IMG/VR virus record: IMGVR_UViG_3300017706_001678
Span: 1 to 58,312 of that record
Strand: one strand, 5' to 3'
Source of the DNA: a virus
DNA length: 58,312 bases
This document shows, one piece after another, positions 1 to 58,312 of the stretch; the stretch's first letter is position 1, and every line of letters starts with the position of its first letter. Below the pieces are notes generated by a model. It saw nothing but the letters and a program-made list of their open reading frames with translations. It ran no database searches and had not been told where the DNA came from. The position numbers and the translations under genes are program-made.

Positions 1-1
1 C

Positions 2-265
2 GGTGACTACGCAGTAGTCGGTTATAAGGGTACAAACCCATATGACGCAGGTTTCTTCTACTGCCCATACGTTCCACTCCAGATGGTAAGAGCTGTCGAT
101 CACGACACCTTCCAGCCAAAGATCGGGTTCAAGACTCGATACGGTATGGTTGCCAACCCATTTGCCGAGAGCACAACTCTTGGTACACTCGGTGGAAACC
201 AGTACTACCGCATCTTCGCAGTCAAGAACCTCCACGGTTTTGCTGCTGGTGGTACAACTGGTTGA
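2..265 (+). CDS. 23: Major capsid protein gp23, C-terminal part (5' truncated by window)
   Basis: The frame is open from base 2 and ends in TGA at 263-265. The visible 87 residues carry the C-terminal signature of T4-type major capsid proteins: YKGTNPYDAGFFYCPYVP, then FQPKIGFKTRYGM and NPFAES. In T4, gp23 is cleaved by the gp21 protease and builds the hexameric capsid lattice; the cleavage site and the rest of the gene lie upstream of this window. The gene ends just before a strong intrinsic terminator, as expected for a very highly expressed late gene. The family call is very secure; only the start is unknown. The ATG at 83 is internal to the conserved region and is not the real start. Confidence 0.96.
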   Translation, partial: GDYAVVGYKGTNPYDAGFFYCPYVPLQMVRAVDHDTFQPKIGFKTRYGMVANPFAESTTLGTLGGNQYYRIFAVKNLHGFAAGGTTG

Positions 266-287
266 TAGTCCAGTTAAGAACGAAAAG

Positions 288-317
288 GGAGCACTCTTCG
301 GAGTGCTCCTTTTTTTT
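288..317 (+). terminator. Intrinsic terminator after gp23
   Basis: A perfect 9-bp stem (GGAGCACTC / GAGTGCTCC) closes a TTCG tetraloop and is followed by eight T. The UUCG loop is extra-stable. It sits 23 nt after the gp23 stop codon and would end the capsid transcript before the next late promoter. Confidence 0.95.
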
Positions 318-318
318 G

Positions 319-326
319 TATAAATA
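319..326 (+). promoter_or_regulatory. T4-type late promoter TATAAATA
   Basis: This is an exact match to the T4 late promoter octamer recognised by gp55-RNA polymerase. It lies directly after the T-run of the gp23 terminator and only 5 nt before the ATG of the gp3-like gene. With normal T4 spacing, transcription would start at about the ATG, so the message may be leaderless. Confidence 0.75.
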
Positions 327-331
327 GTAAT

Positions 332-847
332 ATGAGCAACGACCCTAGACATCTTGGTAACACACCTAGCACTTCTAATTTACTGACAGCAAATCAGTTT
401 AAATTTAATACATCCAGAATTCCAATTCTTTCGAATTATGTTACTGGAGTAAACGTTCCTTCTATTGAATTTATTAGTGCTGATTTAAATACTGCGTTTG
501 GTGTTAACATACCAACAGCCTCGGGTAAGTTCATTTTTGAAGATTTAACTCTTTCCTTTTTGGTTGACGAAGAACTAGAAAGTTGGAGAGAAATATATGA
601 GTGGCTAAGGCGTCTTGGTCCTATGAATGATGAATCACAAGATGATATGTACAATGATTGTAATATATCAACTACAGTTGGCGAATTAATTATATTAAAC
701 AGTGCATATAAACCAAAGTATACTTACAGTTTTTATAATATGTTTCCTATATCACTAACTGGGTTTTCTTTTACAACAACATCGGCAGATAGCATTCAGC
801 TATCTTCTTCTGTGACTTTTCGTTATTCGTATTATGATATAACGTGA
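332..847 (+). CDS. Probable tail completion / sheath stabiliser protein (gp3-like)
   Basis: The protein has 171 aa. A central motif (FEDLTLSFLVDEELESWREI, about residues 68-87) has the layout typical of the tail-tube-related fold shared by T4 gp19, gp54 and gp3: a beta-strand, then a VDE-x-L-x-x-W helix of an assembled tube ring. It lies between gp23 and uvsY, the position of the gene annotated as gp3 in marine T4-like phages (established context, recalled rather than searched). Gp3 caps the tail tube during completion. The assignment to gp3 rather than another tube-fold protein is inference. No Shine-Dalgarno sequence is visible before the ATG, in keeping with the very short leader implied by the late promoter. 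Confidence 0.6.
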   Translation: MSNDPRHLGNTPSTSNLLTANQFKFNTSRIPILSNYVTGVNVPSIEFISADLNTAFGVNIPTASGKFIFEDLTLSFLVDEELESWREIYEWLRRLGPMNDESQDDMYNDCNISTTVGELIILNSAYKPKYTYSFYNMFPISLTGFSFTTTSADSIQLSSSVTFRYSYYDIT

Positions 848-855
848 TATAAATT
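848..855 (+). promoter_or_regulatory. Possible late promoter TATAAATT before uvsY
   Basis: Seven of eight bases match TATAAATA. It begins at the base after the upstream stop codon and lies 17 nt before the uvsY ATG, leaving room for the GGAG ribosome site at about 863-866. One mismatch in an AT-rich gap makes this tentative. Confidence 0.3.
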
Positions 856-872
856 TACATGATGGAGAATGT

Positions 873-1307
873 ATGGATATTGAAACTCTTCGCAATATGG
901 TGAAAGCAGATATTGGAATAGACGAAACTGATTTAAATTCAGAATCACTTAAAACCCCACAGTTACACAACAAATACTTAGTCATGCACGAAAACTCCAA
1001 GTTAGAATTGGAAAAGCTATCGTTTCAAGAAAAAGTAATGAAACGAGACAAGTGGTTGTATTATAGTGGTAAAATGGGAGATGATGATTTAAAACGAAAT
1101 AATTGGGATCCATTTGAACATGTAATACTTAAAACAGATATTCCTATGTTTTTGGATTCTGATATAGAAATGCAACAAATACGAGCAAAGATATCACTAC
1201 AGACATCTGTAGTTTCTTATCTAGAACAAGTCATAAAAATTATAACAGGTAGACAGTGGAATATTAAATCTGCAATAGAATGGATTAAATTTACACAGGG
1301 TGTTTGA
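873..1307 (+). CDS. uvsY: UvsY recombination mediator
   Basis: The protein has 144 aa (T4 UvsY 137). The pattern matches UvsY: a short N-terminal helix (MDIETLRNMVKADIGID), a central YYSGKMGDDD segment matching the YYSG(R/K) element, and a C-terminal helix for oligomerisation. UvsY loads the UvsX recombinase on gp32-coated single-stranded DNA. GGAG stands about 7 nt upstream of the ATG. Its TGA overlaps the ATG of uvsW by one base (TGATG), so the two are translationally coupled, and the context uvsY-uvsW is conserved in T4-like phages. Confidence 0.9.
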   Translation: MDIETLRNMVKADIGIDETDLNSESLKTPQLHNKYLVMHENSKLELEKLSFQEKVMKRDKWLYYSGKMGDDDLKRNNWDPFEHVILKTDIPMFLDSDIEMQQIRAKISLQTSVVSYLEQVIKIITGRQWNIKSAIEWIKFTQGV

Positions 1308-2779
1308 TGGATTTAACTATACGACAAAAAGATGCAGTTAATCTGTTTATAGAATGTGAAAAGTCAGTAGCAAAAGAACTGAATCAGTACTTTACTTTTT
1401 ACGTTCCTAATTATCAATATACACCAGCATATAAAAAGAAAATATGGGATGGTCAAATAAGACTATTCAATTTGTATTCTAGAAACATATATGCTGGTTT
1501 ATTTGATTATGTCAAAAAGTTTGCAGAAGACAGAAAGTATAGTATAGAGATTGACAGTGAAAAATTACTAGAATCTGAAGACTATACGATGGATGAGTTT
1601 GGTGAATTTATCAAGTCACTCAAGTTGAAATTAAAACCACATCCACACCAACTAAAGGCTTGTTATCAAGCAATGAAAACCAAACGCTGTCTACTACTAT
1701 CACCCACCGGTAGTGGCAAGTCTTTGATTATATACATGTTAGTTCGAGATGCAATAATGCGTTTAAATGACAACGAAAAAGTTTTAATCGTAGTTCCAAC
1801 GGTAGGATTGGTAACTCAGCTTTACAAGGACTTTGAGGACTACTCAGCTGGTACGTGGGACGTTGCAAACAATGTACATACTATTTTTTCTGGTGCAGAA
1901 AAACAAACTGCCAAGAAAATAGTTGTATCTACTTGGCAAAGCCTCTATAATATGCCTAAACAGTTTTTCGATCAGTTCGGAGCTGTATTTGGAGATGAGT
2001 GTCACTTGTTTAAAGCAAAGTCCCTAACATCACTAATGACTAAGTTGACTGATGCCCACTATCGAATTGGTACTACAGGAACACTTGATGGCACACTAAC
2101 CCATAAGTTAGTAATCGAAGGTCTGTTTGGTCCTGTATATAATGTAACATCTACCAAGAAGTTAATTGAAAAGAAACTACTTACTGATGTTGAAATAGAA
2201 TGTCTCATACTCGATTATGACGATAAAGTTAAAAGTGATATGAAACGAATTGCATATCAAGACGAACTTAATTTTATAATCACGAGTAAAACAAGAAACA
2301 ACTTTATTCGTGATTTGACACTCAATTTAAAAGGTAATAGTTTACTCCTTTTTAATTTTGTAGATCTACATGGTAAAGTATTACATGAAATGATAAAAGA
2401 AAAAGCACCAGATAGAAATGTGTTTTTCATTTATGGGGGGACCGATGCAGAACAAAGAGAAAACATTCGTGGTATTTTAAGTGATGAAGAAAATGCAATT
2501 CTTATTGCATCTTACGGAACTTGTTCTACGGGAATTAATATTCCAAGTATTGCAAATGTGATATTTTCTTCTCCATCCAAGTCAGTTATTCGTGTTCTTC
2601 AATCTATTGGTCGTGGGTTAAGAAAATCTGAAGGTAAGGGCAAAACTAAAGTTTACGATATATCAGATGATCTTTGTTATAAAAGTTATACAAACCACAC
2701 AATGAGACATTTAGATGAACGAGTTAGAATATATAATAATGAGAAGTTTAGTTACACACTGAAAAGAATAAAGGTATGA
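1307..2779 (+). CDS. uvsW: UvsW superfamily 2 DNA/RNA helicase
   Basis: The protein has 490 aa from the ATG at 1307. A TTG three bases upstream would add one residue but is less likely. Visible motifs are PHPHQ (111-115), Walker A SPTGSGKS (132-139), motif II DECH (230-233), motif III TGT, and motif VI QSIGRGLR (432-439). The N-terminal about 100 residues correspond to the UvsW DNA-binding domain. UvsW unwinds branched DNA and R-loops and drives the switch from origin-dependent to recombination-dependent replication late in infection. Its length and neighbours (uvsY upstream, gp55 downstream) agree with the family. Confidence 0.95.
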   Translation: MDLTIRQKDAVNLFIECEKSVAKELNQYFTFYVPNYQYTPAYKKKIWDGQIRLFNLYSRNIYAGLFDYVKKFAEDRKYSIEIDSEKLLESEDYTMDEFGEFIKSLKLKLKPHPHQLKACYQAMKTKRCLLLSPTGSGKSLIIYMLVRDAIMRLNDNEKVLIVVPTVGLVTQLYKDFEDYSAGTWDVANNVHTIFSGAEKQTAKKIVVSTWQSLYNMPKQFFDQFGAVFGDECHLFKAKSLTSLMTKLTDAHYRIGTTGTLDGTLTHKLVIEGLFGPVYNVTSTKKLIEKKLLTDVEIECLILDYDDKVKSDMKRIAYQDELNFIITSKTRNNFIRDLTLNLKGNSLLLFNFVDLHGKVLHEMIKEKAPDRNVFFIYGGTDAEQRENIRGILSDEENAILIASYGTCSTGINIPSIANVIFSSPSKSVIRVLQSIGRGLRKSEGKGKTKVYDISDDLCYKSYTNHTMRHLDERVRIYNNEKFSYTLKRIKV

Positions 2780-2789
2780 GGAGATAGAT

Positions 2790-3383
2790 ATGGGTTCAAT
2801 TTACCGCATCCTAAAACTAAATACAGGTGACGAGCTAATCACCAGAATACAAAAAAGGCAGAATGGTAAAGTGTATATGGAGACACCCATGTGTTTTAGA
2901 ACTATAGTTATGTCTGATCCTGTGTCTGGTATGCAAAAAGAAATAACAATACTCAAAGATTGGGTATCCTACAGTTCAGACAAGTTTGTCAAGATACCAG
3001 AAAATATTATAGTCTCTTACAATAGACCTATAGAGGAGGTAGTTTCTCTATATGAAAAAGAAAAAGAAAAAAAACTGAATACTAAGAAGAGAGAGATTAA
3101 GAACATTGATACCTTTCAGAATGAAATGAAAGATAATGTACAGCAAATGTTAGATGAAATGATGGATAGGGTAGACTCAGAAGAGGCTAGCATGAATCCC
3201 CCACAGACGTTAGATGATTTGATAAATCAAATAAATTCTATGGGTACATCTTCTTTTGAGTTTGATCTTGAGTTTGAAATACCATCAGAAGAAATAAGTG
3301 ATGATACTACTGAAAAAGAAATCAACCATCCTGATTATGGTAATAGATGGACTGATTGGAGTTCAGATACAAGAGAGTATTAA
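2790..3383 (+). CDS. Conserved hypothetical, possible LSm/Sm-like N-terminal domain
   Basis: The protein has 197 aa. The first about 75 residues look like a small beta-barrel (GDELITRIQ, GKVYMETP, KEITILKDWV, VKIPENIIVSY), reminiscent of the Sm/LSm fold, in which a GDE(I/L) strand is followed by a NPM/TPM turn. The rest is acidic and helical, with a Lys/Glu-rich linker (residues about 88-105) and an acidic C-terminal half, probably disordered. A strong GAGGAG ribosome site lies at about 2777-2782. It occupies the uvsW-gp55 interval. An RNA-binding role would be inference from fold impression only. Confidence 0.7.
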   Translation: MGSIYRILKLNTGDELITRIQKRQNGKVYMETPMCFRTIVMSDPVSGMQKEITILKDWVSYSSDKFVKIPENIIVSYNRPIEEVVSLYEKEKEKKLNTKKREIKNIDTFQNEMKDNVQQMLDEMMDRVDSEEASMNPPQTLDDLINQINSMGTSSFEFDLEFEIPSEEISDDTTEKEINHPDYGNRWTDWSSDTREY

Positions 3384-3402
3384 TACTACTCTTTTTAACT
3401 CG

Positions 3403-3433
3403 TTACACTCGGATTTTACAGGTACTTTATAAT
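3403..3433 (+). promoter_or_regulatory. Possible sigma70-type promoter before gp55
   Basis: A perfect -10 TATAAT (3428-3433) is preceded by TTACAC (3403-3408) with a long 19-bp spacer. It sits in the 66-bp gap upstream of gp55, one of the few sizeable gaps in this block. The -10 is good and the -35 weak. Confidence 0.4.
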
Positions 3434-3449
3434 ATGTCAAGGAAAAAAC

Positions 3450-3977
3450 ATGAGTAATAATTACATAGATAATAAGAAGTTTTTTGCGGAAATGAGTGAG
3501 TGGAAATTAAAAGTAATTGAACTCGCAGAACAGGGAGAAGGTAAGCCTCCCATTAACGAATATATCGGTGAGTGTTTTTGGAAGATAGCAGAGCACTTAT
3601 CATTTAAGTCAAACTTTGCTAATTATCCATTCAGAGAAGACATGATTGGTGATGCAGTAGAAAACTGCCTAATGTATGCACATAACTTTGACCCAGAAAA
3701 GTCAAAGAATCCGTTTTCATATTTTACACAAATAACGTATTATGCCTTTATACGAAGAATAGAAAAAGAAAAGAAACAAAACTTCATAAAGTATAAACTA
3801 TTAAAGAGTATGGATACTGGTGGATCTTTGACTTCTTGGTTGAAAAATAATAACTTTGATGAAGAACAAAATCCAGAAAGTCATCTTGCTGATTACTTTT
3901 CTCTATCAAAAAATGATATAGAAAAATTTGACACTAAAAAGAAAAGCAAAAAGAATGAAAATAGCGATCCTAAATGA
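3450..3977 (+). CDS. 55: Late-transcription sigma factor gp55
   Basis: The protein has 175 aa (T4 gp55 185). Residues about 65-115 match sigma region 2 of the T4 gp55 family: FREDMIGDAVENC, then NPFSYFTQITYYAFIRRIEK, ending in a basic EKEKKQNFIKYK stretch. Gp55 directs host RNA polymerase to TATAAATA late promoters together with the gp45 clamp, and such octamers do occur in this window. The 3' end overlaps the gp47 start by 23 nt. The call is secure from motif plus context (uvsW, gp47, gp46). Confidence 0.93.
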   Translation: MSNNYIDNKKFFAEMSEWKLKVIELAEQGEGKPPINEYIGECFWKIAEHLSFKSNFANYPFREDMIGDAVENCLMYAHNFDPEKSKNPFSYFTQITYYAFIRRIEKEKKQNFIKYKLLKSMDTGGSLTSWLKNNNFDEEQNPESHLADYFSLSKNDIEKFDTKKKSKKNENSDPK

Positions 3978-4983
3978 TACTCACTTTGGTGCTCGGAATG
4001 ATTCTTCAGTATTTTTAAATTACTTTTTTAAATTCTTCGACGAGGTATTTTTTCCTTACATAGAAGAAAATGAAATAACTACAATTCTACATCTAGGCGA
4101 TTTGATGGATAGAAGAAAGTATGTTAATTTCAATACTCTTACTCAAGTAAACACTCGGTTTTTCGATAAGTTAGATAAACTTGGTATTGATTTACATATG
4201 CTTCTTGGTAACCACGACACATTTTATAGAAATACCAACGAAGTAAATTCACCGAAACAATTGTTTTCTCATTATAATTCATTTCATTTATATGAAGAAT
4301 GTAAGTTATTAGATTTCGACGGTCTTTCTATAGGAATGGTTCCTTGGATATGCTCACAAAATAAAGATTCGGTTTTAGATTTTATTAAAAATACCACTTG
4401 TCCTATTTTATGTGGTCATTTTGAATTGAATAATTATGAAGTTCTTCGTGGAGTTAAGTTTTCTGGTGGGATGGACGATTCTTTTCTTGGTAGATTCGAA
4501 CAGGTTTTGAGTGGCCACTTCCATAATAAATCAGAAAATAAAAATGTAAAATATCTTGGAACACAATATGAAATAACATTTTCTGACATGAATGATATGA
4601 AAGGTTTTCATGTATTAGATACAAACACTAGAGAATTGACGTTTGTTGAAAATCCCGATAGGATGTTTTATTCGATAAACCCAGAAGATGATATTTTTGA
4701 TTATTCTGTTTTTTCTAATAAGTATGTTAAACTCATAGTAACTTCTGATTGTAAAAGATCTATAGTAGATGAAAAAATTAGAAAAATTGAACATGAAAAT
4801 CCTTACGAGTTCACTATAATAGAAGATATATCATTGAATCAAACAGAAAAAGATCCTGTTGATTTATCTAAAGATACTCTTAGCATTATAAATGAAGAAA
4901 TAGATAGTTTAGAAATTGATATAAATACAGGTGTACTTAAAAAATTAGCAAATGAAATATATTTGGAGGCTCTAGATCAATGA
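3955..4983 (+). CDS. 47: Recombination endonuclease subunit gp47 (Mre11/SbcD-like)
   Basis: I chose the ATG at 3955 rather than 3928 because it gives the canonical N-terminus MKIAILNDTHFG, as in SbcD/Mre11 phosphoesterases. The length of 342 aa is close to T4 gp47 (339). Metal-binding motifs in order are DTH (8-10), GDLMDRR (48-54), GNHD (85-88), GHFELN and SGHFH. With gp46 it forms the nuclease/ATPase that resects DNA ends for recombination-dependent replication. The start lies inside the gp55 coding sequence (23-nt overlap), and the stop overlaps the next ATG (ATGA). Confidence 0.95.
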   Translation: MKIAILNDTHFGARNDSSVFLNYFFKFFDEVFFPYIEENEITTILHLGDLMDRRKYVNFNTLTQVNTRFFDKLDKLGIDLHMLLGNHDTFYRNTNEVNSPKQLFSHYNSFHLYEECKLLDFDGLSIGMVPWICSQNKDSVLDFIKNTTCPILCGHFELNNYEVLRGVKFSGGMDDSFLGRFEQVLSGHFHNKSENKNVKYLGTQYEITFSDMNDMKGFHVLDTNTRELTFVENPDRMFYSINPEDDIFDYSVFSNKYVKLIVTSDCKRSIVDEKIRKIEHENPYEFTIIEDISLNQTEKDPVDLSKDTLSIINEEIDSLEIDINTGVLKKLANEIYLEALDQ

Positions 4984-5591
4984 ACAACGGAAATTTTTAC
5001 TATAGTGATTTTACAGTGCGGGGATCCAAACCTGTTGGAACAGAAGATGGCTACATTGTCGTTGCATCCCAAAGATACAAAATGGGACAAATTATTGAAG
5101 AATGTGTAACAAAACCAATATCATCTACATTAGAATCTTTTTATTCTGGTGATGAGGTCAAAGACAACGAATTGTTGGATGGTTTGGTATATACCCCAGA
5201 CCCAGACACAGACACAACAAAACTGTCACTGGTTGGAGGAAATTTTTCTTTATATCGGTTTTATCCAGACAACAACGCAGTATATCAACACGATAATAGA
5301 TTTGGTGTTGTAACTATTCGTGCTATTAAAGACATTGCAGTTGGTGAGGAGATAACATTCTATCCAATTCTCCCAGATGAAAAGGAAACTTCAATGCCAA
5401 GAAAAATAGAAAAGAAAGGTTGTGGGTGTGGTAAAAAACGAACTTCAGGAGAAACTCCAAAGTCATTACCTAATCCTAATTTCGGTGCCCCCAAAATACT
5501 GCGAGATAAGAAAAACGATCCAGTAAAACGTGGTGAATTTAAATCGATGGTAAACAATAAAGAATTGGATTCTATTAAAGTAGATAAATGA
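4980..5591 (+). CDS. SET-domain-like protein between gp47 and gp46
   Basis: The protein has 203 aa. Residues 20-42 (GTEDGYIVVASQRYKMGQII) match the opening SET strand pattern G-h-x-V-A-x-x-x-h-x-x-G-x-h-h-E. Residues 112-129 (TIRAIKDIAVGEEITFYP) match the closing RA-x-x-D-I-x-x-G-E-E-h-T-h-x-Y signature. Between them, where a SET methyltransferase has the NHS pseudoknot motif, this protein reads GGNFSLYRFYPDNNA (86-100), so the catalytic NHS is absent. After the domain comes a CGCG cluster (148-151), placed like a post-SET zinc knuckle, and a basic tail. The first and last codons overlap gp47 and gp46 by 4 bp each, so it is co-translated with both nuclease subunits. The fold assignment is from pattern recognition, and enzymatic activity is doubtful. 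Confidence 0.7.
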   Translation: MNNGNFYYSDFTVRGSKPVGTEDGYIVVASQRYKMGQIIEECVTKPISSTLESFYSGDEVKDNELLDGLVYTPDPDTDTTKLSLVGGNFSLYRFYPDNNAVYQHDNRFGVVTIRAIKDIAVGEEITFYPILPDEKETSMPRKIEKKGCGCGKKRTSGETPKSLPNPNFGAPKILRDKKNDPVKRGEFKSMVNNKELDSIKVDK

Positions 5592-7303
5592 TAACATTTA
5601 AAACTGTGAAATTTAAAAATTTTGGTTCGTTTGGTAATTACTTTACAGAGATAGATTTTTGTAGTGACAACATGACTTTAGTTTCCGGATCAAATGGTCA
5701 CGGTAAATCATATGCTCTTCTTGATTCTATTACATTTGCTTTGTTTGGTAAACCATTTCGAAAAATAAATATTCCTCAACTTATTAATACGATGAATAAT
5801 AAAGATTGTGTTGTTCATTTAAAGTTTGAGATATACGAAGATGAATATGAAATTGTTCGTGGGTTAAAACCCAAAAAATTTGAAATCCGTAAGAATGGTG
5901 AATTGATGGAACAGTCTGCAAAGGCTAAAGACTATCAAAAATTACTAGAAGAACAGATTTTAAAAATGAATTATAAATCGTTTACCCAGATTGTCACATT
6001 AGGTAGTTCTTCTTTTGTTCCATTTATGCAGTTATCTGCAGTAGATAGACGAGAAGTAATCGAAGATATTTTGGATATTAATATTTTTAGTTGTATGAAT
6101 CAGATAATCAAAGCAAAGTTGTCTATGGTTAAAAATGTGGTTCGGGAATTAGAAAATTCGATTGAGGTATTGAGCGAAAAAATTAATGTACAAGAACAAA
6201 CTATACAGTCTTTTTCTGAGAAGAAAAAAGAAACAGAATCTAATCTTACAAATAAGATTGATCAACTTAAAATTGAGATCCAACAGTTTACAGATGAATT
6301 AGAAATATTGAATGACTCATTATCTCCTTATACTAATGTCGAAGCTAATCAAGGTAAGATAAAAAGTAAAATGAATAAATTTGAAAGTTCTATTGTTAGT
6401 TTAATAAAAGATAAAAAAAAGCATATCTCTTCGGTTTCGTTTTATGCTGACAATAGCACATGTCCTACTTGCAGTCAGAAAATTACAAACGAACTTAAAA
6501 CAGATAAGCTGTCTACTCTAGATGAATCTATATTAGAAATAGAGTCTAATATATCAACTTTCAAAGAAGATTATTCTGAGTTAAAAAGTTCTCTGGAAGA
6601 ATTGAATCAGGAATTTTTAGTATCAAAAAACATAGAAGCAAACATCAGAGAAAAGAATAACGAAATAAATGCGGCTAATAAATATATGAATTCGTTAATA
6701 GAATCTACTTCAGAAGAAAGTGGATTCGAAGACAGCATAACAGAATGTGAAAATAAAAAACAAAAGTACGTTGAAGAAAAAACTTTATCTCTTGAACGTA
6801 CAGAAAAACAAAAGAATCTAAAATCTAATCTTGATGTTCTGTTTATGTTACTGAAAGATTCTGGAATTAAGGCAAAGATTATTAAGAATTACCTACCGGT
6901 AATAAATGACATTATAAATACTTACCTTAACCGCATGAACTTTTTCGTTTCGTTTACTCTAGACGAAGAGTTTAATGAAGAGATAAAAAGCCGACATAGA
7001 GATACATTCAGTTATATGAATTTTAGTGAGGGCGAAAAATCTAGGATAGATCTAGCCATTCTTTTGGCTTGGAGGAAGATTGCAAAAATAAAAAATAGTG
7101 CCCATTGTAATCTTCTTATACTAGATGAAATTTTTGATTCTTCTTTAGATTCTGTTGGGGTTGATGATTTGATGAAAGTCCTTCGTGATTTGTCAGAAGA
7201 AAGTAATATTTTTGTAATAACACACAAAAGTGATCAGCTAGCAGATAGGTTTAATAATAGTATGACATTTTTCAAGAACAATAATTTTAGTAGAATGAAA
7301 TGA
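5588..7303 (+). CDS. 46: Recombination endonuclease subunit gp46 (Rad50/SbcC-like ATPase)
   Basis: The protein has 571 aa (T4 gp46 560). It shows Walker A GSNGHGKS (34-41), long coiled-coil arms from about 170 to 420 with a central CPTC zinc-hook (C292, C295), ABC signature FSEGEKSR (about 479-486), Walker B LLILDEIFD (about 508-516) and an H-loop ITHK near the C-terminus. It is the ABC-ATPase partner of gp47 in DNA end resection. The arms are shorter than in cellular Rad50, as usual for phage. It is coupled by ATGA overlaps to both neighbours. Confidence 0.95.
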   Translation: MITFKTVKFKNFGSFGNYFTEIDFCSDNMTLVSGSNGHGKSYALLDSITFALFGKPFRKINIPQLINTMNNKDCVVHLKFEIYEDEYEIVRGLKPKKFEIRKNGELMEQSAKAKDYQKLLEEQILKMNYKSFTQIVTLGSSSFVPFMQLSAVDRREVIEDILDINIFSCMNQIIKAKLSMVKNVVRELENSIEVLSEKINVQEQTIQSFSEKKKETESNLTNKIDQLKIEIQQFTDELEILNDSLSPYTNVEANQGKIKSKMNKFESSIVSLIKDKKKHISSVSFYADNSTCPTCSQKITNELKTDKLSTLDESILEIESNISTFKEDYSELKSSLEELNQEFLVSKNIEANIREKNNEINAANKYMNSLIESTSEESGFEDSITECENKKQKYVEEKTLSLERTEKQKNLKSNLDVLFMLLKDSGIKAKIIKNYLPVINDIINTYLNRMNFFVSFTLDEEFNEEIKSRHRDTFSYMNFSEGEKSRIDLAILLAWRKIAKIKNSAHCNLLILDEIFDSSLDSVGVDDLMKVLRDLSEESNIFVITHKSDQLADRFNNSMTFFKNNNFSRMK

Positions 7304-8061
7304 GTCCATCATTATTTGAAGATGAATTATTTGATATAGGTGATTGGGAAGACTCAAATCCAAAACCTATAATAAAGCATTATCAGGGATTTAACGTAGT
7401 CCGTGATGACATGCTTGGTGGTGGATCAAAGGTTCGATTTGCAGATTATTTGATTAATTCAAATCCGGAGGTGGAAGAATGGGTATATGGAAGTTCACCC
7501 GCAACTGGGTACGCACAAATTTCTCTTACTTGTCTGTGTAATAACTATGGTAAGAAATCTGTTTTGTTTATGGCAAAACGAGATAGAAAAAATTTACATT
7601 CTTATCAGTTGCGTGCAGAAGAACTTGGTGCTATAATTAACTGGATCCCAAACGGGATGCTTAGTGTGACTGAAAAGCGAGCGAGAGATTATGTTGCAGA
7701 AGATCCAATACACCGTAGATTGCTTCCTATTGGCTTTGACCATCCTTCTGTTATCTCTTCCATCGTTAGGGTTGCTGGTAGTATGGATATTAAACCAACT
7801 GAAGTATGGAGCGTAGGATCAAGTGGAACACTCACAAGAGGATTACAAATTGCATGGCCAGAAGCCGAGTTTCATTGTGTGCGTGTGGGACATCGTGGCT
7901 CATATGGAAGAGCAAAAACCTATGATTCACCCTACCCCTTCAACAAACCAACGAAAGTCTTGCCCCCGTTTCCTTCAGCACCAACATACGACGCAAAAGC
8001 GTGGGAATTCATGAAGAAGTATGCTAGTCCCGGTGCTTTATTCTGGAACGTAGGAGGATAG
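7300..8061 (+). CDS. Fold-type II PLP-dependent enzyme (ACC deaminase / D-cysteine desulfhydrase-like)
   Basis: The protein has 253 aa, short for the family (about 300-340). Its elements lie in family order. VRDDMLGGGSKVRF (34-47) corresponds to the K-R-(E/D)-D-L-x-x-G-G-N-K-x-R element, and K44 is the expected Schiff-base lysine. GSSPATGYAQIS (64-75) corresponds to the G-x-x-Q-S-N-H substrate-binding turn. SVGSSGTLTRGL (171-182) is the glycine-rich phosphate cup. These are what tryptophan-synthase-beta-type PLP lyases conserve, so the protein should bind PLP. The reaction cannot be named from sequence. The ATG overlaps the gp46 stop by 4 bp, and a TSPPY DNA methyltransferase follows after 1 nt, suggesting linked function, possibly in base modification (inference). 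Confidence 0.8.
   Translation: MSPSLFEDELFDIGDWEDSNPKPIIKHYQGFNVVRDDMLGGGSKVRFADYLINSNPEVEEWVYGSSPATGYAQISLTCLCNNYGKKSVLFMAKRDRKNLHSYQLRAEELGAIINWIPNGMLSVTEKRARDYVAEDPIHRRLLPIGFDHPSVISSIVRVAGSMDIKPTEVWSVGSSGTLTRGLQIAWPEAEFHCVRVGHRGSYGRAKTYDSPYPFNKPTKVLPPFPSAPTYDAKAWEFMKKYASPGALFWNVGG
8052..8057 (+). promoter_or_regulatory. Consensus Shine-Dalgarno site fixing a GTG start
   Basis: AGGAGG lies 5 nt before GTG 8063, inside the end of the PLP-enzyme gene. It makes the GTG at 8063 the preferred start of the methyltransferase, which otherwise has no nearby ATG. Confidence 0.75.
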
Positions 8062-8062
8062 T

Positions 8063-9634
8063 GTGTATCAACGTAATGACTATATTATCAATCACAGTGT
8101 AAATGTAAACTTTGAAGATTTGCTAGAGATGACACCCGATCAGTTTAAAGATTGGGTTATTCTTATGAGAAAAACTTTTACTGAGATTTGGGACGATAAA
8201 GGATGTCCCCCAAGGACAGGAAAGTCGATAGAAGACATAATTAAAAAGTGGAACCTACTGGAGACCTTTCCAGTACATACGTATGAGCATACAGACGATC
8301 TGGGGACCTCTCAGGGGGATGTAATTATAAACAAGTCTCGTATTGGATCTGAGGTTGATCAGTTCTTTGAGAACATGTTCAAGACCAGAATCAATTATAC
8401 TGATACAGACAATGGATATTCCATTTATGATCTGGTGTCAGATCCAAATAGACTTGAGCAGGTCTATAAGGGGAGTCTTCGTCATTTTAGGCGAGACTCC
8501 TTTTATGACCATGCAGTTTCTGCATTAAAGAATAACAGAAAAGTTTCTGTAGTCTCTGTTTCTGATTCCAAAGAGTGGTTGAACGCTTTTTTTACTCGAC
8601 CAGAAATGTTCAAAGATACAGATTTTTTCTTGGAAGAAGTGAAACTACGTGATGGTTTAAGTAGTAGTTATAATCAAGTCGAACAATCAGATATCTTACA
8701 ACTAACAAAAGATCAAGTGTTAGAATGTAATGATAGTGGTCAGTTAAAATATAGACACCATTCCACATTTGATATTGAAAATATGCCTAATGATCGAGTA
8801 TATTCGATTCGTATTTATAAAAAGGGTGGTAAAGTTTTTCCGATTGGATTTAAGGCATTCAGAATTGGTTATATTCAACCTGCCGTAAACTTTCCTCCGG
8901 GAACTGCTAAATACTTATATGAGCGATACACCAAACCCGGTCAACATAAAATTAAAATTTACGACCCTTCTGCTGGATGGGGTGGTAGGATTTTGGGTGC
9001 TATGTCTGTTCGGGATAACCGTAATGTTCACTATATCGGTACTGATCCCAATCCTGATAATTTCTTCTCTGATGGAACTTCTCGTTACTCGCGTGCTGCA
9101 CATTTTTATAATTCTAAAACGTACAGAGGAAATTCATTCTTCTCCCACACAAATAGTTACGAGCTTTACCGACTCGGTTCAGAAGAAATAGGCAAAAATA
9201 AAGACTTTCTTAGGCATCGTGGTGACATCGATCTCGTATTTACATCGCCTCCATATTTTAATCGAGAGGCATATAGCGAGGACGAAAATCAATCCTACAA
9301 AAAATATGGCAGTACGTATGAGTCATGGCGAGATGGTTTTCTAAAACCTTCTTTACAAACGTGTTGTGATATGTTAAAATGTGGTGGATATCTCCTGTGG
9401 AATATAGCAGATATTCTAATCAAGGGTAAATATCTTCCTTTAGAAGAAGATTCTAGAAAATTTATAGAACAAAACGGATTAGTTTACGTTGATAAGTTAA
9501 AGATGGCTATGGAGGGAATGCCCGGACAAAACAGAGTTGGTGAAGATGGTAAGCCTAAATGTAAAAATTACTGCATGGTAAAAGGCAAATATTATAAATA
9601 TGAACCGGTATACGTCTTTAGGAAAGAACAATGA
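8063..9634 (+). CDS. DNA methyltransferase (amino-methylating, TSPPY motif)
   Basis: The protein has 523 aa with a GTG start behind AGGAGG. The C-terminal half is a Rossmann methyltransferase: motif I YDPSAGWGGRILGA (about 300-313) binds SAM, and motif IV TSPPY (394-398) is the catalytic loop of N4-cytosine or N6-adenine methyltransferases. CGGYLLWNIAD follows as motif V-like. The N-terminal about 260 residues are not recognised; they may carry target recognition or another activity. No restriction endonuclease is seen beside it, so protection of phage DNA from host restriction, or service as one step of a larger base modification with the upstream PLP enzyme, are the likelier roles (inference). 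The last codons overlap the next gene by 4 bp. Confidence 0.85.
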   Translation: MYQRNDYIINHSVNVNFEDLLEMTPDQFKDWVILMRKTFTEIWDDKGCPPRTGKSIEDIIKKWNLLETFPVHTYEHTDDLGTSQGDVIINKSRIGSEVDQFFENMFKTRINYTDTDNGYSIYDLVSDPNRLEQVYKGSLRHFRRDSFYDHAVSALKNNRKVSVVSVSDSKEWLNAFFTRPEMFKDTDFFLEEVKLRDGLSSSYNQVEQSDILQLTKDQVLECNDSGQLKYRHHSTFDIENMPNDRVYSIRIYKKGGKVFPIGFKAFRIGYIQPAVNFPPGTAKYLYERYTKPGQHKIKIYDPSAGWGGRILGAMSVRDNRNVHYIGTDPNPDNFFSDGTSRYSRAAHFYNSKTYRGNSFFSHTNSYELYRLGSEEIGKNKDFLRHRGDIDLVFTSPPYFNREAYSEDENQSYKKYGSTYESWRDGFLKPSLQTCCDMLKCGGYLLWNIADILIKGKYLPLEEDSRKFIEQNGLVYVDKLKMAMEGMPGQNRVGEDGKPKCKNYCMVKGKYYKYEPVYVFRKEQ

Positions 9635-10359
9635 CTAAACTAGGAACACGAGTAACAAAACAAGCAGAAGAAGTAGCAGAACACGTAGAAACGTGGATTG
9701 ATGGTTATATTGAAAACCTCAAAAATAATGATTATAATCGTAAAAAGAGACTGATTAATCTTCTTAAGACATACAAAATTAAAAAGTCTGATTCTAAGTA
9801 TTTGGCTCAGTGGTTTGCAAATCTAAAGGATGAACTAGGAGAAGCAATTGACCACAAAGATCCAGATCTAGTGGAAGGTTATGATTTTCTTAGTCCAAGC
9901 AAACTAAAGAAACTTCATCAGTTTGTTTCTGAGATCTGTGAAGACTTCACGAAGTATTCTAAGATTACCAAAAAGAGGAAGACTAAGAAACCAGAAGATA
10001 TTGTCAAGACACTTAAGTACATGGAAACTTTTAAGTTTGGTAATTGTGACATTACTTCTTTTGATCCAGTAAAGATTCTAGAATGCAAATCTTTTGTTGC
10101 ATATAACACAAAAACTGGTGACGTATTTTATTACGAGACTGATGATGTGTTTGATGTGAAGGGAACTACTTTACAGAATTTTAATGTGGATAACTCTTTT
10201 GTAAAAAAGGTTGGAAGAACCTCAAATAAACTAATTCCAAAATGTGCAGAAATCGGGAGGGCTTTGGTGAAGTCAGAGTTACTTAACATTAAGACTAAAT
10301 CTAGAGAAGCCACCGGTAGGTTTAATAATACCACTGTATTAGTTAGGGTCCTGTCATGA
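9631..10359 (+). CDS. Hypothetical protein, Lys-rich helical N-terminus
   Basis: I do not recognise this 242-aa protein. The first about 130 residues are charged and predicted helical, with KKRKTKKPED as a basic hinge. The C-terminal about 110 residues look like a mixed alpha/beta domain (SFVAYNTKTGDVFYYE, then TLQNFNVDNSFVKKVGR, ending in TGRFNNTTVLVRV). There is no signal peptide, membrane segment or catalytic motif. It is coupled on both sides by ATGA overlaps inside the gp46-gp45 interval, so it is expressed with replication and recombination genes. Confidence 0.8.
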   Translation: MTKLGTRVTKQAEEVAEHVETWIDGYIENLKNNDYNRKKRLINLLKTYKIKKSDSKYLAQWFANLKDELGEAIDHKDPDLVEGYDFLSPSKLKKLHQFVSEICEDFTKYSKITKKRKTKKPEDIVKTLKYMETFKFGNCDITSFDPVKILECKSFVAYNTKTGDVFYYETDDVFDVKGTTLQNFNVDNSFVKKVGRTSNKLIPKCAEIGRALVKSELLNIKTKSREATGRFNNTTVLVRVLS

Positions 10360-10670
10360 AAATTAGAGACTTTAATTTTCGTGGAGATTTTAGATTAAAT
10401 CATCCATCGGGTAATTCGATTTCATATGAAAAAGGTGATGTTGTTTATCACGAAAGCAAGGCATATATTGCATCCAAAAGAATTTCTGGATCTTCTCCTA
10501 GTTTAGGAGAAAGGGTTGGTTGGATGTCGTTGTCAGATAGATCTGTTCTATATGAATCTAATACTGTGCCTTTCTATGCTAAAATTGGAGACGAGTGGTT
10601 TGATACAAGTAATGGAATTTTATACAAAAGAATAGAAAGTAATTCTGTTCAAATATGGGTTGAACTATGA
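10356..10670 (+). CDS. Small protein with CBM5/12-like and GDxWF fibre-type modules
   Basis: The protein has 104 aa. Residues about 24-57 (YEKGDVVYHESKAYIASKRI, then a Gly/Pro segment, then W) follow the pattern of small chitin/cellulose-binding CBM5/12 domains. Residues about 76-104 (IGDEWFDTSNGILYKRIE, then IWVEL) match a module that also ends several fibre proteins elsewhere in this window. A virion or surface role would be usual for such modules, yet the gene sits among replication genes, 4 bp overlapped with each neighbour. Whether it is structural is unknown. Confidence 0.75.
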   Translation: MKIRDFNFRGDFRLNHPSGNSISYEKGDVVYHESKAYIASKRISGSSPSLGERVGWMSLSDRSVLYESNTVPFYAKIGDEWFDTSNGILYKRIESNSVQIWVEL

Positions 10671-10861
10671 AGAAGAAAAATAAAAGATTTTTTGAAGACA
10701 AGACACATAAAAAGGCAACTAGATCTACGGAAAGGAAAGAGAGCAAATCTCGAAGACACCAGACCAAGGATATTTTACACGATTTGTCCAGCAGAAGTCT
10801 TGACAAAGATCGAGTATATGATATGATGGATGAACTAGAAGATACAGAATGGAGCAACTAA
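10667..10861 (+). CDS. Small basic hypothetical protein upstream of gp45
   Basis: The protein has 64 aa. A strongly basic N-terminal half (MKKKNKRFF, then KKATRSTERKESKSRRH) is followed by an acidic helical C-terminal half (DMMDELEDTEW). Its place directly before gp45 is that of rpbA in T4, but it is half the length and I see no similarity to RpbA. It overlaps the preceding gene by 4 bp, and its TAA overlaps the gp45 ATG by 1 bp. Nucleic-acid or RNA polymerase binding is possible from charge only. Confidence 0.65.
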   Translation: MKKKNKRFFEDKTHKKATRSTERKESKSRRHQTKDILHDLSSRSLDKDRVYDMMDELEDTEWSN

Positions 10862-11568
10862 TGCATATTTCTAGAGAAACACTTTCGATTCTCAAAAACT
10901 TTAGGGATCTGAATTCTAACATTCTAATCAGTCCCGGTAATGTGATTAAAACACTGACTGGTGCAAAGAATGTTATGTCAACTGCAGTCGTACATGAAGA
11001 TTTTCCTGTTGAATTTGGTATTTGGGATCTCACCAGTTTTCTTGGTACGGTTTCGCTTTTCGATGATCCTGATTTTGATTTTCATGAGAAGTTTGTGACC
11101 ATCACGAATGGTAAGTCATCTAAGGTCAAATACTTTTACTCAGAACCAACTCTTCTTACAGTACCAACTAAAGATGTTGTTATGCCTAGTACTGTTGTTT
11201 CACTAACCCTAGACGAATCTGCGTTTAGTGAACTCAAGAAGGCTGGATCTGTTCTGGGACTTACTGACTTGACAATTAAGTCTGATGGTTCCGATGTATC
11301 GGCTACTCTTTATGACAAGAGTAATGCTGGTAGCAATACCTATTCAATCTCTATTGATAATGTCGAGTTCGAAGATGGTGCAGTATTCAACTTCGATTTC
11401 AATATCGACAATCTTCGTTTTATTCCCGGTTCATATACGGTGAATATTGCAGAAAAAATTGTCAGTGAATTCGTAAATGCTGATGGTATTGATTTGACAT
11501 ATTGGGTTGCTCTAGAGGCAACTAGTTCATATACAATGGAAACTGTAACCACCGGAGCATCTGTCTGA
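10861..11568 (+). CDS. 45: Sliding clamp gp45
   Basis: I chose the ATG at 10861 over 10849 because the resulting N-terminus, MHISRETLSILKNF, lines up with T4 gp45 (MKLSKDTTALLKNF). The length is 235 aa (T4 228). The fold has two clamp domains, including FNFDFNIDNLRFIPGSYTV near the C-terminus, which matches the T4 NFIINMANMKMQPGNY element. The trimeric ring tethers gp43 to DNA and also activates late transcription with gp55. It begins the conserved order 45-44-(GroES-like)-62-regA. Confidence 0.95.
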   Translation: MHISRETLSILKNFRDLNSNILISPGNVIKTLTGAKNVMSTAVVHEDFPVEFGIWDLTSFLGTVSLFDDPDFDFHEKFVTITNGKSSKVKYFYSEPTLLTVPTKDVVMPSTVVSLTLDESAFSELKKAGSVLGLTDLTIKSDGSDVSATLYDKSNAGSNTYSISIDNVEFEDGAVFNFDFNIDNLRFIPGSYTVNIAEKIVSEFVNADGIDLTYWVALEATSSYTMETVTTGASV

Positions 11569-12497
11569 TGGACCTATTTGTAGAGAAGTATCGACCAAAA
11601 ACAATCGAAGAGTGTATTCTACCAAGTGACCTGAAAAATACTTTTCGGGAGATGGTAAAGAGTGGAGTTGCACAGAATATTTTGCTGTGTGGCTCTGCTG
11701 GTACTGGTAAAACCAGTGTAGCACGAGCACTTTGTAACGATTTAAATGCAGAGTATATTTTGATTAATTGCTCTGAAGATAGAAACATCGACACACTTCG
11801 TGTGAAGATTCGTGATTTTGCGAGTACGGTTTCATTGAATGGAAACCAAAAGGTCGTAATTCTAGATGAGTTTGATTACTCAAATGCAAACTCAATTCAA
11901 CCTGCTCTTCGTGGTGCAATTGAAGAGTTTGCAGGTAATTGTAGATTTCTCTTAACCTGCAACTACAAGAATCGAATTATCGCACCTATCCACTCTCGAT
12001 GTACAAACATTGAGTTTAGTATTCCATCGACAGAAAAACCTTTCCTTGCAAAGGCTATGATGGAACGAATCCAGTTTATTCTTGAATCTGAGTCAATTCC
12101 ATTCGATAATGGAGTGCTGGTAAAATTGATCATGAAGTATTTCCCTGACATTAGGAGAATGCTAAATGAGATTCAGAGATATTCTGTGTCTGGTCAGATT
12201 GATGTTGGTATTCTTTCTAACTTCGAGAATATCAAGATCCAAGATCTTGTAGATGCAATGAAAGACAAGAACTTTACGGATGCTAGGAAATGGATTGTTT
12301 CTAATCTAGACAATTCTCCTCCCGAAATGTTCCGTAAAATTTATGATACTATGTATCAGAGTCTAGACAAGAACTCTGTTCCAGAAGCAATTCTTATTAT
12401 TGCTGAGTATCAGTACAAGGCTGCTTTTGTTGCAGATCAAGAAATTAATTTTGTTGCGTGTGTTGTCGAACTTATGATGAGGTGTGAATTCAAATGA
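11568..12497 (+). CDS. 44: Clamp loader large subunit gp44 (AAA+ ATPase)
   Basis: The protein has 309 aa (T4 319). It begins VEKYRPKTIEECILP, the standard RFC/gp44 opening. Walker A is GSAGTGKT (42-49) and Walker B VVILDEFD (96-103). The SRC arginine-finger motif occurs in IHSRCTNIEF. With gp62 it loads gp45 on primer-template junctions in an ATP-dependent way. The ATG overlaps the gp45 stop by 1 bp. In T4 gp62 follows directly; here a GroES-like gene is inserted between them. Confidence 0.95.
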   Translation: MDLFVEKYRPKTIEECILPSDLKNTFREMVKSGVAQNILLCGSAGTGKTSVARALCNDLNAEYILINCSEDRNIDTLRVKIRDFASTVSLNGNQKVVILDEFDYSNANSIQPALRGAIEEFAGNCRFLLTCNYKNRIIAPIHSRCTNIEFSIPSTEKPFLAKAMMERIQFILESESIPFDNGVLVKLIMKYFPDIRRMLNEIQRYSVSGQIDVGILSNFENIKIQDLVDAMKDKNFTDARKWIVSNLDNSPPEMFRKIYDTMYQSLDKNSVPEAILIIAEYQYKAAFVADQEINFVACVVELMMRCEFK

Positions 12498-12784
12498 AAG
12501 ATTTAAAAGCGTTGGGTATTAATGTTGTAGTCAAAACTGATCTGCAGCGACATGAGTTTACTAATGATCAAGGTATCATTTACAGAGAAAGTCAATTAGA
12601 CGGTGCAAATGCCAACGTCTGGAGTGAAGTTCATTCTGTGGGTCCAGATGTTATACTAGACATCTCTGAGGGTGATTGGGTTTGTTGGAGACTGGATTCT
12701 GCTGTTGGACATTATATAGTAGATGACATTCCATATGATCTAATTCCCTTTACCGAACTACTTATTGCACGGAATCCTGACTGA
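12494..12784 (+). CDS. GroES/gp31-like co-chaperonin candidate
   Basis: The protein has 96 aa, the size of GroES (97). The pattern fits the Cpn10 barrel: opening strand NVVVKTDLQR, a polar loop FTNDQGIIYRES where the mobile loop would be, then SVGPDVILDISEGDWVCW, matching the family V-G-x-G-x-(5)-V-x-x-G-D-x-V-x-(F/Y) core, and a final strand DLIPFTELLIA, matching the EDILAI end. T4 gp31 replaces GroES for capsid folding. Here the gene overlaps gp44 by 4 bp and gp62 by 1 bp, an odd place for a chaperonin. An alternative is a GroES-fold protein with another role. Confidence 0.65.
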   Translation: MKDLKALGINVVVKTDLQRHEFTNDQGIIYRESQLDGANANVWSEVHSVGPDVILDISEGDWVCWRLDSAVGHYIVDDIPYDLIPFTELLIARNPD

Positions 12785-13173
12785 TGCAACTGAAAGATTT
12801 TCTCAAATCAATCAATGATACAAAGGAGAATATTATAGACGCTGACAGTAATTGTGAGCGTCTATACCCTCCATTTATTGTGAATAGATGTTTGTCATAT
12901 TTCACTGACACCATTCTATACAGCAATGAAATGAATATAAATCATCAGATTGACCATAAAATGCAGTATGACTACTACATTAACTCTGTACGAAAGCGTA
13001 AGCGATTTAGTCGCTGGCTTAAAAACGAGTCTACTGACGATCTAGATCTGATTAAGTTTCACTATAAGTATTCCGATATCAAAGCAAAGGAAGCACTTAG
13101 CATTCTTGGATCTGAAGGAGTACAGAAGATCCGAGACATGTATGGAAAGTCCGTTAAGACACCAAAAACCTAA
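12784..13173 (+). CDS. 62: Clamp loader small subunit gp62
   Basis: The protein has 129 aa, shorter than T4 gp62 (187). It was identified by position between gp44 and regA and by sequence: MQLKDFLKSINDTKENI, then YPPFIVNRCLSYFTDTI (about 28-44), the hallmark of marine gp62 proteins. A basic patch VRKRKRFSRW follows. It bridges gp44 subunits in the clamp loader. The C-terminal shortening is shared with marine relatives as far as I recall. The stop codon TAA at 13171-13173 forms part of a late promoter motif. Confidence 0.88.
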   Translation: MQLKDFLKSINDTKENIIDADSNCERLYPPFIVNRCLSYFTDTILYSNEMNINHQIDHKMQYDYYINSVRKRKRFSRWLKNESTDDLDLIKFHYKYSDIKAKEALSILGSEGVQKIRDMYGKSVKTPKT

Positions 13174-13176
13174 ATA
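13169..13176 (+). promoter_or_regulatory. Late promoter motif CCTAAATA before regA
   Basis: The octamer CCTAAATA includes the gp62 stop codon. It lies 32 nt before the regA ATG, giving a leader of roughly 27 nt. The same octamer recurs at 51343-51350 before another late gene. Confidence 0.5.
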
Positions 13177-13208
13177 TATGAGCCTAATACTTATAGGGAC
13201 TCATAGTT

Positions 13209-13607
13209 ATGGAAGAAAATGATGTATTTGATGGACTTGGGGTTGAGATTGAATTAAAGTCACCTGAAGACTTCCTTAAAATTAGAGAGACGCTTACTCG
13301 AATAGGGGTCTCGTCTAGAAAAGAAAAGAAGTTATATCAATCTTGTCATATATTACACAAGAGAGGTAAATATGCTATTTTACACTTCAAAGAGTTTTTT
13401 ATTCTGGATGGATTAGAAAGCGATATATCAGAAAGTGATATAGGAAGAAGAAATAAAATATGTAAATTACTTGAAGAGTGGGGATTAGTTGTTATACTAG
13501 ATGACGATATAGAGCCAATGGCTAGTATGGCTCAAATTAAAATAATTCCTCATAAACAAAAGGAGGAATGGGAATTAGTTCCTAAATATCATATAGGAAG
13601 AAGGTAA
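13209..13607 (+). CDS. regA: RegA translational repressor
   Basis: The protein has 132 aa (T4 122), with an N-terminal extension of about 10 residues. The core is close to T4 RegA: SPEDFLKIRETLTRIGVSS, then LYQSCHILHKRGKY, LHFKEFF and the C-terminal LVPKYHIGRR. RegA binds ribosome-binding regions of early mRNAs and blocks translation, including its own. It follows gp62 as in T4, but in T4 the next gene is gp43; here about 23.7 kb of sugar and fibre genes intervene. Confidence 0.95.
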   Translation: MEENDVFDGLGVEIELKSPEDFLKIRETLTRIGVSSRKEKKLYQSCHILHKRGKYAILHFKEFFILDGLESDISESDIGRRNKICKLLEEWGLVVILDDDIEPMASMAQIKIIPHKQKEEWELVPKYHIGRR

Positions 13608-13613
13608 TTTATC

Positions 13614-14330
13614 ATGAAACTTATTGTGAAAATGGCGACTCGAAGTCGTCCCGAAAAATTTAAAACTGTACTCCAGCAATATATCGATTTTCTATCTGGA
13701 GAAAACGAAGTTCGTTTTGTTATATCATGTGATCTCGATGACGAGACAATGAACACCGATGAGATGCGGGAATGGTTCAAAGAAACACAGAAGTCGGTGG
13801 ATCTTGTATATCGTTACGGTCATTCAAAAACTAAAGTAGAAGCATGTAATGCAGATCTGGAGGACGAAGAGGGCGACGTATTGCTTGTCGTGTCTGACGA
13901 TATGATTCCTGCTGCAATGAATTATGATTCAATTATTGCACAAGGATTCACTGAAGTTTTTCCTAATTACGATGGTGCAATTAAATTCAACGACGGGCTT
14001 CGTAATGACGCTTTGATGACACTACCATGTCTTGGTTGGAAGTTATACAAGGCAATTGGACATTGTTACCACCCGGATTACACATCTCTTTATTGTGATG
14101 ATGAACAAACTAGACTTTGTGGTATGTTGGGTAAACTTGCAGTATGTGAGATGATCATTGCAAGACATGAGTGGATTCCCGGTGATCATGAAAATGCAGA
14201 CGATCTACACAAAAGAAATGAATCTTACTATGGTGTAGATGGTGAAGTTTTCAAGCGAAGAGCCGAAAACAATTTTGATGTTGATGAAGTCAGAGAACGT
14301 TTGGGACTACCAGTTCCAGCTAAGTCTTGA
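13614..14330 (+). CDS. GT-A type glycosyltransferase-like protein
   Basis: The protein has 238 aa. The N-terminal KMATRSRPEKF, then FVISCDLDDETM, and LLVVSDDMIPA with a DD metal/nucleotide-sugar motif at 95-96 fit a GT-A glycosyltransferase fold. The donor and acceptor are unknown. It is the first gene after regA, 6 nt downstream, and opens the sugar cassette, so it may be read from the regA promoter. There is no membrane segment. Confidence 0.75.
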   Translation: MKLIVKMATRSRPEKFKTVLQQYIDFLSGENEVRFVISCDLDDETMNTDEMREWFKETQKSVDLVYRYGHSKTKVEACNADLEDEEGDVLLVVSDDMIPAAMNYDSIIAQGFTEVFPNYDGAIKFNDGLRNDALMTLPCLGWKLYKAIGHCYHPDYTSLYCDDEQTRLCGMLGKLAVCEMIIARHEWIPGDHENADDLHKRNESYYGVDGEVFKRRAENNFDVDEVRERLGLPVPAKS

Positions 14331-14352
14331 TTTACTATATTATTGGTTAGTG

Positions 14353-15042
14353 ATGAAAATTTTAATCATACAGCCGGGTAGACTCGGTGATATTCTTATA
14401 TGTTTGCCGATTGCTAAGTTCTATAAAGATCTTGGTCATGAGATTTACTGGCCTGTTCTTTCTGAATACTCAGATACATTTAACAATATAGATTACGTTG
14501 AACCAATTGAAATTTTTTCTGGTATAGGTAATTGTGTTTCTGAGTGCTATAAAATGACTGGTGATTATGATAAGGTAATAGATTTAAGTTTTGGATTTCC
14601 GGGAAGTCAAGTAAATAGTTATCATATGAATACTGAATATGCTTCTAATTTTGTAGAAGCAAAATATAAATTATCTTCTGTTCCATATGAGAACAGATGG
14701 AATTTATCATTTACTAGAAACTTAGAGAAAGAAAATTCATTATTTAAATTAAAGGTAAGTGAAACACCATATACCCTAGTACATGATACTGGTTCTTCGG
14801 GTAGGTTGATAACTTTTAATGATCCTCACATTGTAGTTCAGCCTATTTCTGGTTATAATATATTTGATTGGTATAAAGTAGCAAATGAATCAAGTGAAAT
14901 TTACTGCATAGATAGTTCCTTTTGTCATTTCATAGAAACAGTAAAAGAATTTAAAGACAAGAAGAAATACTTTGTGGATGTTAGAAACAATATACCGTGG
15001 ACTAAAACTATATGGAAGAATAATTGGAATATTATAAAATGA
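14353..15042 (+). CDS. Family 9-like glycosyltransferase (heptosyltransferase-type)
   Basis: The protein has 229 aa from the ATG at 14353, chosen because it gives the typical opening MKILIIQPGRLGDILICLPI of LPS heptosyltransferases (ADP-heptose-LPS, GT9, GT-B fold). The family normally has about 320-350 residues, so the second Rossmann domain is reduced. The C-terminal part still shows an IYCIDSSFCHFIETV segment, resembling the D-S-x-x-x-H-x-A donor-site element. Likely role: transfer of a sugar to a lipid A-core-like or virion glycan (inference). Confidence 0.75.
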   Translation: MKILIIQPGRLGDILICLPIAKFYKDLGHEIYWPVLSEYSDTFNNIDYVEPIEIFSGIGNCVSECYKMTGDYDKVIDLSFGFPGSQVNSYHMNTEYASNFVEAKYKLSSVPYENRWNLSFTRNLEKENSLFKLKVSETPYTLVHDTGSSGRLITFNDPHIVVQPISGYNIFDWYKVANESSEIYCIDSSFCHFIETVKEFKDKKKYFVDVRNNIPWTKTIWKNNWNIIK

Positions 15043-15539
15043 CAATTGAAACAATAGAATTTAAAAATAAACTATATCCAAAATTTCAGAGTGAGGGTAA
15101 TGCATCTAAATTTGCAATACCTTTTGCTCAACATGTATGTCGAGGAATCGGGGTAGATATAGGGTGTGCTAAAAAGGAATGGGCATTTCCCGGATCTAAT
15201 CTAGTTGATCCCGCTATTAATGAATATAATGCTTCTAATTTTCCGTATGAAAATTTAGATTATATTTTTTCTTCTCATTGCTTAGAGCATATTCCATCGT
15301 GGGTTGACACAATGGAATATTGGTTTAGTAAATTGAAAGGTGGTGGAGTTTTATTTTTATACTTACCCGACTATAGTCAGGAATATTGGAGACCGTGGAA
15401 TAATAAAAAACATTTAAATATATTCACTTCTGATATAATTTATGATTATATGAAAGACAATGGTTATTGTAATATATTTAAATCTGGTGTTGATTTAAAT
15501 AATAGTTTTATGGTTTTTGGTGAAAAGGAAAATAAATGA
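15039..15539 (+). CDS. SAM-dependent methyltransferase (class I)
   Basis: The protein has 166 aa from the ATG at 15039, which overlaps the upstream TGA. Motif I GVDIGCAKKEW (about 33-43) and LDYIFSSHCLEHIPSW (D-x-h-x-(4)-C/V-L-E-H) are the signature of Methyltransf_11-like enzymes; GGGVLFLYLPDY follows. In a sugar cassette it probably methylates a sugar or a precursor. It is coupled by 4-bp overlaps on both sides. Confidence 0.82.
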   Translation: MTIETIEFKNKLYPKFQSEGNASKFAIPFAQHVCRGIGVDIGCAKKEWAFPGSNLVDPAINEYNASNFPYENLDYIFSSHCLEHIPSWVDTMEYWFSKLKGGGVLFLYLPDYSQEYWRPWNNKKHLNIFTSDIIYDYMKDNGYCNIFKSGVDLNNSFMVFGEKENK

Positions 15540-15985
15540 GTTTTTCTGATTTAAAAAGTAGAGTTGTTTGGACCAATGGGTGTTTTGATATTTTGCATCG
15601 TGGTCATATTGAAATGTTTAAAGGATGCTTTGAACTTGCTGGTCCCGAAGGTGTGGTTGTTGTTGGTGTAGATTCTGATGAAAGAGTAAAATCTTTGAAG
15701 GGAAATGACAGACCCTTTAATACTATTGGAGATAGAGTAGAAATATTAAGGGCATTGAAACTGATTGATGTTGTTGATGTGTTTTCTACTGATGAAGAAC
15801 TTAAGGGATTGATTAGTGAAGTACATAAACCAGATATTATGGTAGTAGGAGAAGAATATAAACACCAGACAGTCATTGGATCTGAATTTGTGGATGAGGT
15901 TAGTTTCTTTCCTAGACTTGGTAAATATTCAACAACTGATATTTTAGAATATCAAGGAGTAATAAATGAAAATTCTAAAAGGTAA
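15536..15985 (+). CDS. Cytidylyl/adenylyltransferase (HldE C-domain / GCT-like)
   Basis: The protein has 149 aa. It shows WTNGCFDILHRGHIEMF with the nucleotidyltransferase HxGH motif (HRGH at 21-24), GVDSDERVKSLKG, and DRVEILRALK, with the final KYSTTDILE replacing the family's R-S-(S/T)-T-x-I. These features are shared by ADP-heptose synthase (RfaE/HldE domain II) and glycerol-3-phosphate cytidylyltransferase. It activates a phosphorylated sugar or polyol with ATP or CTP. Together with the GT9-like gene, an ADP-heptose-type donor is plausible (inference). Confidence 0.85.
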   Translation: MSFSDLKSRVVWTNGCFDILHRGHIEMFKGCFELAGPEGVVVVGVDSDERVKSLKGNDRPFNTIGDRVEILRALKLIDVVDVFSTDEELKGLISEVHKPDIMVVGEEYKHQTVIGSEFVDEVSFFPRLGKYSTTDILEYQGVINENSKR

Positions 15986-16772
15986 TACTGATGCTAATGG
16001 TACATGCTACGGTCATTGTGGAGATACGTTCAGAGAACTAGTTGATATATGGGAAGAACTTGGTCTATGTGAAGTGCAAGATAGTCCAGACTGTTTTTGT
16101 TGGGTAGAAGAGTGTGGTGATGTATTACTATACGATTTTCCCAGATTAGATGATCGACATATTCCCAAATTCCGTCATGGTATTTTTGGTAATACTGTCC
16201 CAATGCATCCAAATTGTCATCCTTGGATCTTTTGGGCTAGAAGTCCTCGTCGCCTAATGGAAGCAAGAAAGACTCCGTTGTTGGGTTATGTGGATCGGGA
16301 CATAGAATCTATCTTCTTGGGTAAGATTGAAAATGGTGTTCAGAATCAGAATAGAAAAAGCAAAGACTGGGAACGAGCAGGTATAGAACTTTTTCATTGT
16401 CCTGTTGACAAGCCGGGACCAAACCACTACCCATTTACAAAAGAAGAGTACCTAGAAAAACTACGACACTCGAAGTTTGGACTATGCCTTGCTGGGTATG
16501 GTCCCAAGTGCAATCGGGAGATCGAACTTCTTGGTATGGGTGTCGTCCCACTCTTTGCTACTGAAGTTGATAATACATACCATGAACCAATGAAAGAAGG
16601 AGTTCATTTCCTTCGTGTGGATTATCCCAGTCAAGTCAAACCACTAATCGATTCAGTCAGTGAGAGTCAGTGGCAAGACATGCACGATGCGGGACAGGAC
16701 TGGTATAATAGGAACGCATCACCAGAGGGTGCTTTTAATGTGACTAAAACTATTGTGGAAAACTTAGGATGA
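15966..16772 (+). CDS. Exostosin-like glycosyltransferase (GT47-type)
   Basis: The protein has 268 aa. The segment SKFGLCLAGYGPKCNREIEL (about 169-188), followed by LGMGVVPLF, matches the exostosin (GT47) donor-site pattern F-x-L-C-P-x-G-x-x-x-x-S-x-R-x-x-E-x-x-x-x-G-x-x-P-V-x. The protein is Trp- and Cys-rich. It overlaps the previous gene by 20 nt in another frame. Exostosin-type enzymes add sugars to surface polysaccharides; the donor is unknown. Confidence 0.75.
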   Translation: MKILKGNTDANGTCYGHCGDTFRELVDIWEELGLCEVQDSPDCFCWVEECGDVLLYDFPRLDDRHIPKFRHGIFGNTVPMHPNCHPWIFWARSPRRLMEARKTPLLGYVDRDIESIFLGKIENGVQNQNRKSKDWERAGIELFHCPVDKPGPNHYPFTKEEYLEKLRHSKFGLCLAGYGPKCNREIELLGMGVVPLFATEVDNTYHEPMKEGVHFLRVDYPSQVKPLIDSVSESQWQDMHDAGQDWYNRNASPEGAFNVTKTIVENLG

Positions 16773-16774
16773 AA

Positions 16775-16802
16775 TTGAAGATCTAAATGAAGAAAGTATA
16801 CT
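16775..16802 (+). promoter_or_regulatory. Sigma70-type promoter inside the sugar cassette
   Basis: TTGAAG (16775-16780), 16-bp spacer, TATACT (16797-16802), in the 51-bp gap before the gene at 16824. The same -35 hexamer is used before gp43. A TTAAATA element (16813-16819) follows but is too close to the ATG to be a clear late promoter. Confidence 0.45.
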
Positions 16803-16823
16803 ATACGTGGAGTTAAATAGGTA

Positions 16824-17486
16824 ATGAAAATTTGTAGTATTATAACAGGCGTAATTAGACCTAATGTGGATCGTGTTTTTGAAAATATCAAAACCACTCT
16901 GTCAACCCTATCTGATTATAATTGTACACATTATGCCCTCACATATGAAACTGAAGAATATAAAAAACTCAAAACTCTCATAGACAACAGTGACTTAAAC
17001 ATAGAACTGATTTCTATCGATCCCATACTGGAAACTATAGGAAACTATAATGGTAATAATTATAGGATGTTTCGTTGTATTGAGATCCTGTGTAAACATG
17101 TGGATATAACAGAGGGTTTAGATTCGTTTGATTGTATTATTAGGCATCGAATTGACTGTGAGTTAAATAGTATAGAAATACCAAGTATTATGGAACATAA
17201 CACTTGGTATGCACCGGATTTACCTTGGGGTATATTTGACAATATTGGTATTACTTCCCCTGATATCTTTAGAAAAATTTTCACAACGCAGGAAAAGACG
17301 TTCCTAGAAAAAAATCCACATGATACTTTAGATGCTAGTATTGGAGACGTTGGTGTTATTAAAAAACCCTTCAACTTCAAAAAAACTTTATATCAAAGTA
17401 ATGATGAATTTGTAATGGGAGTACGTCAGTGGTCAAGAAAAAATAGAGTTTTTGAATACGATGGGAAATGGGTGAGCATTCATTGA
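16824..17486 (+). CDS. Putative LPS/glycan biosynthesis protein (WavE-like)
   Basis: The protein has 220 aa. MKICSIITGVIRPNVDRVFENI at the start, CIIRHRIDCEL in the middle (about 104-114) and a C-terminal FVMGVRQWSRK stretch resemble the WavE-type LPS biosynthesis proteins, in which an IR-x-R-x-D element and a final F-G-x motif are conserved. Similarity is judged by eye only, and a generic GT-A-like role is the safe reading. The 3' end overlaps the kinase-aldolase gene by 19 nt. Confidence 0.6.
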   Translation: MKICSIITGVIRPNVDRVFENIKTTLSTLSDYNCTHYALTYETEEYKKLKTLIDNSDLNIELISIDPILETIGNYNGNNYRMFRCIEILCKHVDITEGLDSFDCIIRHRIDCELNSIEIPSIMEHNTWYAPDLPWGIFDNIGITSPDIFRKIFTTQEKTFLEKNPHDTLDASIGDVGVIKKPFNFKKTLYQSNDEFVMGVRQWSRKNRVFEYDGKWVSIH

Positions 17487-18871
17487 ATACGATAGTAACA
17501 CTCTCTGGTAGCTCTGGTGTTGGAAAAACAACTTTGTCCGAATTGATTTCTTTAGTGATTGGTCCAGACAAAGTTGTAAATCTGTGTGGTGATGATTTAC
17601 ATTTGTGGGAAAGAAACGATGAAAACTGGAAGAATACAACACATTTAAATCCCGAGTCTAATAATATCGAAGGTGGATATCAAGATTTGATTTCTCTGTC
17701 AAACAACAACCCAATAAAACGGTGTAGGTATAACCATGATACTGGAAAGTTTGATCCTCCAGAGTTAATTGAACCAAAATCATATATTGTTTATGAGGGA
17801 CTTCATGCCTTGTTTGGTGATGTGAATGAAATATCGGATATAAAAATTTTTGTTGAAACTGACAAGGGACTCAAACGTCAGTGGAAAATGAACCGCGATA
17901 CACAAAAAAGAGGATATACCGTTGAACAGGTTAAAGATACCTTGGATAGAAGAGAAAAAGATGAACTATTATACATTCAACCTCAAAAAGAAAATGCTGA
18001 TGCCGTAGTTAGGTTCGAAGAGAAAAAAGACAGAACAGTTCATCTAGAATATACTGCACAAACGGATAAGTCATTGAAACTACTTGAACGGGTTAAGAGA
18101 TTGTACGATATGCACAGAGAATTTCTTTCGTTGTGTAAGAAGACTTCTTTTGAATATGACCTCGTTCAACATGGTGGTGGTAATGTTTCTTATAAGTTCG
18201 AGGATAAAATTATCATAACATCATCCGGCAGAGACATGAGTGAGGTTCTTATGCTTGATGGTTTTAGTGCATGTGATTCTGATGGTTATTCTATTGACGA
18301 GAGTCGGGAACGACCATCTATGGAAGTAAAATTACATACCAAGATTAAGTGGCCTGTTGTCTTCCATACCCATCCGATTTATTTGAATACTATACTTTGT
18401 TCCGAACAATCCGAGGAAATTATTTCAAAAATTCTTAAAGAGTATGATTACGACTATGTTCCATATGTTACTCCGGGTGAATCCTTGTCAAATATTTTTG
18501 ACATTTTTTTGATGTTGGGTAAAATTAGTCAAGAAAATAAAATTATATTACTAGAAAATCATGGACTCATTTGTAGTGGTTCATCTTTTATTGAAGTATT
18601 TGATAACTCTCTTCGTGTGAATCAGTTGTGCAAAGAGTGGTTAATTAAAAATTCAAAGGCATTCAAAACTTTTTCGAAAGTAGAATTCGACAAACCAGTT
18701 GGTTTTCTGTTTCCTGATGCGGTCATCCTCAAAGACAAGATGCAAAATTTAAACCAGTACATGACATACATACAAGGTGATGTTGGACTAACTCCAAGAT
18801 TTTTATGTGACAATGAAGTTGAGAAACTATTAAGTATGGAAGAAGAAAAATACAGGATGGGTGTACTATGA
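17468..18871 (+). CDS. Fusion of P-loop kinase (uridine kinase/PRK-like) and class II aldolase (FucA/AraD-like)
   Basis: The protein has 467 aa. Residues 1-200 are a nucleoside/sugar kinase: Walker A GSSGVGKT (14-21), GDDLHLWER, YNHDTGKFDPP and IVYEGLHALF, the order seen in uridine kinase/phosphoribulokinase. Residues about 207-440 are a class II aldolase: HGGGNVSYKF and IIITSSGRDMSEV match G-N-(I/V)-S and (T/S)-P-S-G. Zinc ligands H300 and H302 occur in FHTHP, and H365 in ENHGLI. Both active sites look intact, so one chain could phosphorylate a substrate and cleave or epimerise a phospho-sugar. TTG 17483 with a GGTGAG site is an alternative start and does not affect the domains. The next gene overlaps by 4 bp. 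Confidence 0.82.
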   Translation: MGEHSLNTIVTLSGSSGVGKTTLSELISLVIGPDKVVNLCGDDLHLWERNDENWKNTTHLNPESNNIEGGYQDLISLSNNNPIKRCRYNHDTGKFDPPELIEPKSYIVYEGLHALFGDVNEISDIKIFVETDKGLKRQWKMNRDTQKRGYTVEQVKDTLDRREKDELLYIQPQKENADAVVRFEEKKDRTVHLEYTAQTDKSLKLLERVKRLYDMHREFLSLCKKTSFEYDLVQHGGGNVSYKFEDKIIITSSGRDMSEVLMLDGFSACDSDGYSIDESRERPSMEVKLHTKIKWPVVFHTHPIYLNTILCSEQSEEIISKILKEYDYDYVPYVTPGESLSNIFDIFLMLGKISQENKIILLENHGLICSGSSFIEVFDNSLRVNQLCKEWLIKNSKAFKTFSKVEFDKPVGFLFPDAVILKDKMQNLNQYMTYIQGDVGLTPRFLCDNEVEKLLSMEEEKYRMGVL

Positions 18872-19695
18872 AAATTATCATACCAATGGCTGGATCTGGA
18901 CAGAGATTTATCGACAAGGGTTATTCTGATCCCAAACCTTTGATTAAGGTAAATGGGAAGATGATTATAGAATACATTCTTGAAATGTTTTCCCCGACTG
19001 ATGATTATGTTTTTGTGTGTAACGACGATCACCTCGAAAATACAAACATGCGAGAAGTGTTAATTGGTCTTGTTCCTGATGCAAAAATCGTTTCTATGCC
19101 TCCTCATAAATTGGGGCCTGTTTATAGTGTGAAACAGGTATATGATCATATAGAGGATGATGAAGAGGTTATAGTTTCATATTGTGATAACCCATACCTG
19201 TGGGACAGAAACGATTTTATACGACACATTAAGAATAATGAACTGGATGGATGTGTGATTTCTCACAGTGGGTTCCACCCTCACAGTTTAAATCACACCA
19301 AGATGGCTTTTATGAAAACCAAAGATGGATTGGTACGAGAAATAAAAGAGAAAGAGTGTTACACCGATGATCCCATGAACGAACACGCATCAACGGGAAC
19401 TTATTATTTTTCTAAAGGGAAGGATATAAAGAAGTATTTTGACCTTGCAATAGAAGAGAATGTTAGTTATAATGGTGAATATTACGTTACGCTCGTTTAT
19501 AATCTTTTCGTTAGAGATGGTTTGCGGGTTGGATATTATGATACCCCATTTGCAACTGTAATGGGAACACCGGAAGAAGTAGAAAATTTTGAGTCATGGG
19601 TAAGTATTTTGACCAAGGGACAAGTGAACTCAGAGGAAGACCTAGTAAAGTGTTATCGTTACTGGAAAGAATACCATGCAAGTGATCTTTGTTGA
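18868..19695 (+). CDS. Sugar-phosphate nucleotidyltransferase
   Basis: The protein has 275 aa. The N-terminal IIPMAGSGQRF motif (about 4-14), followed by DPKPLIKVNGKMII, is the NTP-binding loop and PKPL(I/L) element of RmlA/GlmU-type NTP transferases. VSYCDNPYLWDR gives the metal-binding aspartate, and NGEYYVTLVYN the sugar-binding region. It forms NDP-activated precursors for capsule or LPS. The next gene starts inside it with a 20-nt overlap. It is a distant paralogue of the gene at 20393. Confidence 0.88.
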   Translation: MKIIIPMAGSGQRFIDKGYSDPKPLIKVNGKMIIEYILEMFSPTDDYVFVCNDDHLENTNMREVLIGLVPDAKIVSMPPHKLGPVYSVKQVYDHIEDDEEVIVSYCDNPYLWDRNDFIRHIKNNELDGCVISHSGFHPHSLNHTKMAFMKTKDGLVREIKEKECYTDDPMNEHASTGTYYFSKGKDIKKYFDLAIEENVSYNGEYYVTLVYNLFVRDGLRVGYYDTPFATVMGTPEEVENFESWVSILTKGQVNSEEDLVKCYRYWKEYHASDLC

Positions 19696-19975
19696 CATTG
19701 ATGAAACCATCTGTGATACGCCAGATAATCCGAGAGACTACCACAGATCCGTTCCACGGAAAAAAATAATAGAGAAGATCAATCATCTATTCGACGAGGG
19801 TAACCGAATAGTTTATTGGACAGCTAGGGGAAGTAGAAGTGGAATTGATTGGTTCGATCATACAGAGAAACAGTTAAAAAGTTGGGGCGTTAAGTATCAT
19901 CAACTGAGATGTGATAAACCGTATTACGATATTTTTTATGATGACAAAACAAAAAATAAAATTGATATCCCATAG
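19676..19975 (+). CDS. Minimal HAD-family phosphatase
   Basis: The protein has 99 aa, a capless HAD. Motif I is FVDIDETIC (DxDxT, nucleophile D7). YWTARGS serves as motif II (Thr), a Lys in the HTEKQLKSWG helix is likely motif III, and YYDIFYDDKT motif IV. Such very short HADs are frequent in capsule loci, where they dephosphorylate small phospho-polyol or phospho-amino-alcohol intermediates (established for some Campylobacter enzymes; substrate here unknown). It overlaps both neighbours. Confidence 0.8.
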   Translation: MQVIFVDIDETICDTPDNPRDYHRSVPRKKIIEKINHLFDEGNRIVYWTARGSRSGIDWFDHTEKQLKSWGVKYHQLRCDKPYYDIFYDDKTKNKIDIP

Positions 19976-20396
19976 AGGAAATTTGAACGGAGTTAATCCG
20001 GATAGAGAAAATTCTCCATCATATATTCAGGAGGCAATAACTGCTGGATATGATGTTGAGATTGATGTTCATTGGTGGAACAGTGGTATTTGGTTGGGAC
20101 ACGATAAACCGGATTGGGAGATTCCCCTGTCATTTTTAGAAGACATAAAGGACCGTGTGTGGATTCATTGTAAGAATTTTCAAGCGTTTAGTCATCTACT
20201 CAACACAGACTTTAGGATATTCTTTCATGAAAATGAAAGATATGCTATGATAAATAACGGGTTAATATGGGCCCACGATCTAGATATGATAAATGAAAAG
20301 TGCATAATACCACTCCTATCGAAAGAACAAGTACTGGGTTGGGAAGAAACAAAAGTCTATGGAGTTTGTTCTGATTATGTGGAGTTGTTCAAATGA
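19938..20396 (+). CDS. GDPD-like (glycerophosphodiester phosphodiesterase fold) protein
   Basis: The protein has 152 aa from the ATG at 19938; ATG 19941 is equally possible and neither has a Shine-Dalgarno site. ISHRGNLNG followed by ENSPSYIQEAITAGYDVEIDV matches the GDPD core H-R-G-x-x-x-x-x-E-N-(S/T)-x-x-A-(F/I) and the E-x-D metal pair. The usual GDPD has about 250 aa, so the barrel is shortened. Role inference: processing of a phosphodiester-linked polyol in the cassette. It starts 38 nt inside the HAD gene, suggesting translational coupling. Confidence 0.72.
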   Translation: MMTKQKIKLISHRGNLNGVNPDRENSPSYIQEAITAGYDVEIDVHWWNSGIWLGHDKPDWEIPLSFLEDIKDRVWIHCKNFQAFSHLLNTDFRIFFHENERYAMINNGLIWAHDLDMINEKCIIPLLSKEQVLGWEETKVYGVCSDYVELFK

Positions 20397-21130
20397 TAAA
20401 TCTAATAACTTTAGCAGGTGAAGGTTCTAGGTTCTCTGATGCTGGTGTAGAAACACCAAAACCTTTAATTGAAGTTAACGGCAAACCCATGATTATAGAA
20501 GCCGTTTCTTGTCTTCCAGAAGCAGACTGCCATGTCTTTGTCTGTAGAACAGAACACATAGAAGAACATTCTATAGACGAAATTATAAAGGACTATTATC
20601 CAGAATCAGAGTTTGTTGTTTTAGACAAAACAACTATGGGACAAGCTTGTACGGCTGAAATTGGCATTTTACAATCGTCAATACATGAAGACGATTCAAT
20701 CACGATAAGTTGTTGCGACTATGGTTTAGAGTGGTCTAATGAAAAGTACGAGAGTGTGAAGAAAGGTTCTGATGTTGTTGTCTGGTCAACCATAAACAAC
20801 GCTGCGTTTTCCAACAATCCAAGTTCTTATAGTTGGTTGGAAACATCGGGCGATAGGTTAACAAAAACACATGTAAAACAAAATTTTTTCGATGATCCCT
20901 TTAACAATCGTGCCATAGTGGGTACTTTTTTCTTCAAACGGGCCGGTGATTTTTTAGATGGGGTGTCTAGGATATACAGGGATGTTATCAAGAGTAATGG
21001 TGAATATTACATTGATAATATTTTTAATAGTATAGGTCATCTAGATGTGAGTATATTTGATGTTGATGAGTATCATTGCTGGGGAACTCCAGAGGATTTG
21101 TTGAATTATGAAAATAGATTATTGGGATAA
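20393..21130 (+). CDS. Second sugar-phosphate nucleotidyltransferase
   Basis: The protein has 245 aa. It opens with LITLAGEGSRFSDAG and TPKPLIEVNGKPMII, the NTP transferase loop and PKPLI element, then SCCDYGLEW with the metal-binding Asp and NGEYYIDNIFN near the C-terminus. Its layout mirrors the 18868 gene (same CDN/CDY and NGEYY elements), so they are diverged paralogues that probably activate different substrates. It overlaps the previous gene by 4 bp and the next by 23. Confidence 0.87.
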   Translation: MINLITLAGEGSRFSDAGVETPKPLIEVNGKPMIIEAVSCLPEADCHVFVCRTEHIEEHSIDEIIKDYYPESEFVVLDKTTMGQACTAEIGILQSSIHEDDSITISCCDYGLEWSNEKYESVKKGSDVVVWSTINNAAFSNNPSSYSWLETSGDRLTKTHVKQNFFDDPFNNRAIVGTFFFKRAGDFLDGVSRIYRDVIKSNGEYYIDNIFNSIGHLDVSIFDVDEYHCWGTPEDLLNYENRLLG

Positions 21131-22205
21131 AAGCCAATCTGGATCCATAAGAACTGTTTCCGAAAAAAGAAACATAAAGATTGGTGAGTTTAGAGATTGT
21201 ACAGTGGAGGGTTTTTCTTTAAATTACCCCCAACCGTTATTGCACACCAACGATGAACTTTTACTTCCCACTATAGAAAAATTTATGTCTTTGGGTAGGG
21301 GAACCGTCTATGAAGACACAATGGAATATGAAACATCCGAAAAAAGACTTTGGGATGTTAGATCGATTACAACACCGGTTTTTTACTTTGTGTACAATTG
21401 TGCTAATTATTTTCACTGGTTGTATGATACGGTTCCTTACTTATACTCTTACTTCGATCTTAAAAAACAAATTCCAAATTTGAAATTGTTAATTAGTCCC
21501 CCCGAAGGAAAAGATGATCTATATCCATTTGTATATGAAACTCTAGAACTATTAGGTATAGCAAAAAATGATTTAGTTTTTTTGAGAGATGATGTGTCTT
21601 ACTTTAGAGTTTTTGTTGGCTCCTCTTTAACTCACAATAGAATGTCTCTGGATCCACCGCATCCTGCTTTATACGAAATACTAGATTCGATGGAGGGAAC
21701 TAGATCCGATGTGAAGAAAGTCTATGTTTCAAGAAGAACATGGACAAAGAAAAGGAATGAAAATATCGGAACTGATTATACACAACAGAGGAAATGTGTT
21801 AACGAAGATGAAGTAGCGGAATTTTTTATTCATAACGGATTCGAAGAAGTTTTCACTGAAGACTTGTGTATGGAAGATAAAATTGGATTGTTTCGTAATG
21901 CAGATTTTGTAGCAGGACCGATTGGTGGTGGGATGTCAAATGCTCTATTTTGTAGACCGGATTGTATGGTGTTGTCGATAAACAGCCCTGAGTTCTTTGA
22001 TGTTAATAGAAGGTTGGAGTTTGCCATGAACAGGACCGACTTGATTCATTTCAATGAAACAGAATTTGTAGACAGAAAAGAAGAAGTAGAGACACACAAA
22101 AATGCTCTTTCGATATTTGGGGGTATAAATTCCAGCTGGAAAGTAGATATAAATAAACTGAAAGAACTGATTGAAGTTCAAATGAAAGATTATAGGAGTA
22201 GATAA
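21108..22205 (+). CDS. GT61-family glycosyltransferase (DUF563)
   Basis: The protein has 365 aa. Family landmarks in order are NYFHWLYDTVPYLYS (about 95-109), KVYVSRRTW, CMEDKIGLFRNADFVAGPIG and GGMSNALFCRP. These are the capsular-polysaccharide/GT61 (DUF563) signature, with GPHGAG replaced by GPIGGG. It transfers a sugar to a surface glycan; donor unknown. The start lies 23 nt inside the previous gene, and its TAA overlaps the next ATG. Confidence 0.82.
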   Translation: MKIDYWDKSQSGSIRTVSEKRNIKIGEFRDCTVEGFSLNYPQPLLHTNDELLLPTIEKFMSLGRGTVYEDTMEYETSEKRLWDVRSITTPVFYFVYNCANYFHWLYDTVPYLYSYFDLKKQIPNLKLLISPPEGKDDLYPFVYETLELLGIAKNDLVFLRDDVSYFRVFVGSSLTHNRMSLDPPHPALYEILDSMEGTRSDVKKVYVSRRTWTKKRNENIGTDYTQQRKCVNEDEVAEFFIHNGFEEVFTEDLCMEDKIGLFRNADFVAGPIGGGMSNALFCRPDCMVLSINSPEFFDVNRRLEFAMNRTDLIHFNETEFVDRKEEVETHKNALSIFGGINSSWKVDINKLKELIEVQMKDYRSR

Positions 22206-23494
22206 TGAATGACCGGCCTAAAGTTACCTTGTGTATGATCGTGAAAGATGAAACTCATATTATAGAACAATGTCTTCGTTCTATTGCAAAATACGTTGAT
22301 CGATATGATATTACCGATACTGGTTCCACTGATGGAACACAGGATCTTATCAAGAAGACTATGGAAGAACTAAAAGTTCCCGGTGAGGTCCATCAATCAG
22401 ACTGGAAAGGATTTGGTGATCATAACGGTAAAATGGGTTCTAGGTCAGAATCTTTAATAAATGCAAAAAAATCTGATGCCGAATATGCATGGGTTATTGA
22501 TGCAGACGATTATGTAGAAGGTAATTTTCAGTATCCAGAAACGATGGACGCAGATTGTTATTCTCTGTGTATCGGTCGTGGTGATTTTACTTGGTGGAGA
22601 AACCAAATATTTAAACTTTCTGTTGATTGGAAATACAAAGGAATTCTTCATGAATATGCAACAACTGATAGCAAACCCAGAGAAGAAATTAATGCTGGAA
22701 AACTAGGTGGTGAGTATAAAGTAATTGCAAGAACTGAAGGTAATCGTAACGTTGGTATTACACCAGTAGACAAGTATAAAAGAGATGCAGAAGTTCTCGA
22801 ACAGGCGATCTTAGACGAACCAACAAACGACAGATATCACTTTTACTTAGCACAATCATATTTTGATTCTCAGCAATTTGAAAAGTCTCTCGTTGCATAT
22901 GAAAAACGAGTAGAACTGGGTGGTTGGCCAGAAGAAGTTTATTATTCTAAACTTCGATGTGGTATTCTAAAGGGTTTGATGAATAAACCACTGGCAGAAA
23001 CAGCTGCTGCATTTGTCGATGCTTTTAATTATAGACCCATTAGAGCAGAACCCCTGTGGTTCTTATCTAGAATGTATAGAATGAATGAAATGCCTGCTGC
23101 TGCTTACATGTATGCTAGAATGGGATTGGATATACAATATCCACAACAAGATATTTTGTTTATTCAGGATGATGTTTATAAATGGGGCATCTTAGACGAA
23201 GTTGCTGCAACTGCATTTTATGCAAACCAACCACAAGTTGGATATCAAGCGAGTAAGATTCTACTTGAAAACAATCTTATTCCTGTTTTACATAAACAAA
23301 GAGTTCTTCAGAACTTTAGATCATATGAGCAGGTTATGAAACAAATAGAAGAACAGCAAAAGAACTCTAATTTAAATGATGCTAGTGTGGCACCTCATGT
23401 TGGTAAACAAAAAAAAGAACCAAATAGAAATAAACAGTCAACTAAAGTAAAAGAAAAGACTGGTTATAAAAAGAGACAAAAACAAAAAGCATAA
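22205..23494 (+). CDS. GT2 glycosyltransferase with TPR-like domain and basic tail
   Basis: The protein has 429 aa. Residues 1-170 are a GT-A transferase: LCMIVKDETHIIEQCLRSI, TDTGSTDGTQ and the VIDADDYVEG motif (DxD). Residues about 195-350 are helical repeats of TPR type (DRYHFYLAQSYFDSQQFEKS). The last about 50 residues are disordered and Lys/Gln-rich (KKEPNRNKQSTKVKEK), perhaps an anchor. The protein resembles the GT2-TPR enzymes of phages and giant viruses. Codons and spacing are like those of its neighbours. The stop codon TAA is embedded in a late promoter motif for the fibre island. Confidence 0.85.
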   Translation: MNDRPKVTLCMIVKDETHIIEQCLRSIAKYVDRYDITDTGSTDGTQDLIKKTMEELKVPGEVHQSDWKGFGDHNGKMGSRSESLINAKKSDAEYAWVIDADDYVEGNFQYPETMDADCYSLCIGRGDFTWWRNQIFKLSVDWKYKGILHEYATTDSKPREEINAGKLGGEYKVIARTEGNRNVGITPVDKYKRDAEVLEQAILDEPTNDRYHFYLAQSYFDSQQFEKSLVAYEKRVELGGWPEEVYYSKLRCGILKGLMNKPLAETAAAFVDAFNYRPIRAEPLWFLSRMYRMNEMPAAAYMYARMGLDIQYPQQDILFIQDDVYKWGILDEVAATAFYANQPQVGYQASKILLENNLIPVLHKQRVLQNFRSYEQVMKQIEEQQKNSNLNDASVAPHVGKQKKEPNRNKQSTKVKEKTGYKKRQKQKA

Positions 23495-23497
23495 ATA
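23490..23497 (+). promoter_or_regulatory. Late promoter motif CATAAATA opening fibre island 1
   Basis: CATAAATA differs from T4 TATAAATA only in its first base and matches the NATAAATA form reported for cyanophage late promoters. It spans the stop of the upstream glycosyltransferase and lies 31 nt before the first fibre gene. Confidence 0.65.
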
Positions 23498-23528
23498 ATA
23501 GGTATGCATTATATGGATATACTTATTA

Positions 23529-24110
23529 ATGACTAATGAAATTAATTTTCCTGCAATAAATGGAGTTGATGGTTTATCATGTGATACCTATCCTTTTGGG
23601 TGGACATCTGGTTGTAGTCATTCAGATGGAGTAAATAAAGGATTTACACAGGAATGGTTTTTTGATGGTAGACTTGGTGCTTGGGTTTCTGATACAAGAG
23701 TTCAAAAAGAATATCCTAGCGTTAACATATTAGGTCAGGGTTTGGCATCTGTTGGACTTACATATGATGCACATCTCAGTATTTCTGATATTCATTTTAT
23801 TGGATTTGCTGATGGGGCACCGTCGTCTTTTTCTACTACGATTAGATTTTTAGATCCACCGACATTAAACTCTTTTGCGGAAGTAACATTAATTGTTGAT
23901 AATCCGAATGCCCCAACAGAATTAAATGTTGTCGGTCTCAATAGTAGTGGAGTTACCGGAACTGTACATATGGATAGAACAATAACCAGTGATACTGCGG
24001 ATGGTCTTACTGGTGGGATCCATATGTGGAAGATATGGAGCATTGATGGTGGTACTAACTATTATATGTACCGAGCAAACGGATTTGGACGATTTTGGGA
24101 TGATTCATAA
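23529..24110 (+). CDS. Fibre-associated structural protein with INFPAxNG module
   Basis: The protein has 193 aa. The first about 55 residues (EINFPAINGVDGLSCDTYPF, TSGC, then GFTQEWFFDGRLGAWVS) are nearly the same as the start of the protein at 52227. They belong to the common phage virion pattern of a short strand, a Gly/Asn turn and a final W-x-W-(D/N)-G-x-x-W. The remainder is beta-rich without recognised family. It is the first gene behind a late promoter and overlaps the collagen-like fibre by 1 bp, so a tail fibre role is likely. Confidence 0.7.
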   Translation: MTNEINFPAINGVDGLSCDTYPFGWTSGCSHSDGVNKGFTQEWFFDGRLGAWVSDTRVQKEYPSVNILGQGLASVGLTYDAHLSISDIHFIGFADGAPSSFSTTIRFLDPPTLNSFAEVTLIVDNPNAPTELNVVGLNSSGVTGTVHMDRTITSDTADGLTGGIHMWKIWSIDGGTNYYMYRANGFGRFWDDS

Positions 24111-25543
24111 TGGCTAAATGGATTGTAAAAAAGACCATAAGCGATTCAATAAAAAAGAATCAGATTATAGAGGAGACTAATCTGATTCATATTGAAGCTA
24201 TTAGTCTGTCTGAATATGAGGGGGGATTTAACTTTTTTTCCAAAGGAAAGAATTTTAAAACTGAATCTGGTTCTGTAGTTAAATTATTAGGAAAACGATC
24301 TGATTATAATGAATATTTACAGGAATATGATGGAAGTAAATTAAAAACGTTTAGATGGAAAGGTTCTCCCTCCGTAAATTTATTTGCGGGTAAAGCATAT
24401 AAAGAAAGTCCATTAACTAATTTTGATAGATCCTGTGTTTTAGACGCAGGTACAAACAAAATATTTCTAGAGGACGGATCCGAAGTTGTTGCAATACGTG
24501 GATCTAGAAAAAAATTCAATGAGTGTATGGATATTTTGATTGAAGATACACCATCCAATAACGAATTATTGGATATCTTAGTTGAAGATGACAAAATAAC
24601 TAAACGTGAGTACGTAACTGAAATAATAAAAGAAGAAAAACTAGTTGGTCCCGATGGACCACGAGGATTTCCGGGTGAGCAGGGTCCTGTTGGGGATGAT
24701 GGTCCTGCTGGACCAAGAGGAGATCGTGGTGATGCTGGTCCACGGGGAGAACCCGGTAAAGATGGAACAGATGGTAAAGATGGAACAGATGGTAAAGATG
24801 GAATTGAAGGTGTAGTTGGACCAAAAGGTGAAACTGGTGATCGTGGAGAAAAGGGTGATCAGGGAGAGCAGGGTATTCCCGGTGAGGTTGCACAGAAGGG
24901 AGAACGTGGTGCTATAGGTCCAGCAGGACCTAAAGGAGATAGGGGTCCTCTTGGTCATTCTATTCCCGGCAAACAAGGCGAACAGGGACCTGCCGGACCA
25001 ATGGGTAATACTGGAAGTGCTGGACCTACCGGACCAATGGGTAATAAAGGACCTAGAGGTGCGTCAATAATAGGACCAGAAGGTCCACAAGGACCAAAGG
25101 GAGATGATGGAGAATCTCCGATAGTAAAAGCAAAATATCCTCTTGTTTATAATAAAGATCGTAAGTTATTTACAATTGATAAGAAGTTTTTTGAAAAACT
25201 TCTGTCTGGTGGTAGCGTAAATGAAAAAATGATGAATAATTTTGTCACTGCAGCAGCGGTTGCTGGTGGTGGTGGATTGTCATCAATTAAAGATGGTAAC
25301 AATTCAGATATAGCTTTTGTTAGAAATCCAGAAGATTTAATTTTTGAGGGGTCTGGAGTTTCACTAAATAAGGTGGGTGGTAAGAGTGTAAGAGTTTCAA
25401 TTTCGGGTGGTGGATCTGCTGGGAGCAGTGTGTATGTTTCCGATGATGCGCCTTCTGGAACTTTTGTTACTGGAGATAGGTGGATAGAGTCTGATACCAC
25501 TAAGCTTTTTACTCGTTATGAAGATTTATGGGTAGAATTCTAA
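24110..25543 (+). CDS. Collagen-like tail fibre protein
   Basis: The protein has 477 aa. N-terminal about 178 residues: mixed domain with an acidic helical end. Residues about 179-336: G-X-Y triplets with several short breaks (for example [19 protein letters not shown]), including three repeats of GKDGTD-type triplets, expected to form a trimeric collagen-like shaft. C-terminal about 130 residues: a globular head ending in a [20 protein letters not shown] module shared with other fibres here. Collagen-like segments are common in phage fibres and can rearrange by slippage. Confidence 0.88.
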
Positions 25544-25552
25544 GGAGAGTAA

Positions 25553-26440
25553 ATGGCAATATCATTTCCATTATCACCATCAACCAATGACGAATACACT
25601 TTCAGTGGTATCACATGGAAGTGGAATGGTTATGCATGGAATAAAATAAGCGGTACTGGAACTGGTGGTTCTGGAGCAACTTGGACACGGCAAGATGATG
25701 CTTTTCCAGAAACTTTGGGTGGTATAGAGGCAGGAACTACACTTGCAAACGGAACGGATGCTATACAGGTTTTAGAAAGTCTATTGTATCCATACCAGAC
25801 GGTTAGTTTTAGTTCTTTTTCTACTGGTCTTTCTACTTCATACGAAGTAGGTCAGACTGCAGGTAATTCTACTAATAACGCTACATGGAATACATCAGGT
25901 CCTAATGATAATTGGATTGCCGGATCTCTTTCTATATCAGCAAATCAAAGTGTAGGTACTTTAGTTTCAGGTTTGGATTATGATGACTCTCCCGAAAGTA
26001 TAACACACAACGCATATAATTTTACATCAACAACAACATTAACTTTCACTATAACAGGACAACAAGATCAAGGTAGTAACGCAACAAGAAATCAAAATCT
26101 ATCTTGGAAGTATAAATACTTTAGTGGAAAAACTGGAGCAGGATTTGATGGTTCTGGTCTTACTGGACAAGGATTTGCAGACACATTTAGAACTACTCCC
26201 AATAATTATACAGTTACTTTTGCTGCTGCAAGTCCAGCAAATAAAGGATATTTTGTTATACCAGAAGAAGAAATTTCTGGCTCGTTGACTTTTACTGATA
26301 CTGGGACCAATTTGAACTTTCCTTTCACTGATGGGGGAACTTTTGGTCATGTGAATACATTTGGATTAAATGTCGTATATCATCTATATGAATCTACCAA
26401 CAATTTCGCAGGGGAAGTATCAGTAAAGGTTAGCACATAA
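25553..26440 (+). CDS. Tail fibre/virion protein with FPxSPxxND N-terminal module
   Basis: The protein has 295 aa. The start SFPLSPSTNDEYTFSGITWK, then WNGYAWNKI, is the same N-terminal module as the 1077-aa fibre at 29519 (FPNSPSVNDTTTIGSKTFKW). A middle segment, TTLANGTDAIQVLESLLYPYQ, is typical of marine phage fibre proteins. The rest is Ser/Thr-rich beta structure. GGAG stands just before the ATG. Function: fibre or fibre-tip component (inference from module and operon). Confidence 0.72.
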   Translation: MAISFPLSPSTNDEYTFSGITWKWNGYAWNKISGTGTGGSGATWTRQDDAFPETLGGIEAGTTLANGTDAIQVLESLLYPYQTVSFSSFSTGLSTSYEVGQTAGNSTNNATWNTSGPNDNWIAGSLSISANQSVGTLVSGLDYDDSPESITHNAYNFTSTTTLTFTITGQQDQGSNATRNQNLSWKYKYFSGKTGAGFDGSGLTGQGFADTFRTTPNNYTVTFAAASPANKGYFVIPEEEISGSLTFTDTGTNLNFPFTDGGTFGHVNTFGLNVVYHLYESTNNFAGEVSVKVST

Positions 26441-27105
26441 TGGCAATTATTACGGGTGGAGTTAGAATAGGAGGGTTTATATCGCCTACTGATACGGCGG
26501 ATACTTTCCCTGTAACTAAACCAGAATTTGGTTTGGGTGGACTTCGTACTGTAAACAATACAACTGCAAGAAATAACATACCGTCTGATCGCAGGGAAGA
26601 GGGTATGTTGGTTTATGTTCTGGGTGATCAGACATATTACAAACTAGAAGGTGGTATATCCAATTCGGATTGGTCTATACTTTCTTTGAGTGCAACTGCT
26701 ATAACCTTTGATGCATCACCACCGTCATCTCCAAACCTTGGTGACTTTTGGTTTGAAGAAGACACTGGATCTTTCTTTGTTTATGTGAGTGACGGAGATT
26801 CGCTCCAATGGGTAGAAATAAATGGTCAGCCGGGTCCTAGAGGTGATACTGGTCCTTCTGGTGGACCCATAGGACCAACTGGTGATACAGGTGATACGGG
26901 ACCACAGGGACCACAAGGTCCTGCTGGATCTGGAGGCGAGGTAGACTTATCTGGTCCTACCTTTACAATTGAAGGAATTAATGCTCTCAAATTTGTTCAG
27001 GGTAGTAACGTTATTATTGGTGTTACAAACGAAGGATCTGGGTCTACAGGATATATAAATATATCAGTGGATTTAGAATTCATACTTGGCGGGACTTTTA
27101 CTTAA
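26440..27105 (+). CDS. Short collagen-like fibre protein
   Basis: The protein has 221 aa. A globular first half includes NLGDFWFEEDTGSFFVYV (GDxWF module, about 104-121) ending in LQWVEI. A short collagen-like stretch of about 30 residues follows (GQPGPRGDTGPSGGPIGPTG and on), then a beta-rich tail. It overlaps the previous gene by one base. The placement of the GDxWF module directly before G-X-Y triplets is repeated in other genes here, pointing to module shuffling. Confidence 0.8.
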   Translation: MAIITGGVRIGGFISPTDTADTFPVTKPEFGLGGLRTVNNTTARNNIPSDRREEGMLVYVLGDQTYYKLEGGISNSDWSILSLSATAITFDASPPSSPNLGDFWFEEDTGSFFVYVSDGDSLQWVEINGQPGPRGDTGPSGGPIGPTGDTGDTGPQGPQGPAGSGGEVDLSGPTFTIEGINALKFVQGSNVIIGVTNEGSGSTGYINISVDLEFILGGTFT

Positions 27106-27116
27106 GGAATTAACTG

Positions 27117-28562
27117 ATGGCAAGAGAATCAACTATTCAAATTTTGTATGGTGGTAGTACTGTAGGGGCACCCGCAGATCTGAGTGATGGTGAATTAGCC
27201 TACGCTCATGGATCAAAAAATCTATTCGTTGGTGCTGGTGGAAACAATACTGCAGTAAGAATTGGCGCAGAAGTATTAGACGAAGACGACTTTAACTCTA
27301 ACAGTGCAACTTCTCTTGCTTCTCAGCAGTCAATTAAGACCTACGTCGATAACTCCATTGGTGCTTCTGCTGGTGTTACGAGTATCGAAGCTCTGACTGG
27401 TTCTGTTAATGTTGCGGCTGGTTCTGGTATTGGTGTTAGTACTACTGGTAGTGGTAGTGGTACTTTAACAATAAGTGGTCTTACAGCGTCTACTAGCGTA
27501 GTTGGTGTTGCAAAATATAACTCCGATGACTTTACTGTGAGTGCTGCCGGTAATGTTTCTCTGGCAAACGATGCTATTAATCTTATTACCGATGATACGA
27601 CTACAAAAATTGTTGGTTTGGGATCTAATACGTTCATTTCTGGTTCTAATGGTATAATAACTTCTTCCTCTGGTAATACTCTAACTATTGATTTGAGTAA
27701 CAGTGGAATTCCAAATGCAAAACTAACAAATTCTAGCATGAATTTTTCAGGTGGAACCGGTGGTGTTGAAATAGATGGATCCACTAGCACACAAGTTGTT
27801 CAACTTGGTAGCACTGTAACAATAGGTGTAACTGCAGCAACCGCAACCCAAGTTGGCGTTGCAGCTTTTGCTGCTGCTGACTTTGCTCTTGCTACTGATG
27901 CGAGTGGGTATGGTACTGTTAATATTAAATCTGGCGGTGTTGGAAATAACCAATTAGCCAACTCTAGTGTATCATTTGGTGGTGTGTCTCTCAATCTTGG
28001 AGAAACAGACGCGACCCCTGCGTTTAATCTTTCTGATGCAACAGGATTGAATCCGAACACTGGTATTTCTGGTGATATTCCTTCTTCTAAGCTAGACAAT
28101 TCTGGATTTACGGTTACTACTTCAACCGACTCTGGTAGTTTCAGTATCGGTCTCGGACAATCTCTGGGATTTACAGGAACCGCTAACGAAATTACAGTGG
28201 AAGAAACTGCCGGAAAAGTTCAAATTGGAATGCCTGATGATGTTACAATATCAGGAGATCTTACTGTAAATGGAACTGTTACTACAATAAACACCACTAC
28301 GGTATTGGTTGAAGATTCTTTAATGGGTCTTGCAAATAACAATTCCGCAGATAGTATTGACATTGGATTTGTTGGTCAGTATAATGATGGTTCTATTAAG
28401 TATACAGGTCTTGCAAGAGATGCAAATGACTCGGGTAAGTTTAAGTTGTTTGAAGACATAAGTGGCGCTGCATATAATGGTACAGACGCTACACTTCCTA
28501 GCATGTCTGCTGGTAACATCGCAACTTTGGTTTGTAAGGTAAATGCTGGTACATATTCTTGA
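27117..28562 (+). CDS. Large beta-rich tail fibre protein
   Basis: The protein has 481 aa. The N-terminal RESTIQILYGGS module recurs in the protein at 28787. The body is Gly/Ser/Thr/Val-rich with repeated short strands, predicted as a long beta-structured shaft. The C-terminal GDLTVNGTVTTINTTTV, then DSLMGLANNN, SIDIGFVGQYNDG and YTGLARDANDSGKFKLF, is a segment I know as common in marine T4-like phage fibres. No catalytic motif. Likely an adhesin shaft. Confidence 0.82.
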   Translation: MARESTIQILYGGSTVGAPADLSDGELAYAHGSKNLFVGAGGNNTAVRIGAEVLDEDDFNSNSATSLASQQSIKTYVDNSIGASAGVTSIEALTGSVNVAAGSGIGVSTTGSGSGTLTISGLTASTSVVGVAKYNSDDFTVSAAGNVSLANDAINLITDDTTTKIVGLGSNTFISGSNGIITSSSGNTLTIDLSNSGIPNAKLTNSSMNFSGGTGGVEIDGSTSTQVVQLGSTVTIGVTAATATQVGVAAFAAADFALATDASGYGTVNIKSGGVGNNQLANSSVSFGGVSLNLGETDATPAFNLSDATGLNPNTGISGDIPSSKLDNSGFTVTTSTDSGSFSIGLGQSLGFTGTANEITVEETAGKVQIGMPDDVTISGDLTVNGTVTTINTTTVLVEDSLMGLANNNSADSIDIGFVGQYNDGSIKYTGLARDANDSGKFKLFEDISGAAYNGTDATLPSMSAGNIATLVCKVNAGTYS

Positions 28563-28584
28563 TTTTTAGTGAAAGGTTTATATT

Positions 28585-28782
28585 ATGGATTCGAAGTATA
28601 GTGATTATTTGGCCGAGATTTCCCTTACTCGGTATAGTGAGATAATGCCTCATTGTATAAAGTTGGAGGCTAAGGTAAAGGAGTTGAACGATCTTTACAC
28701 TGAGTCTGTTGCTAAGGTAGCAGAACTCACTAAAAAATTAGAGACAAAGGGAAGAAGAACTACTAAAAAAGATTTTGAGTGA
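28585..28782 (+). CDS. Small coiled-coil protein
   Basis: The protein has 65 aa. Residues about 20-55 form heptads (IKLEAKVKELNDLYTESVAK), followed by a basic tail GRRTTKKDFE. A GAAAGG site lies about 8 nt before the ATG. It sits between two fibre genes that share an N-terminal module, so a small fibre chaperone or connector is possible, but no family is recognised. Confidence 0.62.
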   Translation: MDSKYSDYLAEISLTRYSEIMPHCIKLEAKVKELNDLYTESVAKVAELTKKLETKGRRTTKKDFE

Positions 28783-28786
28783 GTAA

Positions 28787-29494
28787 ATGTTAAATAGAGA
28801 ATCTACAATACAAATTTTATACTCTGAAACAAGTGGTGTAACTCCTGATTCTACTTTACTAAAAGATGGTGAACTAGCCATCAACGCAGCCGATGAAAAA
28901 ATATTTTTCAAAGGTTCTGATGATGGACTTAAGGAAATCAATAGTTCTACATACTCAGTTTCTTCTATAAATGGAGAGACTGGTGATATAACAAAGTTAT
29001 ATGGTAGTTTTAGAAACAATAATAATATTGAATATACATCAACTTCTGGTGTATCATTAGGAACTTCGTTTTATAATTCAGACGATGCTTCTGGATTAAC
29101 ATTAGTTGATGGATACGTAGAGATAAACAAGGCGGGTGTTTATAAAATTTCTACTGACGTTAGTGTTGGTTCTACTGGATCATCACTATTTGGTCCTATT
29201 GGAGTTAAAACTTATCTTCAATATTATGTTACAGTTTTTGGTAGTCAAATAACTGCAGCTGTTACAGGAACTGATATGTATATTTTGATTCCTCGAACGA
29301 ATCCGGGTGGATCTCGAGAATCAACTTCCACTTCAACTTCTAATATTTTATTTGAGGTAACTCAAAATACTTTAAATAATAGCACAACGAATCTTAGAAT
29401 TGCTCCTTTCAGCACAATCGATTATGGTACTATAGGATCTGGAACTTTAATATCTCCTTCGGGAGGAACTCGGATGACAATTGAAGAACTCTGA
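28787..29494 (+). CDS. C1q-like jelly-roll fibre head protein
   Basis: The protein has 235 aa. The N-terminal RESTIQILYSET module is shared with 27117. From about residue 80 the pattern resembles a C1q/TNF-like trimeric jelly roll: a conserved DGYVEINKAGVYKISTDVSV strand pair (matching I-x-A-G-x-Y-x-I-x) and a final RMTIEEL strand. Such domains cap collagen-like stalks in fibres. The ATG follows the previous stop by 4 nt. Confidence 0.72.
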   Translation: MLNRESTIQILYSETSGVTPDSTLLKDGELAINAADEKIFFKGSDDGLKEINSSTYSVSSINGETGDITKLYGSFRNNNNIEYTSTSGVSLGTSFYNSDDASGLTLVDGYVEINKAGVYKISTDVSVGSTGSSLFGPIGVKTYLQYYVTVFGSQITAAVTGTDMYILIPRTNPGGSRESTSTSTSNILFEVTQNTLNNSTTNLRIAPFSTIDYGTIGSGTLISPSGGTRMTIEEL

Positions 29495-29518
29495 TATATA
29501 CTGTAAGAGGAATTATTA

Positions 29519-32500
29519 ATGGGTACATTTCCAAACAGTCCGAGTGTAAATGATACTACCACTATAGGCAGTAAAACTTTTAAATGGACAGGCTATGCTT
29601 GGACTCAAGAAGTTTCTGGTAGTAGTGGTTCTAGTGGCGGAGCTTCTGCTACAGGTGCAACCTATGTCTATACCTCTGGTGGTAGTCTTTCGAATGCTTC
29701 TAGTAATGGAGAATTTTTCCATAGCACTAGCAGCAATACAATTTCAATAAATCAAAATGATAATGATGGAGATAGTTTTGCTAATGCGTTAAATGGCACA
29801 TTGACTACCACGGGTAGAATTGGTGTTATTTTTGGTGACTCTACAATAGAAAGAAACTTCTATTATGATTCAGTAACTTTATTTTCAGGATCATATACAT
29901 TTACTGCGACTGGAATTCTACCAAACATTTCAACTGGTAGTGGTAAGACGGTAACAATAAATGTTTATGCTGATGCACCAGCACAGGCTGCTTCTGAATA
30001 CTTTAGATTCCCTGATGGAACAGAAGCAGAAAGTATTGTCACTTCGTTTAATGGTCTTACTGGTGATGTCACTGGTGTTTCTAGTTTCAACGGCGAAACA
30101 GGTGCAGTTACTTTTGACCAATTGACGGCAAAAACATATGCTGTAACTGTCGTCAACGCGAGTGGAAACAAATACGCTATCGACGGTGTTACACAGGATA
30201 CAGTTCATCTTCTTCGTGGTCAGAAATATGTTTTCTCTCTTGCGGGAAGTGTAAGTGGACACCCATTCCATCTACAGACTACCGACAATGGCGGTGCTTA
30301 TGACTCTGGTAATTTATACACCACGGGAGTTGTGAGGGCAGGAGTAGATGACGGTGATATAACATTTACTGTTCCTTATGATGCACCAAATACTCTATAC
30401 TACAGATGTCAATACCACGGTGGTATGGGTGGTGAAGTTTCTATAAAGAATCTTACGTCGAATGATCTACAAGGAATTCAGGGTATTCAAGGCATTCAAG
30501 GCGAAAATGGTGACACTGGAGAACAAGGACCTGTGGGCGACACTGGCCCTGCTGGTTCTGGTGGTGGTAATACTCTTTCTGCCGGTGATGGTCTTACGCT
30601 TTCATCAAACGTAGCAGGTGTAGGACATACTCTAGGTATAGATCCAACCGCAGTGATACATGTCGCAGGTATCTCTAGTGATGGTGGTATTACTGCTGGT
30701 GGAATGATTCAGGGACAACATCTAACCATTGCTGGTAATGGCAACTTTGGTACTGGATCTAGGCTTGTATCTCCAAACAGTCATAGTCTTTACTTTGCGA
30801 CTTCAAGTATAGATCTTAGTACATACGGTAGTGGATCTAGAGGTATCAAGGTAGGGTATAGTACAACAAGTATCGAATCTGCCCACACTCTTGTAACTAA
30901 GGGTCCGGGCATCTCAATGGATGCAGGTGGTATCACCTTCGCCGATGGAACCTTCCAATCAAGTGCTACATCTGCTGTCACTGGTCCTGCTGGACCTGTG
31001 GGTGACACTGGCCCTGCTGGTGCAGGTTCTGGTGGTTCTACCCTATCTGCCGGTGATGGTCTTACGCTTTCATCAAACGTAGCAGGTGTTGGTTATACTC
31101 TAGGTATTGATCCAACCTCCGTAGTTCATGTCGCTGGTATCTCCTCTGATGGTGGTATTACTGCTGGTCTATTCACGATAAATCAGGTCGTGAATGAGAT
31201 GCATGTCCCAGTATCGGCTAGAATAAAAAATAGTAGCAGTCACGGTCTTAAGTTTTCTAGTAGTGGGACTCAGATTCAGGCTGCTGGTTCTGGAAACAAT
31301 AGTTTTGAAGTTAAATCGGGACTTGCAATTGTTAATTCTTCCCTTCTTCTTCATGTTAAAGGTCTCGGAATTTCAATGGATCAAGGTGGTATCACCTTCG
31401 CCGATGGAACCTTCCAATCAAGTGCCGCATCTGGATCTGGTGTGACCGGTGCAGATGGTACTTCCGTTGGTTACACCGCAGGCAATACTGCCCCTGTGGG
31501 TGCAAACACTGGAGATTTCTGGTATGAAAATGACACCGGACTATATTATGCTTATATTTTTGACGGAACTACTTTGGGTTGGATGCAGATTTCTGGTATC
31601 GATGGTGTAACTGGTGCCACTGGTTCCGCTGGATCTGGTGGTGGGGGTGGAGCCACTTACTATGGTGGCGATGGTCTTACACTCTCTTCTGGTAACACAT
31701 TCTCCATAGATCCAACCGCCGTGATCCATGCCGCAGGTATCTCCTGTGATGGTGGTATTACTGTTGGTGGTGAACTACGAGCAGTTTCAGACATCGTATT
31801 CAACGGCGGTTCTAGGATTCAGAACGATTCCAGTAGTAGAAATAGTTACATCTATTTTGAAGATGGAAATGATGGACAAATCAGATTCCGTCCTGATAAT
31901 ATGCCCGCGTTTACTATTGCTAGGTCGGAGGGTGTGATCGTTAACAGTGGAGTTAGATTTAGATCAGAACCAATCGCAGAGTTTCTTGCAGGCATTTCGC
32001 TGGATGCTGGCATCACCTTCCCTGATGGAACCTTCCAATCAACTGCTCCTACTGGGTCTACCATAACCGCTGGTGCAGGTATGACACTCGCTGGATCTAC
32101 TCTAGGTATTGATCCAACCGCCGTGATCCATGCCGCAGGTATCTCTAGTGACGGAGGGATCACTTCATCTGGTGATGTTTACGCTGGTCAAAGGGTTTCC
32201 GTTAGCGGGCACGAAATCTATAGAAATGGTTCGCAAATTCAATTTAATATCAATGGTAATGGTGCTAGAATCAGTTTCGGTGAGTGGGGTAGTGGTATCT
32301 TTAACCATTACCTAGAGTCAGGAAATCATGTGAAAGCAGGAACATATGTGGAAGCAGGAACATATGTTCACGCTGGAACTGGAGTGTCTCTTGACGCTGG
32401 TGGTATCACCTTCCCTGATGGAACCTTCCAGTCTACTGCACCTACTGCATCAACGGTAACCGCCTCTTATTCGGGACACCTTGAATCTGCAATCATGAAG

Positions 32501-32752
32501 ACGTACTACCTCGATCCCAGAGTTCCTGTAGGAAGAACCGTGACTGAGTTCTACGCAATCTGTGGAACTGGTGGATGCTCTGCTGAAATTGGTGGACAAA
32601 ATGGATCAATCTCTACGATCACTGTTTCTCCTACTGGTGTCACTGGATCTCTTGCGAATACTACACTGCCAGTGGGAGGTACTCTTGACATGACTCTTAC
32701 TAATGTAGTTGGATGTTTCGATCTCCGATTTGCAGTGAGGTACACGCAATGA
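29519..32752 (+). CDS. 1077-aa modular tail fibre with a cupredoxin-like domain and tandem repeat modules
   Basis: An N-terminal FPNSPSVND module leads, followed by beta-rich sequence. Residues about 200-315 look like a cupredoxin: THLLRGQ-type strand, HPFH (H248, H251), FTVPYDAPNTLYYRC with C297, H300 and M303 as possible type-1 copper ligands. Then come a short collagen-like stretch, four repeated modules of the form GDGLTLSS, GIDPTAVIHVAGIS(S/C)DGGIT, spacer, GISxDxGGITFxDGTFQS, and a second short collagen-like insert. One GDxWF module lies within. The C-terminal about 110 residues form a separate domain. Copper binding is not proven, but the ligand set is complete. Confidence 0.85.
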   Translation: MGTFPNSPSVNDTTTIGSKTFKWTGYAWTQEVSGSSGSSGGASATGATYVYTSGGSLSNASSNGEFFHSTSSNTISINQNDNDGDSFANALNGTLTTTGRIGVIFGDSTIERNFYYDSVTLFSGSYTFTATGILPNISTGSGKTVTINVYADAPAQAASEYFRFPDGTEAESIVTSFNGLTGDVTGVSSFNGETGAVTFDQLTAKTYAVTVVNASGNKYAIDGVTQDTVHLLRGQKYVFSLAGSVSGHPFHLQTTDNGGAYDSGNLYTTGVVRAGVDDGDITFTVPYDAPNTLYYRCQYHGGMGGEVSIKNLTSNDLQGIQGIQGIQGENGDTGEQGPVGDTGPAGSGGGNTLSAGDGLTLSSNVAGVGHTLGIDPTAVIHVAGISSDGGITAGGMIQGQHLTIAGNGNFGTGSRLVSPNSHSLYFATSSIDLSTYGSGSRGIKVGYSTTSIESAHTLVTKGPGISMDAGGITFADGTFQSSATSAVTGPAGPVGDTGPAGAGSGGSTLSAGDGLTLSSNVAGVGYTLGIDPTSVVHVAGISSDGGITAGLFTINQVVNEMHVPVSARIKNSSSHGLKFSSSGTQIQAAGSGNNSFEVKSGLAIVNSSLLLHVKGLGISMDQGGITFADGTFQSSAASGSGVTGADGTSVGYTAGNTAPVGANTGDFWYENDTGLYYAYIFDGTTLGWMQISGIDGVTGATGSAGSGGGGGATYYGGDGLTLSSGNTFSIDPTAVIHAAGISCDGGITVGGELRAVSDIVFNGGSRIQNDSSSRNSYIYFEDGNDGQIRFRPDNMPAFTIARSEGVIVNSGVRFRSEPIAEFLAGISLDAGITFPDGTFQSTAPTGSTITAGAGMTLAGSTLGIDPTAVIHAAGISSDGGITSSGDVYAGQRVSVSGHEIYRNGSQIQFNINGNGARISFGEWGSGIFNHYLESGNHVKAGTYVEAGTYVHAGTGVSLDAGGITFPDGTFQSTAPTASTVTASYSGHLESAIMKTYYLDPRVPVGRTVTEFYAICGTGGCSAEIGGQNGSISTITVSPTGVTGSLANTTLPVGGTLDMTLTNVVGCFDLRFAVRYTQ
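30581..32440 (+). repeat. Tandem intragenic DNA repeats in the 1077-aa fibre
   Basis: Four diverged modules lie here. One near-identical block starts at 30581 and 31049 (GCCGGTGATGGTCTTACG and on, over 40 nt alike), with related copies near 31668 and 32098. A second element coding ITF(A/P)DGTFQS stands at about 30929, 31388, 32010 and 32401. Such repeats allow unequal recombination that changes fibre length. Confidence 0.8.
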
Positions 32753-33888
32753 GTTGGTTCGGTGGAGTAATGAATGGAGATAATGACGCATTTCAACTTG
32801 TTATTTCAACCACATCAAGTTCGTCAACTTTAACATTAGATAAAGAAAACCTTGTAAATGCAGATCTAGATTATATTTGGATTGATTGGGGTGACGGTAC
32901 GCCATATCAACAAGTTAGTGATATTATTTCAGGATCCAATATAGATCATACCTATGCTGATGCTGGAACGTATATAGTTAGAACTTGGCAACAAGATTGG
33001 GATCCTGATAACGGTTCTACATCATCATTTTCTTATGAAAACTTAGGAAATCATCAGTTAGGTACTAATGTTGTTACTATCGCTATAAATAGTTTTGGTC
33101 TAATGAATCATTGTAGTATGGAATACGGTCGTCGGAGGTATGGTTGGAATTGGAATGTTTGGAACTCTGATAATCTTAGTAACTATCCGATAAATCTTAC
33201 TGGCAGATTAAGTAGTTTCTTTGAAGACTGTAGTCACTTACATAATGGATTTCTAGATACTCCAGCAAATAATGAAAGAAATATGAACCAATGGTTTCAG
33301 ACGCAAAATCCGACTGCATTTCAAGGTTCATTTCGTTTTAATAAACATTTTAATCCTCTAATAGGCAAATGGAATATGTCTAATGTAGACATGATGTATC
33401 AGTCATTCTGGGAGTGTATTAAATTTATAGGTATCGGATTACAAGATTGGGATACGAGCAATGTGTATAATTGGGGTATGGCGTTTGAAGATTGCTACAT
33501 CGCCACATTCGAGGACATAGGTAATTGGTCTATGGCGGGTCAATCAAGTATGAACAGAATGTTCAACTATTGTGGCGAACTAAATGAAGATATCAGTGCG
33601 TGGGGAACGAATGATGGTGGAATGCGAACCGCTGGTGGTGCGAACTTCTCCTCGATGTTAAGTTATACTGCAATGAGTATAGAAAACTATAGTAAGTGGA
33701 TAATCTGTCTTGCAAACTGGGCCTATGATAATAGTTATACAACTGCCGAAAGTCTTGGTGGTACTGGGTTATCATATAATTCTACAACCTATAATGGAAT
33801 AGGTAGTGGTCAATATACAGACGCTACGGCGGCCGCAACTTACTTGGAAGGTTTGGGATGGACAATTGGGGGGACTGATCTAGGATGA
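32749..33888 (+). CDS. PKD-like plus BspA-type leucine-rich repeat protein
   Basis: The protein has 379 aa from ATG 32749, which overlaps the upstream TGA; further upstream frame extension is shadowed by the fibre gene. Residues about 25-85 look like a PKD domain (IDWGDGTPYQQ, then HTYADAGTYIVRTW). Residues about 160-330 carry DUF285/BspA repeats: W-(N/D)-(T/M)-S-N-V, then M-x-x-(S/A)-F-x-x-C (GKWNMSNVDMMYQSFWEC; LQDWDTSNVYNWGMAFEDC; NWSMAGQSSMNRMFNYC). In bacteria and parasites these are cell-surface adhesins. In a fibre island, receptor binding is the natural inference. Confidence 0.8.
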   Translation: MSWFGGVMNGDNDAFQLVISTTSSSSTLTLDKENLVNADLDYIWIDWGDGTPYQQVSDIISGSNIDHTYADAGTYIVRTWQQDWDPDNGSTSSFSYENLGNHQLGTNVVTIAINSFGLMNHCSMEYGRRRYGWNWNVWNSDNLSNYPINLTGRLSSFFEDCSHLHNGFLDTPANNERNMNQWFQTQNPTAFQGSFRFNKHFNPLIGKWNMSNVDMMYQSFWECIKFIGIGLQDWDTSNVYNWGMAFEDCYIATFEDIGNWSMAGQSSMNRMFNYCGELNEDISAWGTNDGGMRTAGGANFSSMLSYTAMSIENYSKWIICLANWAYDNSYTTAESLGGTGLSYNSTTYNGIGSGQYTDATAAATYLEGLGWTIGGTDLG

Positions 33889-34232
33889 AATATAATGCAA
33901 CACAAGTTACATGGTGGATTGCTCATGGTATAGGTGATAAAATTCATGATGGTGTTCTACCCGAAGGAGAACAACTTAGAACTGGACAACCCAACTTCGA
34001 AACATTTGACAATAAAAGAGACTGGGAAGATCGACTACTGGTCCTAGATAGCAGGCCCTCTGATTTTATTGAAGTAGAAAGTTTTGAACAGGAAGATGAT
34101 ATATCATCTACTCTTATAAATGAGTTTGAAAGACTAGATCATGTTTTATACATGGATCAGGTGGATCATTTGTTATACGGAGACAAAAAATTCAGACACG
34201 TTGCGAATCCATCTCGCAGAGAAGATACATAG
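33885..34232 (+). CDS. Hypothetical acidic protein
   Basis: The protein has 115 aa, not recognised. It contains WWIAHGIGDKIHDG and an acidic, Asp/Glu-rich C-terminal half. It overlaps the LRR protein by 4 bp and so is translated after it. It may be a chaperone or capping partner of the adhesin (inference from coupling only). Confidence 0.65.
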   Translation: MKYNATQVTWWIAHGIGDKIHDGVLPEGEQLRTGQPNFETFDNKRDWEDRLLVLDSRPSDFIEVESFEQEDDISSTLINEFERLDHVLYMDQVDHLLYGDKKFRHVANPSRREDT

Positions 34233-34249
34233 TATAAAGGAGACTTATA

Positions 34250-34453
34250 ATGAAATCATTATATCCAATGGCAGACATCATGACCCTCATGACTAAAATC
34301 GAGGGTAACATTAATAAACTCGGTGTGATCTACACATCAGAAGAAGAACGAAACGCAATCGACGAAGGTCTGATTGACCAGTTTGTTGTACAAGCAGGAC
34401 AATTAACCACTGCTGCTAACGCACTTAAAGCAATCACCTACACTGGTGATTGA
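34250..34453 (+). CDS. Small helical virion-type protein
   Basis: The protein has 67 aa. It is all-helical by appearance (MADIMTLMTKIEGNINKLGV, then EEERNAIDEGLIDQFVVQAG). AAGGAG at 34237-34242, 7 nt before the ATG, is one of the strongest ribosome sites in the window. It is paired with the next small gene. No family recognised; abundant structural or accessory protein is a reasonable guess. Confidence 0.65.
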   Translation: MKSLYPMADIMTLMTKIEGNINKLGVIYTSEEERNAIDEGLIDQFVVQAGQLTTAANALKAITYTGD

Positions 34454-34454
34454 T

Positions 34455-34460
34455 AAGGAG
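34455..34460 (+). promoter_or_regulatory. Shine-Dalgarno site fixing the start at 34471
   Basis: AAGGAG stands 10 nt before ATG 34471. A TTG start at 34450 would lie upstream of it, so the ATG is preferred. Confidence 0.6.
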
Positions 34461-34470
34461 ATTAACTAAA

Positions 34471-34797
34471 ATGGCTATCACAGACCCAGAAGCAATTAAA
34501 TTCGTAAACGAGTACATCAGACCGATGTGCGAAAACATTCGTTACTCAAACGCAAGAGGTGCTGACTTTGCACTCAAGTGGGCAGGACTCAGCGGAGACT
34601 TTCCAAATGATCCTACAGATATCGTAGAAGATGGTAGAGATGCAGAAGGTATTTCACGACTCAGTGGTGCCGACATCCAAGCAGTCGCAGCAGTCTTTTC
34701 TAGTCTACTTGGTGATCTTGATACAACATCACAGGCAATCATTCAGAAACCATGTGTTCGTCCTCTTCTGTATACTCCTACTACTCAAAATGGGTAA
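34471..34797 (+). CDS. Small virion-associated-type protein
   Basis: The protein has 108 aa. Start AITDPEAIKFVNEYIRPMCE followed by helices, then a middle loop with many Asp/Gly and a C-terminal LLGDLDTTSQAIIQKPCVRP. Similar short proteins with an A-x-x-F-x-N-E-x-(I/V)-R-P opening precede beta-helix spike genes in other phages as far as I recall, but I cannot give a function. It follows the 34250 gene by 17 nt. Confidence 0.68.
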   Translation: MAITDPEAIKFVNEYIRPMCENIRYSNARGADFALKWAGLSGDFPNDPTDIVEDGRDAEGISRLSGADIQAVAAVFSSLLGDLDTTSQAIIQKPCVRPLLYTPTTQNG

Positions 34798-34815
34798 TTT
34801 TTAGGAAAGTTTTAA

Positions 34816-36198
34816 ATGACAGATTATTACGTCAGACCAGTAAATGGTGATGATACTGCCAACGGATTAACTCCTGCGACTGCATGGAAGACTTTCTTTG
34901 CTGCTACAGATCATGGAAATAGTAGAGGTGGTACATATAATTGTGCCACAGTTACTGACGGCGACAGAGTTTTTCTGTGGGCAGAAGGTACAACTGGTGG
35001 TGAAATATTAACACAAAATTTTAGTTGGTATTGGCCTTTAAAAAACGGCAACGTATGTTGTATCGGGGTAAATGAAAGTGGTGTAGAAGACGGTACGAGA
35101 TATAACATATACCTCAACGAAGGCTGGAGTAGTGGGTTTGGTGTTAATACTCAGGGTGCTGGTAACTATAGTGCATATTATCCCGAACTTAGTGGTACAT
35201 ATCAGGGAGACTCAAATTATATGTGGTTGGGAAAAAATTTAAGGTGGACAGAATCCAAAACAATAGATTCCTCACAAGGAGGGGCAAACGGAACAATAAA
35301 CATTGGAAACTATATGGCCTCCGCTCGTCCCATACTATACAATTGTGAGTCTGGTCCATTCACCACTACGGTAGGGGGTAGGGGTTTACCAACTCAGAGT
35401 AGGTATGGTGGTGATATCATGTGGATAAAATGTTATTTTCATAATATAGTTTCGGCTGGAGATCCTCCACTAGCAGATGTTACTATTATTGGGTGTTTGT
35501 TTGATAATGTCAGTAATACTATTGATAGTACTTTATATGGTGGTGGTCCTACTATAATAAACAATGTTTTCGCAAATCACGCAGGTAATGGCGTCATTAA
35601 ATTAAATGAGCAGGCTGGCAATGAAAATGCTCATGCTGTAATAGCAAACAATGTTTTTTATAATAATGATGGTTACTGTATTCAAAGTGAGGACGACCAA
35701 TCATTAAGTAAGTTACATATTCATAATAATATATTTGATTCTAATGAAGCAGTTTTTGATTTAAACAATATAACACACACCTATGCTATGGGTGGTCTTA
35801 GTAATAATATATTTAATAATAATACAAATCTTATGTTAAATGCTGGGTCGAATGCGATAGATGATTTTATGTCTATTGGTTTTGGTGCTGGAGGTTCTGG
35901 TGGAGCAGGAACTTCCTCTGGTATGGATAATGTTTTATCTGGAGCAATCACATATGTTTCTGCTGTTACCGGACCCAGCGGTGATTATAGATTGGATACA
36001 ACATCTGCCAGCGGAATAGAAACAGGAGCACTTCTTATGGGGTCTGGTATAGGAAACAAGTCAGGTTCTGCTGCGTTTTCTGTTACGGACTCCGGTTCTT
36101 TGTCGTTGGGAACGGGTGGTGCTGGAGACACTGTTACTGTTTCGGGAAGATCATTCCAGAAGATCAGCGACAATCCAATTGTCTGGCGACGAGTCTAA
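34816..36198 (+). CDS. Right-handed beta-helix (spike-like) protein
   Basis: The protein has 460 aa. Start YYVRPVNGDDTANGLTPATAW is the common opening of right-handed beta-helix proteins of the pectate-lyase/tailspike type (V-x-x-x-G-x-D-x-x-x-G-x-x-x-A-x-x-x). Asn-rich rungs follow, with repeated (N)N-(V/I)-F and NNIF elements (INNVFANH, ANNVFYNN, HNNIFDSN, SNNIFNNN) that stack in the helix. A Gly-rich C-terminal end closes it. Glycan binding or cleavage is possible; no catalytic residues can be assigned. Confidence 0.82.
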   Translation: MTDYYVRPVNGDDTANGLTPATAWKTFFAATDHGNSRGGTYNCATVTDGDRVFLWAEGTTGGEILTQNFSWYWPLKNGNVCCIGVNESGVEDGTRYNIYLNEGWSSGFGVNTQGAGNYSAYYPELSGTYQGDSNYMWLGKNLRWTESKTIDSSQGGANGTINIGNYMASARPILYNCESGPFTTTVGGRGLPTQSRYGGDIMWIKCYFHNIVSAGDPPLADVTIIGCLFDNVSNTIDSTLYGGGPTIINNVFANHAGNGVIKLNEQAGNENAHAVIANNVFYNNDGYCIQSEDDQSLSKLHIHNNIFDSNEAVFDLNNITHTYAMGGLSNNIFNNNTNLMLNAGSNAIDDFMSIGFGAGGSGGAGTSSGMDNVLSGAITYVSAVTGPSGDYRLDTTSASGIETGALLMGSGIGNKSGSAAFSVTDSGSLSLGTGGAGDTVTVSGRSFQKISDNPIVWRRV

Positions 36199-36201
36199 AT
36201 A
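36194..36201 (+). promoter_or_regulatory. TCTAAATA element at the beta-helix stop codon
   Basis: It looks like the late octamer seen elsewhere, but an early-type promoter follows at 36208 and the downstream gene (dut) should be early. I give it low weight. Confidence 0.2.
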
Positions 36202-36207
36202 AACCAG

Positions 36208-36235
36208 TTGACAATTGAACTTAATACGCTATACT
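36208..36235 (+). promoter_or_regulatory. Sigma70-type promoter for dut and following genes
   Basis: TTGACA (36208-36213, full consensus), 16-bp spacer, TATACT (36230-36235). It lies in the 68-bp gap between the beta-helix gene and dut and would drive the nucleotide metabolism genes with host polymerase. Confidence 0.7.
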
Positions 36236-36266
36236 TTGCGTATAACTTTTACTTTATGGAGATACT

Positions 36267-36836
36267 ATGTCCGAAGCGATGAAGATCCACAAGTTGTATG
36301 CTAATACACTTGAACTTAAACTTGGCAGCCATGAGGCTGCTTGTTACGACATCCATGCTCACTTGCGTGGTCCTGTCACCCCCGAAGATGTTGCACCATT
36401 GATTCGTGAGATCAAGTGGTACGACGGTTACAATCAACCACATACAACCACATCACAGGTTGTCTTCGAAGACGACACACCCATGTGTACATTCACTCTG
36501 AACCCGAAGTGCCGTGCTTTGATTCCGACTGGTATGGTAATGGATATTCCTCTGGGTTTCTCTGCCCGTCTGCATCCACGATCAGGACTTGCAGTGAAGA
36601 ATGGCGTGACTCTGATTAACGCAGAAGGTGTGATCGACGCCGACTATTGTCATGAAGTGTTTATTCCACTCTACAACACCACAAACACACCATTCAAGAT
36701 TACTCACGGCGATCGTATCGCTCAGGTGGAGATTGTTGAATATGCTAGGCAAGTTAGATACATCACATACACACAAGCAACACCAGAATCACAAAAGACC
36801 AACCGCGTAGGCGGTTTCGGATCTACAGGAGTATAA
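36267..36836 (+). CDS. dut: dUTPase (dUTP nucleotidohydrolase)
   Basis: The protein has 189 aa. All five motifs of trimeric dUTPase are visible: I AACYDIHA (24-31), II RSGLAVKNG, III GVIDADY with the catalytic Asp, IV GDRIAQVEI and V RVGGFGSTG at the C-terminus. An insert of about 40 residues after motif I (HLRGPVTPEDVAP and on) makes it longer than the usual about 150 aa. It removes dUTP and supplies dUMP for ThyX, encoded downstream. A GGAG site precedes the ATG. Confidence 0.93.
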   Translation: MSEAMKIHKLYANTLELKLGSHEAACYDIHAHLRGPVTPEDVAPLIREIKWYDGYNQPHTTTSQVVFEDDTPMCTFTLNPKCRALIPTGMVMDIPLGFSARLHPRSGLAVKNGVTLINAEGVIDADYCHEVFIPLYNTTNTPFKITHGDRIAQVEIVEYARQVRYITYTQATPESQKTNRVGGFGSTGV

Positions 36837-36837
36837 T

Positions 36838-37239
36838 ATGACACGCGATGAACTTTTAATGTATCACTCAGAAATATGTAAATCTGCACAGCAACTCATG
36901 TCTGTTAAAAATAAAGACTATGCAGGACATGAGGGAAATGAGCCATTTGCCAACTTTACTCGTGTAGAATCTATGGGTATTTGTACTACAGAACAAGGCT
37001 TCCTTACTCGTATTACTGACAAGATGAGCCGACTTTCTTCGTTTATTCATGCCGGTAAAATGAATGTTCAAGATGAGAGTTTTCAGGACACAGTAGTTGA
37101 TGTCATCAATTACATGGTACTTCTTTCTGCCTACATTTCTGATAGAGATGAAACGCCGTCTAATATATCAAATCCACAATATCTGGTAGAACAGACAGAT
37201 CTTTTTCTGAAAGAAAGAGTTGAAGATTCGATTAAATGA
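36838..37239 (+). CDS. DUF1599/Nmad1-like nucleotide-associated protein
   Basis: The protein has 133 aa. Landmarks are SVKNKDYAG, PFANFTRVE, GFLTRITDKMSRLSSF and FQDTVVDVINYMVLLSAYI. They match the family known as DUF1599 or nucleotide modification associated domain 1 (from memory), an all-helical fold related to NTP pyrophosphohydrolases, where K-x-x-D-Y and the final D-x-x-N-Y are conserved. It directly follows dut (1 nt gap), so a role in dNTP pool handling is likely; the specific reaction is not known. Confidence 0.78.
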   Translation: MTRDELLMYHSEICKSAQQLMSVKNKDYAGHEGNEPFANFTRVESMGICTTEQGFLTRITDKMSRLSSFIHAGKMNVQDESFQDTVVDVINYMVLLSAYISDRDETPSNISNPQYLVEQTDLFLKERVEDSIK

Positions 37240-37248
37240 TGGTATAAT
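37220..37248 (+). promoter_or_regulatory. Sigma70-type promoter for gp43
   Basis: TTGAAG (37220-37225), 17-bp spacer, TATAAT (37243-37248). It ends 17 nt before the gp43 ATG, with a GGAG site in between. The -35 overlaps the end of the upstream gene. Confidence 0.75.
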
Positions 37249-37265
37249 AACCACATGGAGAACAA

Positions 37266-39809
37266 ATGAATTTTGATTATTACACCAACGTATCTCTCGT
37301 TGGCGACGGTATCTTATATCGTGGCATCAAAAATGGTGTCGAAATTAAGAATGTTGACAGATATCAACCCACTTTGTTTGTTCCAACTACAAATGAATCT
37401 AAATTCAAAACTCTCACCGGATCTTCGGTAGAATCAATTCATCCGGGATCAATCACGGACTGTCGTGATTTTGTTAACCAGTATGCAGGTGTTGATAATT
37501 TTACTGTATATGGAAATACAGATTATGTGTATCAATATATCGGTGATTGTTTTCCGGATGAGGTAAATTACAATTTTTCTGAAATACCAATTTGTTATAT
37601 GGACATCGAAACGACATGTGAGCGTGGTTTTCCTCAAGTAGAAAATCCACTCGAAGCAGTCATTGCTATTACAGTTTCTATGTCCGGTGAGACACATGTA
37701 TTTGGATTGGGCAACTTCAAGACAAATGCAAGAAAAACTTACTACTACAATTTTGCAACGGAAGAAGACTTACTACTTCACTTTATTGATTGGTGGGAAC
37801 AAAATCCTCCTCATATTGTGACTGGTTGGAATGTAAAGTTCTTTGATATTCCATATCTCGTGAGTCGTATTAAATTACTTCTTAAGCCTAAGAATGCAAA
37901 ACGTCTTTCCCCTTGGGGTAGACTTCGTGATAAGTATATCGAAAAGCAGGGTAAAAAGAATCTTGTCTATCAGATTCTCGGTGTTTCTATTGTAGATTAC
38001 TTCGATCTATATAAAACATTTACTTATGTAAATCAAGAATCATATAGACTTGATCACATCGCATTTGTTGAATTGGGTCAGCGTAAGTTGGATTATGGTG
38101 AATATGACTCAATCAAAGACTTCTATAAGAATGACTTTCAAAAGTTCATCGACTATAACATTCTTGATGTTAAATTGGTGGAGCGTTTAGAAGAAAAACT
38201 TAAGTTGATGGAACTTGCTGTTGCACTTGCATATGCAGCAAAAGTTAATTATGAGGACGTATTTTCTCAAGTTAGAACTTGGGATGCAATTATTTATCAT
38301 TATCTGCGAGAAAAGGATATTGTTATTCCACCGAAGAAGGGTGGTATAAAAAATGATCAGTATGCTGGTGCATACGTAAAAGATCCCATTGTGGGTCAAC
38401 ACGATTGGATTGTTTCCTTTGACTTGAACAGTCTATATCCCCACTTGATTATGCAGTATAATATTAGTCCCGAAACCTTGGTGCGTGATCATGGGGAATT
38501 ATCATTTGGTATTGGAGTCAATAATATACTTATGGGTGATGTTGACCATACGTACGCTGGGTGCTATGATAAGATAAAACAACTAAAAAAACTTGATCTC
38601 TCGGTTGCTGCAAACGGGACATTCTATCGCAAGGATAAGTATGGATTTCTTCCCGAGCTAATGGAGAAAATGTACGAAGAACGTAGCATGTATAAGAAGA
38701 AAATGCTTGAGTGTCAAAGGCAGAAGGAAAAAGATCCAGACAATAAGGAACTAGATTATAAGATTGCAAAGTTTAATAATTTTCAGATGGTTCGTAAAAT
38801 TCAATTGAACTCCGCTTATGGTGCTATCGGAAATCAGTGGTTTAGATACTATGATGTAGATATGGCAGAAGCAATCACACATTCTGGTCAGTTGAGTATT
38901 CGGTGGATTGCAGATAAATTAAATGTATTTTTAAATGAGCATGTGGGAACTAAAGATTACGATTACGTGGTTGCATCTGACACAGACTCTGTGTACTTGC
39001 GGGTAAATGAACTGGTTGACAAGTTTATCCCGAATAAAACCAAAGAAGAAACTGTCAACTTTTTGGATAAAGCATCCGAAAAAATTATTCAGCCTTTTAT
39101 TGACAAACAATACGCAGATTTGGCTGATATCATGAATGCGTATCAAAACAAAATGATTATGGGACGCGAAGTTATCGCGGAAAGAGGTATATGGACAGCA
39201 AAGAAAAGATATATGTTGAATGTGTGGGACAGCGAGGGTGTACGGTATGAACAACCAAAACTCAAAATCATGGGAATTGAAACTACCCGTTCTTCGACAC
39301 CGGCTATCGTCAGAGAAAAACTCAAAGAGTGTATCGGACTCATTCTCACGACAGATGAAGAGACGGTACAAAACCTCATCGTCGAATTTAAAGAAACTTT
39401 TTATAAAACGGAAGTGGAATCAGTAGCATTTCCTCGCGGTGTTTCCAATCTAGAAAAATATTCTAGTAGCACTGATATTTATTCTAAGGGAACGCCTATT
39501 GCAGTAAAGGGTGCTTTGATATATAATCATTTCATGAAGAAACTTAAACTTACACGAAAGTATGAGACAATCTTCGAAGGTGATAAAGTAAAGTTTGTTT
39601 ATTTGAAACAACCAAATCCAATTGGTGGTGCTCGTGGAGATCAGGTCGTTTCTTTCAAGACAGTTTTACCGAAAGAACTTTCCTTGGATGAATATATCGA
39701 TTATGATAAACAATTCACAAAGAGTTTTATCGATCCACTGAAAAACATTCTAGATGTTATCGGTTGGTCAACAGAAAAAGTCAGTACACTAGAAGAATTA
39801 TTCGGATAG
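37266..39809 (+). CDS. 43: DNA polymerase gp43 (family B)
   Basis: The protein has 847 aa (T4 898). Exonuclease motif I YMDIETT (about 112-118) shows the proofreading site intact. Polymerase motif A DLNSLYP (386-392), motif B KIQLNSAYG (about 511-519) and motif C DTDS (572-575) are all present. A GXK/thumb-region KGALIYNHF and a final C-terminal helix STLEELFG fit the clamp-interaction peptide. It replicates phage DNA with gp45/44/62. In T4 the gene follows regA directly. Confidence 0.96.
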   Translation: MNFDYYTNVSLVGDGILYRGIKNGVEIKNVDRYQPTLFVPTTNESKFKTLTGSSVESIHPGSITDCRDFVNQYAGVDNFTVYGNTDYVYQYIGDCFPDEVNYNFSEIPICYMDIETTCERGFPQVENPLEAVIAITVSMSGETHVFGLGNFKTNARKTYYYNFATEEDLLLHFIDWWEQNPPHIVTGWNVKFFDIPYLVSRIKLLLKPKNAKRLSPWGRLRDKYIEKQGKKNLVYQILGVSIVDYFDLYKTFTYVNQESYRLDHIAFVELGQRKLDYGEYDSIKDFYKNDFQKFIDYNILDVKLVERLEEKLKLMELAVALAYAAKVNYEDVFSQVRTWDAIIYHYLREKDIVIPPKKGGIKNDQYAGAYVKDPIVGQHDWIVSFDLNSLYPHLIMQYNISPETLVRDHGELSFGIGVNNILMGDVDHTYAGCYDKIKQLKKLDLSVAANGTFYRKDKYGFLPELMEKMYEERSMYKKKMLECQRQKEKDPDNKELDYKIAKFNNFQMVRKIQLNSAYGAIGNQWFRYYDVDMAEAITHSGQLSIRWIADKLNVFLNEHVGTKDYDYVVASDTDSVYLRVNELVDKFIPNKTKEETVNFLDKASEKIIQPFIDKQYADLADIMNAYQNKMIMGREVIAERGIWTAKKRYMLNVWDSEGVRYEQPKLKIMGIETTRSSTPAIVREKLKECIGLILTTDEETVQNLIVEFKETFYKTEVESVAFPRGVSNLEKYSSSTDIYSKGTPIAVKGALIYNHFMKKLKLTRKYETIFEGDKVKFVYLKQPNPIGGARGDQVVSFKTVLPKELSLDEYIDYDKQFTKSFIDPLKNILDVIGWSTEKVSTLEELFG

Positions 39810-39817
39810 GAGAATAA

Positions 39818-40663
39818 ATGGAATTTTTGAACGATCTAATTAAAGAGTCAGGAAATAAGTATGCTAGCATCGTTGATCAGGGATTGGCAGGCGCTGACAT
39901 CGACGGATTCGTCGATACTGGTTGTTATATTTTTAATGCTATTCTTAGTGGGTCTATCTATGGAGGGATACCAGATAATAAAATCACTGCTATTGCTGGT
40001 GAGAGCACCACAGGAAAAACATATTTTACCCTTGGAATCGTTTCTAAATTTTTGCGGGATCGTCCTGATGGGGTTGTGCTTTATTTTGATTCTGAACAGG
40101 CAGTGACATCAGACATGATTAAGGGTAGAGGTATTGACACCAAACGTGTTGCAGTTATGCCTGTATCTACAGTAGAAGAGTTTCGACATCAGGCGATTAG
40201 TATCGTTGACAAGTACAACGACAGTAAAGATAAGAAACCAATGATGATTGTGTTAGATTCACTTGGTATGCTTTCTACTACCAAGGAAATGACAGATACT
40301 GCAGATGGTAAAGATACTAGAGACATGACTCGTGCCCAAGTTATCAAGGCCACATTCAGAGTTTTGACTCTTAAGTTGGGTGCAGCAGGCATTCCAATGA
40401 TTATGACTAATCACACTTATGCGTCGGTGGGTTCTATGTTCCCAACCAAAGAGATGAGTGGCGGTGCTGGTCTGAAGTATGCAGCATCAACGATTGTCTA
40501 TCTTTCTAAGAAGAAAGTTAAAGAGGGAACTGATGTAATTGGTAATATTGTTCATTGTAAACTTTATAAGTCTAGGCTTACTAAAGAAAATTCTATGGTC
40601 GATGTCATGCTTCATTATGACAAGGGTCTGGATGACTACTATGGACTGTTGACTCTTGCTTAA
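39818..40663 (+). CDS. uvsX: UvsX RecA-like recombinase
   Basis: The protein has 281 aa, clearly shorter than T4 UvsX (391). The RecA core is present: Walker A GESTTGKT (61-68), a [10 protein letters not shown] strand with the catalytic Glu, Walker [11 protein letters not shown] (about 143-152) and [26 protein letters not shown] (L2 region). The shortening is mostly at the C-terminus. It catalyses strand exchange with UvsY. A GGAG site lies before the ATG, 8 nt after gp43. Confidence 0.93.
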
Positions 40664-40677
40664 AAGTATGGTATAAT
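40649..40677 (+). promoter_or_regulatory. Sigma70-type promoter before the small ORF and gp41
   Basis: TTGACT (40649-40654), 17-bp spacer, TATAAT (40672-40677). Transcription would start at about 40684. This is the best-matching early-type promoter in the window. The -35 lies in the end of uvsX. Confidence 0.75.
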
Positions 40678-40690
40678 TAAAAAGGTATCA

Positions 40691-40849
40691 ACGAGGTATG
40701 AGTTTCCTGACGGCAGTAAAGTTTTTGAAAAGCATGTCTATAAGGATCCCAAAAAATATTTTACAGATGATATCATGAAGCAACTCGACGAAGCTGCAAG
40801 TAAAGAATTCAAGTACGGTGAACTGAAAGTAGAAGAACCTGATGAGTGA
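40691..40849 (+). CDS. Small protein-like frame between uvsX and gp41, start uncertain
   Basis: A frame open from 40664 to TGA 40847-40849 encodes a protein-like sequence: RYEFPDGSKVFEK, then KDPKKYFTDDIMKQLDEAA. It has no ATG, GTG or TTG at its front. Given transcription from about 40684, the first possible codon is ACG 40691 (52 aa). ATG 40698 with an adjacent GAGG site is in the wrong frame and stops after 26 codons. One missing base near 40700, or a non-standard start, would explain this. Amino acid composition suggests a real gene. Its end overlaps the gp41 start by 8 nt. Confidence 0.45.
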   Translation, partial: TRYEFPDGSKVFEKHVYKDPKKYFTDDIMKQLDEAASKEFKYGELKVEEPDE

Positions 40850-42242
40850 TCTATCAAGATTGATTCTGTCTAATTTAGCATATAATGATTCATTTTCTCG
40901 TAAAGTTTCTCCGTTCTTATCGGATGAATACTTTGAGTCTAAAACTGACAAAGTGGTATATAAAATTTTGTCGGATTTTATTAAGGAGTATAATGTTACT
41001 CCAACAAAGGATGCGATTCTAATATGTCTAGATAAAGTAGATGAGTTAAATGAAGATTCATTTAAGTCATGTAAAGATCTTGTTGATACATTACATGTTG
41101 ATGATAAAACAGATCAAGAGTGGTTAGTAAAAGAAACAGAAACATACTGCAAGGAAAGGTCTATCTATAATGCGATCATGGAATCGATCCACATCATTGA
41201 CGGCAAATCGAAATCAAAGACAGAGAATGCAATCCCAAGCATCTTATCGGACGCCCTCGCAGTCTCCTTCGACGCCCACATCGGACACGACTACATCGAA
41301 GACTGTGAAGAAAGATACGACTTCTACAACGAAGTAGAAACTAAAGTCGGTTTTGATTTAGATTATATGAATAGAATTACGGGTGGAGGTACTCCACAAA
41401 AAACACTTAATATTGTTATGGCTGGTACTGGTGTCGGTAAGTCTCTGTTCTTGTGTCATCATGCTGCTGCTTGTCTGTCACAAAATCAAAATGTTCTTTA
41501 CATTACATGCGAAATGGCAGAAGAAAGAATTGCAGAAAGAATTGATGCAAACCTTTTTGATATGCCCATTGACGAGATAAGTGATCTCCCCAAGGAAATG
41601 TATAAGAGTAAGTTAAAGAAAATCTCTGATCATGTTAAAGGTAAGTTGATTATCAAAGAGTACCCTACCGCATCTGCTGGTTCTACACACTTTAGAAATC
41701 TTCTTGATGAACTCTGGTTGAAACGAAAGTTTAAGCCGGATATTATTTTTATTGATTATCTAAATATCTGCACATCATCCAGACTAAAGAATAATGGTGC
41801 AGTTAACTCATACACTTTTGTGAAGGCTATTGCAGAAGAACTGCGTGGTCTTGCAATCGAAAAGAATGTTCCTATATTCTCTGCAACACAGGTAAATCGG
41901 TCGGGGTTTAACAACTCTGATATGGGTCTTGAAGATACGAGTGAATCGTTTGGTCTTCCTCAAACTGCAGATCTCATGTTTGCTTTGATCTCCACCGAAG
42001 AATTGGAAGAACGAGAACAAATTATGGTGAAACAACTAAAGAATCGGTACAATGATCCTGCAAAGAATAGAAAGTTTGTTCTTGGTATTAATCGAGGTAA
42101 GATGAAACTATATGATGTTGATCTAGAAGAACAGCATGGAATTGTAAATTCAAATCAAACCAATCAGGAAACTGCAGCATCTGGATATGATATATCGTTT
42201 AATGATAAATTCAAAAAGTCCGATCTTTCTGCATGGAAATAA
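40842..42242 (+). CDS. 41: Replicative helicase gp41 (DnaB-like)
   Basis: The protein has 466 aa (T4 475). The N-terminal about 150 residues form the hexamer collar. The RecA-type motor shows Walker A GTGVGKS (195-201), the Walker B strand PDIIFIDYLNIC (hhhhD), and ATQVNRSGFNNSD with the sensor/arginine region. It unwinds DNA ahead of gp43 and works with gp61. The start overlaps the preceding small frame, and no Shine-Dalgarno site is obvious. Confidence 0.95.
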   Translation: MSDLSRLILSNLAYNDSFSRKVSPFLSDEYFESKTDKVVYKILSDFIKEYNVTPTKDAILICLDKVDELNEDSFKSCKDLVDTLHVDDKTDQEWLVKETETYCKERSIYNAIMESIHIIDGKSKSKTENAIPSILSDALAVSFDAHIGHDYIEDCEERYDFYNEVETKVGFDLDYMNRITGGGTPQKTLNIVMAGTGVGKSLFLCHHAAACLSQNQNVLYITCEMAEERIAERIDANLFDMPIDEISDLPKEMYKSKLKKISDHVKGKLIIKEYPTASAGSTHFRNLLDELWLKRKFKPDIIFIDYLNICTSSRLKNNGAVNSYTFVKAIAEELRGLAIEKNVPIFSATQVNRSGFNNSDMGLEDTSESFGLPQTADLMFALISTEELEEREQIMVKQLKNRYNDPAKNRKFVLGINRGKMKLYDVDLEEQHGIVNSNQTNQETAASGYDISFNDKFKKSDLSAWK

Positions 42243-42244
42243 TA

Positions 42245-43300
42245 ATGACATCTTTTATTGATAAAAAATACATTAATATACTCTCTGGTCAACTAGATAA
42301 ATTTAAGTGGGCTAAGAATAATCTAGCAAACTGTAGATGTCCAATTTGTGGGGATTCACAAAAAAATAAAACTAAAGCTAGATTTTATTTCTTTGAGAGT
42401 AAGAATAAATATTTTGTTAAGTGTCATAATTGCGGCTACTCATCTGACATGTTTGGTTTTTTAGATAAGGTAGATGTTAATCTTAAAAAAGAATATTCTA
42501 TAGAATTATGGAAAGAAAAAAATGGAACTAAAAGAAGTAAAATATCAGAAAGCGAAATGAATTCTATGTTTAGTAAACCAAAGTTTAAACCAAAGCATGA
42601 TTTACTAAAACCATTAATTTGTATTAATGACCTAGAAGAAAACCATATCTGCCGACAGTTCGTGGACATGAGAAAGATCCCGAAGAAGTTCTACAGTATG
42701 TTGTACTTTACTGATAACTTCTATGGGTATATGAAAAAGGTTGATCCTGAATTAAATCCTTCATTGGTCACAAAACCAGAACCACGACTCGTTATTCCTT
42801 TCTTCGACAAGAAGGATAATGTAGTTGCGGTTCAGGGTCGGTCGTTGTCGATGAAGGATGAGTACAATGCCCGCACTACCTTACGGTATATTACTGTGAA
42901 GTCGGATAAATCAATTGAACGACTCTGGTATGGTATGTGGCGTGCAAACCCAAAGAAGCGTGTGTATGTCGTCGAGGGTCCATTAGACAGTCTCTTCATC
43001 GACAACACCGTTGCTATGGTGGGTGCAGCATCAGTGCAGAACGAACCTGCTCGTTTTGCAAACACTGATATGGTTTATGTTCTTGATAATGAACCACGCA
43101 ATCCCCAGATTGTGAAGTTTAATGAGAACCTAATTAATCAGGGAAAGACAGTATGTATTTGGCCGAATGGTATGAAAGATAAAGATATTAACGATATGAT
43201 CTATAGGTTTACTCCAAAACAAATAAAAAAAATAATGAATGATAATGCTGTTTCCGGACTGGAAGCAATGATGCGTCTTAACAGATGGAGAAAGGTATAA
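42245..43300 (+). CDS. 61: DNA primase gp61
   Basis: I chose ATG 42245 over 42233, as it gives the usual TSFIDKKYINILS opening and avoids overlap with gp41. The length is 351 aa (T4 342). A zinc finger CPIC (C32, C35) and CHNC (C60, C63) lies near the N-terminus. The TOPRIM-like core shows RLVIPFFDKKDNVVAVQGR, VYVVEGPLDSLF (catalytic Glu) and MVYVLDNEPRN (DxD-like). It makes RNA primers on the lagging strand with gp41. Confidence 0.93.
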   Translation: MTSFIDKKYINILSGQLDKFKWAKNNLANCRCPICGDSQKNKTKARFYFFESKNKYFVKCHNCGYSSDMFGFLDKVDVNLKKEYSIELWKEKNGTKRSKISESEMNSMFSKPKFKPKHDLLKPLICINDLEENHICRQFVDMRKIPKKFYSMLYFTDNFYGYMKKVDPELNPSLVTKPEPRLVIPFFDKKDNVVAVQGRSLSMKDEYNARTTLRYITVKSDKSIERLWYGMWRANPKKRVYVVEGPLDSLFIDNTVAMVGAASVQNEPARFANTDMVYVLDNEPRNPQIVKFNENLINQGKTVCIWPNGMKDKDINDMIYRFTPKQIKKIMNDNAVSGLEAMMRLNRWRKV

Positions 43301-43301
43301 T

Positions 43302-44027
43302 ATGAGTGAGAAGGTATTAGATAAGGGACATGTTGAATTGGTAGACCACATGGGTTCAGACCTCATGGTGTGTAACGCCGCACGGGTTTCGTTCTCAAAG
43401 GACACCGAGTGGGAGATTGACGAGGAAGCAGTGAGGAGACTGCGTGAGAGTGGATCCTCGTACCACCCAGAGGATGTACAGAAGTTAGGTGAAAGGGATG
43501 TGAAGTTGTTGAAGTATCTGGCGACTCACCAACACTGGACGCCGTTTGCACATCCTCAGATTACGCTGCGTGTGAAGGCGCCTGTGTCGATTCGCACACA
43601 AATGTTCAAGCACAAACAGGGCTTCGTGGAGAATGAAATCTCTCGCCGTTATGTTTCGTTTGAACCAGAGTTCTACAATCCCAAGTGGAGAGGTAAACCG
43701 AAGAATGGTGCTAAACAGGGAAGTGATGATTTCATAGAAATACAGGATGAAATCCAGCAAACTTATAATAGTATGCTTATTGGGTGTCTCCGTAATTATT
43801 ATGATCTACTTGATGCTGGAGTAGCACCAGAACAAGCAAGGTTCATTCTTCCCCAAGGAATGTATACCGAGTGGTATTGGACTGGTTCGCTTGCTGCTTA
43901 TGCTCGGTTTTATAAGCAAAGAATCGATGAACATGCACAATATGAAGTAAGAGAATATGCAAAATCAATCGGTGTTTTAATTTCTAGACTTTTCCCAGTT
44001 TCTTGGAAGTGCCTCACTACTAAATAG
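43302..44027 (+). CDS. thyX: Flavin-dependent thymidylate synthase ThyX
   Basis: The protein has 241 aa. It contains AARVSFSKD (22-34 region), a LLKYLATHQHWTPFAHPQITL segment, and MFKHKQGFVENEISRRYVSF (101-120), corresponding to the ThyX signature RHRxxSxNExSxRY with KHK in place of RHR and one residue inserted. QARFILPQGMYTEWYWTGSL near the C-terminus is also typical. It makes dTMP from dUMP using FAD and methylenetetrahydrofolate, completing the route from the upstream dUTPase. A GGAG-type site lies before the ATG, inside the gp61 stop region. Confidence 0.92.
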   Translation: MSEKVLDKGHVELVDHMGSDLMVCNAARVSFSKDTEWEIDEEAVRRLRESGSSYHPEDVQKLGERDVKLLKYLATHQHWTPFAHPQITLRVKAPVSIRTQMFKHKQGFVENEISRRYVSFEPEFYNPKWRGKPKNGAKQGSDDFIEIQDEIQQTYNSMLIGCLRNYYDLLDAGVAPEQARFILPQGMYTEWYWTGSLAAYARFYKQRIDEHAQYEVREYAKSIGVLISRLFPVSWKCLTTK

Positions 44028-44041
44028 AGTGAAGCTTTTTT
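44011..44041 (+). terminator. Terminator-like hairpin at the end of thyX
   Basis: GCCTCACT (44011-44018) pairs with AGTGAAGC (44028-44035) with one C-A mismatch, followed by six T (44036-44041). The 9-nt loop is ACTAAATAG. It includes the thyX stop and would end the early replication transcript. Confidence 0.6.
44019..44026 (+). promoter_or_regulatory. Late promoter motif ACTAAATA opening fibre island 2
   Basis: This late-type octamer lies 27 nt before the ATG of the first gene of the second fibre island. It sits exactly in the loop of the terminator-like hairpin and includes the first two bases of the thyX stop TAG. Confidence 0.5.
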
Positions 44042-44053
44042 ATAGGAATTGAT

Positions 44054-44542
44054 ATGTCTGCAGATTTATCGAATTATGACATTTATGTTTATAGGGGGAA
44101 TACCTATAAATTAGATTTTTGTTATACGGACAATAATAATGTTGGTATAGATTTATCTAATTATGAAGCAAAAATGCAAATTAGACGAACACCAGACTCC
44201 GAATATTTACTTGCTGAGATTATAGAAAATTATCCAACAGGAAGTTTTGGTAGGGGATTGTCTGGAGATTTTGTTAGTGGTTCTGGGACTACTGGTTATA
44301 CTGGGGGTCTAATATTAAATTACTCAGGAACTACTGGGGATGTACATATTCATATAGATGGAGAAACAACCTATGGTATTCCCGTAGGTAAGTATAACTA
44401 CGACTTACAATTGAATAATTCTATAACAGGAATACGAACTACAATATTACGAGGTAGATTTGAAATTTTAACAGTTTCGAATATAGTAGAACGCTCTGCT
44501 CCTATATTCTCTGGAGAGGGATTAATTGGAGGTAGCGAGTAA
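44054..44542 (+). CDS. Fibre-associated adaptor-like protein (BppU N-terminus-like), copy 1
   Basis: The protein has 162 aa. YDIYVYRGNTYKLDFCYTD, then GIDLSNYEAKMQIR, follows the phage baseplate-upper-protein type beta-sandwich pattern (R-G-D/N-T-x-x-L-x-F, then D-L-(S)-x-(10)-R). The protein is a paralogue of the gene at 51366 over its whole length (shared YPTGSFG, GGxILNY, GTTGxVxIxID elements). Each copy opens a gene run behind a late motif. It overlaps the 1316-aa fibre by one base. Likely a connector for the adjacent fibre (inference). Confidence 0.72.
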   Translation: MSADLSNYDIYVYRGNTYKLDFCYTDNNNVGIDLSNYEAKMQIRRTPDSEYLLAEIIENYPTGSFGRGLSGDFVSGSGTTGYTGGLILNYSGTTGDVHIHIDGETTYGIPVGKYNYDLQLNNSITGIRTTILRGRFEILTVSNIVERSAPIFSGEGLIGGSE

Positions 44543-47500
44543 TGGTATATTGGTCTGAGGGTGATATAATACAACCTTATTTTTCTCTATCCGGATATCC
44601 ACCCCCAACAGTTCAGGGATATCAATGGTTAAGTAACGATAGTATACTCGTGGGATATACTGGTAATACTTATCAGATAGGCACTGCTGATATTGGAAAT
44701 ATAATATCAGTTAATATTACAGCTATTAATTTCTATGGTTCTACTATATCTAACATATCAATTGGTGATGCTGTTACTGGTAGTACTACTGATTTTGCTC
44801 CATTTTTTACTGGAACACCCAACGCATCTGCGGTTGGACAAACTACTTTCACACAAGTATTTATTGATGATATTGGTTCGACTGGAAATCCTCCGCCAAT
44901 AGTATCTTACCGATGGTCACAAAATGGTAGTATAATTAATGGAGCAGTAAATCAGTCATACACACCAACTATTACTGGACCATTGCTAGGTAACATAACT
45001 CTATCAAATTATGTCGGTTCTACTGGTGCCACTATAGACTTTGGTACAGTTATTGAGTCGGGTGACTTTGCTCCAACCTTTACTGGAACTCCCCAAGGGT
45101 CTACTCTGACCCCAGACGTAGGAGAAAGATTGGAATTTCTCAACTATGGTTCTACGGGAGTTCCTGAACCTGTCACATCTTTCCAGTGGTATGATGATGA
45201 TGTTGTTATCTCTGGTGCTACTGGATATGCATATGTTGTTGGTGCTACTGGTGAACTTGCAGGTGCGAAGAAGACAATCATAGTTACTGTCGGGCTTGCT
45301 GCGGGTGGTAATGATGGAAACCGGTTTTACTTTGATGGCGTACAAAATCCTGTAGACTATCCATTAACCAGAGGTGTTGAATATATATTCGATCAATCTG
45401 ATAGTTCAAACGGTACTCATCCATTGGTTCTTAAAAATGGTGGTGATAACTATTCTTGGACAACAGACACAAATCCCGGCGGAGAATTGTCCAATGGTAT
45501 TGGTGTAAGAACATTAATTGTTCCCGCTGATGCACCAGCATCACTGACATATGTCTGCAATATTCACGGTCCCGGAATGGGAAATTCTATTACTGTTACA
45601 GATGTTATTAATAGTACTATAGCCGGACATATAGATGGTGTTGTTACTATTACGAATGAATTGGGATCTGCTGGAGAAACAGTAGATTTTGGTATTATTG
45701 GTTCTGAATTAGTTGTCCCATCCTTCACTGGAACACCTAGTGCATCTGTCTTTGGACAAACTGCCGGATTTGCAGTGACTATTCAGAATGTTGGCGCAAC
45801 AGGATACCCCCCACCATCAACAACATACTACTGGACTCAAAATGGTAGTATAATCAATGGTGCGGGTGGTCAATCATACACACCGAGTGATACTGGACGG
45901 TTATTTGGTAATGTAACTATAACAAACGGTTCCGGATCTACCGGCGCAACGGTGGACTTTGGTGATATTATTGCATCACCGGGATCATTTTGGGAACCAT
46001 TTAGTGTTGCACAGTCAGAAATTAGTTCACTGTCTGAAAATCAAAACATTGACTTTGGTATTCGTAAGTTTGCTGCGTCAAATTCAGACCATCTAGCAGA
46101 TGGAATTAGCCTCACGGCACGGAGTGTGGGGATTTCTGGTGGTCGATTTAGTATGGCTAAAACTGCAACTTGGGTTGATATTGGGGATGGTGTGTATGCA
46201 GCAGACCACGACTTCAGTGACTATGAATCGTTGATGTTCTATCTGATGGATGGAAATGCATCAACCAAACCTCTACTCGCAGTCAATCCATCACCACCAT
46301 CCGAAATGGACCCGTATCGTTTCTGTTACAATGGTAATTGGTTTACCGTAAACAAACAGTCGGCTGGCATCACTAATGGTATTGTTCATACAGTCGCAGG
46401 TGATAATGCGTACAACGAAACCATCCTTGGATGGACGATCACTGATGCAACACTCAAGTCGCAGGTCAACGATATTCTAGCGGGTGTTACGGTAGGGATC
46501 ACGGCTGGGCCGTGGACACTGATTCACTCCTCATCAAACACCGTATCAGCGGCAAGAATTGAGTCTTGGGACAATACGAGCGGTGGTTTAACCCTTGCAG
46601 CACTCGGTGGTGGGAGTCTGACAACTTATCTAACGTACCTAGACTTTGCCATATGTGGTATTCCCGGTCAGACACTTAAAAGTGGTGAGTATACATGGGA
46701 TCTCACGAATGGTGTCACAGCAGCGCGGGCTTTATATAGACCTGCAAACGGCGATGCTTCAGATGCACGAATCCCAGTCAGTGATTATTGCTTCAAACTT
46801 GGTGGTGGAGCAGGGGTTGGTGTTACATTAGAAAATGTGATAATGGAAGGACAGGCTTTAAGGGGTAGTGCAGCAGGTGTAATTCGGGATAACGGAGCAT
46901 ATGGTTCTGCTGTCGTCTCCAACTGCTCAATCACCGATGGAAGTCGGTTCGCAAGAATCAACTACACACCCATAACATTCGACAAGTGTGTCATGAGAAG
47001 ATGTAGTGGTCGTGGTGCTGCCGTGCGTGATGGTAGTACGTTCACAAACAACATCATAGATCATGTTGAAAGTTTCTCTGGTGTTCTTATACAGACGGCT
47101 ACCCCAACGTCTGACCTCAAACACTCGCACATAGAGAACAATGTATTCTCTCTCGAAGCGTCTACTCACGGTCAGGGATTGTCTTTGTATAAGGACTCAT
47201 GGCGTAATGCGACAGTTAAACACAACATTTTCTATAATTGTCAAAGGGCACACTCTTTCCAGCCACTCGATGGAGCAGGCATCGGTGTGACTCTGGCATA
47301 TGGATATACGTTCGAGAACAACCTCGTCGTCGTCGATAAGGTTCTTGATATTCAGGGTTTCCTATCAGGACAAAAAACAATTTCGTTCAACGGAGCACCA
47401 GACACAGGATTGAGTGGAAGCACTGGCGCCCAAACTGTTACCATTCGTAACAATACATCTGTCATAACAGATCTAGTTCCAACAACATTCACACTTTCGA

Positions 47501-48492
47501 ATAGAAGACAGTTGTCTTCAATGGACTTAAGAAAAATCTGTCACTCTACCGTCGTGGTGGAAAACAATATCGTATCGGGTATAAATGCACCAAATGGTGA
47601 GTCTGGTGATAAAGCAGGACACACACACGCAAATAACCTACAGTACAATTACGCTAGTGAAAATGCAATATCTCTTACTGATAAACGAATTCATACGAAT
47701 CTTGATGACTATTTAGAGTCAGGAACTTTCCAAGGCAAGACGGTGGGTGGTGGTGCTAGCGACGGAGGTGTTCTTGGTGTGCGTTGGTCAACTGTTCCAA
47801 CGTCCACCCAGATTCAACAAATAGTTTCCACTGATGATGTAAACTGGGACTCTACATATCCTGCACTTACGTTACCGGCAGGAGCATCATACTCAAGAGC
47901 ATATGAAGAAACACAGGCATGGGGACTCACTGGTGGTGGTACTGGTGACCTTGGACCGTGGCAAGCCGCAAATGCGTCATGGGGATCCGATGCAGGGACT
48001 CCAGTTTATGCCTATGGTGCAGTAGGAGCGGCCGGTGTGACTGGTTGGATTCCCGGAAGAAATGCAGCACACTGTAGTCCTGATTATGTTGGTGACAATA
48101 TTATGTGGATATGGGACTTTTATGGTTTGACATTAGAAAGAGATAATTTCGTCGATGGTATGTCTGGCGACTACTACAGACTACAAGTCACTGTGACCAA
48201 GGGTGGTAGTGGAGACAACTCCTCTGGAGGATATTATGCGGGTAACACAGGGCAGGTTTATAACTACTATTGGGATCCTAACACAATTAGCACACATACA
48301 AGTGACGCTTTGCGTTGGTCGATAGGTGATCTAGGTACAGGAAGTGACGAGTGGCCTACTAGTGGCATAACTGGTAGCATGTGGGGAAACAATCCACTAT
48401 ATACACATACTTTCCAATCTACACCATTCGTAGGAACCAACACCGTTTCATTGACATATTCAATTACACATGTAGGATATCCAGAACCATGA
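44542..48492 (+). CDS. 1316-aa fibre: Ig-like repeats, cupredoxin-like domain, beta-helix
   Basis: N-terminal residues about 1-250 and 385-480 hold Ig-like repeats: FTGTP-x-(A/G)-S-x-(4)-G-x-(T), PPP-x-x-(S/T)-Y-x-W-(S/T)-QNGSIINGA, then GATVDFG or GATIDFG. Residues about 250-352 are cupredoxin-like: H293 (GTHPLVLKN), IVPADAPASLTYVC with C339, H342 and M346. From about residue 480 a distinct domain leads into a right-handed beta-helix (about 750-1080), with N-N-I/V and stacking rungs (FTNNIIDHV, VENNIVSG). The C-terminal about 140 residues are beta-rich and may be a receptor-binding head. Probably the main adhesin of island 2 (inference). Confidence 0.82.
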   Translation: MVYWSEGDIIQPYFSLSGYPPPTVQGYQWLSNDSILVGYTGNTYQIGTADIGNIISVNITAINFYGSTISNISIGDAVTGSTTDFAPFFTGTPNASAVGQTTFTQVFIDDIGSTGNPPPIVSYRWSQNGSIINGAVNQSYTPTITGPLLGNITLSNYVGSTGATIDFGTVIESGDFAPTFTGTPQGSTLTPDVGERLEFLNYGSTGVPEPVTSFQWYDDDVVISGATGYAYVVGATGELAGAKKTIIVTVGLAAGGNDGNRFYFDGVQNPVDYPLTRGVEYIFDQSDSSNGTHPLVLKNGGDNYSWTTDTNPGGELSNGIGVRTLIVPADAPASLTYVCNIHGPGMGNSITVTDVINSTIAGHIDGVVTITNELGSAGETVDFGIIGSELVVPSFTGTPSASVFGQTAGFAVTIQNVGATGYPPPSTTYYWTQNGSIINGAGGQSYTPSDTGRLFGNVTITNGSGSTGATVDFGDIIASPGSFWEPFSVAQSEISSLSENQNIDFGIRKFAASNSDHLADGISLTARSVGISGGRFSMAKTATWVDIGDGVYAADHDFSDYESLMFYLMDGNASTKPLLAVNPSPPSEMDPYRFCYNGNWFTVNKQSAGITNGIVHTVAGDNAYNETILGWTITDATLKSQVNDILAGVTVGITAGPWTLIHSSSNTVSAARIESWDNTSGGLTLAALGGGSLTTYLTYLDFAICGIPGQTLKSGEYTWDLTNGVTAARALYRPANGDASDARIPVSDYCFKLGGGAGVGVTLENVIMEGQALRGSAAGVIRDNGAYGSAVVSNCSITDGSRFARINYTPITFDKCVMRRCSGRGAAVRDGSTFTNNIIDHVESFSGVLIQTATPTSDLKHSHIENNVFSLEASTHGQGLSLYKDSWRNATVKHNIFYNCQRAHSFQPLDGAGIGVTLAYGYTFENNLVVVDKVLDIQGFLSGQKTISFNGAPDTGLSGSTGAQTVTIRNNTSVITDLVPTTFTLSNRRQLSSMDLRKICHSTVVVENNIVSGINAPNGESGDKAGHTHANNLQYNYASENAISLTDKRIHTNLDDYLESGTFQGKTVGGGASDGGVLGVRWSTVPTSTQIQQIVSTDDVNWDSTYPALTLPAGASYSRAYEETQAWGLTGGGTGDLGPWQAANASWGSDAGTPVYAYGAVGAAGVTGWIPGRNAAHCSPDYVGDNIMWIWDFYGLTLERDNFVDGMSGDYYRLQVTVTKGGSGDNSSGGYYAGNTGQVYNYYWDPNTISTHTSDALRWSIGDLGTGSDEWPTSGITGSMWGNNPLYTHTFQSTPFVGTNTVSLTYSITHVGYPEP

Positions 48493-51308
48493 GTTTAATA
48501 ACAGACAATTATCAATGGGACATTCAGTATACTGGTGCTACACCAGTGACCGGAACATTTCTAGATGGCACTCCTTGGATCTATCCAAACGGAGCGACTT
48601 TGGTTTTAGTGGGCGTGTCTCCGGGTCAGACTCTCGCTGCACCTGAAATACAAAATTATGGATTTGAAAGTGGGTATTCTGGAGTTACGTTGCCTGTTGG
48701 TGGTACATATGCACCCGGAACTTTCCAGACATCATCGGGTGTGACATTACCCGGTGCAACTGGGATGGTAAATCAAACAATTATCAATCCACATTATGGT
48801 AAAATTAAAAGAGATGCCGCATACAGAGGTATTTCGTATGATTATGGTACGTTTGATGAAAATGTAAATTGTGTTACTGGACAAGTTGTTACTGGAAACC
48901 AACCCACAAATTATGATCTTTTGTTTGATTTTAGAATGGGAATTCAAGACGACAAACCAGAGTTGACTGTTGGTAGATACTTTGATTCGAGTCAAGGTGT
49001 AACACAATCAAACAACGATGGAGTGATAAATCCCGGTGTGACTCTGGAAGCCGGTGACATGATTGTCACTCAAACTGCATACACTGGAGTCATGGGAAAC
49101 AGTGAAATTTGGACTGGTGGTGGAGGAGAAGTATGTTGGACTCAATCATGGGGAGTGTGTACCGTTGTTGGATCGATTCCGCCATCAAATGCGTTCAGGC
49201 CTCCTGTCAACTGGGATCCTACGGACAAAGCAAACAGACCAATACTGACAGAAGTAGACGACTTGTCCGGACATATCGTTTCTTATCCAAATTATAATTT
49301 CACAGAGGACACAAAATCATGGACAGACACTATAATCTGTCCGGAAGAAATTGAGAATGATTCATATGTGGGCAACCCAAAACAAAGACCGGGAAGCTTG
49401 AATTTAGTTCCAATGTGGAATGACAACTCCAAACTTCGCGGGACTATGAAAGCACAGTCTACATCATACCGTGAGTATGGTGGTTGGGAAGCCATGCAAG
49501 ACGAGGCAAGAATGATTTCTGCATTTGATCCGGGTGTCACGGCTGACGACAGGATTGAATATAGAAGATTGATGACACAAAAAGGAATCGATGTCGGAAT
49601 GGCTTCATATAGCCTAGGCAAATTCTTTAAGAATAATGGATATCACGGAGGAGAATGGAATCCAAAGATATACTTTGCTTACCTTGTTACCCAAGACTCC
49701 AGATTATTTGACGTACTAGATTTTAAATTTGGTAACACATCAAATGAAACATACAAAGAAATTTCAAAAACTGGGCCCGCTGGTAAGAAATTAACTAAAG
49801 GTTACCATGAAACTGAACAATCTCAACAAGGTGGACCCCTTTGTAGTTTTAGACACTTCGATCTTAATGTGAGAGAAAGTGGTATAAGTGGTGGTACTGC
49901 ATACATTGTAATAGATAGACCAATAGACTCAAGTGCAAATAATTTAGTTTATTATAACCAAGATGGTTCGACATACGAGGGACCGGGAACGAATCCAGTG
50001 ACCGGCACTGATGGAAATGTATACAATGGTCCGGGAATTACATCGAGTCGGCCGGTTGCTTATCATGGACTGTTTAGTGATGAACTAGGCATATCTCCGT
50101 CGTCTAAGTGGTGGGGATTGTCAAGCAATCAAAGAAAACTCAAAGACGCATATTTAATGAGTGCCTATGTGAGAACCAAGGGCCCGTCTGGTGGAATCTC
50201 CAGAATCATATGGACAGATTCCACAGATCCGGCTCCGGGTTATGTTGGGTCATGGAATCCAATCGAAGGCACAGCGGGAACTCAATCTACTTGGGAGAAG
50301 AATCCAGATTATATTACAGCGTGGCTTCAAGAAGATATTGTTGGTGGTGGTCCAAATGGAATTACACAAGCAGATCTATCTAATGCACTCGTTGAAACCA
50401 GACCCAACTTAGAGTATAGAACAATAACATACGGTGAAAAGAATACTTCGACAGAAGCAGGAGATTATGCGTACACATATTCCTTTATCAGTCATGTTCT
50501 CTCTAATCAATTGATATACAACTCAATTCAAAGTGCAGGAATTACCCTTCCCCATTGGGGACAACTAATGAAAAATAGATCTAATTTCCTTACAGCAACT
50601 GATGCAGGGAAAAATGTACTGGTACATTGGTCCAACGCGGCATATAATGTAGGACATATACCAAATGGTAATTTCTTAGACACCAGAACATTGTATCACG
50701 CTATGCTCAGGCAAGAGTGTGCTGCCGGTGCAAGTTTGTCACCAGCAGTCATGGAAAACACAGAAGGTGAAAGTATGCCCACCAGTGGTCCCAGTGAGTG
50801 GGGCAGATTAAGGTGTTTAGATGCTTCTAGGTGGTATGATTTACCATCAACAAAGACATGGGAAGAACTACAATCAATCACGGGTGCATCTGGTGGAGTC
50901 ACATCAATAGCAAAGTCAAGTAACGGCACATATTCGCACTATAGAATTGGAAGCGGTCAAGAACTGGGAAGTCCGGGTTGGACTCGGTGGTATTACACAT
51001 CAACCGATGGTCCACCAAATTTTGCTACCACAGGTACGGGACCAACGGGCGAGCTCGTTCTCAAAGGTTGTCCTAATGAATGGAGTAATTATGATGGTCC
51101 TGCCTATGCTATGTGTCCCGGCGCGACATTTGCTTATGGGTTAACTCTGACTTTTACATCAGCATCTAGTGGAACCGATACTAATTGGAACGCTGCATGG
51201 AAACTAATTGATGATGTAGTTCCCTTTAATATGATCGGTCCTTTCCTTGGTGGTGCAAATGATTTTCCTGCACCAAATATCATATGGACACGCAGTGCAG
51301 ATCAGTAA
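48489..51308 (+). CDS. Large virion-type protein, 939 aa, family not recognised
   Basis: I chose ATG 48489, which overlaps the upstream stop (ATGA), rather than an earlier ATG at 48381 inside the 1316-aa gene. The protein is Gly/Thr/Trp-rich. A beta-rich N-terminus (about 1-130) precedes a body with many aromatic residues and helices (EWNPKIYFAYLVTQDSRLFD, YSFISHVLSNQLIYNS). It lacks collagen or Ig repeats. The aromatic clefts fit a glycan-binding or glycan-active tail protein, but no catalytic motif can be named. Cysteines are few and scattered. It is placed between two BppU-like paralogues. Confidence 0.75.
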   Translation: MSLITDNYQWDIQYTGATPVTGTFLDGTPWIYPNGATLVLVGVSPGQTLAAPEIQNYGFESGYSGVTLPVGGTYAPGTFQTSSGVTLPGATGMVNQTIINPHYGKIKRDAAYRGISYDYGTFDENVNCVTGQVVTGNQPTNYDLLFDFRMGIQDDKPELTVGRYFDSSQGVTQSNNDGVINPGVTLEAGDMIVTQTAYTGVMGNSEIWTGGGGEVCWTQSWGVCTVVGSIPPSNAFRPPVNWDPTDKANRPILTEVDDLSGHIVSYPNYNFTEDTKSWTDTIICPEEIENDSYVGNPKQRPGSLNLVPMWNDNSKLRGTMKAQSTSYREYGGWEAMQDEARMISAFDPGVTADDRIEYRRLMTQKGIDVGMASYSLGKFFKNNGYHGGEWNPKIYFAYLVTQDSRLFDVLDFKFGNTSNETYKEISKTGPAGKKLTKGYHETEQSQQGGPLCSFRHFDLNVRESGISGGTAYIVIDRPIDSSANNLVYYNQDGSTYEGPGTNPVTGTDGNVYNGPGITSSRPVAYHGLFSDELGISPSSKWWGLSSNQRKLKDAYLMSAYVRTKGPSGGISRIIWTDSTDPAPGYVGSWNPIEGTAGTQSTWEKNPDYITAWLQEDIVGGGPNGITQADLSNALVETRPNLEYRTITYGEKNTSTEAGDYAYTYSFISHVLSNQLIYNSIQSAGITLPHWGQLMKNRSNFLTATDAGKNVLVHWSNAAYNVGHIPNGNFLDTRTLYHAMLRQECAAGASLSPAVMENTEGESMPTSGPSEWGRLRCLDASRWYDLPSTKTWEELQSITGASGGVTSIAKSSNGTYSHYRIGSGQELGSPGWTRWYYTSTDGPPNFATTGTGPTGELVLKGCPNEWSNYDGPAYAMCPGATFAYGLTLTFTSASSGTDTNWNAAWKLIDDVVPFNMIGPFLGGANDFPAPNIIWTRSADQ

Positions 51309-51342
51309 TATTTAAGTTTTTAATTTTCAACAAAAATTAATT

Positions 51343-51350
51343 CCTAAATA
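51343..51350 (+). promoter_or_regulatory. Late promoter motif CCTAAATA before the second adaptor copy
   Basis: Same octamer as before regA. It lies in the 57-bp gap, 15 nt before the ATG at 51366. An AGGAG ribosome site (51355-51359) follows closely, so the leader would be only about 10 nt. An AT-only hairpin (TAATTTT / AAAATTA) stands just upstream. Confidence 0.5.
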
Positions 51351-51365
51351 CAGTAGGAGATCTGT

Positions 51366-51800
51366 ATGAGTAGCACAAACATAGACTACCAGATAATTCA
51401 TTATCAGGGTGATACATATACTCTTCAATTTAATTACTTAGATGATACTAAAACTGCAGTTGATTTGTCTGGAGTTTCAGCAGAAATGAATATCAGAAGA
51501 GCACCCAATTATGATAAATTGGTTGCTTTTATTGATGATTCGTATCCCACCGGGTCATTTGGAATGAGTGGTGATGGGGGGTTTACATATGGTAATGGTT
51601 ATTCTGGAGAAACTGGTGGAATAATACTAAATTATGATGGTGTTACTGGTGCTGTATATATCTTAATAGATAATAAGACAATATCTAATATACCAGCAAC
51701 AAGAAATTTTTATGATCTTACGCTTACTTTCAATGATACAGGAGAGGTGAAAACTATACTTACAGGAACATTTGAATTGGCTAGGGAAACCACACGATAA
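51366..51800 (+). CDS. Fibre-associated adaptor-like protein (BppU N-terminus-like), copy 2
   Basis: The protein has 144 aa. YQGDTYTLQFNYLDDTKTAV, then DLSGVSAEMNIRR, and YPTGSFGMSGDGGF, GGIILNYDGVTGAVYILIDN run parallel to the 44054 protein; identity seems moderate. The C-terminus TGTFELARETTR lacks the extra tail of copy 1. AGGAG lies 6 nt before the ATG. It opens the run of the 488- and 1162-aa proteins, so each copy may attach a different fibre. Confidence 0.75.
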   Translation: MSSTNIDYQIIHYQGDTYTLQFNYLDDTKTAVDLSGVSAEMNIRRAPNYDKLVAFIDDSYPTGSFGMSGDGGFTYGNGYSGETGGIILNYDGVTGAVYILIDNKTISNIPATRNFYDLTLTFNDTGEVKTILTGTFELARETTR

Positions 51801-51815
51801 CTCTAGGAGAATCCA

Positions 51816-52184
51816 ATGGCAAAAATAGTTTTCAAAAATAGATCTAATCACATACAAACTTCGGATGATATAGAAAATGTTACTATTAAAAAAGACGAAA
51901 GACTAAAGGTAAATGAAACAGTAGATGATGGTCTAGACAATGTAAAAATTAAACAGGATGAGAAATTAAATGTTAGTTTTGGTATTCCATCTTCAGGTCC
52001 GGTCTATATTGTAGGTGAACCCGGACCACGGGGTCCGACTGGACCAGCAGGAAATTATTTTTATTCCAACACTGCACCGGGAGTCGAAGCGATCACAGGA
52101 GACCGTTGGTTTCATCCACCATCAGGTTTAGAATTTACTAAAATTCAGGGTGCGTGGATTCAATTGTATAGGAACATAAAGTAA
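51816..52184 (+). CDS. Short collagen-like connector with GDxWF module
   Basis: The protein has 122 aa. An N-terminal half with two lysine/aspartate repeats (VTIKKDERLKVNET and VKIKQDEKLNVSFG) leads to only three or four G-X-Y triplets (GEPGPRGPTGPAG) and then GDRWFHPPSGLEFTKIQGAW, the recurring C-terminal module. GGAG precedes the ATG. It is probably a small trimeric fibre piece. Confidence 0.75.
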   Translation: MAKIVFKNRSNHIQTSDDIENVTIKKDERLKVNETVDDGLDNVKIKQDEKLNVSFGIPSSGPVYIVGEPGPRGPTGPAGNYFYSNTAPGVEAITGDRWFHPPSGLEFTKIQGAWIQLYRNIK

Positions 52185-52226
52185 AAAAACGCTATATACT
52201 ATAGCAACAGAATATTTGGGGATATT

Positions 52227-53693
52227 ATGCCAGAGATTAATTTTCCAGCAATAAACGGTACAGACGGCTCTTCATGTGATGTATACTCATTTGGATTTAC
52301 ATCCGGATGTACAAATGCAGATGGAACTAACAGAGGGTTTACTCAAGATTGGTTCTTTGACGGAACTATAGGTGCTTGGGTTTCAGTAACTGTAGGTACT
52401 ACCGGTGGTGGTGCCATAATAGATGGCTTTACCTACGATTCGCCTAATCACAGAGCACCCGTGATGACGGGAAATGGTGATATAAGACAAATTGCATTCT
52501 TGGATCCAGTTACCGGTGGACTTACCTTTGATTACATAAAAACATACGATGTAGTAAACCCAGCTGAAGTTAACTATACAGTTAATTCGTTCCAATGGTT
52601 AGGACATGCTGGATATTTAACACAAAATAGTTTAAAGAACAATGGCAGAAATCTTACCACTGGGGTAACTCTGTGTGCTGATAATTCACATCAGTATGTT
52701 TTTGGCGCAACAACAGATTCTAGCACTGGATTTAAATGGTATATCAATAGAACATCAACGTCTAGTGACAGACCTTCGCCGTTTGCACCATCACCAGTAA
52801 ATCAAGCAGCAGAATTTCTTCTTAGCTACGCCGAATTCACTTCTGACTACACAATCGGTGATGTTGCTGGAACTTCCGCTGGCGACAACGTACCATTCTT
52901 GGGTGGAACATACGCATTCCTAGACTATAATACTGGAAACTCCGGGGAAATTATATTAGACAGTGGTAATAATAACGGACCAGTGATTGGATTTACAACA
53001 GCAGGTGGTCCAATAGTAAAATCATTCCAACCACAACTTAAGCATACAAAAGTTCCGGGAGTTAATGATCCGGTTAACGAGACTAATTTTGCTACGAAAA
53101 ATCCTAGTGGAGTTCAGTTCATAAGACACGAAAATTGGCTTTACTTTGCTTCTGTTATGAGCTTAAGTGGTACAGTTGCAGACAAGGAAGCAGCTCTTGC
53201 AATTGTAACTGCAAGTAATGGTACTGCACTGAAACTGCCAAGAACAGGTATTGTAGACAATGTTCAATTGTATGGCAGTCGAGTTTTATTAGATCCTATG
53301 CTCAATAATTCTTCTATTAATGGAGAAACATTAACCGTGACCGGTGGTCCGACATTAAAAACAGAATATGATCTATTGAATTATGAATTAGATGCTGTGA
53401 ATTTCGGTCCAAATGTTGTGACAACAACTCCGTTTTATCCTATAATTGCAATACCAACGAGAGCTTTGCCAGTAGCAAGCACACTCTCGGCAAGAAGACG
53501 AAAATTCATTGATGGTATATTCCAGATTGGAACTAATGGTGCTAAAAATGGATTTAGTATTGCTGGAGTTAGCACAGTTAATATAACAAACGAGAGAAAC
53601 TTTGTGGAAGAATATACAGTTTTCTGCAGCGAACAGCCCGGGGGAATCGGTCCCAGTACTCCCAATTTCAGATTAACATTCGACTACACATGA
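52227..53693 (+). CDS. Structural protein with INFPAxNG module, paralogue of 23529
   Basis: The protein has 488 aa. The first about 50 residues (EINFPAINGTDGSSCDVYSF, TSGC, then GFTQDWFFDGTIGAWVS) repeat the start of the 23529 protein in the other island with only a few differences. The remaining about 430 residues differ and are beta-rich, with no recognised catalytic motif. A conserved N-terminal anchor with a variable body is typical of tail fibre exchange. GGGGA lies 8 nt before the ATG. Confidence 0.75.
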   Translation: MPEINFPAINGTDGSSCDVYSFGFTSGCTNADGTNRGFTQDWFFDGTIGAWVSVTVGTTGGGAIIDGFTYDSPNHRAPVMTGNGDIRQIAFLDPVTGGLTFDYIKTYDVVNPAEVNYTVNSFQWLGHAGYLTQNSLKNNGRNLTTGVTLCADNSHQYVFGATTDSSTGFKWYINRTSTSSDRPSPFAPSPVNQAAEFLLSYAEFTSDYTIGDVAGTSAGDNVPFLGGTYAFLDYNTGNSGEIILDSGNNNGPVIGFTTAGGPIVKSFQPQLKHTKVPGVNDPVNETNFATKNPSGVQFIRHENWLYFASVMSLSGTVADKEAALAIVTASNGTALKLPRTGIVDNVQLYGSRVLLDPMLNNSSINGETLTVTGGPTLKTEYDLLNYELDAVNFGPNVVTTTPFYPIIAIPTRALPVASTLSARRRKFIDGIFQIGTNGAKNGFSIAGVSTVNITNERNFVEEYTVFCSEQPGGIGPSTPNFRLTFDYT

Positions 53694-53727
53694 TCGAATT
53701 GAATAAGCACTTAAGGAATTAATTTAG

Positions 53728-56700
53728 ATGGCTAACAAACTCAATAATTTTCCACCTGCAGGCCTTCCGGTTTCTGCTGGTATCAAAACCCTAAACAGAG
53801 ATCCTAGAACATCTTCCGGCACTGGGTATTATGTAACAGATGCTCTTTCTATAGACTTTAGAATTCAAGGGTTTGTTACTGATAATTCTGCTGAAACAGA
53901 TGCCCATATTAATGAATATAAGAAGGATGGTGTTAAATTCATCATCGATACAACATCAATTCCTTCTGCGATTATTGGTTCATATGAATCGGGTAGCAGT
54001 GGTGGATATGGTGCTCTAGCAATTGGGGATGTTGTTGTTTGGAATGGTGCCCAAAACGATGGTGCTGGACAATGGGAACTCTGGTATGATGCAAGTTCAG
54101 ACGGACTTAGTGGTCCTTCTGGTGGTGCTTTTGGGTATGTCGTAGAAGAAAATCAATTCTATGGCTATTATGGATCTGGTGCTTCTGGGGGATGGAACAC
54201 TGTAGGTGTTGGCAATACAGGTCCAAAGGGTGATACTGGACCCGACGCTCTTGTTGGTGCAAAATATGTACAACAGGGCAATGTAGCTGCAGTTAATGCG
54301 GAAGGTAAAATACGAATAGAAAATAATGATTCGCAACACGCAATACGAATTCACAGAAATGCTGCTGGTCTCAATGGGTTTGTTGGTGCTACTTCAGACC
54401 TTATAAATGTGTTTTTCCCGAATGGTGTTGCTGCTTCGAATAATGACACAAACCCCAAAGTCGTGGTTAGTTTCTACAACGATACGATTGATCAAACCTT
54501 TGCAATTAGAGCGTCTCTCAGAGCAGACGCTATTCAAGAGACTGATGGTAGCGAACTTTTACTTGATATCAATGATGATGGTACATACAACTTCTTCGAA
54601 GTTCTTTGTTCTACCTCGGGTAGTGGGGAATGGAGTGGTACTGGAGTTGCTTGGAATGAGAATGATGAAATTTATGTTCTTGCTCTTTCTGACGGTGTAG
54701 CAGGTGCTGATGGTACTAATGGTGCTCCGGGTGTCACCGGACAGGGAATTACATTCGGAGCCAATGTTGCTGGTGAACTCAACATTCAGTATCTTGATGA
54801 AAATGGAAATACATTTGGTAATCTTGTTCCAACAGGTATTGTTGATGGTGCAACTGGTGATCCCGGTGAAGTAGGATTCCTACTTGCTGCAACCGGTTCT
54901 TCTGCCGGCATGGTCGCGCCAATTTACTGGGGTAACAATACAGATGGAGATACGGGTAGTGTCCAACCCGGTGAAATTTACTATACGAATGTTGGTGGAG
55001 AAAAGATCATAGCAATTCACCATACTCCAAGGGAAGGTTCTTCCGCAACACCATTCGTGTTTGGCTTTACTGCTGGAGATCTCCAATCAGGAACAGAATT
55101 TGAAAACAAGAAGGGTTCTTTATACTTCTATGAGCAACTTGATAAAACCTTACTTCTTAGATCATTCCTAAAGTATACCCAAGCAAAATGTTTGAGTAGT
55201 CCAGAAATTGTTCTACTCAAGGGAATTACAGATACCCAGATTACCGGTGTAAGTGATGCGGAAAGACTCGGTATCACCCTAGATGGAAGTACATCGAAAG
55301 ACATTTTCACACTCATCTCACCTGATGGTTTGAGGGGTACAGGTATAACCTTTGGTGCGATCGTAGATAACAAACTTTTCCTCGATTATGTTGATGAAAA
55401 TGGAAATACATTTGGTAGATTCGAATCGGTAGAAGGTGTATCTGGTGATGTCGGTGGTATGAACCCGTTTAACATTCCATACTCAATTCAGGGGACTACG
55501 ACTGACGCGACAAACGTTCCCCTCGAACAAAATCTAACAACAACCGAAGAAGTTGGCACCAACAAATTAGAAACTCTATCTGTTAATGTTACAGCAGGAA
55601 ATGGTGACTTTGTTGCTGATTATATTAAGTTTCCGGTCAGCAATAACAGTCAAAATAAGAGTGGCTTCCTGACAGTATTTTCTACTACTAGTGTAGAAGA
55701 CTTTGGTGTGTTTAGATTTACAACAGGATCGATAACCGAAGGCGATGGTGACAATGATTTCGTGACCTATGGTAGTTCTGCTAAACCATTACAACATGTT
55801 GGTGGTAATATCACACAGATCGTTGGTAGCACTCCGACTGGATTCACGAGCGGTACTAATGTGCTGTTTGCAATTAACACAGACGGTGCTAAAGGTGCTG
55901 GTGGATCTGCTGGTGCAGGATTTACTTACGGAAATGAATATTTCATTACAAATATTACAGCTAAACCAGAGGCAAGAACAGACGGTACTGAATTAGAAAT
56001 TGGTGATAAATGGTTCTGTACTGATGTCGGTCTTGAGTTTACATACTTAGGTGTCTCTGGTGATGGATTCGTCAACACGGTAGCCGGACCCGGAACAGGA
56101 CCTACTGGTGACGGTGATTATCCAGTTGTGTGGGTCCAAACAAACAACGCAAGACAGGGACAGCAAGGACCACGCGGAGATAGAGGAAATGATGGTCTAC
56201 AGGGTAATGATGGTGCTACTGGTATAGATACCTTTAGTACATGGTCATCATCGGGATTGTATGATGAAAGAACTGGTGTATATGTTACTAGACAGCAATG
56301 TTTACTTGCGTCACCCACCAGCGAACTTATAATTAACACTCACTGGGATCTTTTAAATAGTGGTGCGGGTGCAACAAATGGATTCTTTGTTGTAAAAACT
56401 GGTTTTGAAAATGTCGCTCAGATTCCGGGATTGTTCGACCTCGGGTCTGATTGGAACTCTGTTACCTCGAAGTGGTCACCAGTAGTAACAAATACACCGG
56501 GTGTTCCCGGTTCAGAAGGAGACACTGGTCCTACTGGAGACAGTCTCATAAAGTTTGTTGCAGACGAACAGGATGATGGTCGGGTTTTCTTGGATGCACA
56601 TATTCTTCCCGAAGGCGGGGATCCAACTGATCCGAATGACGTAATCATTACAAATATTCTAGATTCGTCGAGCAATGAGGTTAACTTTAGAGGACCAACT

Positions 56701-57216
56701 GGTCCATCCGGTAATCTTGTTGGAAGTAACAATGAGATAGTTTTCATTAATGGGAATACCGGAGAAGGAACAAACGCAGCAATCATAGACGATAATAGTG
56801 GTAATGAACGATTAGTTCTCCAGAATTACCGAGAAGAAACTGTCAGTAGAAATATTAACATTGTTGATAATCGTTTAACTCTAGATTGCAATGAACCTGT
56901 TGTTCACTTGCGTGTGACAGGCAACGAAACAATAAATTCAGTAAATCTTAATAATTGTAGTAATCCGGGTGACGGAACAACAGTATACATACACCAAGAT
57001 AGTGGTACAGTTACTTGGAATGCAAACCAAGCAGATGAATATCTGCGTAATAACTCGGACTTCGAAGAGGTTTTTGTAAGTTCTCAAGGTTTCCCAACTC
57101 CCGGTAAAATAGAATTTGGTTCGGGTGAAGTCATAGGAGCGTTTACCTTCAAATTCATAGTTAATAGTCCAAGTACATTAGTAATCAATTATGTACAGTT
57201 TGTAACCCCCGAGTGA
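53728..57216 (+). CDS. 1162-aa modular tail fibre with scattered collagen-like triplets
   Basis: The N-terminal LNNFPPAGLPVSAGIKT module is followed by mixed beta domains. Short collagen-like runs occur near residues 170 (GPKGDTGP), 330, 810 (GQQGPRGDRGNDGLQGNDG) and 930 (GSEGDTGPTGDS). A GITFGA-(x)-(L)-(D)-Y-x-DENGNTFG module is present twice (at about 345-375 and 545-570). One GDKWFCTDVGLEFTYLG module (near 765) lies before a triplet run. The end is a beta-rich head with VTGNETINSVNLNNC. AAGGAA stands before the ATG. Host-contact fibre is the likely role. Confidence 0.82.
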   Translation: MANKLNNFPPAGLPVSAGIKTLNRDPRTSSGTGYYVTDALSIDFRIQGFVTDNSAETDAHINEYKKDGVKFIIDTTSIPSAIIGSYESGSSGGYGALAIGDVVVWNGAQNDGAGQWELWYDASSDGLSGPSGGAFGYVVEENQFYGYYGSGASGGWNTVGVGNTGPKGDTGPDALVGAKYVQQGNVAAVNAEGKIRIENNDSQHAIRIHRNAAGLNGFVGATSDLINVFFPNGVAASNNDTNPKVVVSFYNDTIDQTFAIRASLRADAIQETDGSELLLDINDDGTYNFFEVLCSTSGSGEWSGTGVAWNENDEIYVLALSDGVAGADGTNGAPGVTGQGITFGANVAGELNIQYLDENGNTFGNLVPTGIVDGATGDPGEVGFLLAATGSSAGMVAPIYWGNNTDGDTGSVQPGEIYYTNVGGEKIIAIHHTPREGSSATPFVFGFTAGDLQSGTEFENKKGSLYFYEQLDKTLLLRSFLKYTQAKCLSSPEIVLLKGITDTQITGVSDAERLGITLDGSTSKDIFTLISPDGLRGTGITFGAIVDNKLFLDYVDENGNTFGRFESVEGVSGDVGGMNPFNIPYSIQGTTTDATNVPLEQNLTTTEEVGTNKLETLSVNVTAGNGDFVADYIKFPVSNNSQNKSGFLTVFSTTSVEDFGVFRFTTGSITEGDGDNDFVTYGSSAKPLQHVGGNITQIVGSTPTGFTSGTNVLFAINTDGAKGAGGSAGAGFTYGNEYFITNITAKPEARTDGTELEIGDKWFCTDVGLEFTYLGVSGDGFVNTVAGPGTGPTGDGDYPVVWVQTNNARQGQQGPRGDRGNDGLQGNDGATGIDTFSTWSSSGLYDERTGVYVTRQQCLLASPTSELIINTHWDLLNSGAGATNGFFVVKTGFENVAQIPGLFDLGSDWNSVTSKWSPVVTNTPGVPGSEGDTGPTGDSLIKFVADEQDDGRVFLDAHILPEGGDPTDPNDVIITNILDSSSNEVNFRGPTGPSGNLVGSNNEIVFINGNTGEGTNAAIIDDNSGNERLVLQNYREETVSRNINIVDNRLTLDCNEPVVHLRVTGNETINSVNLNNCSNPGDGTTVYIHQDSGTVTWNANQADEYLRNNSDFEEVFVSSQGFPTPGKIEFGSGEVIGAFTFKFIVNSPSTLVINYVQFVTPE

Positions 57217-57226
57217 TTGGAAATAG

Positions 57227-58312
57227 ATGTTAAGAGGACATAGAAGTACTTTCAAGCCTACATCAGGCTCATGTTTAGACAGAAATAATTCGCCTTTGGG
57301 AATAACCCAAAGTATAGGTCTAGGTGAAAACACAGACGTAGGATTTAATTCAGGTGATAATTTTACTGATTTTGAACTCGCACCTGACGTAACTATAATT
57401 GATGTTCCTTCTGACGCTTCTATTGTTAGAGTTTATACAACCGCTGCAGGTAAGCAAGCTGCTTGCATTACCTATAGGGATCCATGTAATAACGGTGGAT
57501 CATTCTCATGTCCTGCAGATTCTGGTTGCTGTCCAGCATGTACAACTGGGATTTGTTGCGTTCCAGAAACCGGTGAATGTAACAATGGTATTTGTGAGGA
57601 GGATTGTGAGGGCTGCTGGACAAAGTTTGATGTTGACGCGTCACAGGACGATATTGATGCCAAATGTGAATATTGTGGTAAGTGTGCTTGTTGTGAAGAA
57701 GGTAGCGATTCTCCATATTGTGAATGTAGTGAAGATGGTGTCACTCCACCAGAAGACGGTTCCGGAGCCCTTTGTTTTTTGGTTCCGGCGGCCGGCTGTA
57801 GAGCGGTAGATAGTTGTACCGAATGTGATCTCGACCCTGATCCGGGTTGGAGATGTGAAAGTGCTGATTGTTCTAGCGGTTATAGTGATTGTCAGTGTCG
57901 CTTCTTTGAAACTGGAGGTGGTGCGGCATCAAAAGAAGAATGTGAGGAAGCAAATCCAAGCTGTAAAGGTGGTGCCGAACCCGGAGAACGGATATTTCAG
58001 TGTTGTGGGTCCGGCTGCGAACCCGTGGTGATCCCTATTGGCGGTGGTCAGCCGATAATATGTGCGGGTTCATCTGGTTTCTTCTGCACCGAAGGAGACT
58101 GTAACAAATGTTGTTCTAAAGGTGTAACTGAGTTTAGCCGGACAAACAGTGCATATGCATCTTCAGTTATTCCTGCATTCTCTACAAAAAAAAAAAATGC
58201 TGGTGATAACTTATCTGCAACACAAAAATCAATTCTCGATAGAGGAAAACCAACTCTTACCACTGCAACAGCAATTAATGCTAGTGATACGAAAGCATAT
58301 AATGCAAGATTA
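57227..58312 (+). CDS. Cysteine-rich protein, 3' end beyond window
   Basis: The frame is open for all 362 codons from ATG 57227 to the last base, with no stop. The first about 80 residues are ordinary and fibre-like (VTIIDVPSDASIVRVYTTAAG). From about 82 to 305 the protein has about 37 cysteines of 38 in total, with patterns such as GCCPACTTGICC, CEYCGKCACCEE and CNKCC, resembling disulfide- or metal-rich knots. After it the sequence becomes ordinary again, with a Lys run read from A12 at 58186-58197. It is 10 nt after the 1162-aa fibre gene, so it is likely part of the same late unit. Function unknown. Confidence 0.75.
   Translation, partial: MLRGHRSTFKPTSGSCLDRNNSPLGITQSIGLGENTDVGFNSGDNFTDFELAPDVTIIDVPSDASIVRVYTTAAGKQAACITYRDPCNNGGSFSCPADSGCCPACTTGICCVPETGECNNGICEEDCEGCWTKFDVDASQDDIDAKCEYCGKCACCEEGSDSPYCECSEDGVTPPEDGSGALCFLVPAAGCRAVDSCTECDLDPDPGWRCESADCSSGYSDCQCRFFETGGGAASKEECEEANPSCKGGAEPGERIFQCCGSGCEPVVIPIGGGQPIICAGSSGFFCTEGDCNKCCSKGVTEFSRTNSAYASSVIPAFSTKKKNAGDNLSATQKSILDRGKPTLTTATAINASDTKAYNARL

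Follow-up and report, generated by a model that had tools for sequence, protein, structure and literature searches.

Phage glycan cassettes are already known from P-SSM2 and from pelagimyophages. In the excerpts available of the accounts of cyanophage and jumbo-phage LPS clusters, P-SSM2 is credited with 24 LPS genes, and a change of the host surface that blocks superinfection is proposed (PMC2984593; PMC7824862). Those clusters of glycosyltransferase, HIGH-type nucleotidyltransferase and epimerase genes resemble the locus described here and likewise belong to T4-like marine phages; however, the same excerpts name PfkB kinases, epimerases and cupins, with no PRK-like kinase, aldolase, GDPD module or regA-GT2T swap site (PMC2984593; PMC7824862). 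The host recognition cluster of pelagimyophages, T4-like marine phages too, is likewise a variable island that holds tail-fibre and glycosyltransferase genes, but it lies between VrlC and gp14, whereas the present cassette lies between regA and gp43 (PMC7029224). Cyanophages S-SM2 and Bellamy have a homologous core (NTP-NTP, GT61, aldolase, HAD and GDPD, at about 30-56% identity), although without the kinase and at some 30 kb from gp44; there the HAD is annotated as 'phosphoheptose isomerase' and the GDPD, in most records, as hypothetical. No description of this core module or gene combination was found in the literature searched.

The window analysed here is a viral stretch of 58,312 nt (IMG/VR record IMGVR_UViG_3300017706_001678, positions 1 to 58,312), which gave no DNA-level match to phage records. 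It belongs to a T4-like marine phage and carries a glycan cassette at a swap site. Our findings suggest that the core of this cassette constitutes one biosynthetic pathway whose product is likeliest destined for the host surface (probability about 0.58).

Layout of the cassette and the swap site

Twelve tightly packed, co-oriented genes (13614-22205) are flanked by regA and by a resident TPR-glycosyltransferase gene (22205-23494), downstream of which lie fibre genes, a dUTPase gene and then gp43:

13209..13607, + strand: regA, left edge of the swap site (Pfam Translat_reg, 1.1e-40)
13614..14330, + strand: GT1, putative glycosyltransferase, variable part (phrog_14945 glycosyltransferase, 2e-10)
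14353..15042, + strand: GT2, putative glycosyltransferase, variable part (GT9-like N-terminal motif by eye)
15024..15539, + strand: SAM methyltransferase, variable part (PF13489, 1.1e-11)
15536..15985, + strand: HxGH nucleotidyltransferase, RfaE/HldE-domain-like, variable part (PF01467, 5.8e-15)
15966..16772, + strand: GT3, weakly exostosin/GT47-like, variable part (PF03016, 0.037)
16824..17486, + strand: GT4, next to the kinase (no Pfam or PHROG family match)
17468..18871, + strand: core fusion of PRK-like kinase (aa 1-200; Pfam 3.5e-36) and class II aldolase (aa 210-467; PF00596, 1.9e-20)
18868..19695, + strand: core NTP transferase A (PF12804, 3.3e-12; phrog_3980, 5e-59)
19676..19975, + strand: core capless HAD phosphatase, 99 aa, EcbF/BcbF-like (phrog_1238, 1.3e-24)
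19941..20396, + strand: core miniature phosphodiesterase of GDPD fold (mini-GDPD), 151 aa; the ORF, open from 19911, has 161 aa (phrog_34507, 1.8e-35)
20393..21130, + strand: core NTP transferase B (phrog_3980, 3.2e-35)
21108..22205, + strand: core GT61 glycosyltransferase (PF04577, 3.6e-16; 51-52% to S-SM2 and Bellamy)
22205..23494, + strand: resident GT2 + TPR-like glycosyltransferase (GT2-TPR), right edge of the swap site (PF00535, 3.2e-5)
23529..29494, + strand: neighbouring collagen-like and other fibre-type genes (Collagen PF01391 in 24110-25543; 26440-27105 below cut-off)
37266..39809, + strand: gp43 DNA polymerase (phrog_262, 1072.9 bits)

Clustered, co-oriented glycosyltransferase and nucleotide-sugar genes, as in LPS-type surface-glycan cassettes of phages, are thus present. 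The first-pass annotation had counted thirteen genes in one orientation from regA up to the fibre genes, which is borne out; most of them overlap, by 1-35 bp. It had also placed the cassette between regA and gp43, correctly as to position, but the fibre and dUTPase genes share that interval, and its view of all thirteen genes as an insert holds for twelve. Among relatives, the gap between regA and GT2-TPR measures 19-23 bp in five and 6.5-7.7 kb in nine others, and the filled sites sampled by Pfam contain other sugar genes. This interval is a swap site at which different sugar-gene sets are exchanged among relatives, and its empty examples offer a natural comparison for cassette exchange. Since regA abuts GT2-TPR in the empty-site relatives, the thirteenth gene belongs to the resident frame, and its membership in the insert is ruled out. 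Neither Rfam RNAs nor tRNAs were found in the window, and 19-residue hydropathy pointed to no clear transmembrane segment among the 13 cassette proteins, the top value (1.63) falling at the very start of GT2, where it was read as a beta strand, and all others being at most 1.32.

The core enzymes and their spread

The earlier assignments of the SAM methyltransferase, HxGH nucleotidyltransferase, two NTP transferases, HAD and kinase-aldolase are backed by Pfam, PHROG and NCBIfam. In the AlphaFold model of the fusion (pLDDT 87), the kinase domain matches 9qko_A, a cyanobacteria-specific PRK, with Z 22.5 over 208 residues (rmsd 2.3), and its closest solved structures are PRKs, at 34-35% identity. 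It has in common with Calvin-cycle PRKs the fold, the P-loop and the conserved DDxH...R residues, the catalytic Asp, His and Arg being present by structure match and alignment, but it is a domain of ~190 aa, aldolase-fused, outside a carbon-fixation operon and altered in its substrate loop. Neither the Calvin-type loop (R..R......SALxP) nor a carbon-fixation gene context was found for the kinase, which has a THLNP/W signature instead. A WER...W..THLNP-type loop is shared by 16 phage and bacterial pathway kinases, whereas four Calvin-type PRKs have SALxP and form a separate clade (support 100/100). The kinase is a PRK paralogue with an altered substrate loop and, because of that change, its substrate cannot be read off from PRK. 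A weak match of the kinase to PADLOC LmuB (1.3e-5) covers the N-terminal nucleotide-binding part only. The aldolase domain (fold Z 18-20) retains the metal-binding HxH...H and the catalytic Glu, with PSxE, HTHP and NHG conserved. Two aldolase types serve the module and, since they are deeply split, they might catalyse different steps.

In bacteria and the majority of other phages, NTP transferases A and B form one fused protein of ~524 aa. The motifs DxDET, WTARG and K...DDK were read in the HAD sequence, which scores 7.8e-5 against TIGR01689, under the cut-off. The ORF labelled 'GDPD-like' at first pass gave no match to the curated GDPD Pfam model at E 0.1, yet the label proved apt: its AlphaFold model (pLDDT 93) matches GDPDs over the whole length (Z 11.2 to 1o1z, 142 residues, rmsd 3.3), a TIM-barrel fold with the HR(G), ExD and HD residues in place, and HR, EN, ExD and HD are invariant among relatives. 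A counter-nucleotide defence role for this mini-GDPD was rejected, as it keeps company with sugar genes and gave no match in PADLOC. One scan gave at least 588 stretches with viral relatives of it, and most of the annotated phage records examined label them hypothetical, which is one reason why the module matters.

The core set was found in ~45 viral loci, with differing gene orders and fusions. In a sample of 80 loci fetched by GDPD alone, co-occurrence was near-obligate: the aldolase was accompanied by the HAD in 37 of 37 loci (Fisher 2e-19, near-duplicate loci included) and the kinase by the aldolase in 29 of 30. For the core, such co-occurrence lies far outside chance; for the flanking genes it does not. 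The idea of a coherent set that makes, activates and attaches a substituent is supported, and genes scattered in relatives with no co-occurrence, named beforehand as the refuting outcome, are not what the core displays. As a single unit, the cassette holds for the core, but not for the flanking glycosyltransferase and methyltransferase genes, which are variable and not conserved with it, nor for the resident GT2-TPR.

Proposed pathway and competing explanations

Five alphaproteobacterial genomes carry a chromosomal, rearranged core beside GT2 and GT-C glycosyltransferases. In G1005, NTP-NTP, aldolase, HAD, GT-C-PRK, GDPD-like and GT2 genes stand in a row, plus GtrA, and the clusters of G1031, G526, G498 and G927 are similar. 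In having GT2 and GT-C genes, with GtrA flippase genes in two of the five loci, these counterparts resemble gtrABC O-antigen glucosylation, from which the window differs in lacking GtrA, GT-C and any clear membrane protein and in a donor chemistry that looks new (PMC3259042). A GtrA flippase, a membrane-bound GtrB and a GT-C transferase were looked for in the cassette and not found, with no GtrA or GT-C Pfam match. Some observations sit uneasily with our preferred explanation: the link between the bacterial GDPD-like protein and the phage mini-GDPD is weak (hhalign probability 83%, E 8.6e-6, in one pairwise comparison), the bacterial HADs belong to a different subfamily, the aldolases are split, and the bacterial clusters use GT-C/GtrA export, which the phage cassette is without.

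We hypothesize that a pentulose or related ketose (phosphate) receives a phosphate on its C1 side from the PRK-like kinase, and that this ketose-1-phosphate is the substrate of the class II aldolase in the fusion, whether for aldol cleavage, for condensation or for epimerisation. One phosphate would then be taken off by the HAD, NTP-A and NTP-B would produce either one or two nucleotide-activated donors, the mini-GDPD may split or transfer a phosphodiester of the donor or a precursor, and GT61 together with the variable glycosyltransferases would attach the product. Since the cassette encodes neither a flippase nor a polymerase nor any clear membrane protein, this product would have to enter host machinery or go to an acceptor in the cytoplasm. 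The acceptor is probably the LPS, capsule or O-antigen-type glycan of the host, altered during infection, plausibly against superinfection; the reading tilts to the host surface because the bacterial counterparts have gtr-like membrane machinery. We give even odds to an undescribed pathway, common to phages and a small number of bacteria, by which the PRK-derived kinase and class II aldolase convert a ketose phosphate into nucleotide-activated surface-glycan building blocks (one or two), with the mini-GDPD as an essential phosphodiester-processing step. The recurring gene set and its bacterial counterpart make this chemistry testable enzyme by enzyme, and it could reveal how marine phages rewrite host surfaces.

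It is conceivable, but unlikely, that GT61 and GT2-TPR instead glycosylate the neighbouring collagen-like fibre proteins with a donor made by the core. In the window the cassette has GT2-TPR and the collagen fibres as neighbours, an arrangement that fits fibre glycosylation and speaks against our preferred explanation: the fibre genes start 34 bp past GT2-TPR, 47 of the 80 GT2-TPR relatives have a collagen-like ORF at most 3.5 kb downstream, and the late-promoter motif TATAAATA occurs at 22148, just before the GT2-TPR start, although this motif is not clearly enriched in the window (9 seen against 5.8 expected from shuffles). Nevertheless, five empty-site phages have GT2-TPR with no collagen-like ORF within 8 kb or up to the locus end, and the fibre-less bacterial chromosomes use the same core. 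The expectation that relatives would show the cassette next to the same fibre genes is realized in part of the T4-like lineage only, since the core lies beside RecA-like recombinase/helicase genes in three loci (L003-L005) and at the distance from gp44 given above in S-SM2 and Bellamy.

We are similarly doubtful that the kinase makes ribulose-1,5-bisphosphate from Ru5P as a true PRK does, having been lost in cyanophages since photosynthetic hosts supply the product. The similarity to solved PRKs agrees with such a role, as does the presence of psbA/psbD in all four kinase-less records of at least 180 kb against 0 of 33 kinase-bearing records. Many of the latter are fragments, however, and because the kinase-less loci form one clade (99/99) the correlation amounts to a single event; moreover, the substrate loop of all the pathway kinases is unlike that of Calvin PRKs. 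Far less probable still is the absence of any dedicated pathway, with host-derived sugar genes loosely piling up at a hotspot. The flanking glycosyltransferase and methyltransferase genes do vary and the content of the regA-GT2-TPR site clearly swaps, but the core stays together in divergent phages and in bacteria, its order rearranged and its fusions differing, so this explanation is largely refuted for the core and holds for the flanking genes.

Variable flanking genes

Of the five or six glycosyltransferases counted at first pass, GT61 and GT2-TPR are well founded, while GT1 (13614) has a weaker basis in its PHROG match and GT3 (15966) in its homologues, its GT47-likeness coming through a weak homologue in L002 that matches PF03016 at 1e-21. 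GT2 (14353), without Pfam or PHROG match, has relatives at ~23% identity in L002 and S-SM2, and GT4 (16824) is also without family match. GT4 sits beside the kinase, much as a GT-like domain does in the kinase fusions of other phages; homology between the two is unsupported (hhalign probability 3%). The HxGH nucleotidyltransferase is 44% identical to a gene just upstream of the S-SM2 module. An ADP-heptose pathway (HldE) was rejected, as this protein reaches 105.8 bits against TIGR02199, far under the curated cut-off of 181.5, and no PfkB kinase was among the Pfam matches in the cassette. The initiation codon of the SAM methyltransferase is unsure, being TTG 15024 or a later ATG. The GT2 ORF was listed from 14239, but the start at 14353 (MKILIIQPGRLGDIL...), which L001 shares in its 95%-identical gene, is the more plausible one.

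A sugar gene cassette downstream of regA

In the 58,312-bp IMG/VR virus record, regA is followed by thirteen co-oriented genes, overlapping by 1-35 bp at most junctions, and these in turn by fibre-type genes, a dUTPase gene and gp43, as annotated with Pfam, PHROGs, NCBIfam and fold comparison:

13209-13607, regA, directly before the thirteen genes
13614-22205, + strand, the first twelve of the thirteen genes
22205-23494, GT2 glycosyltransferase with a TPR-like part (GT2-TPR), the last of the thirteen
36267-36836, dUTPase
37266-39809, gp43

The same gene order is found in a near relative (contig L001), with 87-100% identity across these genes. In the Pelagibacter phage Mosig just three genes lie between regA and gp43. 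As a separate observation, the first fibre-region gene (23529-24110) and a later gene of the window (52227-53693) have a 77-aa stretch in common at 58%, a match made between the later gene and the L001 orthologue of the first.

The first-pass annotation had treated all thirteen genes as one inserted set. Among 80 viral relatives of the GT2-TPR gene, 15 carried regA within the fetched stretch, and with a fetch limit of 8 kb the gap between both genes was 19-23 bp in five, 313 bp in one and 6.5-7.7 kb in nine. Gene content was examined at five of the filled sites, and proteins from four of these were compared with Pfam, revealing DXD-type and GT11 glycosyltransferases in L112, a DegT aminotransferase and a GT10-like protein (the latter sub-threshold) in L144, and a GDP-mannose-dehydratase-like epimerase in L176; the single protein tested from L183 had no Pfam match. 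These empty and filled sites, with other sugar genes in L112, L144 and L176, show that 13614-22205 is an exchangeable cassette. The insert therefore comprises twelve genes, while the thirteenth, almost contiguous with regA in the five relatives with the shortest gaps, is resident.

Conservation and predicted folds of the core module

The core of the cassette consists of a PRK-like kinase, a class II aldolase, two NTP transferases (NTP-A and NTP-B), a small HAD protein, a 151-aa GDPD-like protein (mini-GDPD) and a GT61 glycosyltransferase. The mini-GDPD, used as sole query against viral contigs, retrieved at least 588 relatives, 80 of which were taken for co-occurrence counts that are inflated by near-duplicate contigs: an NTP transferase was located near the mini-GDPD in 76 loci, the aldolase was found in 37, all with the small HAD, and the kinase in 30, of which 29 also had the aldolase. 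The check proposed in the first-pass annotation, whether the genes occur together in related phages, thus had a positive outcome for the core. Module sequence identities as low as 25-40% among loci argue that, despite the near-duplicate contigs, the linkage is old. The arrangement is flexible, since gene order varies among loci and NTP-A and NTP-B, separate genes in the window, are elsewhere a single 524-aa protein. The kinase is fused to the aldolase in the window and in L002, L028, L029, L035 and L041, and is joined instead to a GT-like domain in L003-L005 and others.

Structural models agree with these family assignments. The kinase-aldolase fusion was predicted by AlphaFold with a pLDDT of 87 and a pTM of 0.86; its kinase half aligned with the PRK 9qko (Z 22.5, 208 residues, 34% identity) and its residues 210-400 matched class II aldolases at Z 18-20. 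The mini-GDPD model (pLDDT 93) aligned over its full length with GDPDs (Z 11.2), and the site residues expected in a GDPD are invariant among its relatives. No description of this gene combination was found in the open-licence literature searched.

Two further observations were made by eye. In each of two different phages, genes resembling the ammonia-dependent synthetase NadE lie close to the module (L002, 12869-13681; L104, 6948-7694), where they could possibly provide an amidation step. In L026, a contig labelled Candidatus Lokiarchaeota, RecA-like and DnaB-like genes resemble those of the phage loci L003-L005 and adjoin a GDPD-NTP transferase pair, and this contig looks viral rather than archaeal.

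Bacterial counterparts and the destination of the products

A kinase of the module type, within a frame of ~710 aa, was detected in two of 289 alphaproteobacterial genomes, and order-level searches added three further genomes. In one of the bacterial genomes (G1005), consecutive genes on a single strand encode GtrA, a tandem NTP transferase, an aldolase, a HAD protein, a membrane GT87-like/PRK fusion, a GDPD-like protein and a GT2; the sets of G1031, G526, G498 and G927 resemble it, not all of them complete, and G1005 and G1031 alone had a confirmed GtrA. The sole link between the bacterial GDPD-like protein and the phage mini-GDPD is a profile match with a probability of 83%. A mini-GDPD was also found in 16 of 297 Pelagibacterales genomes; where its locus was inspected, its neighbour was mostly a HAD-NTP transferase fusion. 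This fusion was seen beside it in L021, L023 and L189-L194, with a plain NTP transferase instead in L192; by eye, L021 has the appearance of a polysaccharide locus and looks like a pared-down, cellular form of the pair.

As for the acceptor, which like the substrates and the order of steps we infer from the observed enzyme families and gene linkage, we favour the host's surface-glycan assembly, into which the cassette products would feed, since the phage cassette itself encodes neither export nor polymerase functions and the bacterial versions of the module lie beside gtr-like membrane machinery. For P-SSM2 and pelagimyophages, earlier work had proposed both LPS/glycan clusters and a role in superinfection (PMC2984593, PMC7824862, PMC7029224). 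Alternatively, the cassette may decorate the virion fibres, a reading that we retain in view of the cassette's immediate neighbours, the resident glycosyltransferase and the collagen-like fibres.

Kinase type and the cyanophage modules

One substrate-loop signature is common to 16 phage and bacterial kinases of the pathway, whereas a different loop is seen in four PRKs that come from other alphaproteobacterial genomes and lie among carbon-metabolism genes; these four form their own clade in the tree. The cyanophage modules constitute one clade and lack the kinase; psbA/psbD were present in all four kinase-less records of at least 180 kb, against none of the 33 records with the kinase. A host PRK may stand in for the missing enzyme, but this proposal calls for caution, since the absence of the kinase represents one evolutionary event and the substrate loops differ.

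The small HAD of the cyanophages S-SM2 (SSM2_207) and Bellamy (212), loci L008 and L009, has HAD motifs; 'phosphoheptose isomerase' is the label of the small HAD in some public records and in PHROGs (phrog_1238). A cyanophage-type module also occurs in L016 (NHBP01000002.1), labelled Planctomycetaceae TMED10; this contig falls inside the kinase-less cyanophage clade and probably comes from a phage, having been binned into a MAG.

Follow-up and report, generated by a model that had tools for sequence, protein, structure and literature searches.

The locus described here raises the question of what a marine phage does with a single protein that carries a P-loop kinase in its first half and an aldolase in its second. 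The window, by which we mean the whole stretch of 58,312 nucleotides that was analysed (IMG/VR record IMGVR_UViG_3300017706_001678), is a 58 kb contig of a marine T4-like phage with members of the UvsW-like helicase, SbcC-like nuclease subunit, clamp loader, DNA polymerase and DnaB-like helicase families; psbA was not found in this contig. The fused gene is located on the plus strand at 17468..18871, starts with ATG, encodes 467 amino acids and overlaps both flanking genes by a few bases. One uninterrupted frame in this ORF holds GSSGVGKT, EGLHAL, GGGNVSYKF, SSGRDMSEV, FHTHP and ENHGLI, all the motifs on which an earlier note on this DNA had based its claim of a single chain fusing a kinase to a class II aldolase, and that chain is indeed present. 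The kinase half matches the Pfam family PRK (PF00485, 3.5e-36) over residues 9-182 (17492..18013) and the aldolase half matches Aldolase_II (PF00596, 1.9e-20) over residues 221-391 (18128..18640), both matches exceeding the Pfam gathering scores. The C-terminal tail of the aldolase half (residues 392-467; 18641..18868) ends in E-x-(Y)-R, with E460 and R463 invariant, and this ending is common to the stand-alone aldolases of phages and bacteria. The gene may start at the TTG at 17483 (462 amino acids) instead of the ATG at 17468, because its closest distinct relative (L002) begins there with MNTII; in the window this TTG overlaps the upstream stop as TTGA.

The fused chain was found to be open throughout in 29 diverse homologues with 35-75% identity to the window protein, and the catalytic residues of the kinase and of the aldolase were all invariant among them, as the earlier note had expected when it stated that both halves keep their key residues. 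An AlphaFold2 model of the fusion, based on a 29-row alignment of the fused homologues, was confident (pLDDT 92.2, pTM 0.90); a plasmid-derived row was left out of one structure-prediction alignment. Foldseek searches with the kinase half of the model returned phosphoribulokinases (PRKs; best 3.1e-19, a cyanobacterial PRK first) and with the aldolase half L-fuculose-1-phosphate aldolase (FucA; 2opi, 7.2e-11). According to this model a PRK-like and a FucA-like fold are both present in one chain, which agrees with the family folds that were to be checked by structure prediction. The possibility that the chain is an error of assembly, or two genes decaying into a read-through, is practically negligible in view of these diverse intact homologues, their invariant catalytic residues, the confident model and the supported clade of fused aldolases described below. 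Among the viral structures of BFVD, the fusion was best matched by A0A2H4UUW4, a class II aldolase of the giant Bodo saltans virus.

The kinase half has a predicted PRK/uridine-kinase fold with the Walker A motif GSSGVGKT and the catalytic Asp/His dyad D42/H90, the counterpart of the Asp/His pair of plant PRK (PMC9978339). Among the family models it scored 190.6 bits with PRK07429 and 69 bits with uridine kinase, although the former value remains below the curated PRK07429 cut-off of 236 bits. The residues His55, Arg59, Tyr98, His100, Lys151 and Arg154 of Methanospirillum hungatei PRK have been described as conserved ribulose-5-phosphate (Ru5P) and ATP ligands (Kono et al. 2017). Using phmmer alignment onto the positions in that study and in PMC9978339, their counterparts in the window protein are H45, R49, Y88, H90, K140 and R143, where R143 is the mapped ATP ligand and the other five are mapped Ru5P ligands. 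These ligands and the Asp/His pair were invariant in 12/12 diverse cassette kinases (the kinases of the gene cassette described below) and in 29/29 fusions, which supports a kinase acting on Ru5P. However, the loop following R49 is unlike that of true PRK, and a signature H-x-W-x-R-x4-W-x3-T-H (W47, W54, T58-H59) was found in 104/107 cassette kinases and in 0/34 PRKs. In the kinase tree the 34 ordinary PRKs formed a separate group with support 100/98, and the cassette kinases were located outside this clade. Because of their own signature, this position and the missed PRK07429 cut-off, the sugar pocket of the cassette kinases may differ from that of PRK. Judged by sequence, the kinase half is therefore PRK-like with the Ru5P site kept rather than a certified PRK, with a predicted activity from Ru5P to ribulose-1,5-bisphosphate (RuBP). 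A uridine kinase or pantothenate kinase was ruled out by the model scores and by the structure ranking, in which PRK structures were placed higher. The label "sugar/nucleoside kinase" that the earlier note had given to this half thus holds for the P-loop kinase, but is too loose for a PRK-like protein with retained Ru5P ligands.

The aldolase half scored 74 bits with PF00596 against a cut-off of 22.2 bits. Its zinc ligands H300, H302 and H365 and its acid/base residue E286 were invariant in the 29 fusions, and E286, in a PS-x-E-x3-H motif, aligned to the acid/base Glu of FucA in a profile-to-FucA alignment. FucA-type enzymes were among the nearest solved structures, and we consider this half, from its sequence and predicted model, to be L-fuculose-1-phosphate-aldolase-like within the class II aldolase/adducin superfamily. 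The curated equivalog cut-offs were missed (FucA_Meth 38.2 vs 250 bits; ribulose-1-phosphate aldolase NF053831 23.7 vs 300 bits). Since the MtnB, AraD and FucA models were all weak and scored close together, and since the natural substrate of MtnB is a ribulose-1-phosphate, the second half could be an AraD-like epimerase or MtnB-like dehydratase acting on ribulose (bis)phosphate, with the rearranged pentulose phosphate then activated by a nucleotidyltransferase. We find this improbable: a profile of the phage and bacterial cassette aldolases placed FucA (68-43 bits) above the dehydratase MtnB (33 bits), FucA was the top Foldseek match on the aldolase side, and the acid/base residue is the Glu of FucA, whereas AraD has an Asp at this position. 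Zinc-dependent aldol cleavage, the preferred reading of this half, is supported by the invariant zinc ligands and acid/base Glu and by the nearness of the FucA structures.

Downstream of the fusion, all on the plus strand, are located nucleotidyltransferase A (NTP_transf_3, phrog_3980; 18868..19695), which overlaps the fusion by ATGA, a small capless HAD-like phosphatase of 99 amino acids with weak EcbF-BcbF and HAD-IIIA matches (19676..19975), a short GDPD-like protein with invariant H-R, E-x-D, H-D and K (19941..20396), nucleotidyltransferase B (20393..21130), which is homologous to part of a double nucleotidyltransferase of about 520-556 amino acids in other phages and bacteria, and a glycosyltransferase family 61 protein (21108..22205), which is a neighbour in 38/82 viral kinase loci. 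The GDPD catalytic set H-R, E-x-D, H-D was invariant in 19 GDPD-like sequences; the protein is short, has no Pfam match and gave a weak Foldseek match to GDPD 2o55 (E 2e-3). Further along, adjoining the glycan genes, 24110-25543 encodes a putative protein in which collagen-like Gly-X-Y repeats extend over a long stretch.

When viral loci were selected from IMG/VR by the kinase alone and partners were counted within about 8 kb, the 82 usable loci contained an aldolase in 77, a nucleotidyltransferase in 74, a GDPD-like gene in 79 and a small HAD in 64 cases. The kinase and aldolase were fused in 45 of them, some on near-copy contigs, with 33 distinct kinase domains. A nucleotidyltransferase and a GDPD-like gene were both present in 43 of these 45 fused loci and the HAD as well in 28, which confirmed the proposed linkage of these neighbours to the fusion, while 17 of the 45 had no nearby copy of the small HAD; the HAD as an obligatory step was thereby ruled out. 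Kinase, aldolase, nucleotidyltransferase, small HAD and GDPD-like protein make up a conserved cassette, of which the fusion is a part. In phage loci of the separate type the kinase and aldolase are unfused, the nucleotidyltransferase is the double protein of about 520 amino acids and the kinase carries an N-terminal extension of about 220 amino acids. Two upstream genes were rejected as cassette members, a cytidylyltransferase (15536-15985) and the ORF at 16824-17486, as the profile of each matched one kinase locus only among those scanned; a profile search of the kinase loci also gave no support for this ORF being the counterpart of the N-terminal extension. In the aldolase tree the fused aldolases grouped together (support 95/84, and 96% of bootstrap trees), and from this grouping a single fusion event behind the fused viral loci is likely. 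The fusion had been described as unfamiliar in phages, and this holds for annotated phages, with none in 50,697 records, but not for uncultivated ones, in which it is not rare; the fusion has therefore been hidden in uncultivated viruses.

In a scan of a genome collection the cassette kinase was found in at least 46 loci and an ordinary PRK in at least 34; the loci were chosen by the kinase, so that partner genes were not part of the selection. The 46 listed cassette loci contained a double nucleotidyltransferase in 43, a HAD in 44 and an aldolase in 40 cases, whereas in the 34 listed PRK control loci, which are mostly archaeal and on somewhat shorter contigs, the same profiles found 0, 1 and 0, respectively (Fisher p from 1.7e-16, for the aldolase, to 1.8e-19). 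This enrichment argues that kinase, aldolase, nucleotidyltransferase and HAD belong together. Most of the listed cassette loci also had a DPM-like GT2 and a GDPD-like gene, and fewer had GtrA. Among the matches listed, the bacterial kinase in most cases formed the C-terminal region of a membrane protein resembling GT-C, and no locus had the kinase-aldolase fusion; the search for the fusion in bacteria that the earlier note had suggested thus found its parts as separate genes. With the GT-C-like fusion in bacteria and the extension of about 220 amino acids in the separate-type phages, the kinase has several fusion partners. The record titles covered Pseudomonadota, Bacillota, Bacteroidota, Bdellovibrionota, Chloroflexota, Chthonomonas, Obscuribacterales and archaeal MAGs, where MAG contamination may explain single taxon cases. 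The best NCBIfam match of the bacterial HAD in Pseudomonadota, Bacillota and Bacteroidota was the haloarchaeal RuBP 5-phosphatase NF053830, at 137-180 bits and always below the cut-off of 330 bits. Rubisco was absent from 19 of the 20 bacterial cassette genomes examined, so any RuBP made there would not be destined for CO2 fixation. In E. coli the cassette occurred in 2 of 5,426 complete genomes, both times on plasmids, which indicates that it is no standard E. coli capsule system.

Several individual bacterial loci were also noted. The entire bacterial cassette is aboard the E. coli IncR plasmid NZ_CP145712.1 (L007), where the gene at 8897-10876 joins the kinase to a membrane protein resembling glycosyltransferases. 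In Candidatus Regiella insecticola (L094) the double nucleotidyltransferase is in three pieces and there is no aldolase up to the contig end; this copy looks decayed. Three Lysobacter loci (L103, L118 and L122) have a RuBP-phosphatase-like HAD, which in L103 and L122 is the C-terminal end of an open frame of about 910-950 amino acids.

These neighbourhoods bear on the idea that a uridine-kinase-like domain and a DHAP-shunt aldolase serve nucleoside or methylthioribose/5-deoxyribose salvage with no role in glycans. Automatic annotation is in line with it, as one bacterial homologue is called "uridine kinase" and a cyanophage aldolase is called "5-methylthioribulose/5-deoxyribulose/fuculose 1-phosphate aldolase". 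However, the kinase half clearly prefers the PRK model and PRK structures over uridine kinases, and it is surrounded by nucleotidyltransferases and glycosyltransferases in phages and by GtrA, DPM-like and GT-C proteins in bacteria, which makes salvage very unlikely.

Based on these findings we propose, with a probability just under one half (about 0.48), that the fusion is a bifunctional enzyme for a glycan precursor, in which a Ru5P kinase is followed by cleavage at a zinc aldolase site and the products feed an activated building block. The kinase half would phosphorylate C1 of Ru5P, or of a very similar ketose-5-phosphate, to the 1,5-bisphosphate; the phosphatase, where present, would remove the C5 phosphate to give ribulose-1-phosphate; and the zinc site of the aldolase half would split the C3-C4 bond to dihydroxyacetone phosphate (DHAP) and glycolaldehyde. 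As 17 of the 45 fused loci have no small HAD nearby, the bisphosphate might also be cleaved directly, in which case DHAP would be released together with glycolaldehyde phosphate. One of these phospho-compounds could then serve the nucleotidyltransferase and the GDPD-like enzyme in making or trimming an activated surface-glycan building block, and the fusion would hold reactive, unstable intermediates on one protein. In haloarchaea a RuBP 5-phosphatase followed by a ribulose-1-phosphate aldolase, a FucA homologue, has been shown biochemically to give DHAP and glycolaldehyde (PMC9700705). The bacterial cassette has enzymes that match both of these and a PRK-like kinase ahead of them, which suggests the order from Ru5P to RuBP, usually to ribulose-1-phosphate, and to DHAP and a C2 aldehyde; what the enzymes act on, in which direction the aldolase works and what is made in the end are inferred. 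Since DHAP is cheap to obtain, a dedicated route would be sensible only if the C2 aldehyde or ribulose-1-phosphate is wanted, and no enzyme obviously using glycolaldehyde was recurrent in the cassette. The "short-chain phospho-polyol" that the earlier note had proposed as product was not supported, as no reductase recurs among the conserved partners and an aldolase of this type yields or uses DHAP and an aldehyde.

Selection by the GDPD-like gene gave three layouts: kinase and aldolase both present, aldolase without kinase, and nucleotidyltransferase and GDPD-like gene alone. The cultured cyanophages S-SM2 and Bellamy have the second layout. In whole-contig searches psbA/psbD were found in 16/17 contigs of 80 kb or more that have the aldolase without the kinase, and in 0/16 kinase-bearing ones, and the kinase profile was absent from all kinase-less records searched. 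The kinase-less aldolases formed one clade nested among the kinase-bearing ones, so the loss of the kinase counts as one evolutionary event and not as 16 independent cases. That phages of RuBP-making hosts are without the kinase fits the proposed kinase step, with host PRK supplying RuBP. It is a tentative possibility, to which we give clearly less weight than to the bifunctional precursor enzyme itself, that RuBP is an intermediate toward a surface-glycan precursor in phages and in Rubisco-less bacteria, that phages of non-cyanobacterial hosts bring their own kinase (fused to the aldolase in one lineage) and that cyanophages drop it and draw on the Calvin-cycle pool of the host, some with the aldolase beside psbA/psbD.

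The same enzymes might work in the building direction, where the aldolase builds a ketose-1-phosphate from DHAP and an aldehyde, the kinase phosphorylates this product or another ketose phosphate, and the nucleotidyltransferase activates the new ketose. FucA-type aldolases join DHAP to many aldehydes (PMC9700705), and the near-constant nucleotidyltransferases, the altered loop after R49 and the loci without HAD are compatible with such a route. The retained Ru5P ligands speak against it, as do the resemblance of the bacterial HAD to RuBP 5-phosphatase, which fits a kinase ahead of the aldolase, and the loss of the kinase alone in cyanophages, which fits an upstream supply step; taken together we regard this direction as rather unlikely.

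Compared to the closest known systems, the kinase half shares with PRK (cyanobacterial 9qko/9qkp, M. hungatei 5b3f) the fold, the Walker A motif, the Asp/His dyad and the named Ru5P/ATP ligands at about 30-36% identity to the solved structures, but it is fused to an aldolase, is without the remainder of PRK beyond about 190 amino acids and differs in its W/TH signature, separate clade, sub-cut-off PRK07429 score and lack of a carbon-fixation context. The aldolase half has the fold, the three zinc His and the acid/base Glu of FucA (2opi, 1dzw) and of the haloarchaeal ribulose-1-phosphate aldolase (NF053831), but is fused to a kinase, misses the equivalog cut-offs and belongs to a nucleotidyltransferase cassette instead of sugar catabolism. 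Similarly, the bacterial cassettes hold homologues of both enzymes of the haloarchaeal non-carboxylating pentose bisphosphate pathway beside the kinase, whereas haloarchaea reach RuBP from ribose-1-phosphate via ribose-1-phosphate kinase and an isomerase, no glycan genes are reported there (PMC9700705) and the phages use another, small HAD. GtrA, DPM-like GT2 and GT-C-like proteins of the bacterial loci are also those of glycan-decoration cassettes, to which an extra precursor module is added here, consisting of the double nucleotidyltransferase, the GDPD-like protein, the kinase fused to a GT-C-like protein, the HAD and the aldolase. In the literature searched, no paper described the fusion, the cassette or an aldolase of this family in cyanophages, and known enzyme families have apparently been assembled into an undescribed fusion and cassette. 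The two suggest a use of ribulose phosphate outside carbon fixation and offer a testable case in which a PRK-like enzyme would work apart from the Calvin cycle, its cassette being found across phages and many bacterial phyla. If the proposed chemistry is true, it would open a new way to building blocks activated by nucleotides, would account for annotations such as "uridine kinase", "class II aldolase" and "sugar pyrophosphorylase", and would point to cyanophages drawing off an intermediate of the Calvin cycle.

Additionally, in nine cyanophage contigs (L282, L284, L285, L287, L292, L302, L309, L314 and L329) a stand-alone aldolase with the catalytic motifs kept is located 259-1174 bp from the nearest psb gene (psbA/psbD). 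These aldolases belong to a sub-clade, and it is possible that they are an unrecognised photosynthesis-linked auxiliary gene. In S-CAM9 (L171) and in L206, L213, L225-L231 and L240-L248, where the kinase and aldolase are absent, a nucleotidyltransferase-containing protein of about 455 amino acids is found together with the GDPD-like gene, and this nucleotidyltransferase/GDPD pair looks like the invariant core of the cassette.
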